Below the pieces are notes generated by a model that made no database searches, was not told where the DNA came from, and was given only the letters and a program-made list of their open reading frames with translations. Both the position numbers and the translations under genes were made by a program. Of a stretch of DNA of 64,000 nucleotides, positions 1-64,000 are shown piece after piece; positions within the stretch are counted from its first letter, which is position 1, and every line of letters starts with the position of its first letter. Location of the stretch: assembly GCF_000003815.2 (NCBI RefSeq), contig NC_049987.1:10646714-10710713 (forward strand). The letters run 5' to 3'. The DNA is from Branchiostoma floridae. Its lineage: Eukaryota; Chordata; Leptocardii; Amphioxiformes; Branchiostomatidae.

Positions 1-370
1 TTTCCATTCATTCTTACCGTAAAGCTTTACACACATTCAATAACAGTTTCTTAACAATTGTTCAACTCACAAAAACAGATTATACTGGACATTTCTTGTC
101 CACAGGATTTGTTCAAATGAAAAACGGCTTGCTCAAATGATTTATGTTGACTTGCCCATAGAAAATGAGGGCACAAAGCCATCCCTATATATGCAAAGCG
201 GACCTAATGGTTTATTCTCTTGCCATCAGCTTTGATGGAAATCTGCACCACCCAATGACATAAATGATAACATTCACTCATGCACTCACTCACTCACTCA
301 CTCACTCACTCACTCACTCACTCACTCACTCACTCACTCACTCACTCACTCACTCACGCATGCGCGCACG

Positions 371-420
<50 letters not shown>

Positions 421-714
421 AACACTTCAACAGCAAACATAATGATAGTCTTCTTTCTAAAATGTTACCTAAGCCTACAGATAAATCAGACTCCTAATAG
501 GTGGTGCAGAAAGGGTGTAAGTTGCGGGTGTGTGAGGCGGGGATCAGTAGTGAACCCTGCACCACCTCTTAGGAGTCTGGTTTTCCAGGGTTACAGATAT
601 GCTTCATGTAATATGCAGTGCATGTGCTGTGTCTACCGGATACACCTCTCTATCACTCATTCTCAGCCACTATCAATACAGAATTACTTCATACAGTAAA
701 CCCATTCTCCTTAC
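1..714. other. CSTF2 intron/3' side with microsatellites; no exon seen
   Basis: This stretch lies downstream (in the minus sense) of the last CSTF2 exon I can support, at 715-800. No CSTF2 C-terminal domain is recognisable on either strand here, so the remaining exons must lie left of the window. The only structure is the compound microsatellite near 270-415. Confidence 0.6.
268..415. repeat. Compound microsatellite (CACT)n then (CA)n
   Basis: A near-perfect tetranucleotide array of CACT units runs from about 270 to 355. It passes through a short CGCATGCGCGCACG junction into a (CA)n dinucleotide array ending near 414. Translation gives spurious LTHS-repeat and TH-repeat reading frames that are not genes. 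Confidence 0.97.
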
Positions 715-3700
715 CCCAGGTGCGTTCATCCTCTGTGGCGGCCCGTCAGGTCCCCGTGGGTTGGGTCCCCGAGATCCCATAGCCCTAGGGTCAGGACGTC
801 CTGTAGTGGAACGCCAAAGAGATTATTAAACTCTGCAAAGTACTGAACAATGTCCATGGGGGTCTTCAGACAATGACTTAAACTAAGTTGAAGTCACAAA
901 ATGAAGTTAATGATTTTTGATGATAAATGAACTTTTTTTCTGTCTGTACCATGTCTTGGCTGCTTAACTATTCCAAATAAACCATGATTTCCATAGTAAA
1001 AACTGCAAAAAAAAAACATACACATGCAAATTTTTGACACACATAAAGCTGTTCTCTTCTTGGTTGCATAACTAATTGGAATTGAACTGCTGATTGTGGT
1101 GGACAATAAGGATCAGTCTATTCCAAATATTCAGATAATCAGTTGTAGCACTCTTCTAATTATAAAAGATGTATTCAAATTATGCAAGTTAATATTAATA
1201 TCAAAGCAAACATGTAGTTCATGACTTGGTAAAGAAACAACTTTTAAGTTTAGCCTTTGAACTTGAAAGAAAAAAAAAACTGTTGCAATACCCAATTGGG
1301 TAATGGATGAGCCCATAACAGGGATAAGGTGTCCAGGACAGGGATAAGGTGTTAGACATCTATTTATATATTCTAGATTGTAACAAATTATTTTTAGAAT
1401 CACATGACAATACACATACTTAGTTTGACTGGAAGGACAATAGGTGTAGTGTACAAGGTAATGCCAGGATCAAGTGCAGCAAATCATTCATCCACAGATG
1501 AAAGGAAAGAAAAGGTGCATCTTGTCGCATATGTTCTTTTTTTACATCATGAAATGATCTTGTACTATCCAAAAGACTTCTTTTATTCAAGATGAGAACT
1601 TAAATTATGCAGTACAGTTGTCTGACTACAGGCTAATCAAAGCCTGCTTCAGTATCTATTTCATAAATGTAACTCCACATGGCTGTTAAGGAAAATAGTC
1701 TGTTAACCATCAGTTTTGATACACAGCTTGCTAAACTGACATTCTGATTTGTAGAAAAATCTAAGAGTGAATGTGATAAATGTTCAAATAAGAAGACACA
1801 GACTATTACCAGAGATCCTTAGAATTTCAAGACCCAGCACCAACTTTGAAAACAACTTTATTTTTTCTTGAAAAAATGTTTTCCCAGTTACATGTAACAT
1901 ATCTGATGCCATAGAGACTTTAAAAGTGGAAATGTTCATGGGGATTTGATTTTGTGCCAAGGAAAAACAGGAGTATTCATGGTGGTTTTAGGTTTGCATT
2001 TGAAACAGATGGGGAATGCTGGCAGAAGATGAATCAAAATGTTTTCTGATAGTTTTCAGATTGGGATGATGAGGTTACCACAAATCAAACATGGAAAACC
2101 ACTGCCAACATTTCCACTTTTACAGTAATGTTTACAACATGTACACATATGTTTGTGCTGTGTGTATGTCTACATACTCCTGTTGGGAGGGACATAGAAA
2201 TTATTTTGAAACTCCTCGGGAGTAACAAACCTCGGTAGTGTCCTTGATCGCCATATCCACCCTCGGGACCTCCATGGAAGCCTATATATGCAAGACACAG
2301 CCAACACTTGTGTTTATCAACAAACAGTCTTTTATTGGTGGTGGCACAGATAACAGGTACGTGTAACAACCTGCCTTCTGGTACAAATTCAGAACATTTT
2401 AAACTGTTCAAAAAATATGTTCACTGCTCAATCTAATAAGAATAGCATGATCATGAAAGTCAACATAGATCTTATCATTTAAAAAAGTCTAACATATCAA
2501 AGAAAAGATACACATTTTCTGTAATAATTCTTTATTGAGGTTTAAATATCATTACAATGGCGACTTAAATACATAGTCACATTATTCTCAATGGGAAGAC
2601 ATTAACTGTAACATGGAAAACGCGTCAGTAATTCTGCATATTAAAAAAATAACTGAAAATTCCAAAACAACTACTGCTCTGTCCGTTATGGGAGATGGAA
2701 ATGCGTGGTATATTGTCACCGAACAGCTAGTTTTTACGAAGTGACATCCTTGGGCAATCCAGGGGCAACACTTGAGATCTGTGTGTATCAAACAATTTGG
2801 ACACTGCAAGTAGGTCTGTTATTTCTGTGCGACCATGCTGAGCGAGAATGGAAAATTTATGTCTTGATGACTTTAGACTTTCTTCTTAGTTTGTATAAAA
2901 CAGTAAAACAAAAAGTGCTTCTTCCCATGTTCCAGAGTTCTTGTTATATGCACATGGATTACACCTTCTATGAGGAAAGTATCATGGGACATGACCAACC
3001 TGTAGGACTTATAATAGACTGCAGAAAATTGCGAACAACTCTATCTTTTATGTATTGCACATTGAGAGAATACTGGGGATCCGGTATATATATATTTATA
3101 ATTATTTGGAAATAAGTTATTTGCAGACTGTAATGAATGCATTTGGGATTTGTATATATTTCTTGTGTCTCTATATTCTTCAAGTAATGTGTAAGAGAAC
3201 ATTAGACGGAAGTTGTCATTGAAACTCTTAATTCAAGTTGGAGCTTTCCAACTAAACTCATGTTGATATTTCTATGTGTTAACTCCAGGTTAAACATGAA
3301 ACGTCTATAGTCTATAGAAAAACACCTACCTCTGGGGTCATGCGGCCCTTGGCCCCTGTCCTGACCCATGGGGCTGGGTCCCCCAGGGTGGGGGCCTTGA
3401 GGACCCCTGGGGTCCATCGGTCCCCTGGGGTCCATGCCCCCCTCCCGTCCCATCCGTGGGTCCATGGGTCCATCTCCCAATAGAGCGGGACGTGGTCGAC
3501 CCATGTCTCCAGGTCCATGGGGCCCTGAAAAAAATCACATTACATTTACTTATCACTGAATATAAACTCTTTTTACACAACCAATGCTTTGTTCTCTTCA
3601 GCGTTTCGGTGACTGTCTGTCACCTTCTTCAGGGCAATTCTGACTGGTTCACATTGTACTGCAGGACAGGTGTCTCTGCTCACAGTTCAGATGCGGTCAC

Positions 3701-6700
3701 AAAAAAGAAACTATTTACTCTTCACTTTAAAGTTCAATACAGAAGATATGGTAATTCGATTCAGTTCAATGAAGCTTACTTTTAATTTGATTTTTAGGCA
3801 AACTGAGAGTTTAGGGAGTTTGTGATCTTTATTTCAAGCCTTACCATTCTATTTGTTGCTGACAGTACTAATAGCTTAGCATGCTTTCCTCAATATAAGG
3901 GTACCTTTAAATTCAAATTCTACCACAATTCTTATAGTTACTTTTGCCGAGAAGGTTATCTTCCGTGTTGTCTGTCTGTCTTTATGAACAGCATAAATCA
4001 AGAAACTGTGGATATGTCCATATGATATCCAGTAGGTGAGTAGGGGCTAGGAAAATAAAGCTCAAGTTTGATAAATGGCCTCCTAGCAACTTTCTACACC
4101 ATTTCAGTGGAACTTCCAGTTTTGATATCTCGTGTTCTGAACACGCTTTTCTTGTGAATTCTTTTTAGTGGTACATAGCTCTTGTTATGGGGGTAAAACA
4201 GAAGGTTTGGTGTACCTCTGGCCCTCGGGTCATGCATCATGGGCTGGTCCATCATGGGCCCTGGCTGCATGGGGCCCGGCCCTGGCTGACCCATCATCGG
4301 CCCACCCTGCATGGGCATACCTGGCTGCATGGGTGGCCCACCCGGCCCCATGGGTCCCGGCCCACCCATCTGCATCCCAGGCTGACCCATCCCCGGGCCG
4401 CCCGCCATGGAAACGGACGGCTGCTGGGGCATCATCTGAGGCTGGCTTCCCATTGGTGGGCGTCCCTGTCAATCACAGTAAAGATTAACTTTTATTATTA
4501 AGTCCTTTCTTCAAGGAACTAAATGGGTTATAACACTTGTTCAGGGTGCAAAGTAGGGCAAGTTACAACAACAGGTAGTTTCAAATTCTGAAAAACTCAT
4601 TCAATTCAAAACCAGACAAAAACATCTTGTGACAATTCTAATCTAACTGGCTAGTATATTGTACAAACTAGGAAGAAGACACTACTCTCTATCTACATGT
4701 AAGTAACGTACTGTAATTATAAGTATGGCAACTAAGGATGACCTGAACAGAACACCACAAAGCACATTATTTACCAGATGAATAAAGACTACTGGACTCT
4801 TCTTGATAAACGTGTTTAGGGAGGAAACTATTGAAAATGACACACTAAGGTAGGTACCATATGTGGGGACTGCTGCTGTGGTGGGGGGGCAGACCCTCCC
4901 TGCCCTGCAGGTACCAACGGCTCCACCTTGGATGGCTGGCGGTGAAGCATTTTCTGAAAAAAAAAATTCGCCTCTTAGTCTTAGTCTTAGTCTTATACAG
5001 TTGGTAAATCTATAATTTGCAAAAAGAAAAGCAAAACCAACACAATATCGTCCTGCAGTGTTTTGTAGGCTGTAACACTAAAAAATTGTTCGGAAGAAAG
5101 TTATCTGGAACCAGTTTAGCTCAATGAACTCAATGAAAAATGGACAGGCTCTTCCAATGGTTTTGACAGAGAAAACAGATGTTCTGTATGTACATAACTG
5201 TATGAATATAACTTTACAAGTTCTTTAAAGCAGGAAATCCCCTAGCTCTTTCTGACAAGTAACATTGTACACCATGGACCATGGCTTGATATCCCGCACA
5301 TACTAAGGACTGCAACCTTTTCCAGTACGCACAAGTTGGGGGTGTGACAACAGCCAGGTTTTGAATTCAATACCTCTTGGTCCTAAGGCTGGGCCACAAA
5401 ACACTGGACTACAAAAGTGCAGATACTAGTAGATCTCACCATTGCCACATGAGGGTCCACTATTCTCATGACCACCTGAGCCTGCAGCAGTGCGTAGGCC
5501 AGCTGGGGGTTCTGCAGAAGCATGTTCCTGGCCTCCTGAGGGTTGTTCTGGATACACAACTGAGAGGAAGAGATGTACACAATATACAACATGTACACTG
5601 TAAGTGTTGAGGTTAACAGTGATTTACTTTTGGGGTAAGGAGAAGACTAAGTGCTCATGGTGGTTTAACTTAAGTTTGCATTAGCCCTTAAGTCACATAT
5701 CGTACAGTTAAACACTGGTTATGTTTTTATGTTAACCAGGCCTCAACATGCTTTTTATTGCACAGGTGTAGTTATATGTAACATTGAAAATTATCTGCAT
5801 CAAATTTTGCCTACACCTCTCATAATTTAGGAAGCATTGATACACTTTGAAACTGTTTAGTGTATACAAACTATGTAAACTCTTAACAGAACTACATCAA
5901 CTCTTAAAAAGTTCTAACATACCTTCATCTGTTTCATGAGCTCAAACATCTGTTCAGGAGGCAGACTGGCCACAGCCTGACTGATGGCCTCAGGAGCATC
6001 CTCAGGCTGGACAGGTGGTCCATAGGGAGACTGGGGGAAAGGCAAGGTAATACATCGTTTACAACCACAGGAGATAAAGCTTTATGGGCACAACAGAAAG
6101 TACAGTAACTTTCGTATAGTCAGCTACAAACTACAAGATACTAGATTTACAAAATAAATTCTACAATGAATTTCTTATTATCCATAACCTTCATCTTAAA
6201 CTACAAAAATAAATCTTATGATAGTGTGCGAGTGAAGATGTTTGGTGATTGAGATTCAGAAAAAGATACACCTTCTCATACATGAGGAGAGGAGTACATT
6301 TAAAATATATCCATTGCTTTCATGAAGGCAGAACAGTTTGTCTAAACTTACTTCTTGTGAAGGACCAGCCACAGTAAGTTCTGAAAAGAAGAGAACAAAC
6401 ATCTTGGTTCAAATCATATACATTATACATGTATAGCTAAAAAAACAATTCATACCAGTCGTCTGATATGCTTTCCAAATCTATCAATGTTATACAATTC
6501 AAATTCATGTTATGAATGATTCTTGGCTTTTCTTTGCCAAGTGTCTGATAAATTCTTACCACAAATGAAGTGGCACTTTATATTGACAATGACAATACTA
6601 GTATACACATTCTTCTTTGGCTCTTTTTGTCTCAAGAGATGGTTTGACAACTTCAAACTTCAGTAATTGTATACACATTGGTATAAGGTAAAGGTAAAGT

Positions 6701-8499
6701 GGTTGACCTTAGACTGAGAATGAAGGATAACGCTCTTTTATTAGCTAGAATAGATACGTTGGTATCAAGCACACTGGGTCAGCCTTGCACTTTTCATACT
6801 AGTAAATGTGTTGGATTCTTTTGCATGCAAAGGTTTGACCATTCAGGCAAATGCCTAAGTTCCCTCATATATAGGGCCACCAGGTTTTTGTACCCACTTT
6901 GGTAGGATGATGCGACTCTTTTTCCAGTCGTGTTAAGACGCGGATGCTAACCCACACCGCTTTTCCTAATATCTTTACATATAAAAATTCATATTAAAAA
7001 AAGTTACGTTTCAGCTCCTCTTTGCTCTTCTCACTGGCAGCGTTGTCCACTCTGAGCTGCCGACCGTTCAGCTCATGCCCATTAAGGTTGCGCATGGCAC
7101 TGAGGGCCGTCTCCTGGTCTTTATACTCACAGAACCCATAGCCTTTAGGTTTGCCTGTTTCTCTGTCATACACCAACCTGGTGGAACAAAACAATCAATC
7201 ATTCATGTGTTTCCACAAATACATAGAACAATTTCATACACTAACACCATCTGAGCTTAGACTTCATGTATGTGCCTGAAGAAATTAAATGTCCAGATGC
7301 TGCACCTCCTCTGCCTGATTGATTTTCCTACCAGGAAGTTTGCAGACTATGAAATTAAGAACTAGAATGATATAGGCTAGAGATGCAGCCAAGACATTTG
7401 TAAGACCTGTTTCTTTTGTGCTTGGGCAAAAGCTTATCTCTCTGCAATGGCTTTAAGCTTTGCACATTGCAGACTTTTGAACAAATTTTTTACCTGAAAA
7501 TCTCCCTCACCACATTGGATGAAACTTTGGGACTGCCAAACATTGTCCAATCTTTGGAAGTCGTGTGATGATAGAGACAACATCGGGCATTCTACTGCAG
7601 AAAATGTCAATCAGATCTCAAAAACTTGTAGGCTGATCAGCTTTTCCTTATGTGTGAGAGAGAACTTATCCTAATACATGTATCCTCTACATTACTTCTT
7701 CTTCTTTTGGATACAGCCCACATTCTTAGTGAAGAATACAATTACTTTGCCTTAGTCAGTGTACAATGTACTTAGTCTCCAAGCAGACCCTACGGTGCCG
7801 TTTTACTCCCTTTGGCCGGCTATCTCCCTTTGGCCGGCTATACTCCTTTGCCAGCTTTCATACTATCTCTTTAGGCACCGTAGGGTCTGCTTGGAGACTA
7901 AGTGTACTCACAGCTTCACACCTCGCACAATTATACATACCTAAAGCTGATGACAGGCCCGACTTCAGAGAAGATATCCTTCAGCTGTTCTTCAGTGGCC
8001 TCGTAGGGGATATTCCCCACTGTGAAAGATGCATGGAAAGTGAATGCGATGTGACAGGGGAAAGCAACATATGCAGCTTTTTGTCAAAAAATTCAAAACC
8101 AGTGTGACTCACATTATTTATATACAAACATACACGTGGGTGTATGAAATGATTGCACTCTACATGTATCTAATTTACTCTACGGTCTTTATAGATCAAA
8201 TTTTACAGAAAGCCACAAACTATAACATTGGACCTGATCACTGTTGAACAGATATTTTGAGAAAAGGAGAAAAGACACAACAAAACCTTCAGCGCCCCCC
8301 TCCCACTCTACAAACGCGGTCAGAATCAACTTCACTACAGAGCCATATAAATGGAATAGGGACAGAATATTACTACCAACATCATCTATAGCTTGATGTG
8401 GTTATTTCAATGTTGAGAAATGTGTCTACTCTTACCGAAAACGGAGCGTAGAGACCGATCTTGTGCTGGGTTCAGTCCTTGTAAACCAACCGCCGCCAT
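715..8499 (-). CDS. CSTF2: Cleavage stimulation factor subunit 2 (CstF-64), 3' end outside window
   Basis: CstF-64 binds the GU-rich element downstream of poly(A) sites in the nuclear 3'-processing complex. I join exons 8499-8436, 8019-7941, 7177-7008, 6380-6352, 6030-5923, 5559-5440, 4953-4858, 4465-4216, 3524-3330, 2281-2231 and 800-715, all with GT-AG junctions and continuous frame, giving 416 residues so far. The N-terminal RRM (about residues 17-95) carries RNP2 in [18 protein letters not shown] and RNP1 as KGYGFCEY. The hinge region (about 130-190) contains [15 protein letters not shown] and [20 protein letters not shown], near-identical to vertebrate CstF-64. A Gly/Pro/Met-rich tract with MDPRG-type repeats follows. 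The conserved C-terminal helical domain is not in the window. The start codon lies in a YY1-type motif, and the gene is divergent from SNAPC2. Identification is certain; the smallest exons (29 and 51 nt) are the least certain. Confidence 0.95.
4216..4465 (-). CDS. CSTF2: CSTF2 exon 8, Met/Gly/Pro/Gln-rich low-complexity segment
   Basis: This 250-nt exon encodes a compositionally extreme segment with many PM, GM, GGP and QP steps. It matches in character the Pro/Gly-rich region between the hinge and C-terminal domain of CstF-64. The acceptor (GACAG at 4466-4470) and donor (GTACAC) keep phase with the flanking exons at 4858-4953 and 3330-3524. High GC and repetitiveness create long open frames on the opposite strand, which are shadows. 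Confidence 0.88.
7771..7902. mobile_element. Short hairpin MITE in CSTF2 intron
   Basis: Near-perfect inverted termini of about 29 bp begin CTTAGTCTCCAAGCAGACCC on the left and end GGGTCTGCTTGGAGACTAAG on the right. They enclose about 70 bp with two direct copies of TTTGGCCGGCTATCTCC-like sequence. The four bases TGTA flank both ends (7767-7770 and 7903-7906), a plausible target-site duplication. Confidence 0.85.
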
Positions 8500-8503
8500 C
8501 TTG
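8492..8503 (-). promoter_or_regulatory. YY1-type motif overlapping the CSTF2 start codon
   Basis: On the minus strand the sequence reads CAAGATGGCGGC, the canonical YY1 consensus, and its ATG is the CSTF2 start codon. In vertebrate housekeeping genes YY1 sites just downstream of the transcription start often coincide with the initiator ATG. This supports both the chosen start and a TATA-less promoter. Confidence 0.75.
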
Positions 8504-8758
8504 TCGTGCTTTCGATGTGAAGGGGTAAACCATTAAACATTGCCAACAGCGGGCCGCATTCCAATGCAACAAATTTGTATGTAAATTCTACTAAAACACT
8601 TTTAGGCATAAATACACAGTCATTTCAAAGATATAGAGTTGATACTAGTTCTAGTGAAGCTTATATTCTGTCGACAAACGTCTAATTTTAGAACAGCTCC
8701 TCCAATCATGTACTATAGAGGATTGTCCCCCGATAAGCGTCCCATGAGCCTTCGAAGC

Positions 8759-8770
8759 AAGATGGCTGCC
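8759..8770 (+). promoter_or_regulatory. YY1-type motif in CSTF2/SNAPC2 intergenic region
   Basis: AAGATGGCTGCC on the plus strand is a good YY1 match, facing SNAPC2. It probably marks the region just downstream of a SNAPC2 transcription start, with the first noncoding exon in this area. Motif match only. Confidence 0.55.
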
Positions 8771-8862
8771 GAGTGCCGAGTGCTGCCGAATTTTGCACAG
8801 GGGAGAGAAAGCACCCTGCCATATTTGGAAGAAGGAAGTCAGGCTACCCACAAGGCACCCCG

Positions 8863-8877
8863 TTGCATGCTGGGAGA
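8863..8877 (-). promoter_or_regulatory. ZNF143/Staf-type motif between CSTF2 and SNAPC2
   Basis: The minus strand reads TCTCCCAGCATGCAA, close to the long ZNF143/THAP11 consensus with its CCCAGCATGC core. ZNF143 sites are typical of TATA-less promoters and of snRNA promoters. Here the site sits between two divergent genes, one encoding an snRNA transcription factor subunit. Confidence 0.55.
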
Positions 8878-9533
8878 TACTCGAAGCGCTCCCTGACGCG
8901 GCTGTACCGAGCTCCCGCTTTAGCCTGGATTTATGTTGAAATTAGTACCTAAAGAAGCCTCATAGTCACAGTATATTACATAGGCGTGTATTTGGATGGT
9001 CAGGGAGCTTTTAGATCAGCTTTTCAGAAATTGAAGGTAAAGTTATCAAAGGAAATTGACCGACAGCGAACAACAGCTGTAGTCCGTAGTGGGAGGAGCT
9101 AGAAAGCGCGCCGAAAGCTTCAGGTCACTAAATCGACCTATACAGTGGATTATGCTCGCGCACCGAGGACTGCGTGCCGTCCCCCCTGCTGGGTGCATTC
9201 TCTCCCCTGTGAGACATTTGTGCTGAAAAAAAAGTTGATAGGTGACAAGGTCTGTAGTTTAGTCGTAGTTTGTCCTTTATTGAGAGTGTTCAGCCCTTTT
9301 GATACAATCGAGTTATTTTTATTTAATTTCAGTATTGATATTTCAGCAGTAGTACCCATTGTTCAATGATATGGTGCGGAATATAAACAGTATCGAAACT
9401 GTGGGGAGGGGGGCGATTTTGACGTCGGAGTTTCGTTTGCCACCGCAAAAAGTGCGAATATAAAACCACCGCGAACATTGCTGCATTTAAAGTATACTGA
9501 GTACTAGTACCATGTATGTAAAATTACATGTAT

Positions 9534-9950
9534 GAAACAACCAGAGGGGCGAGTAAGAACAGAAAGAAACAACATGCCCCCTACCCGGAATCGAACCGGG
9601 GTCGGCAGATCACAAATCACGAACGCTATCACCGTCGCCACAAAAGCACTAGTGCCCTTGGGCAAGGACGATAGGCGGTACTTGAACACCACTGTTACAC
9701 TACTCCCCCTTTTCTTCAAGATTCGTCCTCGAATCTCCGAGTTCGACATCCCTGTGTGGCACATCCGCTAGCCTGTTACTCACAGGGTCGGCATGGGAAC
9801 CAGTGAAACAACCAGAGGGGCGAGTAAGAACAGAAAGAAACAACATGCCCCCTACCCGGAATCGAACCGGGGTCGGCAGATCACAAATCACGAACGCTAT
9901 CACCGTCGCCACAAAAGCACTAGTGCCCTTGGGCAAGAACACCACTGTTA
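9534..9950 (-). repeat. Duplicated tRNA-derived SINE segment, 271-bp period
   Basis: About 130 bp beginning GAAACAACCAGAGGGGCGAG at 9534 recurs almost unchanged at 9805. Read on the minus strand each copy has a tRNA-like head with an A-box-like GTGGCGACGGTGATAGCG and a perfect T-arm CCCGGTTCGATTCCGGG, which serves as the pol III B box. A TTGCCCAAGGGCACTAG module lies upstream on that strand. No acceptor stem can be closed, so this is a SINE rather than a working tRNA gene. The second copy lacks 18 bp (GACGATAGGCGGTACTTG) present in the first. Confidence 0.8.
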
Positions 9951-10022
9951 CATGTATTTACACAAAAATGTGACCAAATTCATGTTTCCTTCTTTTCAGT
10001 GTCCAAAGAACAGATCAGCAGC

Positions 10023-13000
10023 ATGAAGCCACCAAAGAGACAGAGGAAAGCAGCAGGGGGCTATGTGCACAACTCAGCCAGTAGCTACAGGAGGTTTACT
10101 TTGTCGACCAAATGGAGCCTGAAGGACAAGAAAAAGCTCCTCAGTGCACTGAAAAAGTAAGACATGATCAGTCTTTAGAACTATGTTTCAAACTTGTTTA
10201 GGTCTGTTATTTTACACTTACAGTTTTGTGATACATGTCTGCTCAATATTTCTATCCTATAAATTTATATCTTGTATATCTTGCATAACAAAACAACAAC
10301 AACAATAATCCAACAATCATAGTTAGGGTCTTCAATGTACATGTATCTGCTCAGTGTCATTTAAGAAAGGTAGTGGATGCTAAATTGCTACCTGAAACGT
10401 CTGACCGTTTCCAAAATCATATCCAGTTGCTTCAGTAACTGCTATTGGCATATCATAATACCTGGATGTCTAACATTCATCAAGGGAACCTAGTTGTTAA
10501 ACATCTGTTGTATGTTAGCTTGTCTTCCGTACCTTCATGTTGTTACACATGTGTGTCATCTTTTGAGTTTTAAGAAAATCGTTGACTTATACTACAGGGT
10601 CTCAAGGCAGGATGACTACAATATCATCAAGAAGTATGTAAAGAACAAGACAGTGGAAGAGGTGAGTTCATGGAAGAAGTGTTCAGTAAGAGACTTTGCA
10701 AGATGATCTGCATGTAGTTTGTTTCATTTTTGGTTCTTGCCTTATTGTTTTAATAATTATGCTACATGTACTGTATAACTATAAGCCAAATTAGTTTAGA
10801 TCTGTTGTCTCTGCTGAAGTATCACGACTAACAGCTGTCAGTGTGATAAAGTTTGGTTAATAGGGGAAATGTTTTATTGCAAATTCATGTCCAATTGGGG
10901 GGAACGGGTTTTCTGCGCGTTAAAAATCTGCGCGCGCGTTAAAAATCTGCGCGCGCGTTAAAAATCTGCGCGTTAAAAAATCAAGTTCTGCATTGATAAA
11001 TTCTTAGTCAGAAAAATGTGACCCCATTATATGATTTTCCCTCCGCTACCTGAATTTTTGGTTTGAAAAGCCCCTAATTTTTTGGTCCCTTGGGAATAGG
11101 TTAATTTGCATATCCAAAAGATTTCAAAATCACTTGAATTTGACACAAATACATGGAAAAATTACTAATATGAGGCTTTGTGTTGTAAAATATAACTGCT
11201 TGAGGTTTTTCTCCATTCTACAAGCTTCATTTCATCTTTTCTCAAGCAGATTGTTTCACATGCAAATGTCAACCTTTGTTGCGCGTTAAAACTTCACATT
11301 CAAAAATCACTTAAAAACTCCTGGAATATTTACAGAAAGGGATGTTGTACTCTAGAATGCAACAATATGATACTTAATTTTATTTTGTGTTATCATCTTC
11401 AAGCTTTTAAGTTAAAAACGGCAAAAAAGTTTCCAAATCCCGAGGGAATCAGCTAATTTGCATATTTTAACGCGCAGGTTTTTAACGCGCAAGTTTTAAC
11501 GCGCAAATTTTAACGCGCACAAAACCCCAACCCCAATTGGGGCTAATTGCAAGTGAACAAAATCAAATACATGGAGTGATTGAAAACGGGTAAATAATCT
11601 AGATTCTAACATACAAATATTAACTGATTGTATGTACATACAGAATATCAAGTACGATTCTAAACCTACATTACTATTGCGAGGTATGACTTCTTTTTTG
11701 AAAACTGTTGGAAATGAAATGTCCCACATTTTCTATGATAGATTGATTTGATGATCTTAGCAGAAGGTGTGTCTTTTGTGTGTTGATATACAATTTCTAT
11801 GTACAAAGCAATATTTCTTATTCCTTATCCCTACAGATAGAAGAATATGTGACACAGATGAAGAAAAGAGCAGGTAGTATACTACCATTACCAACTGTTT
11901 GAAGGTCTTTTTGCTTTTGAATATCCAGTTATGATATCAAACTTATTCTATAATCTACCTTATTTTGAAATTTTTTGTTGTACTTCCTTCATTAATCTTT
12001 ATTTCTGATATCGAATGTTTAGAGTCACTTGCAAGCAAAGGCATTGAAAAGGAAAAGCAAGCTGAAAAAACTCCAGTTGAGGTAAGTGTCAAGTCCTTTC
12101 AACACTTAAGAAGCAGACTCAGCCATGTCAGCCTTCTGTGCATATCAGTGTTTCAGATTGAATGTATATGTCACAGTAGAGATCTTATAGGATATAGATA
12201 TAGGATCTCAGTTAGAGATCCTATATCTTAGCATCATTTGAGTTTGCATCGGAGTTTCTCCTAGGAGAATCGACGATTCTACTGGATCGTGATCTCTACT
12301 GTGACATATATATGTATGTTCAATGGGTAAATTGTTTAAATTGTCAATATTCTCAGGGTCTTGTACAAGAGTTACATTTGTTCAGTTACAGTTCAAATGG
12401 TGTCATATTTTCTCTAGTTTTTGGATGTCTCCCACCTTAGGATTAAATAGTTTGATTTCAGGTATTATTATTTCAAACAAAGATGCAAAAGACTGTTGAC
12501 CTCTCCACCTTGCCCCTCAGACCTGGCTGGACACCTGTAGTGACCTGATGAGTGAGGTTCCACCTGAGTGTTTACAGGCATTCTCTCAGGTGAGAGGCTT
12601 TGAATGCCTGTTTGAATGAGTGCTGTAGAACCTATTCCTTAATTTGCTCATTAACTGACGTCACCACCAAAAGATTTGAATATACACCAGACGGGTAGCA
12701 GAAGTGAACATAGGAGCAAACTACTACCCAGATGGTACCCAGGCTAGTTTAATACATGTCTGGCATCATTTTGACAGAAAACAATATGCACTCACCAAAG
12801 AAAAACCTACTCCGCAGGTGCTGACTGTTGCCGCTGCAGAGCCAGCTAACTTGGAGGAGCCAGATGACTCACCTGACTACCCTGCCATCTATAACTACCT
12901 GTCCTGTCTCCTGAGGAATGCTCCTCCTCCAACACTCAAACCTCTAGGTACGTACCATAGTATAATCATTGTTTTCTAAATCATTTAAAGCCCCTTAGTA

Positions 13001-14215
13001 TATACAGTGTCAAGTAAAAGTATGTTGTTTTCTAAATGATTTAGATAAAACAGTTTTCTTTCAGCTCTACATTGTATGGTATTCACAGATTTAACTTAAG
13101 AAATACTGTATCATCTATATCTTTTGATGTGCAAGCAGCTTCTTTGTCAATGATGTTTTGTTATAGTCTAGTGGGCTTTGTATTTCCATTCAGAGTGTGA
13201 GCATGGTGTCTATGGGGAAAAATTTCGGGACCTTCAAAACCTGTCGTCTTGAGGCTATGGTCATCTTTTTCAAGTTGTCATAAGCCAAGTTTGACTGTGC
13301 ATTCATTCACAACTGTACACATGTATCAGGTTATCATTTTGTACTGAAACATATGTTATTGTTCCAGATTCTGCAGTTGTTCTAGAGCTTATCCAGTCCC
13401 TGGCTGACAGACTGAAGACTACAGACCTGTCCCAGCTGAAGGACTGGCTACAGAGGAGGTATCATGACCTGAAGAAGTCCTACGTTCCTGAGAGATACTG
13501 GCAGAATCCATTCAACCTTACAGAGGAGGGTCAGTCAAGAGTTTCCTTTTTTTTTTTCAAAAAGTTAATATACCTTTTTCTGTATTTGTTTTCATACTGT
13601 AAATGCAAAAACTTTCGTGGTGGATTAATGTTCACCGGAAATTAAAACCACCGCAAAAAGTCCATTTCCCCGCTACCGCGAACTTAAATGCATTTACAGT
13701 AATGTCAAACGAATATACAACATGTAAAATGAATGAAATGCAAGTTATTGTTAATGTTACATGCCACCTCAGTTTGTGTAGAATAATTATGCTGTGTACT
13801 GGCTCAAATGACTTAGATTTGGTTTCCTCTTTTCACAGATCTTAGTCTTTGTGAACCTCCATCGACTGACCACGATAAAGTAAAGGATTCAGCAGAACAG
13901 AGAGTGAACAAGAAACAAACATCAGACGGCAACTCTCGTGGACGTAACACAGAAGCAGCTTCTACAGCTGACATTCTAGATAGTAAGAGTTCCAGTGAGG
14001 ACACAGCAAGACCTTCCACATCAACTGTTGAGCCTTCAACCTCCAGTGCTGGTACAAAGACGCGAGGAGGCGGAAAAAAACAAATGTCTGTTGATGGCGG
14101 CACCAAGGAAGCTGAGGAAATCATCTGTTTGAATCCACTACGGATTCCTGCCAGATATCTGGAACTGGAAAAGTTAGACTTTGAGAAGGAAGAAAGTGAC
14201 AGTGATGAAGAGTAA
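10023..14215 (+). CDS. SNAPC2: snRNA-activating protein complex subunit 2
   Basis: SNAPC2 (SNAP45) belongs to SNAPc, which binds the proximal sequence element of snRNA promoters for pol II and pol III. Eight exons join in frame: 10023-10156, 10598-10661, 11837-11873, 12023-12081, 12521-12589, 12818-12947, 13368-13529 and 13839-14215, giving 343 residues against about 334 in human. The N-terminus MKPPKRQRKAAGGYVHNSA resembles the basic MKPP start of the vertebrate protein. A helical segment follows (about 25-80; WSLKDKKKLLSALKK, then EEIEEYVTQMKKRA). The C-terminus is Ser/Thr-rich and ends in acidic ESDSDEE. An acceptor at 9997-9999 just before the ATG implies an upstream noncoding exon. The family is fast-evolving, so the call rests on N-terminal similarity, length and architecture. 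Confidence 0.8.
10891..11542. mobile_element. Foldback element with CGCG-TTAAAA subterminal arrays in SNAPC2 intron 2
   Basis: Both ends carry inverted copies of CCAATTGGGG followed by tandem units of GCGCGTTAAAAATCT on the left and TTTTAACGCGCA on the right, four or more per side. The interior is AT-rich and noncoding. No clear target-site duplication is visible. The paired arrays would fold into a long, bubbled hairpin in intron RNA or single-stranded DNA. Confidence 0.8.
12167..12308. mobile_element. Short hairpin MITE in SNAPC2 intron 4
   Basis: The inverted ends TATGTCACAGTAGAGATC and GATCTCTACTGTGACATA bound a 142-bp segment. The interior has further self-complementarity around GGATATAGATATAGGATCTC. 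It is noncoding. Confidence 0.8.
13595..13701. mobile_element. TACTGTAAATGCA hairpin MITE in SNAPC2 intron 7
   Basis: Inverted termini TACTGTAAATGCA and TGCATTTACAGTA flank an interior containing ACTTTCGTGGTGG and AACCACCGCAAAAAG, also mutually complementary. A decayed relative with CACCGCAAAAAGTGCG and AACCACCGCGAACATT lies at about 9428-9495, so this is a dispersed family. Confidence 0.8.
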
Positions 14216-14374
14216 AACCAGAACTGGGAACCGGTGTGCGAAGTTCCAATCATCAAAGTCACTTGGTTGGAAAAAGGGACATTTTGTCAAACCCGTTTTG
14301 CTCCTTTTTTGTATCAATATTATTGATTCACAGATGATATGCACAATATGTGCCAATTTGTAAAGTTTTGTGTG

Positions 14375-14380
14375 AATAAA
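14375..14380 (+). terminator. Poly(A) signal of SNAPC2
   Basis: A canonical AATAAA lies 160 bases after the SNAPC2 stop codon, in TGTGAATAAACCAAACACTT, followed by a T-rich stretch near 14402-14412. Confidence 0.75.
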
Positions 14381-15262
14381 CCAAACACTTGAAAGTAAAG
14401 CGTTGTTCTGTTCTTATGACTTTGCTGTATGCTTTAGCCTATAATGTAGTTGTAGTGCAGAGTGCAATTTCATCTCATTTCACCACGCTGACATAAAATC
14501 ACTATCAATTACGATAAGAATGACCATCTGATACATGATTGTAGACACACCTATAGACTTATTTGCCTGTGCGTAGTTCCACTGATCATGGATCTCGGCT
14601 GGTCAGTCCTTTCTGCACAAAGTCACCCCCATCACCTTAGCCATGCTGTAACTTTATGCTAGTGCTGAGCAGAATGTATTTTAATGAATAATGCATTTTT
14701 TATTAACTACTTGCACCAGGAGCAACAAAGTGAGGACAAGGAGGTGAAGGCTTTTTTTAAAACTCCTTGGTGAAGATAAGAAATAAAAGACTGATATCGG
14801 TTGCCATAAATGTTGCTTTTCTATCTTAGCTATCTCGCCCTTTGTAATCTTCCTGAGGTCATATTGGGATGTGGGTTAATCATTTACAAAGCGACCAGAA
14901 GAAAACGCACTCTGTTCAATTGCCGTATATTATAACAATCTTATGTACATGTATAATTATTCTATTAACAAAAGAGTTTGAATATAATTTCCCTTTGGAC
15001 TTGTCAATTTTCTAAGGGTCTTGTACAAGAGACAAATTAAAGTTGTAGATGCCCCTTCATTGACCCGCTCTGACCATACACTAACCTAACGAAGCCCTAA
15101 ATTTAGATAACCAATCGACCTTTGCTTTTGGGAACCAGGGCTTGTGTGCACAGGTTATAAGGTGATATAACAGTCCATGTTTTAAATTCAAACAAGATAA
15201 CTGATCTCCAAGTAGGTTGGTAGGTCAGCGAAAAAATCTAGTACTGTGTTCCTGTCCCAGCA
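14381..15262. other. Intergenic region with duplicated upstream unit of the secreted-protein genes
   Basis: No gene is seen. Sequence at about 14511-14700 is related to about 16915-17170 and to about 21500-21720. A block at 15116-15140 is shared with the upstream region of the second gene (see separate entry). Confidence 0.6.
15116..15140 (+). promoter_or_regulatory. Conserved upstream block of secreted-protein gene copy 1
   Basis: The block beginning CGACCTTTGCTTTTGGGAAC is nearly identical to 17610-17634 upstream of copy 2, while nearby bases have diverged. It lies about 123 bases before this ATG and about 99 before the other. The ACCTTTG core resembles a nuclear-receptor (HNF4/COUP-type) half site. 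A regulatory role is inference from differential conservation between paralogues. Confidence 0.4.
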
Positions 15263-16825
15263 ATGGAGTTCATACGCAGGACAGCACAAGCGTTGCTTGT
15301 AACGGCATGGATAGTCGTTACTATCTCAGGAGCACAAAGCGCCTTAAAAACCCCGGTCTGGCCTTCCAGCTTCTCGGTAAGGTTTCACGAGAAGGACCTC
15401 AACATCTTCCACAGGCCGATAACGACCGAAAACGACGGCGCGTGGTACTACGACTACTCCATCCCGGCGGCGCGACACGATCACCTGCAGGGACAGAACA
15501 ACACCTACTGTCAGGTCAGTACTGACAAGACCGTACTTAATGCACTCACTGAGTTGGTATGGTAGGGTCAGACAATCCTTGCATGCTACTTCATTTGTGG
15601 TGAGAAAAATGTTTCAATGTTTTATTTGTAACAGTGCATGTCATTGTGCAGGTCATATCTATAATACAGAAAAGTGGTGAACAAGAAATTCTCGTCATTG
15701 CAAATTTAGCAACCTAGAGATGTTGGATACGAATTTTAAGATCTGAAATTGACATCAAACGTAAAGAATTATGCCATGATCTTAGGCTATAATTGAGTTT
15801 TACGCAGTAGTTCAGTCTTTTTCTACCGTGTCTGTAGTTTTAAGCACTGTACAACGTATTTCCAAACGTATCCAGGGACGCGGTCTGAACCTCACGGACC
15901 CTCACGCTGACTGTAGCCTGTTGTACGTGGATAACAGAGACATGTACGTGCACTACCCTGGGGAGCGGCAGTGTTGTCGGGCCTGTGGACCTGATGAGGG
16001 CTGTACCATGATGTCTCAGACTAACCTGGCTCAAGCGACCAACTACAACAACGAGACGTTTAACGGGACGGCTTGCGTCGGCTGGTCCATACCACCAGAG
16101 AAGTATCCCATTGATCAGTGAGTGGGATTACTTTGCTGTGGCAATAGTTGATTATTACTTGTCACAGTTTAGACTAACGTCACATTTACAACAGGGGACC
16201 GGCGGGGCTGTTTGTAGAAACGAAAAATAGACATGTATACGTTGAAAATATACACGAATAATGCCCACGACTATTTTGCTTTATGTCTGTGTTGTATTTT
16301 GTTGTCTTTATTTTATTTTATGCAATGCTTTTCGTTCTCGAAAGCTGCTGGACGACCGGGCCACAGTTTAATTGGAAATGAGACGTAGGCCTGATGTAGC
16401 CTGGATGACAGACTGTTTCCAGGGTCCAGAGCTACACAGCTGCAGGCAACGTTAACCGAGTTATTGAGATCGGCCTTGGGGTCCTGAATCCAGACTATCG
16501 TTTATGTGACTTGTTGCTTCTTTAAATCCATGATATGAAACTATTCCATAACTTCCATTAAGGAAAATGTGAACAAATGTTTTGAAGCGTACTTCAATTA
16601 ACAATCCACCTGTCTTGTTATGTTTTATGCAGGTGGTACATGACTGAGATTGGCACCCCTTGTTATTGGGAGACAATACCGATCGTACACCCCTTCATTG
16701 TCAGCAGCCACTCCCTAACCTTCGACCAGCACAGCTACCACGTAGGACCCATACCCCAGGATCTTTTAAAAGTGCCGAGCTACTGTCTGAACATCTGTCC
16801 CAACCCTTACGTCCCGCCCCATTGA
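15263..16825 (+). CDS. Secreted cysteine-rich LVN1.2/ependymin-like protein, copy 1
   Basis: Three exons (15263-15514, 15876-16117, 16633-16825) join in frame to 228 residues. A signal peptide spans about residues 1-29 (hydrophobic LVTAWIVVTISGA). The mature part has WPSSFSVRF, then AWYYDYSIPAARHDH, a Cys-rich core YVHYPGERQCCRACG, and a C-terminus VPSYCLNICPNPYVPP. N-glycosylation sequons include NNT, NLT, NET and NGT. The pattern of YYD, an R-D/H motif, CCxxC and a terminal PSYC resembles the secreted LVN1.2-type family of the ependymin-like group, whose fold is thought to bind hydrophobic ligands. This assignment is from remembered family pattern, so function stays open. Copy 2 lies 0.9 kb downstream with identical intron phases. 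Confidence 0.85.
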
Positions 16826-17609
16826 TTAGAAATAACATCTAAGAAGGTACATTATTTGTGCGCAGATTATAACACGACCACTACAAGATATCATTCTAAC
16901 CAGACGTGATAATGCAGTTGATATCCTGGAATTTAGACCGTTATCTCTGAGTCGATGAAGAGCCCGTGCGTAGTAGGTAGCAATTATTAGGTCCCTGAGA
17001 CTTCGCCGTTCTTAAAAATATCAGTGACATGTGTCATTAACCTTGGCTGGTCAGTCATTTCTGCACCGAGTTACCTTTATCAACATATAGCCGTGTTGTA
17101 ACTTGTAATGTTAGCGCTAAGCAGAATGCATATATTGTTGTAGTAGATCATAGATGATCAATCTTTTATGCTGAACTTGTACTTGGACCAAAAAAGTGAA
17201 AAAGGAACTAAATGATTGATACCCTTCAAGTTGCCTTTTTATGATACCTCGCGCGCCATTGTGCAGATTGTTTATGAATTGCTAGTACTGCGAGTTCGAG
17301 ATATCGTAGAAAAAGATCAAGATCAAAGTGCGTGGATATTGGGTTACGTATTGAGCTCTTGTTGAATGATTAAATATTTGCAGAGCGGTCAAAACAAAAT
17401 GCAGTCTTTCTCATGACTATAACCATAAAGATCTTACACATAGAGACAACGCTATATAACAAAAAATATATAGTTGGAATATTTTCCTTGGAAAATTTAT
17501 TTTCCTTTGAAATGAATTTCCAAAGGGTGCAGGTGTCTCTTCATTGAGCAGCTCTTGAAGGTCCATACAATGACAAAACAAACCCCTGAATTTGGAGAAC
17601 GATTCAAAG

Positions 17610-17634
17610 CGACCTTTGCTTCTGAGAACCAGGG
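17610..17634 (+). promoter_or_regulatory. Conserved upstream block of secreted-protein gene copy 2
   Basis: This is the counterpart of 15116-15140, reading CGACCTTTGCTTCTGAGAAC then CAGGG. It is followed in both copies by a TTTGTRTGCACAGGT-like stretch. It is probably part of the shared promoter, although no TATA box is obvious in either copy. Confidence 0.4.
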
Positions 17635-17732
17635 TTTGTATGCACAGGTAATGTCACAACAGTTCACGCCTCAAGTTCAGCTCCAAGTGGGTTGGTAGAT
17701 CAGCGAGACTTTTACTGTTCCCCTGTCCCGCA

Positions 17733-19434
17733 ATGGAGTTCATATCCAGGGCAATTATAACGGTATTACTTGTAGCGGCTTGGATAGTCACAATTAGTAT
17801 CTCGGGCGCACAAAGTGCCTTAAAACCCCCGGTCTGGCCTTCCAGCTTCTCGGTAAGATTTCACGAGAAGGACTTCAGCATCTTCCACAAGCCAGTATCG
17901 ACCGAAAACGACGGCGCGTGGTACTACGACTACTCCATCCCGGCGGCACGACACGATCACCTGCAGGGACAGAACAACTCGTTCTGTCAGGTCAGTATTG
18001 ACAAGACTGTATGCCTGCATGGACCTAATGCACTTACTGAGTTAAAGTTAACTGACATTCGTGCAAGGTATGATCAGCCTAATCATGCATGCACATTCAT
18101 TTGTGGTCAGAAAAAATATAGCTATTGTAACATGCATTACATGTCATGTGCAGGTCATATCTATAACACAGCAAACGAGAAATGCTGTAACGAGAAATTC
18201 TTGAGCTCGCCATTTAAAATGTACGTGTAGCTAGCTAAATGTTGTAAACGCATTTTAAGATCTGAAATTGACACCAAGCGTTAAGAACCCTGCTTATGTT
18301 CCTGGGGAAAATAGTGTGTAAAAATCTTAGGCGCAAAGTTTTAGGTAGTAGTCCATTGTATTGTGTTGCAGGAGTTAAACGTATATTGACATATGTATGA
18401 TATATTTTACAACATCCAGGGACGCGGTCTAAACCTGACGGACCCTCACGCTGACTGCAGCCTGTTGTACGTGGATAACAGAGATATGTTCGTGCACTAC
18501 CCTGGGGAGCGGCAGTGTTGTCGGGCCTGTGGACCTGCTGAGGGCTGTACCATGATGTCTCAGACTAACCTGGCTCAAGCGACCAACGAGGCCAACGACA
18601 CGGTGAACGGGACGGCGTGCATCGGCTGGTTCATACCGCCAGAAAAGTACCCTGTCGATCAGTGAGTGGTACTCTTTGCTATGGTATTACGCTGTAAGGG
18701 AACAACCCGCCGAACTCGGTATTTGTCCGTATGTACTTTTTATTGAAAGGCCACGTCCGCAACGTTTTTCTGAAAACGTGGGAGGTACTGGCAAGAGCAG
18801 GGAGGGAGTGCGTCAACGCACGTCACACGCACGGTTGTAAGCATGTGGTCTGCATGCCGTGAGCGGTTGCGTGGATCGTTCGTGGCGCAAGTGGTGAGTG
18901 GTTGTACGTGCTTACAACGTACGATCTCTGTGCGATTGCCACTTTGCCTTATGCAGGCCGTACTTACACGTGCTGCGTAGGTATGATTTCCTTACTCACT
19001 CTATTCGCTGTGCGGGGCACTGGTACTGGTTCGTACGGAGGGGTATAGAGACAACAGAGGTATAGAGATATCAGGTATAGAAATCGGGCTAGGGATCTTG
19101 AATCCAGGCTACCGTCTTGTTAACGTTGGGTCGTGAAATCCATGACATGAAGCTATTCCGTAACCTCTAATAAGTAAAAGAAGTCATCAAATGTTTTAAA
19201 CCGCAAAATTTTAACAATCCACCTGTATTGTTGTATTTCAGCTGGTACATGACTGAAAGCGGCGTCCCGTGCTCTTGGCAGACAATACCGATCGTACATC
19301 CCATCATAGTCAGCATCCACTCCCTGACGTTCAACCAGCACAGCTACCACGTGGGCCCCATACCCCGGGGCCTGTTAAAAGTGCCGAGCTACTGTCTGAA
19401 CATCTGCCCTCACCCTTATGTACCACCTTATTGA
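17733..19434 (+). CDS. Secreted cysteine-rich LVN1.2/ependymin-like protein, copy 2
   Basis: This tandem paralogue of the preceding gene has exons 17733-17990, 18420-18661 and 19242-19434 and encodes 230 residues. Exon 2 and exon 3 lengths (242 and 193 nt) equal those of copy 1; exon 1 is two codons longer in the signal peptide. The Cys-rich core YPGERQCCRACGPAEGC is nearly unchanged, while glycosylation sites shift (NNS and NDT replace NNT and NET). The codon split by intron 2 differs, giving HWYMTE here and QWYMTE in copy 1. A TTAA-flanked foldback element begins six bases after the stop, so the 3' UTR is interrupted or displaced. A downstream AATAAA at 21157 is a candidate poly(A) signal. 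Confidence 0.85.
18690..19050. repeat. Dispersed GTACG-rich repeat (relative of 37009-37591) in intron 2 of copy 2
   Basis: This segment shares ordered blocks with 37009-37591: ACAACCCGCCG, TTTTTCTGAAAACGTGG, TCAACGCACGTCAC, GGTTGCGTGGATCGTTCGT, ATCTCTGTGCGATTGCCAC and ATGCAGGCCGTACTTACACG. It is absent from copy 1, so it inserted after the gene duplication. The right terminus looks truncated. Confidence 0.8.
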
Positions 19435-19439
19435 TTAAC

Positions 19440-20688
19440 TTAAGGCCCCCTCTCACTTGACGTGCGGCACGCTTGCGGCATTGCTGCGTTCGTTCACTGC
19501 GGCACTGTTGTGTTAATTTCGCCGATTTTGTCTTGCACTCACACTGACGTGCGGCACTGTTGCGTTTCTAAACTAAATGAACATGTTATTGACAATTGCA
19601 GCGTTGTCAATTTATGACAAATCACCGTAAAATGATGAGAATGCCCCAAAATGAGATTTATAATGAAAAGATTTCCCTTATGATAATGAATTATATGGTA
19701 CATATGCTATAAATAACCTTGAAAGACTTTTACAGTAAAGGAAATGACCCAAATGAACGGACACGAACTATATACCAGATTTCACTCGATGTGTACCTTT
19801 TGCACCATGTAACGTTATGTGTAATTATGTATGTTTATATGTTTATTCACCAATTTTGCAAATTTTTAAAATGAAAATGTTTGATATTTCATACTTTTTT
19901 TGTATGACGCGGAGTATTTTCATTGTCGGCGGATGGCTTGCCAGCCTATTGATGTCTAAGTCTATCGTATTTGTAAAAAGTGAGAAAAATATGGCCCATG
20001 AGTCTGAATGACTGCAATTTTGTATTTTATCGGTGGCAGGCTACCAGCAATGATTAGCTTGTAACGTTATAACGCAAACGCAAACTCGTTATCATCCAAC
20101 ATAAATAATTTCTTTTTGAACGTTGTACGATAACCTTTATCTCTACATCCGTAGTTTAATCGATAAACCAGTTACTTAATTTTTGTTTTCAAGTATAAAA
20201 TACTGACCTACTTTCCATTAAATAAATCAAAAGATGTATTTTTAAGTTAACTCTGAATACGGATACAAGGTAAGTTTTCTGCAATTCGCAGTGTTTTAAC
20301 TGGATCAAAAACCGCTGTAAAATTATTAGAAATGCATCTAAAATAGTTTTTCGGTGATAAAATGATGTTTACTTTTGATTCTTGGTGTAAAATAGGCAAA
20401 ATATATCCTTGATACTGTTTGGGGCATGGTGGCGGCACTGTTGGGGCACCGTTGCGGCACCGTTGCGGCACTGTTGCGGCACTGTTGCGGCACTGTTGCG
20501 GCATCTTGCCACTTGCGTTATTTTTAAACTTTTTAAAAAACGTCGCTCTTGCTTGCGGCACTTCTAGGTTTGCTTGCGGCACCTCTAGGTTTGCTTGCGG
20601 CACCTCTAGGTTCCGTGGCGGTACATCTGCGTTTTCGAACGCAGCAATGCCGCAAGCGTGCCGCACGTCAAGTGAGAGGGGGCCTTAA
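19440..20688. mobile_element. TTAA-flanked foldback element after copy 2 stop codon
   Basis: The element has perfect inverted termini of over 45 bp: after TTAA the left end reads GGCCCCCTCTCACTTGACGT and the right end is its exact complement before TTAA. TTAA target duplications suggest piggyBac-type mobilisation. Subterminal arrays include six 12-bp units of GCGGCACYGTTG at about 20429-20505 and three 21-bp units of GCTTGCGGCACCTCTAGGTT type at about 20552-20612. The middle is AT-rich with no transposase frame, so the element is non-autonomous. Confidence 0.93.
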
Positions 20689-22258
20689 CTAAAGCAACAT
20701 TGTATTGGTACATCACTTGTATGCAGATTGTAATGTAATCATTATAGGATATAATTCTGAAAAGTGATGAAATGTAGCCGTAGGCGTTATCCTAGAAGAA
20801 CGTATCTCTAAGAAGATGAGTGACCGACCAAATAACTTCACACATCTCCGTTAAAATGAAGAAATGTAAATATTTGACAGATATAGATACACTTTCCCAT
20901 TGGTCAGAGTGCTAATTGTTATACTGTCATTGATTGAATTGCTAATTGTAATTGACAGAAAGCGTCGGTCTTTTCCTTGGAAATTGGTGTATGCTGGGAA
21001 ATTCGAATAGTTTTCTGATTGGATAGTAGGCTACATCGGCATTATTATCTTGTTATCCTAAAATCAGATACCATTAACTGGATGATTTCATGACATTATT
21101 TTGTGGCAATCACTAGCTCTGTAGTAATAGAATGGTTGTGCATTCGATGTCATCCTAATAAAGTATCTGCTATTTCACTTTTTTGCTTCAGTTTTAATTT
21201 GTTTACACTTGGATTTTCATCAAACAGTAACATACGTACCTCCAAATGTTCCTTTTTAGTAGTCACGTTCTATTAACCGTACACATATATGACTAATGAA
21301 TCTCGTCAACGTTAAACTTTTTGTTTACACTTGTTACACTTTGTCCGATAATACCGGAATATCACAAGCATGTGAAGTTGTATTGTCGAGTACATATTCA
21401 CCTCGGGTTAACCCGCTGTCCTCAAATGACCTTTAATATCGCCACGCTGTCCTCATATGACCTTACAGTAATTATTTCATCAGGCTCAGCAAATCAGGAT
21501 TAAGAATGAGCATCTGACGTGTAAGACACACCTGGACTCATTTGCCCGTGCGCAGTGGGTTAAGAACCCTGGGACTCCGCCATTTTGGACGCCATCAGTG
21601 TCACGTATCATCAGGAGAGAAAGGGCGATCTTTTCTGCACAGAGTCTTTTTTATCCACGTAGCCGCATTGCTGTTTTTGAAAATCTACGCCGCAAGGCTG
21701 AAGAACGCTAAAGGTAATTCCTTTGTAGTGTTGTCTTTGATCTTTGCCATGTGGTAGTATAGTTGCAAAGTGCATTATCTTTTTTTATTATCTTATCTTC
21801 AGCGATTCACATGTTCACTATGAAGTACCGTCGTTGACATTTAAAATGCCTTTTGGCATGTCGGCGGGTCCTTTACCTACACAATACTAAAAATACGTGG
21901 GATTATTCGGCTTCCACTGCCTCAAAAAAAGAAGTCAAACCCATTGAGGTAGCTTTTAAACTACCGAGTCGACACATACTATATTGTTCTACACTATTTG
22001 TTTGTCGCCTTTCATGTTATCCCACTCGGGCAAGAATCAGCGATAAACTATCTTTAATCTTTAAGTATAAGCAAATAGAAATTGCAGCATGCAGCATTCT
22101 GAAAACACATGCTTGAGAGTTGAGTACTAAGTATACAGGCATACGTTTAGGGACCAAATCGCCCCCTCCCCCCATGATGAAATGAGAACGCAAAGTATAT
22201 CGGCGAAAGAACATTGTTTGCGGTTTTGTTACATTCCCTTTCTTGCACTGGTTTGCAG
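20689..22258. other. Intergenic region with a gene-less third copy of the duplicated upstream unit
   Basis: From 20689 the sequence continues the 3' flank of copy 2; it aligns with the copy 1 flank after 16826 (GGTACATYA then GCAGATT). Sequence at about 21500-21720 resembles the region upstream of copy 1 (TAAGAATGASCATCTGA, GTAGACACACCT, CATTTGCC, GTGCG, TTTCTGCAC). No exon of the secreted-protein gene follows it. Confidence 0.6.
21157..21162 (+). terminator. Candidate poly(A) signal for copy 2
   Basis: AATAAA in CATCCTAATAAAGTATCTGC is followed by a T-rich stretch. If used, the 3' UTR of copy 2 would include the foldback element. An earlier AATAAA exists inside the element near 20220. Confidence 0.35.
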
Positions 22259-22291
22259 TTGGACAAGAAGCGCCACCTTACGGACTCCATC

Positions 22292-25200
22292 ATGAGTCGT
22301 TCTTCCAGATTCTTCCACTCCGCCATAGATTTTCTACATGGCCTGCACAACAGGGTTAAGGTAAGCACGAAATGCGAGCTGTACAACCTACAACATAATT
22401 CTATAGTATATAATATAGATACGAGTTGATTACCATTTTATTTCATCTGGCTTCGTACATAAAGAGGCTTTTCATAGGGCGTATTAGTCATTATATCTTA
22501 ATCTCACGGCGACCATATTTTGGTGGGTAATTGGATTAAACTCAGCATGCTTGTGTGTTAAACGTACACTCAAATCCAACATGGCACGACGTTGGATGAA
22601 AAGTCTTTCTGTCAAGACCCGCAACGATTTCTGAAGTGAGAAAAGAAAATTGCTGTCAAACTCATAGCTCTGGCCCTTTCGGAATTTTTTTCGTGTGTTT
22701 TCTTACGTTTTCCAGCTGATGATTTGTAGAAAAGACACGATTGTTTCATTAGATAATAAAGGATTATAAAGGTAGTACTTCTGCTGAATGGAGTAAATGG
22801 CCCAGGACCGCCGGAGATGGAAGCAGCTAGTTCGTGGCCTATGCCCAAGGATGGGCAGTAGGCCCAAACAACTTCTGCTGAATAGTACTTCTTCTTTGCA
22901 CACTCTCTCTTGTACTTTTGCAGCATGTAGTAAAGCCAATCGCAAAGGCCTCCAAGCGCAAACCGAAAGCCGTCCGACGCCTATCCTCCGAGTCTAGAAA
23001 CACGGCAGCGACGGACGTGCCCGAGGAGACCGACAACACCACCCCGATCACGAGGCTGGTGTGTCAGAACTGCGAGGCTGCGAAGATAGCCCAGTCCGTG
23101 GCTTCCGGCAGGAAACTGGACGTCACCTGTAAGACTGCCCTGGGAACGTGCGTCGTCGGCGGGCTAGTCACCCCACCCAAACTGGAACGAGAGCAGTCTA
23201 ATAGAAAGTCAGTGTATACGTATAGCGTACTAGTATATAGGCAGTGCAAGTGGAGTTGATTTCCCTAAAGTTTTTATCTTGCTTCATTAAAGCTATGCAA
23301 TGTTTTCCCATGCAACTGTTTGCTCGAGCACTTATAAATATGACCGGCCATGTCTCGGACCAAAAATACTTTTAGATATCAACTTACTCTAGAACTCTTG
23401 GGGGGAAAGTGGCGTTGGTGTGGCGCAACTGTTAGAGCCCTCGGCTAGAAATCGAAAGGTCCCGAGTTCAATACCCACCATACTATGTTGTGCTCTTGCC
23501 TTGGGAAAGGAACATAACACGGTTTTCCATTAAGGTACGCCCACCGAGCAGCTAATCTGTCTAAATGTAGGCCAAAAAAATCACTTGGTGCGCCAAGAAC
23601 CGTTAGTAGGGAAAAAGGACCACTGATATATCATATTGTTTTATCTGCTTAGGTGGATTCCAAAGGTTACCAAACACAAGAGGAAGATGAAGAAAGAGGT
23701 CGCTGCCAAACCGACGTCACAAGCACCCGACATGACACAAGGAACGGCCGCTGTTGCCATCAATGTCCAGCCCCCCTCTCCCCAGAAGGTGACGTCAGGA
23801 GGAGGAGGAGGTTGTTGTGGAGGAGGTTGTGGTTGTGGCTCGTCCCAGAACACGGCACCTCCGATCTCCATCGCTACACCTACCCGCCGGCCTGACGCCT
23901 CCGCAGCGACTGCACTGGCGACACCAGGCGGCAAGGGGGCGCTGCTGGCCGTAGCCACAAGAACACCTAGGAAACCTACACTGAAAGTTCTGTCTACACC
24001 GAAGAACACTCAGACGGGAAGGCTCGCCACCCCTTCTTTACGGAGACGGAGTGCCACGCCACGTCGGAGTCCAAAGCTTCGACGAGTAGCCCAGGCGGGG
24101 AGAGCGGGACGGACGGCTACCATGGTGGGGTTGGGAAGTCTGATGGGCGCGCGGGCGTTTGCAGGAGGGTCTGTAGCCTTTCTGGGTATCAACCTGTCCA
24201 CCACAGGTACACAAGGCTCTACTGTACAGTCGGCGAACTCTCCCAGACTTCTCATAGTTGCTGACAAGACCGACGGTCCAGGTACGCCTGGAAGATCTCC
24301 ATGGCACACACGTCCAAGGACACCGTACCACGGCCACATCAGAAGTGTTACCAAGGCGCAGCTTCCTTCAACTTTCTCAAGTCCGCATGTAGAGAACCTG
24401 AGTGACCGTACACCCTCGCATCATCAGCTTCTCTCATCCGGTCTCAAAACACCCAAGATGCGATCACCTCTTGCTAAAACTATCAGCCCTATCTCCTTCG
24501 ACTCTACCCACACACCTATCAAGAACACCCGAATGAACGTCTTCGAGGGGCGATTCACTAAGAGCCCGCAGATGTCATACCGCTCCACACCCCTGGGGAC
24601 GAGAAGGAAGCCAGACCCGGTGATGTCTTTGTCGTCCGCGATCAAAGCTGCCGGGATCACCGCCAAGTCAGCAGATGTATCTGATCTTGAGGCAAGTTTA
24701 CATCGTGTATAACCTTCGTAGAAGCGGAGGTCTTCTTATCAGTTTGTTTGTTTGTCCTAGTGTGTGTCCGCATTGTTGCAACTTACCAGTAAGGCAAATA
24801 TGGTGCAAAAAGATACTTGGTGAATTAGGTGTCTGATTTAAGTTGTTATGTAGACAAGGAAGTGATGACTATACTCTCATAAAGTGGCGTTTGTTTCATA
24901 CGCCGTCGTATTGTAGCTAATTTGATTCGATCCTCTGAATTTGTTTTTAACCTTTGGGAGCGGACTAAAGTAGCCTGGAGTCCAGCCTTGTTAGCTTTGC
25001 TCCGCTCCCGAAGGTCGCTACTCTCCTACGCTCAAGCGATTAGCGACCTTCGGGAGCGGAACAAAGCTAACAAGGCTGGACTCCAGGCTATACTTATTAA
25101 GCGAACAACTTTCAGCAAGGTTGCACCCCAGGCTATTAAAATTTGTTTGAGGATCATTGTCTGTCATTTATTGCCCTGGACTTCAAAAGTAAATTTGCTT

Positions 25201-25304
25201 GATCTTTTTTGTAGGACGTCTTTGAGCCACCGATTGACTTGGCGACAATCACTGCAGAAGGCATCAACTACACCAAAGAAGTCATGTTCCGTCAATACGT
25301 GTAG
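22292..25304 (+). CDS. Unrecognised basic S/T-P-rich protein, putative CDK-type substrate
   Basis: Four exons join in frame: 22259-22360 (acceptor at 22258, first in-frame ATG at 22292), 22924-23207, 23653-24691 and 25215-25304, giving about 493 residues. I do not recognise the family. The N-terminus is basic (IAKASKRKPKAVRRLSSES), followed by a two-Cys segment LVCQNCEAAKIAQS. The large exon holds a Gly/Cys run (GGGGGCCGGGCGCG) and more than a dozen S/T-P sites, many with K/R nearby (TPRKP, SPKLRR, TPKMRSPLAK), typical of proline-directed kinase targets. The C-terminus is acidic then conserved-looking (DVFEPPIDLATITAEGIN). The last intron starts GCAAGT, a GC-AG intron. A nuclear cell-cycle role is plausible from composition only. 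The true first exon may lie upstream. Confidence 0.65.
22790..22870 (+). mobile_element. Very short 5'-truncated LINE insertion with 13-bp target duplication
   Basis: About 81 bp encode AQDRRRWKQLVRGLCPRMG followed by a stop, resembling the extreme C-terminus of LINE reverse transcriptase ORFs. The insert is flanked by ACTTCTGCTGAAT at 22777-22789 and again at 22871-22883. Short length, 3' position and duplication fit extreme 5' truncation during target-primed reverse transcription. Confidence 0.75.
23405..23545 (+). repeat. tRNA-derived SINE in intron
   Basis: The segment contains an A-box-like TGGCGCAACTGTTAGAG, a B-box-like GGTCCCGAGTTCAATACCC and then CTTGCCTTGGGAAAGG, the usual order in tRNA-head SINEs. 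A more decayed relative with AGGTTCTGAGTTCAATGC lies near 26100-26170, and another with AATGGTTCAACTCC near 59365-59450. Confidence 0.65.
24971..25090. mobile_element. TAGCCTGG-terminus hairpin MITE in the last intron
   Basis: A near-perfect palindrome of about 50 bp per arm begins TAGCCTGGAGTCCAGCCTTG and ends with its complement CAAGGCTGGACTCCAGGCTA. The loop is about 20 bp. It lies between the GC donor and the final acceptor of the S/T-P-rich gene. It shares termini with 31832-31948 and 61028-61194. Confidence 0.88.
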
Positions 25305-27126
25305 TTAACTTTGTAAATTCTTTTAAGACAGTACGATGATTTAGACTTTGAGTAATACCTTAAGCTATGGTATTTGAATAGTCATACATAGGTACAGATT
25401 ATACTGCATATTGAGACGTAATATTGAGACCAAAGTAACAGTAGTTAATGACGACATAGACAGAGTGCCTTTTAATTGCTGTCAGTGAAGCAATAAGATA
25501 TGCAAATAAAGCTTATTTGTAAGTTCTTACCACGACAAGTTTTTATTCAAATGCTAAATATGTTAGCTACATTAGTGTGCTTATAGGTGGTTTTTATTCA
25601 TCTGCTTTTATCAATCATTTTATCTTCTGAATAAATGTTGTTTCTATACAGCACAATATCTTCACCTTTCTTTCATTAATAAGTTATGCAGTATATAAGT
25701 GGTCCCCTGGTGTAAGTGCATAAGTGGTTTGTGGTGTTAAAGCTTAGGGAAAAAATTGTGTTTCCCCTTTCAGTCCTCAAAAAAGAGTCAGAGGTAGGGA
25801 TTACCCAATTTTTTCTTAAAATTGCTTTTCACCAAAAATTTAGTTGTACAATACAGATCAACAAAGTAAAACTGAAATGGATACCGAAATGCATGAGGAC
25901 ACTTATATTTTTAATGTCAAACTTCAATTTTTTGCATAATGGTAACAAATCTGTGGTTACGTCTTTCATTAGATAGATGTCAGTTTTTTTACATGAATAG
26001 GAAGCAGGCTGAATAAATCCAAACTGGAAACTATGTCCACCCCCCCACAGATGTCTAGGGTAGGTTGGGAAACAGGAAACACGTTTTTTTCTTAGGCCTA
26101 AGGCAGTCCTGCATAGGTTGTGTTCTTGACTTAGAATCTAAAGGTTCTGAGTTCAATGCTGTGCCCTTACAACAGACACGTGACACCATATCTACTTAAC
26201 TCGAGTCAGGTAAATCAAGCATTGGTTTTTACACTTAATGCCCAGCGCAAAATGTTGGAGACCAAAGGTGATCTAGCATTTCAAAGAACCAAGTACACTT
26301 ATCGAAACGAGTAGCGGTCAACCTGAGGGTGAATGGATCAAATCTTGCAGTCGAGTCTATGGCAGCTTGTGATAATCAAGGAGGTTGAAAAGTTATATTC
26401 TAACCTCCATGTGATTACTGTACAAAACTGGAGTGTAAAATCTAAAGGTGGTTTACCACTTATGTGCAACAAACCTCTCCTTGGAGAATAGCCTTTGTGT
26501 GATAGGAAGAGATCATTCACAATGGGTATTTATAGATCACATTTGACAAAATTGCAACAATCTTGTTTCAACAATTTCATTCTATGTTTCACATTGCCAT
26601 TGGCACATACACAAGTCTGATGCAGTCATGAATGATGTAGGAAATATAGGAATGTGTACAGAAAAAAAAAACAGAATAATACTTAATAGTGTAGACAATG
26701 CCCAAAAGCGGATACTGAAGCATCTGGCTTTGATTTTGGAAATGGGTGCAACAACACATCATCCATTTGCCACATTACTGTGTCAAACAGTATATTTTTT
26801 GCACAGTACTGTATGTACATACAAGTCTACAAAGTTACCATAATATTCAAACCTTGCATTGTCTTTCTTGATGTCACTAAGCACTGCATGTCACAGTCAC
26901 ATTTCCAAACCAGCATCTGGCCGAGAGGGCAGTTAGAAGAAAATAAAAAAAGTATGATATAGAAGACGAGACAAAACAACATAACCATTAAAAAGAAGGA
27001 CAGTCATGAGCAATTTTTGTGTACATTTTTTTCACAAATAGCTTGACCAAGAAATGTGACCATCACATAATCCTTAAGTTTTGGCACACACAGACATAGA
27101 TAACATGATCCTAGGAGAAGGCGTCA
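25305..27126. other. Intergenic region between the S/T-P-rich gene and LSM10
   Basis: An AATAAA at 25505-25510 is the likely poly(A) signal of the S/T-P-rich gene. A decayed SINE lies at about 26090-26180. I see no coding exon elsewhere. The LSM10 3' UTR should occupy the right part of this interval on the minus strand. Confidence 0.5.
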
Positions 27127-28500
27127 TCACGTCTTCTTGGACTTTGCTTCCCTCTTTCTCCTCCTCTCCTCCCTGAGTGCCATCATCTTCTTTCTCTCCT
27201 GACTGTGTTGGGTCCGGCGGCGCTCGATGGAGCCCAGCTGGTACTCTATAGCTTCCATCATGTTTACTGCATCAGGGATCTGCACAAACCTGGGGGGAAA
27301 TCATTCATAATCATACAGAGGCTCAAGATTTAAGTATGAATGTACAAGGTCAAAGATGAACGCCCATGGGACATAAACAAATCTGAACCAGGGCTATTTA
27401 CAATGTTTTTGTTTTTTTTCCGTCCCACTAAATGTTTGATTTGCATTTTCAAATCTGTCATTTTAAGCGTATGAAAGAATGTTTTCATCTGTTTCATGTT
27501 AGGCTGAATATGGGAATTTTTTTCCCGTCACCACAGGTTAATTTCTGTCTTGGGACGGGTCCTGGATACAGCATAATCTGAACATTGCAATCTAACCGGC
27601 ACAGACATAAGCATTGTCACATGTAATAACTAGTGCTCAACAGTAACTTAACNNNNNNNNNNNNNNNNNNNNNNNNNNNNNNNNNNNNNNNNNNNNNNNN
27701 NNNNNNNNNNNNNNNNNNNNNNNNNNNNNNNNNNNNNNNNNNNNNNNNNNNNAAACATACATTACTTTGATGTCATTTTTCGCATGATGAGAGCCATTTA
27801 GATTTTATTAGAACTTGGCTTAATTCATTATTTGTAATCATGACAAGTTGTATTTCATGTTGCTGTCTAGATCACTTACCTTATGTTCCTTCCCTGCACA
27901 TAAAAGTCATCAAACTGCATTGTTTTCCCCCTGGAAAGCAGAACACAGAATGTGAAACAAAAGCCTACAGGTGCACAAAAGATAATGAAATTTTGAAAAC
28001 AAATGCCATCATACCAATTCTATACATGTAGGTGCTACCAGAATTCAAGTGTATAAGAATAACATTCTTCACTGTTTGAATTCGCCTAGCAATGATGATG
28101 AAGACATATACAAACTAGAATATCGACATTATGATAACGTGCTTTAGTTTAACGTTACCGTTCAATATTCTCAACAAATTGGATTGATAGTGATGATACT
28201 AAGTGCCAACGCCCCCCTCCCCACGTCAACAAACGTTGGGCCATTCAAATAAAATACGAAACACTTACCTCCCACCCTGTAAAATATACCTTAAGTAAGA
28301 ATACAACACCATTTATCCCACCTGTGGTCCGTGTAGGTACAGTATTTCATGGTGGTGTTCATAAAGGCATCCACGTTCACGATCAGCCCGAACACGGAAG
28401 CTTCGTCTCGCAGTTCCACCGTGGTCTCGTGGCCTTGTATCGCCTGGAGCAGGCACACCAGCGTGTTCTGACTGATGGCACGTTCTCGTAACGACGCCAT
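27127..28500 (-). CDS. LSM10: U7 snRNP-specific Sm-like protein LSm10
   Basis: LSm10 replaces SmD1 in the U7 snRNP Sm ring, which directs 3' cleavage of replication-dependent histone pre-mRNAs. Three exons (28500-28322, 27930-27880, 27289-27127) join in frame to about 130 residues, close to human LSM10 at 123. The Sm1 motif lies in VELRDEASVFGLIVNVDAFMN (human has [20 protein letters not shown]) and Sm2 is FYVQGRNIRFVQIP (human LFVTGRNVRYVHIP). The C-terminal tail is strongly basic (RREERRRKREAKSKKT type), longer and more charged than in human. The 27,653-27,752 N gap falls inside intron 2 and does not break the coding sequence. Confidence 0.95.
27653..27752. other. Assembly gap of 100 N in LSM10 intron 2
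   Basis: There are exactly 100 N, so this is probably a nominal-size gap rather than a measured one. Confidence 0.95.
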
Positions 28501-28604
28501 GGATATCTCCGTCAAACTTAGTGTTAATGGTATCGAGTTGAGTGGCTGGAATAGTTTATGGAATGAGATAATATCGAGAAACGTCGCGAAAAACTTTCAA
28601 AAGT

Positions 28605-28632
28605 CCGCCATTTTGCACGGGTGCATTGTGGG
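28605..28632 (+). promoter_or_regulatory. YY1-type and ZNF143-like motifs upstream of LSM10
   Basis: CCGCCATTTTG at 28605-28615 is a YY1 match. TGCATTGTGGG at 28622-28632 resembles the ZNF143 core (CCCACAATGCA on the minus strand). They lie 105-130 bases upstream of the LSM10 ATG. The same two motif classes occur in the CSTF2/SNAPC2 promoter region. Confidence 0.5.
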
Positions 28633-29433
28633 TTCGATTGTTCCATTTCTTTTTAAGGGGTGGCTCTCGATCACAAATTTCCAGCGGCGATCAATATGTG
28701 TAATAATACATCTGGTGTATTAATTCCATTCAGTAGCTACCAATTTTTAAAAATTCTGAGGCTGATTTGCGTGCTTGAGGCATAGAGAATTACTCGACTC
28801 TGATAGACCACAGGTAGTAAATTTAATGGCTGACATCCGCTGTTTATCTCTTTCCAAATGTTGTGGAATGATGGTCATTACCAGCATATTCCTCCGTTGC
28901 CTTTCAGGCCACGTTCACGTTGATTTGATTGTATGGATGACATCCCATGGTAACCCCAAAACTGATGCGAGCGAGCAAATAAAAAAAAGTTGAGCCAAAA
29001 GAAGTTTCTTTCATTATGAAATCTAAAACAGACGTTAAACCGGATAGTGAGTGAGTGCGAAGTGTTGGAAGGTTGGATAAATGACTACATACAGGGTACT
29101 AGTATTTGATATTTAACAATAGATTCTTTCCTTCTTTTTTTTTTAAAACTTTGGAATTGAGGCTGATATTAGTACATGTATATGTTTTCCGATATGCATA
29201 TTTTCATCCACAACATATATTTGCTCCTTTTGCTGCTGCTCTGTATGATTTGCATGCATGGTTGAAAACTTTTTCTTTTTCTTTTGGAAACGACCGAAAA
29301 TTGATACGCGCGTGGATGTCATCTTGAATACGGAAATATGTATCAAATATCAGGAAGCAATACGTACACTGGAGGCCAGAGAACAGTGTTCAGCGGCTTC
29401 AGGTTTTGGGGCCCCTAGCAATATCTAATTATC

Positions 29434-29740
29434 TTTCTTTTGAGTCCTGTTGTACAAATAGCAGGATATAATTTTGCCTTAAGGAGGTAAAAACGAGAGA
29501 TGTGATGTTTTCCACACTCTCGATGATAAGCGGCAACATTGGTGTATTTCATTTCTGTCGCATGGCTTCTTTGAAACTAGCCTTTGTAATTCGATCCTAC
29601 AAGGATATCACCAACACCTGTTGATGAAAGCTCCTCGATCCTATAGACATCATCTTTTTATGAGGGAATTGGCTTGGAGAAAGAGGATGCATGCAGGAAA
29701 TGGATTATTTTCTTACCTAGCTCCCGGGGACTAATAAAAA
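29434..29740. repeat. Dispersed repeat, copy 1 of 3
   Basis: The blocks TTGAGTCCTGTTGTACAAAT, TTTTGCCTTAAGGAGGT, CTCGATGATAAGCGGCAACA and TGTATTTCATTT recur in order at 31480-31745 and 31770-32160. The TTACCTAGCTCC part reappears near 33722. This is the most divergent copy. Confidence 0.75.
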
Positions 29741-31479
29741 TAGACAGATAACGCACCAGAGTAGATAGCCGGCCAAACAACAACGGCAACTCATTTTTAA
29801 CTACTCTGGTTTGTGTGTCCATTTTATCAAATTCTAATGTCTTCTAGCGACATATGGTGCATGATAGAGACTGGAATTTGGAACATAAATTACATTTTTT
29901 TTGTAGTTTGGCCGTATGCCGACCATTATTTACAAATCCCGGTCCGGTAGCCGGATCGGACCTGATAGTCGAGCGCTCCCTAGAACACTTCAGCCTCCAC
30001 CAAGCCTTTCTATGGGGCTGCGGGGATAGTAGAATTTGGCCAAAATAAAGTCGGGAAATTTGGCAGGGGGAGTCATTAGATTCATATTTCCCCATCGGAG
30101 ACCAACTCCTCTGGTAGCAAAACTCCCCTGGCAAATTATCCTCCCTATAATAGCCAGTGTAGACAGTCTGGTACAGACAGAGACTACGCAGCTCGCACGA
30201 AGGATGCGGGAAAAGTCAGCCTTGCCGGAAGTGACATGGCCTCAAAAAAGTAGGGGGGGGGGGGTGGTAGTAGCTACTTAACGCTCTCGAAATCGATTCT
30301 AAGACAATTACCACTAGAAAGTAAAGTATGAGATTGGCGCTTTCTTTCGCAATATATTTCCTGTTAGTTTTAATCTGCGTCATGTAGGTAAGACCGGGCG
30401 TAAAATGCTAGGGTTTAGACGTAAATATTTTCTCAACTATCACTGTAAGGAACACGTTGGTGCTAAAGAAGAGAAATCATTATCGCTACCAGGTTAAATA
30501 CGCTGCTATTAAGCTAATAAAGGACAATATAAAGCTATGCAGGGTTATAACTTATATTAATTTAGTTTGTCAGTGGAGTTTGCAACTACAGGTTTCATTT
30601 GCCTGCATGTCAACCTAACACGGCCAATATTCACCGGTATTTTCCCAAAGAAAACGCCTGGTTGGGGGTAAAAAAAACTAATTAATATTCGTCCTATTAT
30701 GTATTTTAGATCGGGATGACGTATTCTGATGCAACCCCTGATGTGTGAAAGACAGAATGAGGCCGCATCCTGGTGTTTGACCTTTGAAAGTTTGCTTCAG
30801 GAACACACGCTCCTGTATGTCTACAGATAGTATTTATTTGGACTCCAAAATACCTTATACCGGTAATTTCATATCGAGTGTGGACGGGGATGCATTACAT
30901 GGTACTGATGTTCCAAACTATAAAGACAGTAATATCCACTTTTCTTGTGGATTCTGGAAATTAGAGATTTCTATACCTCTGTTTGAATACGGCCACAGGA
31001 GGAAAGGGTTGTAAGAGAGTAGTGATAAAACCCCGCCCACGTATGCTAAACTAGGAGACGATAGAAAGACTTTCCATATTCAAACTCTTCGGCGTGATTG
31101 CCAGTGATGACCGTAGCATATCGTGGGAAGATGGGGGTATCAACGCTCCTAGCTAGAGTGGACTCACTTAAAAAAGCCACATGCTGTGACATGGACATGA
31201 TTACATCTCGTGCGCAGGACGTTACAAAATGAAAATCAATTTATTCAGGTCTGTCGAGGTACAACGTTGAGCAGAAAGATCGTTATCAACGGAGGTACAT
31301 GTAAAACAAACATGTACCTACACTACAGATTGCGGGTCTGTTTCCAACACACATAGTAACAAGAGTATTTCAATGTGTTAAACAAATTACCCATTGCCTG
31401 GAAGACTTTAGTAAAGCAATTTACTGAAGGAAAACAATTCATGGCTAGGTTTGATCTTTCTTCTTATCTTTCCTTGTAG

Positions 31480-32170
31480 AACTCTTGAGTCCAGGACACC
31501 TGTTGTACAAAGAACAGGATATACTTTTGCCTTCCGGAGGTAGAAAAGAGAGGTGTCATGAATCAGACACTCGATGATAAGCGGGAACATTGATGTATTT
31601 CATTTTTGCGTGGCTTCTTAGATCTCAGCCTTGGCTTTATAATGCAGTCTATTGTGTCTTTATGTTGCGGACTGTCTCTTAACCCTTGTGGTGCTGGCTA
31701 CATTTTGGGACCTTAAGCTTTGTAATGATGAATAACTTTATAGGGTTTTTGGAAGGAAAGTAACAAAAAACTCTTGAGTCTTGTTGTACAAAGAACAGGA
31801 TATACTTTTGCCTTCCGGAGGTAGAAAAGAGTAGCCTGAGTATCATCCTCCGTAGTGACTGCTGGCTCACTACTTTTGCTTGCTATCTGTGGTTAGCAAG
31901 CGAAAGTAGCGAGCCAGCGGTCACTACGGAGGATGGTACTCAGGCTTAGAAAAGAGAGGTGTCATGATTTCAGACACGCCATGATAAGCAGCAACATTGA
32001 TGTATTTTATTTTTGCGTGGCTTTTTAGATTTCAGCCTTGGCTTTGTAATGGAGCTTATTGTGTAGACTGTCTCTTAACCCTTGTGGTGCTGGCTACATT
32101 TGGGACCTTAAGCTTTTGTAGGATGAATAACTTTATAGGGTTTTTGGAAAGGAAGTCACAAAAAAGTAGC
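31480..32170. repeat. Tandem pair of the dispersed repeat, copies 2 and 3
   Basis: Copy 2 (about 31480-31760) and copy 3 (about 31770-32165) are over 90 percent alike by eye, sharing CAAAGAACAGGATATACTTT, CCGGAGGTAGAAAAGAG, TCTCTTAACCCTTGTGGTGC and ACTTTATAGGGTTTTTGGAA. Copy 3 is interrupted by the 117-bp hairpin MITE at 31832 and abutted by the TTAA element at 32175. Confidence 0.85.
31832..31948. mobile_element. Hairpin MITE with 8-bp target duplication and visible empty site
   Basis: The inverted termini TAGCCTGAGTAYCATCCTCC and GGAGGATGGTACTCAGGCTTA enclose paired arms with a short loop near 31887-31900. GAAAAGAG flanks both sides (31824-31831 and 31949-31956). The sister copy of the host repeat reads GTAGAAAAGAGAGGTGTCAT at the same place with only one GAAAAGAG, confirming the insertion. 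An 8-bp duplication fits hAT-type mobilisation. Confidence 0.92.
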
Positions 32171-32242
32171 ATAGTTAAAGGGGCATTCCACTCCAGAAGG
32201 GGGTGGTGTTTTCCCAATAGATAATGTGTCAGTGAATACATA

Positions 32243-32342
32243 NNNNNNNNNNNNNNNNNNNNNNNNNNNNNNNNNNNNNNNNNNNNNNNNNNNNNNNNNN
32301 NNNNNNNNNNNNNNNNNNNNNNNNNNNNNNNNNNNNNNNNNN
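32243..32342. other. Assembly gap of 100 N
   Basis: There are exactly 100 N inside the TTAA element, so the element length is unknown. Confidence 0.95.
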
Positions 32343-32564
32343 ATCGCTAAGCACACCGAGAAGGCAAATTGCAAATAAGATAGCAAAGAGCACATAAGAA
32401 AATGAGATTTCTTAGCGATCCTGAATTAGTTTTGTACCCTTACCTAAAAGTTATGCATTGTATTTAGCCATAGGATTAATTCGATTAGAGGGTACTTGGG
32501 GAGTTAAGTAGAAGACTGAATGCTTTTGAGGCACGTGGAGCAACTGGGTACTTTATTATATTGC

Positions 32565-33060
32565 TTAGGGCTGTCCGTCGTTGCCGACGATGACGTCACG
32601 TTCGGTTGGCCGCATGTGTTCTTTGGTGGCTGGTAAGTCCGATTCTGGATTTGCACGTCCTACCGCATTCATCGCATTTGTGGTTGCTGGATGTGGATGT
32701 GTTGCTAGTTGGCAGGTGCCGGCGTCGTCTTCTTTCTTCGTACTGCTGATTGAAGCTGGCGGTGAATCTTGCAACTCCCGCAGCACACTCCTGTCTCCAT
32801 CTGTTTCTGTCAGCAGCAGAGGCCTCGAGACCCTGCGGGGGTATGCTACACTTCTTGAGGTTTGCTTTCAGGTTGTCCTTGAAGCGTTTATGCTGTCCCC
32901 TACTGTTCGTTTACCCTTGGTGAGTTCCCCGTACAGCATGTGTCTAGGTAGGCGGTTGCCAGGCATGCGTATGACATGGCCGGCCCACCTGAGTTGCCTC
33001 TGGAGGAGCAGTGTTTCCAGTGGTTCGATGTCAGCCCTGCGACGAATCTCGGCATGTGGG
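32565..33060 (-). pseudogene. Decayed LINE reverse-transcriptase C-terminus
   Basis: Reading minus-strand frames gives RWAGHVIRMPGNRLPRHMLY, GELTKG, FKDNLKANLK and ADRNRWRQ in the expected order, the common tail of many invertebrate LINE ORF2 proteins. Frames change between blocks, so the copy is dead. The final part (TNAMNAVGRANPESDLPATK) also resembles the usual tail with its zinc-finger-like end decayed. Confidence 0.7.
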
Positions 33061-34353
33061 ACCTCATTTATTATATAATGTGAAGTAGTAATGTGAAGTA
33101 GTATGTGAAGTAGTATGCATTTATTACTTTCTAAAATTAATATCTATCGGAAAATAACACTTCCGTGTGAAGTGGAATGCCCCTTTAAGTCAGTACTAAC
33201 ATATGCTTCCTAAGATATGTTGGGCGAACTACAAGCTCTAGTGATATATTATACAATAAAAGCAGTCAATGGATAAATGCAACAGTGCAGTTGCTGGTAA
33301 ATGCTTTAGAAGTATCTGAATTATTAAAGAATGACCAGTAACAATAGAGTAGATTTGTGGACATAAAAAGGCACAAGGGATATTTTGAATTTCGTCGATC
33401 TTTTGGAATCAACAAATTTAGCCCATGGAAGTTTAAAGTCTACGCGGTCGGCTTTATTAGTAGAATATCCCACATCATCTCTTAGGATATGGCTTTCCAC
33501 GATTCAAGACACCTTGTAAAAGTGATGAAATCATGTGTGGACTTTGATACATTACTCGGCACATATGCTTAATAAAGCCCCGAATATCCCACTTGCACAA
33601 TATCTATTCTAAACTTACAAATGCGTTGAGGCTTTAGATCCTCAAAAGTTTTTTGTTCTTTCTTTCTTTTCATAACAGGATTTGCTTGGAGGAAGAGGAA
33701 GTAAGAAAATGGGTTATATTCCTACCTAGCTCCAGGCGACACTTAATTAGGGAACACATGGAATGAATACATGTACACGAATAGATCTTATACGCTGTAC
33801 GTTTTAACACAGAAGTGTATTTATTTGCCACTGCAGATGTGCAACAAACATGGTAAAGATCAAGCATTGACTGACAACATTAGTAACAGCTTTTGTAAGA
33901 TGATGATATATAATACAAATAACATTTTATCACGCAATTTTGCAAACTTACATATCCTCGAGTCTCACAGTCTACATTCTAGGGGTGGAATTAACAAAAC
34001 CTGCACCCTAAACATGTGGAGAAGGAGCCTATATTTATATATATGACAAGACAACCTGTAGCTTAAGAATATTATATAACCTTAACACCAAATCTTTTTT
34101 CTTTATGAATTATCCTTTTATACATTTTCCAAACACAGGGCACAAATATAGAAAACTAATACATGTGAAACACAAATCGAAGTCAACCTGCACCCTATCT
34201 GACACGATTGTGACATTTCAATTAACAGATACACACTAAAATACCAAATGGCATAGTAGTTTACAAATCAATGTTCACAAGTCTTTGGGTAGAACCACCT
34301 GAATCTGAATTTCTAATCGTGCCAACATGCGTCAACAATTTCTTTCTAATGTC

Positions 34354-35490
34354 CTATACCGATGTTTCATACACGACAACTCCTTTGGGAGTCAGATATT
34401 TAAATGTTGCAAGCTTTACCTCACATTTTTCTTCCACGAAGAACACATCCATTTGCCGCCGTGATCTTGCGACTCTCGTGTCTTTGTTCTGGTTGTAACT
34501 CCTTAGATCGTTGGCTTTGCCCCGATTCAGACGCAGTGCGTTCCGTACGCTTTCCCGAAACTTCTGGCTAATGAAGACATACAGGATGGGGTTGACGCAG
34601 CTGTTGGCGTAGGACATGACCATGGCGACGTGAGACACCGCCAGCATCGGCGTCAGCGGCAGGTCTGTGATGAGGTTCAGGAGCTGACACACGTGGAACG
34701 GCAGCCAGCAAACCACGAACGTCACCACGATGGCGCTCACCGTCTTGGTCACTCTGGTCCGCATGTTGGCAGAGACTCTGGCCACGGCGGCGTGAGTGGA
34801 CGTGTTGCGCCTGAGATGACGGATGACCATCAGATAAGACACGCTGATCACTGACAGTGGTATAAGGAAACCCAGGATAAAGGTGTAAGAAATGAAGGCT
34901 TGGTGCCAGAACATGGCGTTGTCAGCGGGCCAGTCTAGCATGCATCTGTAGTTTCCGTTCATCAACATGACGGTATCACTGACCGTCATGACAGGGATGG
35001 CCAGTAGGATCGCCGCTAACCACACGGACAAGCTGACGGCGACCGCTACCTTCGGCTGGCGGAGATGGGGGTGGCTGGAGGCGCGGACGATGGCCAGGTA
35101 GCGGTCCACGCTCAACACGGCCATGTTGAACACCGTGGTGAACATGTTGATGGCGTCCATGGACAGGACGATCTTACACATGCCTCTCCCGAACACCCAC
35201 CTCCCCATGGCTGCCGAGGCGGAGATGAACGGTATGCCGAGCATGAAGAGTGTATCAGCTAATGATAGGTTCAGTATGTAGTACTTAGTAACATCCTTTA
35301 CCTTGGTGTATCCCAGCAACACGTAGATCACTAGCAAGTTCCCAAGAAGACCCACCACTGATACTGTTCCGTACATCACGGGGCCTACGATAGTCGTGAT
35401 GGGGCTCGGGTCCATCTGCGCCGTCAGGAAGTAGTCCGTTCCGTTCACGCTGCTCCAGTTGCCAATGGTAAAGTCGTCAGGAATTCTCAT
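34354..35490 (-). CDS. SSTR: Somatostatin-receptor-like rhodopsin-family GPCR, intronless
   Basis: A single 378-codon exon encodes a complete seven-helix receptor. The extracellular N-terminus (about 1-35) has sequons NWS and NGT. TM1 contains GLLGNLLVIYVLLGYTKVK, TM2 LNLSLADTLFMLGIPF, TM3 SMDAINMFTTVFNMAVLSVD followed by RYLAIV, TM6 FVVCWLPFHVCQLLNLI and TM7 YANSCVNPILYVFISQKFRE. The aspartate in the VDAVNMFT-like motif of TM3 and the YANSCxNPILY box are signatures shared with somatostatin, opioid and allatostatin-C receptors. The TM3-ECL2 disulphide cysteines are present (GMCKI and YRCML). The receptor should bind a peptide with a basic residue and couple to Gi/o. Subfamily assignment needs phylogeny. 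Confidence 0.9.
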   Translation of the reverse strand: MRIPDDFTIGNWSSVNGTDYFLTAQMDPSPITTIVGPVMYGTVSVVGLLGNLLVIYVLLGYTKVKDVTKYYILNLSLADTLFMLGIPFISASAAMGRWVFGRGMCKIVLSMDAINMFTTVFNMAVLSVDRYLAIVRASSHPHLRQPKVAVAVSLSVWLAAILLAIPVMTVSDTVMLMNGNYRCMLDWPADNAMFWHQAFISYTFILGFLIPLSVISVSYLMVIRHLRRNTSTHAAVARVSANMRTRVTKTVSAIVVTFVVCWLPFHVCQLLNLITDLPLTPMLAVSHVAMVMSYANSCVNPILYVFISQKFRESVRNALRLNRGKANDLRSYNQNKDTRVARSRRQMDVFFVEEKCEVKLATFKYLTPKGVVVYETSV

Positions 35491-36420
35491 TGTGGTTGAG
35501 CGTTGGATAAGATCAGAGGAAACGGCTCTTAACTTGGAGATATCTACGGTACTGGTATTGCTAGAGTTGAAAGAGTTCGGGGCAATACCGTTTAAAAGTG
35601 AAGCTTCTTGGCGCGATGCCGTAACCGATCTCAGAGCTCATACACGCGTTTCAACTTCTGCCTTCAACGAGCCAGACGTCAAACTGAGACTCTTTCAGAC
35701 CCTTCCTTTGACTAGCTTAAAAGCCGACCAATAGACCTGTCAATCACAATGCGTGGAAACGAAGTCACGTGTCTCTAAAGGGATTTGATTGGTGCATCAC
35801 CTCCCACACGAAGTACGAATTAACAAGGCGGTACACATTAACAAAGCGGAATCCACGTCATAGTCTTTGCGATTTCACTCCAGGGGTTTGAAGCGACGCT
35901 GCCTACTCTGGTTGTAACTTGATATTCTATATTAGTATTGAGCCTGAAATTTGACATCGGTCTCAGCTGCTATGCTGCAAAAGTACCAATTAATCAGTTC
36001 ATATAAAGAGTAACACCAAAGGGTTTTAGCATGGTTTTTGTAAACAGACGCAGACTTGTCTACTACAAATACAGTCTGAAAAACATGAGAATCAAGATGA
36101 TAAAAATATACATACTACATAATGAATAGTGAAGCCGTTTACGTATATGGAGACACAAGTACATTTTATCAATCGCACCTGAGCTCGTATGTGCTTCCCA
36201 ACAATGACTCACGTTACCTTGCTGTGTTAAACTGCTTTGTCCTAATGTGACTAAGGCGTAAAATAATTCAGCTAGCTTCACCTTAAATGACATCTCAATT
36301 CAGATTCTTATAACAAACATGTTAATTTATTCAGTGCTCAAGCTCATGCATTCCTGTGACATTCACATTCAACAAACTTGATTGAAGACACACGTAATGT
36401 TTATCACTCCATGTGCAATA
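35491..36420. other. Intergenic, GPCR upstream region
   Basis: No exon is seen. The GPCR promoter should be here; no TATA box or strong motif was noticed. Confidence 0.5.
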
Positions 36421-36998
36421 CGAGGGGCGTGCAATTAGTAATGGTCCTGACCCATTTCCCATAGCAGGAGATTAATGAAACTTGGCACAGTTATTAGTCT
36501 TTCTCTTCATAGGAATCACCCAGAGTTATGCATTTCTCCCATCGTTTGATGCAGCTCTGGACACCGATTTTGTAGGACACCCCAGGTTGGTCCTCCAACT
36601 GATGCCTCATCAATGGCACAAGAGGGACGACCAGGTCTGGGAGCTGTTTCCACAGACTTCCAGCCACGTTTGAATTCAGGATGCCAGCGTTTTACAAGGT
36701 CATATGATGGGGCATCATCACCATAAGTTTCATTTATTTCATCAAAAGTCTTCTTTGGTGTGCGTCCTTTCAAATACAAAAACCGGATCACTGCGCGACA
36801 CTCAACTGGTTCCATTTCACACCTGGTCCATTTCGCACCTGACTAAGTTCAAACACCAGTAAATCAGAAACCACAATTAGTTCAGAGCTGTCTTTTGCAA
36901 CATAACCCATAGAGATATGAATTATTACACATACAAAATTTCATTTAGATCAGACAACTGGAAGTGGGTCAGGACCATTACTTATTGCACGCCCCTCG
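36421..36998 (-). mobile_element. Internally deleted mariner element
   Basis: The inverted termini CGAGGGGCGTGCAATTAGTA and its near-complement ACTTATTGCACGCCCCTCG are flanked by TA (36419-36420 and 36999-37000). Inside, minus strand 36815-36516 encodes the start of a Tc1/mariner transposase: VECRAVIRFLYLKGRTPKK, then ETYGDDAPSYDLVKRWHPEF and APRPGRPS. This is the N-terminal helix-turn-helix DNA-binding region. The catalytic D,D domain is missing, so the copy is non-autonomous. Confidence 0.93.
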
Positions 36999-37008
36999 TA
37001 TATAGCTA

Positions 37009-37591
37009 AGCTAATGGCACAACCCGCCGTACGTGCTTTTTGTCCGTACGTTTTGTTAGGTCATATCCGCCATGTTTTTTTTTTCTGAAACGTGGAGAAG
37101 TAATGGCAGGAAGATCAGTGAGGAAGAACATCTCAACGCACGTCACTCGCACGGATGCACAATGTGCACGTACGTGGTCTGCACGCCACGCCTGGTCGTG
37201 AGCCGGTTGCGTGCATCGTTCGTTGCGCAATTCGCAAGTAGTAAGTGAATTACACGTTTAATCTCTGTGCGACTGCCACGTTACCGTATGCAGGCTCTAC
37301 TTACACGTACTGTGTACGTACGGTGTCCTCACTCGCTTTATGGGACACGCGCGTCGCCCGTACAGGCTCGTACAGGAGGAGGGGGTGGCGGGCGAATCTG
37401 CAGCTCGATGGCAAACAAAGTTTTGCCCGCACATTAAGTTCTATGGCGTGTCTGCGTGCTCCAAAATCCGTCGGATCCCTCACGAGTTCGTACGGAGGTG
37501 GTATTCACCATATACGGATCCCAAAAGATTACCCACGTTTTGCCACGTAGACAGCACGTACTTGCACGTACGATGGGTTATGCCCTTAGCT
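37009..37591. mobile_element. TIR element of the GTACG-rich family
   Basis: Termini are inverted: AGCTAATGGCACAACCC on the left and GGGTTATGCCCTTAGCTT on the right, each with CGTACGTGC or GCACGTACG just inside. The interior has GTACG and CACGTAC steps but no transposase. It lies 11 bp from the mariner element and is a fuller relative of 18690-19050. Confidence 0.8.
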
Positions 37592-37849
37592 TTACAGATT
37601 GCAGAATGTATTTTTTATCACTCCCTATGCCCTGTGCAATAGTTTTAGATTGTAGAAATACTAGTCTTAACTTCGAATTCCTTGTACTTAACAAGTTTAC
37701 CCTTACCCATGCAATAGGAGACACAAGTACATTTTATCACTTCCTGTGCAAAACTTTTTTAAGAACAAAGAAATTGATCTGATAATTTCATGCAATTCAT
37801 TTTCATGTCGTAGACTCCGTTGCAGTCTTCGAACGGGGTTGTTTTTTAT

Positions 37850-38052
37850 CGGGGGGGGGGGGGGGGGGTTGTTTCGCGATTTTCAACGTTGGCTGGGTTC
37901 TCTTGTGCCGGGAAAGGGAGTTTGCCGAGGAAGCGAGTTTGCTGTGAAAGGGNNNNNNNNNNNNNNNNNNNNNNNNNNNNNNNNNNNNNNNNNNNNNNNN
38001 NNNNNNNNNNNNNNNNNNNNNNNNNNNNNNNNNNNNNNNNNNNNNNNNNNNN
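37850..38052. other. Poly-G run followed by 100-N assembly gap
   Basis: A run of about 18 G at 37851-37868 precedes a 100-N gap at 37953-38052. The gap ends 40 bases downstream, in the minus sense, of the receptor ectodomain stop codon. Its true size is unknown. Confidence 0.9.
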
Positions 38053-38092
38053 AGTGTGGTGATAACAGAAGTTCATCACCAATAGCATATTT

Positions 38093-41000
38093 TTAATCAT
38101 CTATGTCACCAGCATCCTCGTTCTCATTGGTCGGTTCACAGGCTGAAAAGTCGTGATTGGCCAAGTGTCCCTCGGGACAGGCCTCGCACGTGACGTCATC
38201 CTTTAGGTATTCTCCCTGTGCACACCGCACACACACCCAACAGCAGGAGTCTCCACGCTGGGTCACCTTTCTCTCACCGAGGGAGCACGGATCGCTGCAC
38301 ACCGACTTCGGGATGCCTTCTTCTGAAAAAACTGTCCCTTCTTCATCGCCTGGAGAAGAAGTGTTGGTCTCATTCTCCCTAGCGTGCCCTGGCCAGTGTA
38401 TGTGTTGCGGGTTGAGATCAAGAGGGTTGGAAGAAAAGCCGTTCCATTGCCCAGCGGGTCGAAAGCGAGTGTTCCCGCCTTTGGTGTGGACGGAGAAGAT
38501 GTTGTATCGTTCGGGAAGCGAGAGCGGAGTGATCCGTGTGGAGTCAAAGGTTACCTCTTCACCATGAGCCACTGTGGTTAACAACAGTATGATCACGTGT
38601 CTGTAACTCTCGCGAGTTTACGATCTGAAGTAATTGGTTATTATTGATCCTGAAGAAGACTTAAGTGATCGTTTTAAATTTGGTCCGTGTGCACATTTTA
38701 TTATTAGTGTCGGAAGAAAGTTAAGAATTGTACAAAAGACATGTTTACATGACAGTCGATATTCTTTTTTGGTAATGGTACGGTTACAATAGTCGAAGGT
38801 CATCGTACGAATTTGTATTTTATTACCTGGATGTCTATCATTAATCGACGTATGTGCTAGCAATAATTTGTGATACGCGAGATGTCGTGGCAGTTTGTAG
38901 AAATAATCTATCCATGCAGACAATAAGTTAATCAACATGAAATCAACACAGCTGTGTAATGAGTCCATACCTCCAAACGTCACGTTGGCGATGAAGTTCA
39001 TCAGGAGTTCTGTATCCAGGTTCTCCATCTGCGGACACAGGCGGTGGCCATGGCGTCCGCGGGGGCACACCTCCTCATGCATGTCGTGTAACGCACTGGT
39101 TACAACTGAGACCGCATCCTGCACTCCACGTACCCACTTGTGTTGAGACACTGTGATATCCTCTTCACCTGTTAGCGTGTCAGATATATACAAACATAAG
39201 GTGGTATCTCACTACACTTTGGGCACTGCGGGGTTCGAAACATTACGAAATGAATTTAGAAGATAAAGAACGAATGTTCTTACGTTTTGTGTATTTGGTT
39301 GACTTCTAAGTCAAGCTTTTACGTATTTCGCAACATCTAAAAAATCGGCGAAAATAACACAACAGTGTCGCAGTGAACGAACCCCGCAGTGCTGCACCTG
39401 TGCCACAAGTGCAGCGAGATACCATCTTTAGATAAATGAAATTCGAAAACGTTAAACTTTGTAATTTTTCACAACATCGCTGTAAGTCCCCTATCCCATA
39501 GTCAACGGGTTTTGGCCGTATTTGTGTCACTCAGTGGCAGAGCAGCCTTACCTGTACATGTGCAAGGTTCACCTACGCCCCCTTGCGACAGTGACTCGGA
39601 AACGCACTGGACGTGATGCTCCCAGTACTCTCCAAACCACGGGTTCCTCTTGTTGTTATGCGGTCTAAGCTTGGAGAAGTACTTTGCAAACTCTACAGTG
39701 TTAAACAGAAAATGACCACCACCAAAATCAAATTATGACCACATGATAAGCTATAGATGTTACAATGAATCAACTAAGTAACAGTGTAAGTATGAAATGA
39801 AAACGTAATCATTTAACGTCCAGAAACTGTAAAAAGTTAGTTTGTTATGTAACGTTTTGGCTTTTTAACATTAGCTTAGATAATTTAAATTTGCATTCCA
39901 CTATGCAGTGATTCTGATTTTGGTAGCCTCAAGAGTGTCTCTCACAACAGTATTGATACATTTCTTTATCCTACTTAACAACAAGATATTTCACTAAAGC
40001 GACGACCTCGCTACGTCCGCTGAGCAACCTAAAATTAGCCAGGACGTAGACTATAGACCATTCTTATTTTTCACACGACATGGAAGCTGCTCATAAAAGT
40101 CGTATGAAACACAATAATTTTTTTTCAAAGTCTTTGCCTATGAACGGAAGACTAGTGTTCAAAGAACCATTAGGGATTGCTAAATGATCGCTAAAGACGT
40201 CTTCACGCTTGCAGGTTTGGCCACTGTACGAGCTCGAGTGCTCAAGGATCCCGGAGTAAGAGTTTCTACTAAAACATCTTTTGTCCATTGTTTGCTTTAG
40301 ATCGCTTCGCGAAGGCTATGTAGTGGGATGTGGGAATGGGTTGGGGTGGGTGTGGTACTTTACCTTCCAGCTGTTCCGACTCACGGTCATGGGCGAGAGT
40401 GATAACGCTCTCCCCACAACTGGACGTCAGGACGTCATCTCTGTGCCAGGTCTCCCCGCCAAGCCACACAAAGTGATTCACAGCGCCCATCCTGAAAGCA
40501 AAACATACAGAGTGCGCCCACAAACCGTTTGTATTAAACATGTTGTTACACAACTGTTCCCCTGTAGGCATTGACAACAAAGTTCAGGAAGCTACGAAAT
40601 TTTGCTAGTAAAGGAAAAAAACAACATTGCAGAGACCTGAAAGCAAGGAACATCATGGTCAGAAAAGAAAGTATCGGAGCTGAAGATGCATTTTAGGAAA
40701 AGAGGCGAAGAAAGTCCAGGAGAGTGTCTAGACCACTGCAACAGCAGCAGAATAGTGATGATAATGATAATGCTGTTGATAATAATGCTGCTGCTGCTGA
40801 TGTTAACGTTGTTGTTCATATTGATGCTGCTGATATAGTTGATGCTGCTGATGTTCCTGCTGGTTTTGTCGATGCTGATGTTGCTATTGATGATGATGAT
40901 GGTTTTAATGATTATTATACTGATGTCGATACTTCTGATGCTATTGATGATGATGGCGAAGTCAATCCTTTCTCATCCTTCCTACTTCCTTCTCTGGTTC

Positions 41001-43466
41001 AGTACGGATTCCAACATTTTCAAACGTGAAACAATGAAAGCTTATATATATTCTGACATTATGATACATGGCGCTCACCTTTCAGCGGCAGAGAAAAGAC
41101 TGCTGGCCTGTCTGTCGGTACTGAACACCACCACTCCCACCGCACGTGCGTGCTGCAACAGCCCTTCTATAACCCGGTCCATGTCAGCTGCACCCGCATC
41201 TCGTGGAATCTTCTGGTAAGTTGCCATGCAAATACCTTGACGAAAGCCGCCAAAAAACACATACCAAAAATTTTAAGTCACGTTTTAATCAACTGCAAGA
41301 TGTGGTATAAAGGGAAAAGGCAATGATCTTTCCAGATGAAATATCTTGCACAAGGATAGGGGTGGGTACCGGTACAGAAAATTCAGGTCCAGGTCCGGTT
41401 CAGGTCCAGGAATCAGGTCCGGACCTGAACCTGGACCTGATTCATTATGTGAAAACGTATGAATGGACGATACTAAAAACAATGGTCCATTTTGCTGCAA
41501 AGATATCTGTTAAGTGTAGTATTCGACTCCACTGGCGTTTTCAAAATCCTACAAGGCTAACTGCCTCTGTACGATTGAATGTAAAAGTTGGTAAAATGAC
41601 TATAGAGTCCACTCTGCTTCGCTCATGCTATTTGCCTAGACCGGTAACCCCGAAAACATTTTCCAATCGGTTCAACATCCGGTCCCCGAATTTTTTCAGG
41701 TCCGGTTTTTCTGGACCGGTCCAATGACAAAAACCGGTTTTGTACCGGTACGCATGAAAGTACAATAAAGGTATTCATTCATTCATTCGTTCGTTTCTTC
41801 GTTCCTTCGTTCATTTATTTGTTCGTTCTTTCGTTCGTTCATTCAATAATTCATACATACATTTGCTCGTTCGTCCATGATCTAGTTTACCAATCGCTCT
41901 TGAATTCTTTTCCTTTAATACAGAAAAAAATCTGTACCTCTTCCAGACTTCTTAGCCTCCTCTAGAAAGGCATCTGCGTTCTGTTCGTAGTACCTCCCCT
42001 CAGAGACGACCAGAGACACGTAGTTCCAGCCTAACTCCTGCACGATGTCGGCCAAGACGGCGGCCTGATTTGTCTCTGATGGCGCCGACTGGAAAAAGTA
42101 CTCAAACTCCGGTAGGAGACCCGAGGTGTCGGGCGAGAAGGAGATCTGAGGCACCTGGAGAACAACATGTCATTTTTTTTTTTACAAGAATAACTCTATC
42201 ATTGCTTACAAACGCACTGATATAAGACGAGGATTTGCCCAAAGTGCCAAGTTTTGACTGTCTAGAACATTGTAAAAAAGATAGTAACTGTAAAATGTTT
42301 CATCATGTTCGGGCATTTTTACCGGAGCCATCGCATTCATTGGTTCTCAAGATTGGTATTAATTGTTTCTGGTTCTCGATAAGTTTACCGCCATATGCTA
42401 GAACGCATAGGACGATGCTAGTCTTTCCCGGTCTTGTCTTGACCTGTGTGCAAATCCGGGTGGCCGATTCATCGGAATTTGAACCACATGTAGTGGATGC
42501 ATGTGTAGACCTCTACACCATGCGGACACGACGCAGTAGTGTCTATAAAATGGCGTATTCTCTTTTAAATGTTTTAATGTTTACCTTGAATAACCCCAGA
42601 AGCTCGGCGACCACTTTTACGGCCTCGGTGCGACTGGTGGGCCCAATGACACAGACCGGTTGTTTGTGTTTGCGGCCGTGATGAGGCCTAGAACCGTCAG
42701 CACAGAAGGCGTCATCTGGCCCTCTATCCCGGTGTACAAACGTCATGGCTCCCTGCACACTCCGTAACGGATCCTTGCACGTGTCAAGTATATGAGCGCC
42801 TAGACTGATGCCTATAACCGATAAGAAACAAATTGGATGTAAAAGATCGTGTCCCTAGATTTTCTTGGTTATACGTTGAAAATGACAAGCTCGTTATGGA
42901 TAGGTATTTGGTGTTGTGCGGTCCCAATTGTTGGCGGTCGCGGTCGCGTTGGCCAGTTTGTCGTTATGAAGAGGTTGCTTAATGCTTACGTCAATAAGAA
43001 AAATGTTCGGGACCGAGTAAAAGCGATTTGACTGTTTATACAGATATTTCTAAGTTGCAACAATATAACATTGTTTTATTCTCTTAACATTTAATATGTT
43101 TCTATTGCTTCTTAGATTATGTAAGGGATTCTATTGTCAAGTGACCTACCATTGGCATTTCAATGCTACCTTTACGTGAAAACAATCCCAAAGCGCAATA
43201 TCGTTACCTGGTAGTATCTTGCCATCTCTGTTGACTTGGTCGATGGCAAACAGCATGGCCTCCAGAGCCTGAACCCCGGGTACCGACACATGCCCGCACG
43301 TCCCGTCCGGCCCGGGCTCGTGTAGCGGGAACAGGCCACCCAGGATCACGTCTCCCTCCAGGAGAAGTCTCTTCTCACCGTGTTCCCGGGATGAAACCAC
43401 GCGTAGAAGTGACAAACAGCATATAAAGACCAGTTCAAGGCACGGTCTATGTTTTCCCCCAGCCAT
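38093..43466 (-). CDS. mGluR-type ectodomain (Venus flytrap plus Cys-rich domain) with no 7TM
   Basis: Eight exons join in frame with GT-AG sites: 43466-43208, 42811-42585, 42154-41938, 41235-41079, 40491-40364, 39692-39552, 39168-38971 and 38571-38093, giving 601 residues. A signal peptide occupies about 1-26. The Venus-flytrap lobe has mGluR hallmarks: VQALEAMLFAIDQVNRDGK, GAHILDTCKDP, LFKVPQISFSPDTSG, ELGWNYVSLVVSEGRYYE, LRPHNNKRNPWFGEYWEH and GVQDAVSVVTSALHDMH. The Cys-rich domain (534-587) has all nine cysteines (CSDPC, SCCWVCVRC, TCEACPEG, SACE). The frame then ends in EDAGDIDD-stop, where class C receptors continue into TM1. The arginine in IHR/IQR that binds the glutamate side chain in mGluRs is alanine here (VQALEAM), and the GSDGW aspartate is glutamate (GGETW). 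The ligand is therefore uncertain. The product would be secreted unless a 7TM exon is hidden in the gap. Confidence 0.87.
40735..40955. repeat. Imperfect GAT/GCT trinucleotide array in receptor intron
   Basis: GATGATAATGATAATGCTG, then GCTGCTGCTGATGTT and similar triplets run for about 220 bases, giving spurious Asp/Ala-rich frames. It lies in the intron between receptor exons 4 and 5. Confidence 0.85.
41345..41755. repeat. Foldback-type repeat rich in ACCGGT and CAGGTCCGGACCTG
   Basis: The left part (about 41360-41445) repeats CAGGTCCAGGTCCGG and contains a palindrome centred on TCAGGTCCGGACCTGA. The right part (about 41637-41752) has ACCGGTAACC, GGTCCGG, GGACCGGTCC and GTACCGGTAC. GGTACCGGTACAGAAAA on the left matches the complement of TTTTGTACCGGTAC on the right, so the ends are inverted copies. 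Confidence 0.65.
41768..41875. repeat. Degenerate (ATTC/GTTC)n microsatellite
   Basis: ATTCATTCATTCATTCGTTC-type units run for about 100 bases with substitutions, directly beside the CCGG-rich foldback repeat and upstream of receptor exon 3. Confidence 0.85.
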
Positions 43467-44339
43467 GGTGCTTCCTTGCGGCTTGGAACCAAGAAGGACT
43501 TCTGTCAACCTAAGCGTATGCTGTGTCCTCGGTGCCCGCTATCACGTCAAATAACTTCCTTGTCAAATAATTGCCAGATGATGTACTGCGCTTTTGCAGG
43601 GTTAAGGTTCGGGTTTTGTTAGGATTTAATCCTCCACAGCGCGATCCCTCTAGACAATATTCGCCGGAATTCTCCTTGACAATTGTAATGTACCACAAGT
43701 TTGTAAAGCACTTGTCTTCTTTTAGGTGTACTGGAAACCCACAAGCAGTATCAGGACAAATATCTGACGGGACAAATATCCAATTTGACTCCGGAACAAT
43801 GACGAGTAAATTTGATAATTCAGGACTGCCCTACACCATATGGTTCGCCCGGCCGAGGTCATTTTCTGGCCAATTTAGAGCTAACTACGCGTGAAATAAC
43901 CGTCTCTGCATGTCACCCTCAATTACTGAGTAGATATCGTCAAAGTAGATCACGATATATAGATAATGATGAGTGACTCTCCAACACGCACGGAGAAAGT
44001 GTTTTGCGTATGTTTACAGATGCTGAAATAACATATGAAATCTTAAGCTGCCATGTATTTCGTAACTCTACTGTAACATGCATGTTTAACATCAACTCAG
44101 TCCCCAGCATACAGTAAAGATGTTATCCCCCAAAGAACAACTAAAGACTCTCGAGCTTATATTCCCTTGAAATTTGTTGTTTTGTGAACTTCTTGTTCAT
44201 TTCTCTTGAAGGTTCATCTTCAATAATACCTGGTCTGTTCTATGCACATTATGGATGAAACACTGCGCCTGCGGAAAACTCTGGACTCTGGCCAATTCCA
44301 TTTCCTGCTACTTTCTTCTCCCCTCTGGTAGCATTGATC

Positions 44340-44705
44340 CACCTTCCCGCACATGGCTCTCGAGGCAATACCTTAAGGTATCAACCCTGCCTTTCCTGGC
44401 TAAGAAAAAAGGTATAAGGGCGCCTTGCTTATGAATTTTAATTAGCTAACCTAATTTGTCACTGGCCAATCAGCACATTTCGAATAAACAGCGTACGTCG
44501 CGTTATGCCAGTGCTGTCATATTGCTCTTGAATATCAATGATGCGCCTTCATGGTGCCCTTGGACAACACGAAGGCATTTCTCTGATTGGCTAACAGTTG
44601 GTTCGTGGCCACGCCCCTGATACCGTTTTTCTGAAGCTGGAAAGGCAGGGTTGATATCACAAGACATTGCCGCGAGAGTAAACCCTTTGTGGGAGGGTGC
44701 CTTAA
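44340..44705. mobile_element. Imperfect hairpin element, probably MITE
   Basis: The left arm has CTCTCGAGGCAATACC then GGTATCAACCCTGCCTTTCC. The right arm has their complements GGAAAGGCAGGGTTGATATC then CATTGCCGCGAGAG. The arms span about 70 bp each with indels. TTAA occurs at the right edge (GTGCCTTAATAAAA) and inside the left arm, so the insertion site type is unclear. Confidence 0.7.
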
Positions 44706-47389
44706 TAAAACTTCTTGTTAATTTCCCAAGTGTGCCCTGAACAAAAAATGCTAAATTGAGTAACTAGGGATGCACACAACTACAAACAAATAAACAAACG
44801 GACAAACAAAACAAGCAAACAATCAAACACATCGAATGACTGCAAAATCTCGGTTTTCACGGAGGTAAATATCACATGCCCCATAGGAGACATAACATGT
44901 GGTTACAGAAGATATGTGTTTTGGTCGTGCCCCACTAAATGACCCACATTACCGTAATAGTGGGCTATCCAAAGCCTCTCCATATGCCATCATAATAGTA
45001 CTGGAAATGGCACACAGACATTATGCATATATGTGGAAATAACAGTTAAGAGTAGGAAATAACAGTGAAGAGTGATGTACAAGCTGACCCGGACAACAGC
45101 TTATTATGGTTAGTGCTGTGTAATTCACCGTGTAATGGCTTTCTTTTTTGGAGTCCCCAGTGGTTTTATATCCGGCTTGCTATCGGTGTGCATGCAACTC
45201 GACATGCAGCATGCGATCTTAAAGGTTTATTATGTAACATTTTGGACCCGAAATTCTTGAGAATAAAACCTTTGTGTGATAACATATGCAGCCTGTTTTT
45301 AGCATATTCAAATCGTTATCTAGTCTTTCTAGTGCTTGTGTATGATAAATATATAGCTAGCTACACAACGTCTGGCTACATTTTTGAAACCGTCATAGAA
45401 TAAACATTCCGTTGTAAACAACAACATGCTGTACACTGCTAGGTCCCGTAGAACTGGCCAATTAGGTACACAAACACACTCAATATTAGGTAGATAACAG
45501 CATATGTTATCAATAACTTCTTTGAAACACTTTTCAATGTCTCTCCCGTGAGGGTAGAATGCAATTACAAATTCAATTTATTTTGTAGGGCATCAATAAA
45601 GTGGGGTTATGATTTCATCAAACAATACGAAAATCATCATCATCGTTCGGCTGCAGCGCAGGCGACTGCAAGCCTCCTCCAGTTCCGCCTATCGGCAGCG
45701 AGCTGGCGAAGCTGCCTGGGGGTGATCTGGTGATACGAAAATACTTTAATACTTTTAACATTGTGATTATCCTTCCACATCATAGCTAATTTTTGATTGA
45801 ATTAAGACCTTTATTGTACGTTTAAGCTCTCTAACAAGCTAAGTATATTTCGAGGTGAAGAGACTGATACAGTTCCTAGTGATTCTATGTAAAAAAATTG
45901 TGCAAGGTGAGATACAAAACTTAAACTTCAAAGTCTAAATTATGTTAAATTTAGTATGTACAAGTTTACCTTCTGTTTAACAGTTGTGAATATAAAGGAA
46001 ATGGAGTTGAAACTGCATGGTTTGTCTAATTGCACGAGGAATGCAAATCTTTAATCTTTATGAAAGATAAAACATTTACCGGTACTGAAACGTTTAGTCT
46101 TGAACGAAACAGAATTTTTTATTATTTTGCGACTGGTTCATAGAAATAACTATTTCAAGTTACAGCCAATATTCCATCGTCTAGTACGTTTTTATGTTTT
46201 ACTGAGAAGAAATAGGCCAGGGATGAAAAATGCCTGTCCGTACGTCCATTATTCATGATGAGGAAGTAACAGGAAGGGTTTTATCTGGTCTATCCGAACA
46301 TCCGCTTCGTCCTTAGGATGACCGAAGAAACAATCGATCAACGGCATAATTGGCTTACGGCTCCCGGCGGTTCTGTCTGCTGCAGTTTGGGTCTAAACCG
46401 CTAGGTTGCTTTTCCAGTTTCCTTACATTTCCCTACAAATATGGAAGGTAACGTTTGCCCGCCGAAAAGCATAGTTTTGTTTTTGCCAGTTACTCCATAC
46501 ATACGATGGTAACTTATTTTGCAATTTTTGCCATTAGTTTGCACATATAATTGCTCGCCACTTAGATTTTCTCTTTTGTACCATTTATAAACGTAAGATT
46601 GCTGCATTTTCGTCAAGGTAGGAATTGATGTTTACCGATTTTTTTTATATTTTACATATCTTTTTATCTTTATTCAGTGGCGTTGTTTGACTAGCTTGTA
46701 GTACGATACTCGTCAATTAAACGCGTATTAAATGAACATTTCGTTTGTTGACAGCTCCTACTGTGCACAAGAGACGACATCACAGTATGGCAGTCTGAGA
46801 TAGACATTTGATAAATCGTTGTTTTCTTACGTTAAGCCTTATCAAGTTCTTGAAATAGAAGATTCGCCTTGAGCTTTAGAAGATGGAAGATATGTACTAT
46901 TTATTAATAACCTTGTTATTGATTCATCAGTGTGTGACACCCTCTGGAGCACATCCTATGTTGTATTTTGTTTCTTGCATATTGCGATACAGGATATATG
47001 AAAACAACAAATGAATGTTCTTAAGTAAACGTATCCACATATAAACATAGAACTCTCAAACTATGAATCTATTATGGCTTATTTGATTTTCAGAAATAAA
47101 ATCAACGCAATTTTTTAAAAATTTTCAAACAACTGTACAAACGTTTTACTAAGTATTTTGAAGAATGTATTTTGATTATCAATAAAAGCTTTTATGTTAA
47201 AGCATTTTCCCATGATAATGATCATGAAAACAAGTAAAGAATAGGAATTCTCATTACTTGCGTCGCTGTTGTTGCCTTACACTAAAAGACGTAGACCGAC
47301 TTTTTGCTTCTTTTGTGTTAAAACATGTTCCACACATACAAAGAAAAAGATTCTTCCAGCCGCAAATATCAATCTCAGGCCCGGCCCTT

Positions 47390-47640
47390 TATTCTGCCAC
47401 GTTCCGCTCATTTTTCTTTCATTCTACCGGGCCGCGGGAGGCGAAGACTGGCGCGCTGCTGGGACCGACTTATCAAGCTGGCGCCAGCGCACCGGCGTCT
47501 GTACCTCCCCGCGCCTCGTGGTCCCTCCCAGGCCCTCCTCACCTGATAACCCTCCGGTCAGGGAAGACCGACCTGCCCCCGCACACGGGGAGAACCGTTA
47601 TACGTCGGAGCGAGGGAGGATGTGAAGGGTTTACAGTAAC
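47390..47640. promoter_or_regulatory. GC-rich, CpG-containing island upstream of the KIRREL-like gene
   Basis: GC and CpG content rise sharply against AT-rich flanks (CCGGGCCGCGGGAGGCG, GGCGCGCTGCTGG, GCGCCAGCGCACCGGCG). It lies 0.6-0.8 kb before the signal-peptide ATG and could hold the promoter or a noncoding first exon. A 175-codon open frame across it shows no domain and is probably chance. Confidence 0.4.
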
Positions 47641-48176
47641 TTTGATGTCAGCCCTAAGGGTTAAGATAACGTTTGAAATGTTTGATTCAAAAGCGATCTC
47701 CTCTCATCACACGCATCTCGAGGTATATGCTTATCATAGCTTTGTCTTATCTACATTGCACCCGCCTGTTATGCTTCAAAAGTGATACGATCTGAAACAA
47801 GATGTGTGTGATGTTTCTGGTTCTTTTAGATGACGCAGGAATATAGACAGACTTGGAAGCTTGGTGCCGCGTCTTGAAGTCTATAGACGACTGACTGCAC
47901 ACTTTCTCTCACGCCATACCCGAACAGAAATCATTAATACTTCATCCCTGGAGATGAACCAGCCCTCCATGAACAAGGTCAGAACAGCCATGTTAGCGAC
48001 GTCTTTTCTCCTTCACTGGCACTTCCTTCCGTGTCGACGCCGTGACAGATAAAGAACAAACAGTTTCTCCCGTATCTGTCGCGCCGTTTCGGACCCACGG
48101 TCGGCTTGCCTTAATTTCGCGGCGCCTCCTCCGTATTGAGACGTCACGGAGAGAACGGACTTGTTCTGGAGCAAAG

Positions 48177-51100
48177 ATGGCTGTTTTCATCCGGCTCGCC
48201 TCACGCCTCCTCATCGTCTGGCTGTTCTTCACTCATCAAGGTACCAACTTCGCAATTATCTACCTCTGTGGCACGTATTCTTAAGTATATGATAACATGG
48301 CGATAGATGACGTTATGATTAGCTCTAGATTGAGTGTAGTGCAAAGTGAGAGATGCCAGAACAACATAGCCCTGTCCTTGGTGCTGAAACACGAACATGC
48401 CTGTTCTCACCATAATGGCGCACTTCTCAAGAGCAAACGCAAGGAAAGCGCTGCAGACTAGCCAAAAGCTTCATTTAATACCATCAATTTTACCACGCAG
48501 TGTGTGTTTTTAATTTTCTCTCCCACTGCGTGAGCTGGTTGATAAACCGTTATGATGCGTACCTTTTTAAGCATGTATTAAAACTGCTTGTGAGAAGGTA
48601 CGGTATTTTAATCCCCATTGCTTGATAGATGTGGTCCCTGGACACGTAGAAATCCTGCCAACAGGAAGTAGGCTTACTCCTCAGCAGTACCTGGTCACAG
48701 AACCGTTCCCCTGGCACGGGTACGGTGGACGTGACGGATGTGACAGCGGGCACCCTAGGCGGGCTGTCCCGTCACGGGCGGGGGGACGACACTACCGCTG
48801 TCGCCCTGACATTTGAAAGTTCGGTCACCTTATCTTCGCTATGTTATCAGCGTATGATATCACGGTGTCGCGGCTGCCGAACGATATAGACTCGTTTGTA
48901 CAATCAATTAAATCTTATCTGGACGTCTGAAGTGGATCATGTTGACATCCCAATTCGTGTTCACTGAATCATCTATTTTGCCGTCGTTTTGAAAGTGCGT
49001 GTGATGTTTTCAATTGCTTCGTCTTCTCTTTTCCTCCCAATGCTTTCTCCAGTTCTGTCTATCCTTGCTTTTTGAAAGCATTTGTGGTGTTTTCACTGTT
49101 TTTCTTCTCTTGTCCTCCCAATGTTCTCACCCGTTCTGTCTATCATTGCTTTTTGAAAGTATATGTGGTGTCTTTTTTTGCTTCTTTTTCTATTTTCCTC
49201 CTAGTGTTTTCTCCCGTTCTGTCTATCCTTGCATTTTGAAAGTAAATGTTTTCTTTTTCGTCGCATTTTCTCTCATTTTCTTTCCAATGTTTTCAACCGT
49301 TCTGTCTATCATTGCGTCAGCTGGCGTGCTCCCAAAAGTGTGATTTAAGCGCACGCACCGTCATTACCGTTCCGTACACCGGCATTAGTCCCATCGCTGA
49401 TTGAAAGTCGTGTGATAAGGTCGACGAAAACTTCACCGTCGTAATCAATTCTCGCTGACCCTGCCCACGAATTATGACAACACCATTTATCTCTTTCAAA
49501 ACCGCTGCGAGCTGAAATTTCGCAGCCGCTATCTTCGCCGCCAACCATCAGATTAAGTCAGTACATTAACACGCACTACTCCAAGGAATAGATGGCTTTT
49601 CTGTTTCAAACTGGCAGGCGTGCGTATATTTACTGCTCTATTCCTAACGGTCTTAACTCGCTGCCGTCTGTACAGTGTGGTGAAATTGGCCCAGTTCTTC
49701 CGCAAGGCGTGGACGATAATTTCAGCCCGGTCGACCAAGTATGCGTTAATAAACAACTCCATACAGCATTGATCCCGTCACCATACATTTCCATCTTCTC
49801 CTCACCCTCTTTATACCTCTTGACCTTCCCATGCAGAACATCATTCGTATTTCAGACGGCGGCAGGCATTAATGGAATCTAAATCTGCCTGGCGAAGAGG
49901 GATTTGGGGTAATTCCTTGCGGTAGATGCAGACGATTGAAGATTTCCTGCTCCCAGTCGACCTTCCCGGCAAGATCGATAACCATTACTTCATGTCTCTC
50001 CCTCCTGCCGCCGCACTCTCTTATTCTGTAGTTACGTCCTCCCGCAAAAGATGTAAAATTGCATTATTCTTGTCAATTATTAGGTTCAGCTCACCGCCCT
50101 GTGCAGGGACTGTTAGAGAATGTGTTTATAAGGGAGACGGATGGATTGAGACAATTGCTTTACTTTCATACGGAAAATATATTCAAGTTCTGGAGCCAAG
50201 GAACGCAGAAGTTTTGAAGTTAAAATCAAGAAGTGTTTATCGTTTGCTACTGGAGACATAAAACAAAACAAAAGATTATAGCATTCTTTGACCTAGTACA
50301 GTGTTGATATTTTCTTTAAGACTCTAGGTTCCAAAATTATTACAAATATATACATAAGGTATAAAACCATTGACATGGAAATAAGCACGCATTATTATGT
50401 ACACATTATTCTCTGATACCCTTTGCCCTGACGCTGAGATTATTTACTGTGTGCACGCCAAGCGAGGGTTAGATTGAATCTAAAAGAGAGAGAAAATCTC
50501 ACAGTAATGCTCGGATACTCTTACCTACTCTGCCTTCGATTGACCCCGACAACAGAAGAGGCCAGTCCCGTGGGACCGTTTGGAAATTAGAGGTCGGCGG
50601 GGGGCTTGTGGATGCTAAATTGGGCCCCCAGGGATATAATGAGCCGTCCCTGGCTACCGCTGTTGCGGCGAGACTGAAAGGTACCCGCCAAAATAGGGGC
50701 CTCTCTGAACTCGGAGATTTCCTTTGCCCAGCTCTTTCAGCAAGCTTTTAATACGTTTATTGGCGGTAAGCAGCAGTGAGGTATCGATCCTGGCTAATGG
50801 AATAAAAGAGTGCCCATTACCTCGCCAGGGGGACGCGTGGTTCGCTCTGAAAGCGCGCATTATTATTCCATGTATTCAGAAGCTGGGAAATATTTCACAT
50901 AACCAGGTTTGACACAGGTCTGCCTTCCACAGCGCCTTTCAGTTTCAATAAGCGCGTAAAAGGTTTGAACTGAATTGGCGGTTTGGGAAATATTGGCTGT
51001 ATTGGTCAGGGTCGCATATGGTCCCCATGCATCATGCATGGGCGCTTGATGTATAGTCAAACTTATTGCCGTCGATTACCGTTGGTATAACTGTTTAGAA

Positions 51101-54100
51101 TAGCATATATCAAGTTATTTATATGGCTATAAAATCGCATATACCATTGTGGTGGGATTTGCTACGCCCCTAGCTATCTGAATCTAAGAAAATATGCGTT
51201 AGTCAAAGGGAATAACTTTTTAGGATAGTATATATCAAGTTATGGTTTATGGTTATGGCCATAAAGCTGAATATTACATTGAGCGGCATTCGCCACATAT
51301 CAAAATACAACACAATATATGTGTTTGTATTCCCCTCAGTTGATGCGGCATCGTACAAAAGGCGGCCCGAATCCACAGCAGTCCTGAGTGGGCAAGTTGT
51401 CAACTTGCGGTGTGCGTTCAACGGACTGAGCAGTGGAGACACTGTAGTGTGGCAGGGGCCACCAAACGACGTGATCATCTCTACCGGACACACCGTGTTT
51501 CAGTCGTACCGACAGCGGCACCGCATTGTCGGGGACAGCTCCAATGGAGAGTACAATCTTCAGATTTCCCGGCTAAAGTTGGAAGATAGTGGAAAATACA
51601 AGTGTTCTACAGCGTCAGTTCCTACTGCAGAGGAAGCTGTATTAACTGTAGTTGGTACGTATGCAAAACAGGATGACAAAATACTTTTTTCGTAGCTTTA
51701 GGAAAAGGACAGGTCAGACGGTATTCCACTGGTTTCGACTTTATTCGTCTTTTTTAAGAATGACAGAGATCGGACCACTCCTCCTTTTATAACTTTTTAG
51801 GTTTAGAAAACAGCATTGTATTTCAAAGCAACGTTTATCTAAGTCCGTTAACGAATTACGAACGAAGTGACCAAAGTCTCCAACAATGAATACTCTTCTT
51901 TTAAACCTGTAGTGCCCAAAATCATGATAATGCTAGCTTCATGAGTTGTGAAAGAAAGTAGTTCACTCTTCTACAGAGGAATCATTAGTTCTATCTAAAA
52001 CAGCATTGTAAAAAAAAACTTGAATAAACCTCTAACATGGTTACTCTTGTTTCATACCTACAGTGCCAATGGCGGGACCTCCAGAGATCCTAGGAGCGGA
52101 GCTACCTCTAACGTCAGGGCACGAGCTGCTGCTGCGGTGCCGGTCCCGGGGAGGTCACCCCCCTCCCCGCCTGGTGTGGTACAACGGCACCCGGGAGTTC
52201 GGCTCGACTAACTCCCCCGGAGACACAGACGACGGACAACAGTCGCTGGAGTTGTTCTCTCCACGGGTGTCCAAATGGGACAACGGCGCAAACTTCACCT
52301 GTATGGCCGACCAAGGGTTCCCACAACTAGTCAAACCCACGGGGTCGTCTAGAATACTGAGAGTCAACTGTAAGTGTGTCTGAGAAGTTATTCTTGAAGC
52401 AGAATCATCTTATATAGCTACTGCTTACAGATATCATTCGCCCACGAAAAGCCTTGGCTATTGCCTTTATAATATGCTTTTTGGGAGGATTTAATAAACT
52501 GGACCGAGATTTCGTAAGCGTTGCCTCTAAACAGTTTTCCTAAAACCGACTTTGAAGAACAAATTTAGGCAATTCTCTGATTAGAAAATATCGCGTTAGA
52601 CCCCCACCCACCTACAAATCTGGAAACCTCAATCCGGTTTAGCTGGGTTTTTTTCATGGTATACTCTATAGGCCACGAGTGAAAAAAAGGGGCCGAAATA
52701 GGAATGTTGTCAAAGGGACTATGACATTAAATGTCATTATCCAACACATATACCCTTCTTTGGTAATATTATGGGTAAAAATGCTGCTAATAATTTTCCA
52801 ATAACGACGATTGATTTAAGACTTCAGTATGAAGCACCCAACATACATCTAGACCCCTCTTTACTGTATATCTGTTCCCCCAGACCCACCCATCGTGTCC
52901 GTCCCATCCCCCTCCGTGCACGTGCGGGAGGGCCAGACCGTGAACCTAACGTGTTACGTGGACGCCAACCCCAGGGCCACGGTCAAGTGGAGGAGGCTCG
53001 GAGACATACTGCCGACTAAGAGCCGTCAGATGTAAGCTTCTATCTTTAAGTTATTAGTAAAATTATCAAAGCTCGAAAAACGTACATGTATAATTCATGA
53101 ATTTAGTTGTGTATTGATCTATGATTTTTTTCCTACTACAAGTGTAATATAGTTATGTACTTTCAGTACGTATTGTACACAACTCTGCTATTAACCCATT
53201 GCAATTGGGCTACAATGTTGTACGTTTCTGTGTATGATAGAATATACAAATTCATCTCTCTAATCTGTCCTTCTCATTACTCATTCTAATTACGTTCAAA
53301 ATAGAATGACGTATTTTGTTGTACAGTTTTGTGAACTTGAAACTATTCGTCTAAGTATTACTAAGTACTATCTGTATTGTACCGCACTGAGAAACCATGA
53401 AAACAGCAACAAAGGCGTAGAAAAACGGCATGATCAAGTGAACGTGTCAGGCGTCACATCCAAAAAATAGTTTAAGCCAACTAGTGTCTTATTCCTACCG
53501 CCTTGTTTCCTACAACAGAGAGAAGACCCTGAACCTTCAGCAGGTGTCCAGGCAGGACCGAGGAGTGTACCAGTGTGAGGCTAGGAACAGGATCCTGCCA
53601 GATGGGATCGGAACTGTCACTCTGGAAGTCTTCTGTGAGTCATTAAAGTTAATTTTACTGTCGGTACTGTAGTGACGAAAGTGCAGTATAACTTTCTGGA
53701 GTGCATGTACATGTATGTATAAAACTATCTTAATCATCGTTTCTTATGAAACACCAACTTCGCAGGCACACGGTGCAACGCGATAATCCTCAAATTAAAA
53801 ATCTCCTACTGTACTTGGTGGTAACAATTCCACCTAACGGCCATGTAGGGAAAACGATTTTTTTAACACTTGGTTTTGAATATATGTGTTGATAGCTCAG
53901 ATACTTGAAGGCATGGCTATTTCTTGTTCCTTTCTAAGCTGAAATTAGATACTTAGTAGTTAGCACCTCCCTCAATATACCTGACTAGTCGTCAGTTGAT
54001 ATAGTGGTTAAAGTCTCTCAGATATTTTGTGGGACTCTCCGACTCCTCCATATCGTAAACAACCTTTAAACGTAATTTGTACCTGATAGATACGGCCTTA

Positions 54101-57100
54101 ACACTAGTCATAAAGCTGACATAGGGCTGCCGCAATAGACAGTGTTTTATGCTGTGCACTAGAATCAATATTTTTGACTGTACATTAGACAGACATTGCA
54201 AAGAATGCAAACATTGGTAAATTGAAACAGCGCAGACAGACACGACTGTCTATTCTAGTGTTTTAAATTATTAACTGTAACTATGATTTTACCAGCTGAG
54301 GTTCTGAGCGAACGTTAATTTGGTGTTGTTTTGGCTTATCCCATGACCTATTTTTCTCAAGTAGTTGCCACCACGTGTACGACAACTTTATAAGTAAAAC
54401 TACATGAAGTTGTAGAAATGATCGAGAGAAAACCAAAATAACCACAGCAGAAACTTCTGCTTGTAGCATAATGGCGTTGTGAGAGACAATTGATTTATTG
54501 GTTGACGCATTATCCCGCCGGCGCTACAGATCCACCGTCCATCACAAGTACACTAGACGAGAAGGTGACGGTCCTGCACACCAAGAACGACTTCTCCCTG
54601 GGGTGTCTGGCGGAGGGGAACCCGAAGCCTCACATCCGCTGGCGGCGGAAGGGTACAAACCTGTACTGGGACAACCCGCTGCGGTTCCACCGGGTGCGCT
54701 ATGACGTGGAGGGGACCTACGAGTGTGTGGCCACCAGCGACGGCTTCCCACAGGCCACCAGAGACGTGTTTGTGGACGTCGTAGGTAATAGACGGATTTT
54801 CCTAACTTCTGCGTAAAGTCGGTTTGAAATAAGGAGGTTTGAAATGTAGGTAAATATGTTAAGATGATTTTTTGGATTTTATTAAAAGTCACCAAATATG
54901 GTTGCTCTAGCGTAAGTCGTTCGGGGTTATGAGACGAGAAAGTTGGCGAAGGCCTCAAAGAACCCCACAGTCTGAATAGGGTTAAGCATGTATTGCAAAC
55001 GAAATTCCATTTGCTAATCCCTCCCCTGAATTCTGCGCCACTGTGGAATCTGCGCTCTTGGGAGCACAGGCTGGTGCCGGGAACTCGCTTGAGTTGGGCG
55101 AAAACGAGCTTTACGAGTCCTGTATTCCCCAAAAGGATACCAAGGAAAAATCCCCAATTTCACGTTAGATACTCAACCCATATGTCCTCTAATCCGCATA
55201 ATACAGTCTTTGGTCGCTAGTGCGCGATGAAGTAGATACGTAATTGGTTGTAACCGCAACATGAGTGCCCCAGTCACCTCCTTTTGGGACTGGATTTTAT
55301 AATAAAACAAAAAAAGCATTCTCCAAAACAGAGAAAGGAAGTTTTGTCATTTTGTCAATTTAATACACGTCGTCCATTATGGGCATCGATTTGCAATCGC
55401 CAGTCGATCGTAAGCGCAGTTTTGTATCATTCATTTAAATTTAGGGAAAGTCTGGAAAGGCTTGTTTATCCCCTTGCTGAAATATCAGTTGTGTGTTCAT
55501 CTGTCACTTTGCCTTGAACGATAATTAGACGAGGTGACGGATTCTCAAGGATTTAGGGACTCTAGGATTGGTGCTTTTTCGAAGTAGTCCAAGACTAGAC
55601 TGATTATTTGCAGGCGATTCAGTCATGTTAGCGTGTGTATGGAAAATAGTTTACAATGTACAATGTATTCATCAATGTACGGTTCTCGTATTTGAAGGCG
55701 TTTCAGTACCCCAGAGAAAGTAAATACCTGTTTTGCATCGTAAAAGCCAACTAGTATTGGCTGAATAGCTGAGTCGCGAAGCTTCATTTCGAAATCATTT
55801 CTGGCTAGATGAGATGTCCTTGGAAAAGGCACACGACTTTCCTCACTCTATTTACTTCAAAAGGTACCTGACTTCGGTTGGGAGGTAAAAAGTAATGAAA
55901 AGAGAGACTTGTACCAGTACCGTATCCTAAACGCAGTGGATAACAATCAACTGCATCCCTCATGGCACCAATTAATGGCGATGAGACCATCTTTTCTTTT
56001 CTTACAGGTAAGTAAGCTCTTTATTCTTTATTTCAGGGAAACCTCAGATGAAGGACGGCCCGTCCCTGGTGTCCATCGGTGACGGCGACACCGCCAGGTT
56101 CTTCTGTGACGTCATGGCAGACCCCGCCCCTAGTGACGTCACTTGGATCTGGCGGAAGACTAACGGTGTAGAGAACGTCATGGTAACGACCTATAACGGC
56201 ATCAGCATCAATAAAAAACAGACCAATGAGGGGACGTCATCCATCCTGACGATAGACCACGCCCACACGGACGATGAGGGGGTTTATATATGTAAAGCCT
56301 CCAACATGTTCGGCAAGGCCCAGAGAGAAATCAGACTCATGGTTAAAGGTACGTTATCCACTTCATTCTTTTTAATCAACGTGTTTTTTTATCAACTTTG
56401 CATATAGAGTTTCATGTGAATTTCATAGGAACGTATGACACATGTAGGTAAAATAATCAAAATAAAGACATAAAACAAAACTAGTGTAGAAAAATGGAAA
56501 ACACGTCGAAAAGTAAAAAGCAGAAACGCAAGAAACTGAAACAGTACCGCTACTTTCATACAATTTGAGAATTATGTACAGAATCCACTCTGAGTTAGTA
56601 CTTGAACACACGACCAGACTCGTCAATTTCACTTACAGGGTACTATGTACAAAGTATACGTAACTTTATACTTAACAGCATCGATACAGAGTGGTTAGAA
56701 TACGGTTACTACTACACGAGAGCATTCTGATGTACAAGGTCAACCGTTGTAACGTGATTTGATGAATGGTTTGTTGGAATTCAGCACCAAATTTGGTAAA
56801 ACATCCTATTATTTCACATTAAAGCAACAAAAGCGTCTATCAGCGAGCAAATGAGATTGGATACAATACCATTATACACAAGTGACCGCCATTATCAATT
56901 GGGTTTTACTGGGAGCCAGACTGTATGAAAGAACCTTCTTTATCTAATACTTCCCGTCACCTTTCACCCCTGTTCAGGGACGCAGACGTCCATTGCTATC
57001 ATTATTTCCGTCTCCATGGTGATGGTAGTCCTGGCCGTGGTGTCGGTTGTGGTGCTGTTCATCGCGAAGCGGAAGGAGTGGATATGTCGGCGGAAGAGAC

Positions 57101-59808
57101 ACGGTGGGTGGGGCCTCTCCTTGGTTCTGACATTGACATCTCCTTAACTTTTTCGTATTAACTTGTTTTAAGAAGAGATAAGAGACATGTAAATAATCTA
57201 TTTGGTGCTAAAATAGCTTCAGCTGTTCTTTTCACCAAATCTTTCCTTACAACACTACAAGTGACGGTATTTAACCCTTAGTCTTTTCCGTAATAACTAT
57301 AGTATTTAGCCAAAGTGGGAAAGAACGTACATGCTAATTAATGATCATCATTAATAACAACAGCAACGACATTCTTTTTAGAGAAAATAGTTTGGAAATG
57401 AAGAAATAAATCTGATGAAACATAGCTATTAGTGCTATGATAAATAAAGAACATGGATTCATTTTAGCTTCAATAAATTCAGGAATTTCAAATCATGATA
57501 TCCAACTATGATGTAGCAGTTTTAATCTTCTTCGCGTGTTGTACAGCGAACATACTCTGCTGTAATCAATCGATCTTCATGCAGTATTTACCGAGACGAT
57601 AGGTCATGTGAAGTAGAGCAGTCGCTCTCTGACATTCCCCGTAGCTGTATGTAACGAACAGAGTGGATAATTTCATCACACGCAATACTACGTCTCGTTA
57701 ACTCGATCTACAGGATTTTCAAGGTGACCGATTGTCGGAAAGTCGAGCAGATATATCAAAATCCCCTATAATAGTGACAGAATGAACCGGTATAATGCTC
57801 AATGCAAAGTTGTTCGTCCTTGATTCTTCCAGGTCAACCCAATTACGGTTCATTTACATAGATTATAGCAATTATCAACTTCCATCTAACCATGGATTAG
57901 TGCTATTTTAAACGCAAGCCCTTGTAACGAACTCTCCCCACAGAGACGCCTAGTTTGACTCCTTCTAAGCCCGTGCCGCCCCTGCCGAAGTATGCCAGGA
58001 AACCCGGCCACGGCACGAACGACTCCGGAGTGGAAGACCTGGAGCTGCAGGAGCTGGACGGGACTCTGAAGCCACGCCCACCGCCCAGGATGGGGAAAGA
58101 CTGGACAGCTATAGGTTTATCCTACCCACGTGAGTCATGATTGACAGAATTGTGTATCTATATAGCCGGTGTAACTGCCAAACGGGTTTAAAGTCACTAT
58201 GCACAGCTGGATATAAAATACTGAACAACCTTTCATATTTTGCCTACCCTTTGCTGAACTAGCTGTAAGCCAGCGTTGTTTTAAAGCTATATAATAAGGA
58301 TGAATTTTTCATCCTACTGTGACAATGAGTCACACTCTAAGATAGCACAAGAAGAACGGATTTCTGAGCATTTTAGATTATAACACATTCAGTGCCATCA
58401 CATTCTCTACATGCTATTTGCTACGCCATAGGCCTGAAATTTCAAGATGATATGCAAATGCGCGCTACCATCAAAAGTATTAACAGAAAGTGTTTATGTT
58501 TCAGGCCTGGCGCACTCCCACTCCAACACCCTGCCTCCGTACTCCACCGTGGAGCGGCACCGGCCGGAGGGGGAGGACATCCGGGAGGAGGACAGCAGTC
58601 GGGAGGGCTCCACGGACGGAACCACTGTCATGGTACGGCGGAGTTATACAACTCAATAATTAGCTAGAAAATCTAGGTACACAGCGGCATGTGAAAACCT
58701 TTACATTGTAGACATAGAAAAAAATATAACATAAGCCTAAACGCTAGAAATCCCACCGAACATTGTAAAAGCACATTTTTCTCTCATGTGCATAATACTC
58801 TAGTCTTTTATAAAGAAGATAAATCTCATATAATATTTGTTACATTGCGTTGTACCAATGTCCAAATATTGTGCAATATCGTTTATTTCATGTACGTTAC
58901 CCTGGGTTCCAATGAGTACATTGGTCTTGAGACAGCCGACGAGAACCTAGACTGTGTAGTCGGCTATTTTTTACGGGAATCAATTGTCTGTTTCTTAGAC
59001 AGACTCCTTAACATATTGTGCTCATTAGTTTCCATTGTTGTTTGACTTGTTCCTAATTGTTTCTTTCTTCCCGCATCGATATCTTATTTCAACACTCTGT
59101 AGTATCGACTGTACATTGTGGCAGGCTTCCAAAGTGACTCTGAGCTATGGCATTTGCTCAAGGCAGTTCAGGTTCCTTTGAACTTTAAAGTTATCAATTC
59201 ATCATGCCTCTACGATTTAGGATATGGTTTCAATTGACATATTGCATATGTTTTTACCTACGTTTGCAATAGTATAGATGTGAATTATTCATCGTGTAGA
59301 ATGTTTTGCCAAGAGCTATTTTAAACCTATCGTCAGGCCTTAAAGGCAGTTACAGTTGTGGCATCGAATAGTTAGGCAAGAGGACAAGAGATCGAAATGT
59401 CAATGGTTCAACTCCTGGCTGTTATAAACTTGGAAAGGCATTTCACACTCAACCTTGGTGTAAAATTGGGTACCTGACTTTGGTCTGGAATTCAAGTAAA
59501 AATATTGGCTCTGCCTCCAAATACCGTACCGTAGACATATTGGATAGATTCACTGCCAAAAAAAGGCGTCAAAAAAGGCTATGGGACTTCCTCTACATTT
59601 TGCCTTCGTCGAAAACGCTGTGGCATTTGTTATTTATCACCGCGTTGTTGTTGTTGTTGTTGTTGTTGTGTAGGTCCAGGTGGAACAGCCCCCACCGCCT
59701 CCCAGAGACAAGAAAAGACGGTGGAACCGACGGGCCGGGGACAGAACCCACCGCAACCAACACGAGGCCGAGAACGTCATGAACGAGACCCAGGCAGAGA
59801 GTTTATAA
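48177..59808 (+). CDS. KIRREL: KIRREL/NEPH-like adhesion protein: five Ig domains, TM, short Pro-rich tail
   Basis: Eleven exons join in frame: 48177-48240, 51340-51654, 52064-52369, 52884-53031, 53519-53634, 54530-54784, 56037-56348, 56978-57103, 57944-58129, 58505-58632 and 59674-59808, giving 696 residues. A signal peptide (1-22) is followed by five Ig domains at about 22-126, 127-228, 228-316, 316-401 and 401-505, each with its cysteine pair, core Trp and a D-x-G-x-Y-x-C-type turn. Ig1 (HRIVGDSSNGEYNLQISRL) and Ig5 (ADPAPSDVTWIWRK, NEGTSSILTIDHA) closely resemble KIRREL Ig1 and Ig5. One helix follows (IAIIISVSMVMVVLAVVSVV) with basic KRKEWICRRKRH. The about 150-residue tail has KPVPPLPKYARKPG, RPPPRMGKDW, LPPY and PPPPPRDKKRR, suited to SH3 and WW partners, and ends NETQAESL. 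Irre-module proteins mediate cell recognition at filtration and synaptic contacts. Most exon boundaries are phase 1. Confidence 0.9.
49033..49320. repeat. 81-83 bp minisatellite, about four units, in KIRREL-like intron 1
   Basis: Units contain CCTCCCAATGYTTTCTCC, GTTCTGTCTATCMTTGC and TTTTTGAAAGTATATGTGG. Unit starts at 49033, 49114, 49197 and 49280 give periods of 81, 83 and 83. The array is pyrimidine-rich on the plus strand. Confidence 0.85.
59645..59671 (+). repeat. (GTT)9 array forming the 3' splice-site tract of the last KIRREL-like exon
   Basis: Nine GTT units run directly into GTGTAG and exon 11 begins at 59674. The usual C/T-rich polypyrimidine tract is replaced by this G/T microsatellite. 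Confidence 0.85.
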
Positions 59809-62800
59809 ACGGGGGATACCATCTGACGAACCAATTATTCAGCATACGTCTCTTATTTTTGGTGATACTATACACACCATCCATGGAGCGCTCAAAGTAT
59901 CCCAATGTGTTTATGTTACGTTACTGAAGTTGCCATCAGATGTGGACGTAAATGCAGTACACATTTTGTCGTTTATGGGTCTCACTTGCAATGGAGTTTT
60001 TTTTGCCATCTTAATGCTGTAAAAAAACTTGCTCAAGTTATGTCAGGTCTATTTATGATTTACATTGAATACTTAACATGAACTCACACTTATGCAGTGT
60101 CAATGGTAAGTAGTTTACAAACCAGAGCGTCCTTATGCTTGTCCTCTATGTATCTCCAGACGAGATCATCAGTTCTTGACGTTAAACCTAAGAATACCGT
60201 GGTGATGTGTATCTGGTGAGTCGTGAGTGCTTACATATTGGATTTCCCCGACTCTACCGGATTGTAATATAGCTTCACGGCGCCCAGCGGAGCCGTTATC
60301 AGCCGCACAGTTCAAGCAGGCGCGGCCTTCTCTATTAAGATAAGAGCAACATGAAATCTTACGTGCTAATTCATTGCAACGGTACATTAAGTTTAACTAC
60401 ATACATCTGTAAATGCCGTAGCCAATAATACGAACGTGTTTAGCTATATTATAAAGAAAAAGCTGACACGATTGCGCTTGCCTTTACACAATGCTACTAA
60501 GATTATATCTTATACAATATCAACTGATTGAAACAGCAATGGACATATTCTTTCTGATGAGGCCACATCATTCTGATTTTATGTTTGACGCTCGCTGAAA
60601 ATTACAAAAATTATGCAAGAGTGTGGAATGAAAAAAAAACACTCTTTGATGAATTTTATGACAGAATGTTTACGAATCTATTCCTGACAATTACCACATA
60701 TTGACGTATTCAGATATTCATATTGTACAAAACTTCTTTCACCCGTTTATAAATGATATTAAGCACTTTTTTCCCACCAGCCGAAAAGACCCCGGATTCA
60801 TTGTTTTTGAGAGTTGAGCCAAATTGAAGAAGCGTACGGGTGGCATCCATAAAGTGATACTGATGTGGCCTAACTCCACAGCAAAAACTTTTAAAGAAAA
60901 CATCATGAAACCAAGTTTTGAGGACAATAATCATTTTGAAATTTTCTGTATTTTCTGTGCAGTAGCTATAGAATAGGCCTTTTTTTAGAATGCTGCAAAT
61001 GATTTCATATATGTATATATGCCAAATAGCCTGGATACCAGCCTTGTTCAGATTTGGCTCTTCAACAATCACTATATGCCACGTCGGCATGTAACAAATT
61101 GAGCATTGCTAGCCTAGCAAAGTAAGGCTGATATACAGGCATGTAACAAATTGAGCATTGCTAGCCTAGCAAAGTAAGGCTGATATACAGGCTAATTCCA
61201 GGACCAAAACGTTTTGTAAAAAAAAAAATAGCCGTAAAGAAAAATATTGAGATTGAACTGACAGCAAGCTTAAGATCTACTATTTAACAAATGTATCAAT
61301 GGAGCTTTCATCTTTCAGCCAATTGACGTAGAATTTACAAGTTTATAGTTTGTTCTGCATTTTCGATATGTACGAGTACTGCTTGATGTACATGAGCCCT
61401 ACCTACTATTGGGTGCTCGGATATGTTTGTTTCATGATATCGGCAAAACTATTTGTACGTATTCGACGTCAGGTAGTGTTATGAATACACCATATGTTAT
61501 ATGGAACGATATGCTGAAAGTAAATATCTTATTGAGATTGTGTGTAGGAAATAAAATTATCAGAACAATGCTGTATATACTACTTAAGCGGGCACAGCGT
61601 TAATCAAGGTAATGTGTAAGTTCTCATCTACACAAAGGCAGCAACCAAATAAACCTAAGGAACTTCCTGCTTTTTCTGACCCTTTTTTGATAACTGACGT
61701 TTTTTTTTTGTAAACAACCTTCACTGACTACGTACAACACATAAATCTTATAAATAGCTTGTAAAATGCTTCAATTAGGGTTCAATCAGTGTTCACATAG
61801 GTAGTGCGATCGTCGAACAATTAACCTCGGGCATTTTGGAGGACAAAAATGTACGTCTTCTGGAAAATTCTTGGTACACAGAATACTTTAGATCCATGTA
61901 GGTGGTTGGTTCTGTCACGGCCTGCTTGTAAATCCTACGGCATCCAAATGCACGGCGTTCGCCCAGCCTATGTGACCGCGCTTTCAGAATACCATCCTGC
62001 CTGGCTCCCTAAAATTGTCTCTCAACAAATAGCCCAGTTTTGAAGTTTGTATATAAAATTCCGAGATTACTTTGGACCATGCAAGTAACTCAGGGCGGTT
62101 TATCCCGTAGATAGAGATTTTACCGCTCAAATCACTGACATTTAAGTCCTGAAGACGTCCCTGGGTAGTCTTTAGAGGATTCGATAAAAATGAAGGATGT
62201 GGCGGCGCCGTTAAACCGTATAGCGTTACAGAGTCTTTTCAGGTTTGATGACATCAATTAATGGCGGGGCACCACTGAGGTGAAAGTCGTTCTTCAAGAA
62301 GATAGCGAGGTGTCAAAATACTTTTCTATGGACAGAAGAACGTACTATGCTATAACAGTTGGCGCGAGGCTTAGTTTACTCTTGCAGAATACAGGTCATA
62401 ACTTGTGTTACAGTTAGACACATCTGAGCTATCTTTCTTGTCTTAGTAGACAGTCATTTTTAGACTTTTATAGTTTTGTTTATGGCAAGAGTAGGCCCAT
62501 TATGAACCATATAACCAATAAAGAGAGAACAGTATTATGCTATCAAACAGGCGGGTCGTATTTTTCAACAAACTCAAATATGTATCAACATGTTTATTCT
62601 CGCATAAAATATGAGTTACTGAAATATACTACCCATAAAAACAAGACAGTGCAGCAAATGGGTTCTCAAGAAAGCCATGTTGTGTCGAGGTACAGTCGCA
62701 ATGGCCGCCAAAGCATTTCAAACGGGTAACATTTGGCACCGTTACGGAGAGAGGGTTACGTTTAATAAGGCTTGTAGTGTGTTGCTTATAGTCAACATTC

Positions 62801-64000
62801 AAGTCACCGCGTCCCTTACGAAGTTCTGTATGGCCCATTGACACTTGCCGCCTCCCAGACAGCGAGGCACCGCGGAATGGGATGGTGAGGCATTAACACA
62901 GTACACGGATGAAGTACTCACCTTGTTCTTTAGCAAAATTGCGTAATATATTCACACTTTATGGACAAATCAATTACAGGCTTCCACGCCATATTAGGCG
63001 CCGTGTTGTAGAAGGATTTTTACGTGCTTTCTTTGCATTCTTTTCCCCTTAAATATTTGAAACTGTAAATTAATACACACACGACGAGACTACCTGAAAT
63101 ATCAAAATACTACTAACGGTGTTTTCAACAATTGTCCTTTTTCTAAGTGCCTTTAGCATGGCTGTTCGCTCTGACGTGGCAAAGTTACATAGCGAATCTA
63201 ATAGAAGTCCGTGACTTAGTATCGGTATGGAATTATAATTACACAAAAGATATTAAGGACTATCGGCTGCATTTGTCCATGCTTCTTCTTCTTCTTCCTG
63301 GAATTTATGGAAAAGAAAGGAACTAAAGAGGAAACAATATTTATTTTAAACTGTAGCATTCTAACTTGTATTCTGAGGATGCCATGTATCTTTAAAATAA
63401 CGTTTTGGAACAAAAGATACTATCGCCACACTCAAGAATATATTCTGCGGTATATTCCATGGATTTCTTTAAAGTATTTATTGTTCAACGAAAGTTTCAA
63501 TGCAAGAAGTATCCCTCTCTCTCTCTCTCTTAAGTTTGCATGCACCACATAAACAGAGGTTTGACGGGTGACCAGTTACAGGCGGGTTGTCTTGTGCCGC
63601 TTCAGCGGGCCTGTGTGGTAAGACAAACAGACGTCACCTAGAGTTTCACGCAAGCATTGCAGCTGGCATGGCGTTGCTAGGCGTTAGGTCTTTGTCTCTT
63701 ACCATTCGGACGAGTAAATACAAATATGTAGGTTAGACTGTGCTTCGCAGCAGATGGCAAGAACGCAAGTCATGATAATCATTTGCAACTTCACGGGAAA
63801 GTTCTTAGGCTTAGACAATAACCTTTGTAGGAAAATTGTCTATTTTATTTGAAATTTGCATTGTAGGCTAATGAGATTCCCACTTCGAGTTGGATATAAA
63901 CTAGTTTTATAGTCAAACCTTAAGACTCTTTACAAAATCAATACTTTAAAATATTTTATATCCTTGAATATATTGCACCAGGATTCCTCTGTCAGTTTTA
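59809..64000. other. KIRREL-like 3' UTR and gene-free flank
   Basis: Candidate AATAAA signals occur at 61550 and 61648, so the 3' UTR could be long, but an earlier variant signal is possible. A TAGCCTG-type hairpin element lies at 61028-61194. From 61.7 kb to 64 kb I see no exon, RNA gene or strong repeat apart from a short (CT)n at about 63512-63530. Confidence 0.5.
61028..61194. mobile_element. TAGCCTG-terminus MITE with internal 52-bp tandem duplication
   Basis: The termini TAGCCTGGATACCAGCCTT and AAGGCTGATATACAGGCTA are inverted with mismatches. A 52-bp unit starting CATGTAACAAATTGAGCATT is present twice (from 61088 and from 61140), virtually identical, so the duplication is recent. Confidence 0.82.

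Follow-up and report, generated by a model that had tools for sequence, protein, structure and literature searches.

Class IV mGluRs form the bilaterian sister group of classes I-III and include the insect receptor DmXR. The glutamate contacts of mGluRs are R78, S165, T188, D208, Y236, D318, and K409 (mGlu1 numbering), and in full receptors the joint between the Venus flytrap and the cysteine-rich domain (CRD) couples ligand binding to the membrane. To our knowledge, the soluble class C flytraps known so far are splice forms, such as GABAB1e. GABAB1e is without the 7TM domain; it has been reported to be a secreted protein and a binding partner of GABAB2 (PMC2987798). The published signature of class IV is the replacement of Arg78 and Lys409, and the backbone-contact residues are said to be well conserved in that class (PMC6307864).

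The locus described here lies in a 64-kb window, the whole stretch of Branchiostoma floridae DNA that was analysed. Eight minus-strand exons joined in frame gave 1806 nt, encoding 601 amino acids and a TAA stop; the seven introns (383-702 bp) were each GT-AG, and the 601 codons contained no frameshift, internal stop, or damaged splice site. Exon 1 (43208..43466) carries the start codon, a signal-peptide-like N-terminus, and the start of the flytrap, which continues through exon 2 (42585..42811), exon 3 (41938..42154), exon 4 (41079..41235), exon 5 (40364..40491), exon 6 (39552..39692), and exon 7 (38971..39168). Exon 8 (38093..38571) encodes the end of the flytrap, the nine-cysteine domain, and a 14-residue acidic tail followed by the TAA. 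By hydropathy, the highest 19-residue window of the protein (1.81) was at residue 8, consistent with a signal peptide, and the maximum past residue 40 was 1.28, which points to the absence of any other TM helix. A tblastn search of the 64-kb window with the 601-residue protein found its own exons only (next E 0.074), with no tandem or nearby paralogue.

The 601-residue protein matched PF01094 (the Venus flytrap, E 6.4e-50) and PF07562 (the nine-cysteine domain of the mGluR/CaSR/T1R branch of class C GPCRs, E 1.1e-15) in Pfam, a likeness well past anything that chance would give, in agreement with the original prediction of an eight-exon, in-frame gene for an ectodomain with signal peptide, flytrap, and nine CRD cysteines. 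All nine CRD cysteines could be aligned, the ninth being C587. The top-scoring relatives of solved structure (PDB) were mGlu4, mGlu7, and mGlu8 (mGlu4 E 1.8e-96 across residues 34-589), a likeness to the group III mGluRs (mGlu4, 6, 7, 8); identity to mGlu4 and mGlu7 was 35-36% in the alignment with reference receptors, yet it was equal for mGlu3 (36%) and close for mGlu1 (34%). Of 160 positions invariant in the mGluRs, 103 were kept, including all 16 cysteines and, when cysteines and pocket were excluded, 86 of 137. The alignment also showed that the features of the dimer were kept, namely hydrophobic interface positions and the inter-subunit cysteine (C123, exon 2). Unlike the group III receptors, this protein has an insertion of about 20 residues between flytrap and CRD, six of seven ligand contacts that are non-identical, and no assembled 7TM domain. 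The insertion (38321..38380 on the minus strand, limits approximate) was missing from the five aligned reference receptors. A missed GT-AG mini-intron was ruled out as its source, as GT is absent between 38491 and 38332.

Only Y236 (exon 3) was identical among the seven ligand contacts that are invariant in mGlu1/3/4/7, and this was the same in five MAFFT runs; three of the seven were kept once Asp-to-Glu was allowed, the equivalents of Asp208 (exon 3) and Asp318 (exon 5) both being Glu, a mild change. The hypergeometric P for six of seven non-identical positions was 0.0086, and it was 0.21 (not significant) with D to E counted as kept. The distal carboxylate of glutamate has lost its two holding residues, Arg78 being replaced by Ala (exon 1) and Lys409 by Trp (exon 7). 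The Ser165 equivalent (exon 2) was R, or T with a one-residue insertion placed differently, and the Thr188 equivalent (exon 3) was D. The changes at Arg78, Lys409, and Thr188 are independent of how D to E is scored. The glutamate contacts of mGluR classes I-III are thus mostly not conserved in this protein, and with so few kept a role as a glutamate decoy is, judging from the sequence, unlikely. This weakens the earlier reading of the product as a glutamate- or amino-acid-binding decoy, while the other role suggested for it, that of a dimerisation partner, is still a possible one, the inter-subunit cysteine and hydrophobic interface being intact.

In the best six-sequence tree, which covered this protein and mGlu1/3/4/7 and was rooted with CaSR, the protein fell outside mGlu1/3/4/7 (aLRT 80.8/UFBoot 75), and a topology test did not reject placement as sister to group III (AU p 0.263). 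Its branch length was 1.27, compared with 1.58 for CaSR and 0.22-0.87 for the mGluR tips. This tree position would fit a class IV mGluR, and the mGluR-type flytrap and CRD are shared with that class, as are the non-polar equivalents of Arg78 and Lys409, here A and W, which match its published signature (PMC6307864). The backbone contacts, however, which are well conserved in class IV according to the same source, are mostly changed here, with only Y236 identical (S165 R/T, T188 D, D208 E, D318 E), and the 7TM domain is not assembled. Such alteration of most backbone contacts is atypical of class IV and, together with the group III placement (AU p 0.26), counts against assignment to that class.

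The 7TM domain was not found in the assembled sequence, as had been claimed. Pfam searches detected no PF00003 in three minus and three plus read-through frames between 28.2 and 38.1 kb, and nothing at E up to 0.1 in the three minus frames between 43.5 and 53.4 kb. When the 7TM domains of mGlu1 and mGlu5 were used as queries against the whole 64 kb, the best HMM match had an E of 0.42 and the best tblastn match an E of 0.092 (46082-45954, 43 residues, upstream of the gene). As a control for sensitivity, a tblastn search with the mGlu4 ectodomain touched all eight exons, seven of them below 1e-4, with exon 5 (E 1.1) scoring no better than the best non-exon match (0.78); mGlu1, mGlu3, and mGlu7 each touched seven of the eight, the weaker matches having E values as high as 0.22, and CaSR touched four. 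Since exons were detected this unevenly, a 7TM domain split into very short exons could have escaped detection. An assembly gap written as exactly 100 N starts 40 bp past the stop (37953..38052), so the description of the gene as ending before the membrane region holds for the assembled sequence only. The gap is abutted by a 17-bp minisatellite of 2.6 copies (37906..37950), which could be the cause of the assembly break.

The TAA (38095-38093) lies 14 residues past C587, and a candidate 5' splice donor, CTG/GTGACA (38104..38112, minus strand, cut at 38110/38109), precedes it at the CRD/TM1 boundary. The original prediction had named a possible donor here, GCTG/GTGACA, and the site is indeed donor-like, weak but usable: on a frequency matrix it scored 1.02, compared with 0.40 to 8.07 for the seven used donors, placing it above one of them (0.40), the other six being at 3.04-8.07. 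The cut is in phase 1, as in five of the seven introns, and falls in the tenth codon past the final cysteine of the CRD, at the position of the pre-TM1 tryptophan of mGlu1. The AG/GT present in all seven used donors is absent, and the TM1-linker motif (YLEW in mGlu1, YIKW in mGlu3) is replaced by the acidic NENEDAGDIDD.

The nearness of the gap, the minisatellite, and the phase-1 donor at the domain boundary make a 7TM exon in the gap the likeliest explanation, and on balance the locus is probably a divergent class IV-like mGluR gene truncated by the assembly. The assembled exons would then be the 5' (ectodomain) part of the gene, the 38110/38109 donor of exon 8 would be joined in the transcript to a 7TM exon inside the gap, and the apparent stop would be intron read-through. 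The encoded protein would sit in the membrane as a disulphide-linked dimer, with a flytrap that may sense a ligand other than glutamate; as a relative of the mGluRs whose pocket is largely replaced, it would be an orphan receptor. The retention of all 16 invariant cysteines and of 103 of the 160 invariant positions, and the class IV-like Ala and Trp at Arg78 and Lys409, also favour this reading. Genes for class C ectodomains alone are rare a priori, which also counts for truncation by the assembly. Against a 7TM exon in the gap, introns of 383-702 bp suggest that some 1 kb or more of sequence would need to fit into it; the weakness of the donor, with no AG/GT, and the missing YLEW/YIKW motif point the same way.

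Possible, though somewhat doubtful, is a true ectodomain-only gene, whose product would be a secreted, disulphide-linked flytrap/CRD dimer serving as a non-glutamate carrier or decoy, or a partner in the ER that alters a membrane class C receptor. The intact 601-codon frame with its seven GT-AG introns, the complete set of 16 cysteines and the interface beside a pocket with six of seven contacts non-identical, the insertion at the flytrap/CRD joint, the signal peptide with no further TM helix by hydropathy, and the failure to find a 7TM domain in the assembled sequence are all consistent with it, as is an ATTAAA that overlaps the stop (38092..38097, minus strand), a possible poly(A) signal that may be chance. 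GABAB1e and related class C isoforms are a precedent, being flytrap ectodomains without a membrane domain that may act as secreted or dominant dimer partners (PMC2987798), but they arise by splicing from a gene for the full receptor, whereas here a 7TM-encoding form was not seen and the gap could hide one. With the gap only 40 bp away, the 3' side of the gene is also unread, the stop is located at a plausible place for an exon boundary, and the pocket signal is lost when D to E is counted as kept. Still more tentative is a specific role for a stand-alone secreted, covalent dimer in which the fold of the mGluRs and their dimer chemistry persist while the 7TM domain and glutamate pocket have been lost: outside the cell it may carry a ligand that is not glutamate and is perhaps cationic, act as a decoy for it, or partner a receptor that responds to it. 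If the 7TM domain is truly absent, this would be a class C flytrap made soluble at the level of the gene rather than by splicing, and it would be overlooked in any GPCR survey that selects for a 7TM domain; among the matches listed from the open-licence literature (titles and abstract openings), no amphioxus or other animal gene was described as a class C ectodomain alone.

Loss of the 3' half of a receptor gene by deletion or rearrangement, leaving a decaying or recently truncated gene, appears unlikely. The transposon-like elements reported downstream are present, as two stretches bounded by inverted repeats: a Mariner-like element (36418..37001; 66-bp repeats, 82% complementary) with a Mos1-type HTH_48 remnant identified by Pfam at about 36663-36806 on the minus strand, and 37008..37592 (29-bp repeats, 86% complementary), which has no Pfam match and is probably a transposon remnant. 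These stretches, the 41-bp imperfect direct repeat that flanks them, the eroded pocket, and the long branch would fit such a loss, but the undamaged frame and splice sites and the retention of 86 of the 137 invariant positions outside the cysteines and the pocket do not suggest decay.

Splicing of the ectodomain to the next gene downstream, a single-exon class A (somatostatin/opioid-like) receptor of 378 aa (34354..35490), which would combine a class C ectodomain with the 7TM domain of a class A receptor, is very improbable: the gene is on the same (minus) strand and its frame is open upstream of the ATG to 35637, but no evidence supports the join, and it appears to be a separate gene, with its own start codon, a short N-terminus with sequons, and a match to somatostatin receptors from residue 35.

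The mGluR-like gene encodes a 601-residue protein in eight in-frame exons on the minus strand, from 43466 to 38093. All seven introns are GT-AG, with lengths of 383-702 bp and phases of 1, 0, 1, 2, 1, 1 and 1, and the GC content of third codon positions is 0.61, compared with 0.39 across the introns. Pfam searches identified a family 3 ligand-binding domain, the Venus flytrap (PF01094, E 6.4e-50), followed by the nine-cysteine domain, or CRD (PF07562, E 1.1e-15), and the original prediction of an eight-exon ectodomain gene with these two domains was accurate. At the joint between the flytrap and the CRD there was an insertion of about 20 residues with two N-glycosylation sequons. There were 99 distinct PDB sequences matching the protein at E ≤ 0.001; among the best 60, which were the matches listed, mGlu4 (1.8e-96), mGlu7 and mGlu8 were at the top, then mGlu2, mGlu6 and mGlu3, then mGlu1 and mGlu5, with CaSR lower. 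Identity in the alignment (36% to mGlu7 and mGlu3, 35% to mGlu4, 34% to mGlu1, 29% to CaSR) does not separate the mGluR groups.

The class C membrane domain (7TM, PF00003) was not found by Pfam in 28.2-38.1 kb in three minus and three plus frames with stops read as X, and the minus-strand scan did recover the 7TM of the neighbouring class A receptor (PF00001, 1.9e-63). In tblastn of the mGlu1 and mGlu5 7TM against the whole window, the best match had an E of only 0.092 (43 residues, 46082-45954, upstream of the gene). An HMM built from both reached at best E 0.42 on the window's 1637 ORFs with a minimum length of 25 residues. As a sensitivity control of comparable divergence, receptor ectodomains were scored on how many of the gene's own exons they matched. 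With that of mGlu4, all eight exons were touched, seven below 1e-4; exon 5 (E 1.1) was no better than the best non-exon match (0.78). Seven of eight exons were touched by each of mGlu1, mGlu3 and mGlu7 (weakest E 0.03, 0.22 and 7e-5, respectively), and four by CaSR. Had the assembled sequence contained an ordinary 7TM exon, the searches would very probably have detected it; a very short one might have escaped.

We favour a 7TM hidden in an assembly gap, because class C genes with only an ectodomain are, to our knowledge, rare, because the frame stops at a point where an exon could be expected to end, and because unread sequence, a 100-N gap at 37953-38052 adjoined by a 17-bp minisatellite (37906-37950), starts 40 bases beyond the stop. 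Exactly 100 N usually denotes a gap of unknown length. Two GT sites lie between the ninth CRD cysteine codon (inclusive) and the stop. Under a consensus matrix, CTG|GTGACA (G at 38109) has a score of 1.02; among the seven used donors, one is lower (GAG|GTACAG, 0.40) and six are higher (3.04-8.07). The other site, CCT|GTGAAC (G at 38139), scores -2.19. Splicing at CTG|GTGACA would be phase 1, as in five of the seven introns, and in the alignment it falls at the tenth codon past the last CRD cysteine, matching the pre-TM1 tryptophan of mGlu1. Against this site, all seven used donors have AG|GT, which it lacks, and its use would require a gap much longer than 100 bp. With a 7TM in the gap, the product would be a membrane-bound, disulphide-linked dimer whose flytrap would close on a ligand other than glutamate.

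The alignment (the protein with mGlu1, 3, 4, 7 and CaSR) had the same outcome in each of five MAFFT runs with different settings, some of which are not independent of one another. The protein keeps 103 of the 160 columns invariant across the four mGlu sequences: 16/16 cysteines, 86/137 other positions and 1/7 ligand contacts. These seven positions, taken as the glutamate contacts and chosen after inspecting 22, are, in mGlu1 numbering, R78A, S165R (T under another placement of a one-residue insertion), T188D, D208E, Y236Y, D318E and K409W. Their depletion had a one-sided hypergeometric P of 0.0086 (0.016 excluding cysteines); with three further invariant positions among the 22 (S166 to T, S317 to G, W320 kept), 2/10 were kept (P 0.0042). 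Counting against an altered pocket, 3/7 remain if the mild change of D to E is scored as kept (P 0.21), so that the firm part of the claim is R78A, K409W and T188D rather than the statistic. CaSR keeps 3/7 and also has E at 318. That this protein has lost two basic contacts and acquired an acidic one is a hint that its ligand may be cationic. The inter-subunit cysteine is kept, as are 116/120/174/177 (V, M, L, L) of the hydrophobic interface.

The changed pocket, the joint insertion and an acidic tail are also compatible with two readings that are still alive: a genuine stop, making the product a secreted dimer, or a broken gene. For secretion the closest precedent is GABAB1e, which lacks a 7TM and is described in PMC2987798 as secreted and binding GABAB2; functional block is reported from that paper's own assay only for the related GABAB1l and GABAB1m.

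Class IV mGluRs are described as the sister of classes I-III and include two of the five amphioxus mGluRs studied in the account of Ramos-Vicente et al. 2018 (PMC6307864). As class IV is described there, the protein shares replacement of the Arg78 and Lys409 equivalents (A and W) but has changes at most of the conserved backbone-contact residues. According to PMC2695807, DmXR, an insect member, senses L-canavanine and requires Thr-176, conserved in all mGluRs, which we infer to correspond to mGlu1 Thr188. A six-sequence tree placed the protein outside mGlu1/3/4/7 (aLRT 80.8, UFBoot 75). Membership of class IV is only suggested, because the backbone signature is not shared and because an AU test of eight topologies rejected at 0.05 only that as sister to mGlu3 (p 0.029); a position as sister to group III survived the test (p 0.26). 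Nordstrom et al. 2008 (PMC2246102) give two counts of B. floridae Glutamate-family GPCRs, 18 in their abstract and 17 in their text.

The class A receptor (34354-35490, minus strand) is a single exon of 378 aa, whose PDB matches are somatostatin receptors (best receptor 2, 8.6e-73), then opioid receptors. Two adjoining inverted-repeat stretches occupy 36418-37592, one mariner-like with a Mos1 HTH_48 remnant and the other carrying inverted repeats of 29 bp. The pair lies between the two copies of an imperfect direct repeat of 41 bp (36381-36421 and 37714-37754, 78%). ORFs at 15242-15562 and 17652-18227 (plus strand), with translations 77% identical over 108 aligned positions, are an apparent tandem duplicate; neither had a Pfam match, nor did a basic Ser/Pro-rich ORF of 361 residues at 23627-24709 (plus strand). 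An ORF at 28294-28596 (minus strand) contains an LSM domain (6.1e-07), and four ORFs at 51216-56404 (plus strand) match immunoglobulin domains and are perhaps exons of one adhesion-type gene.
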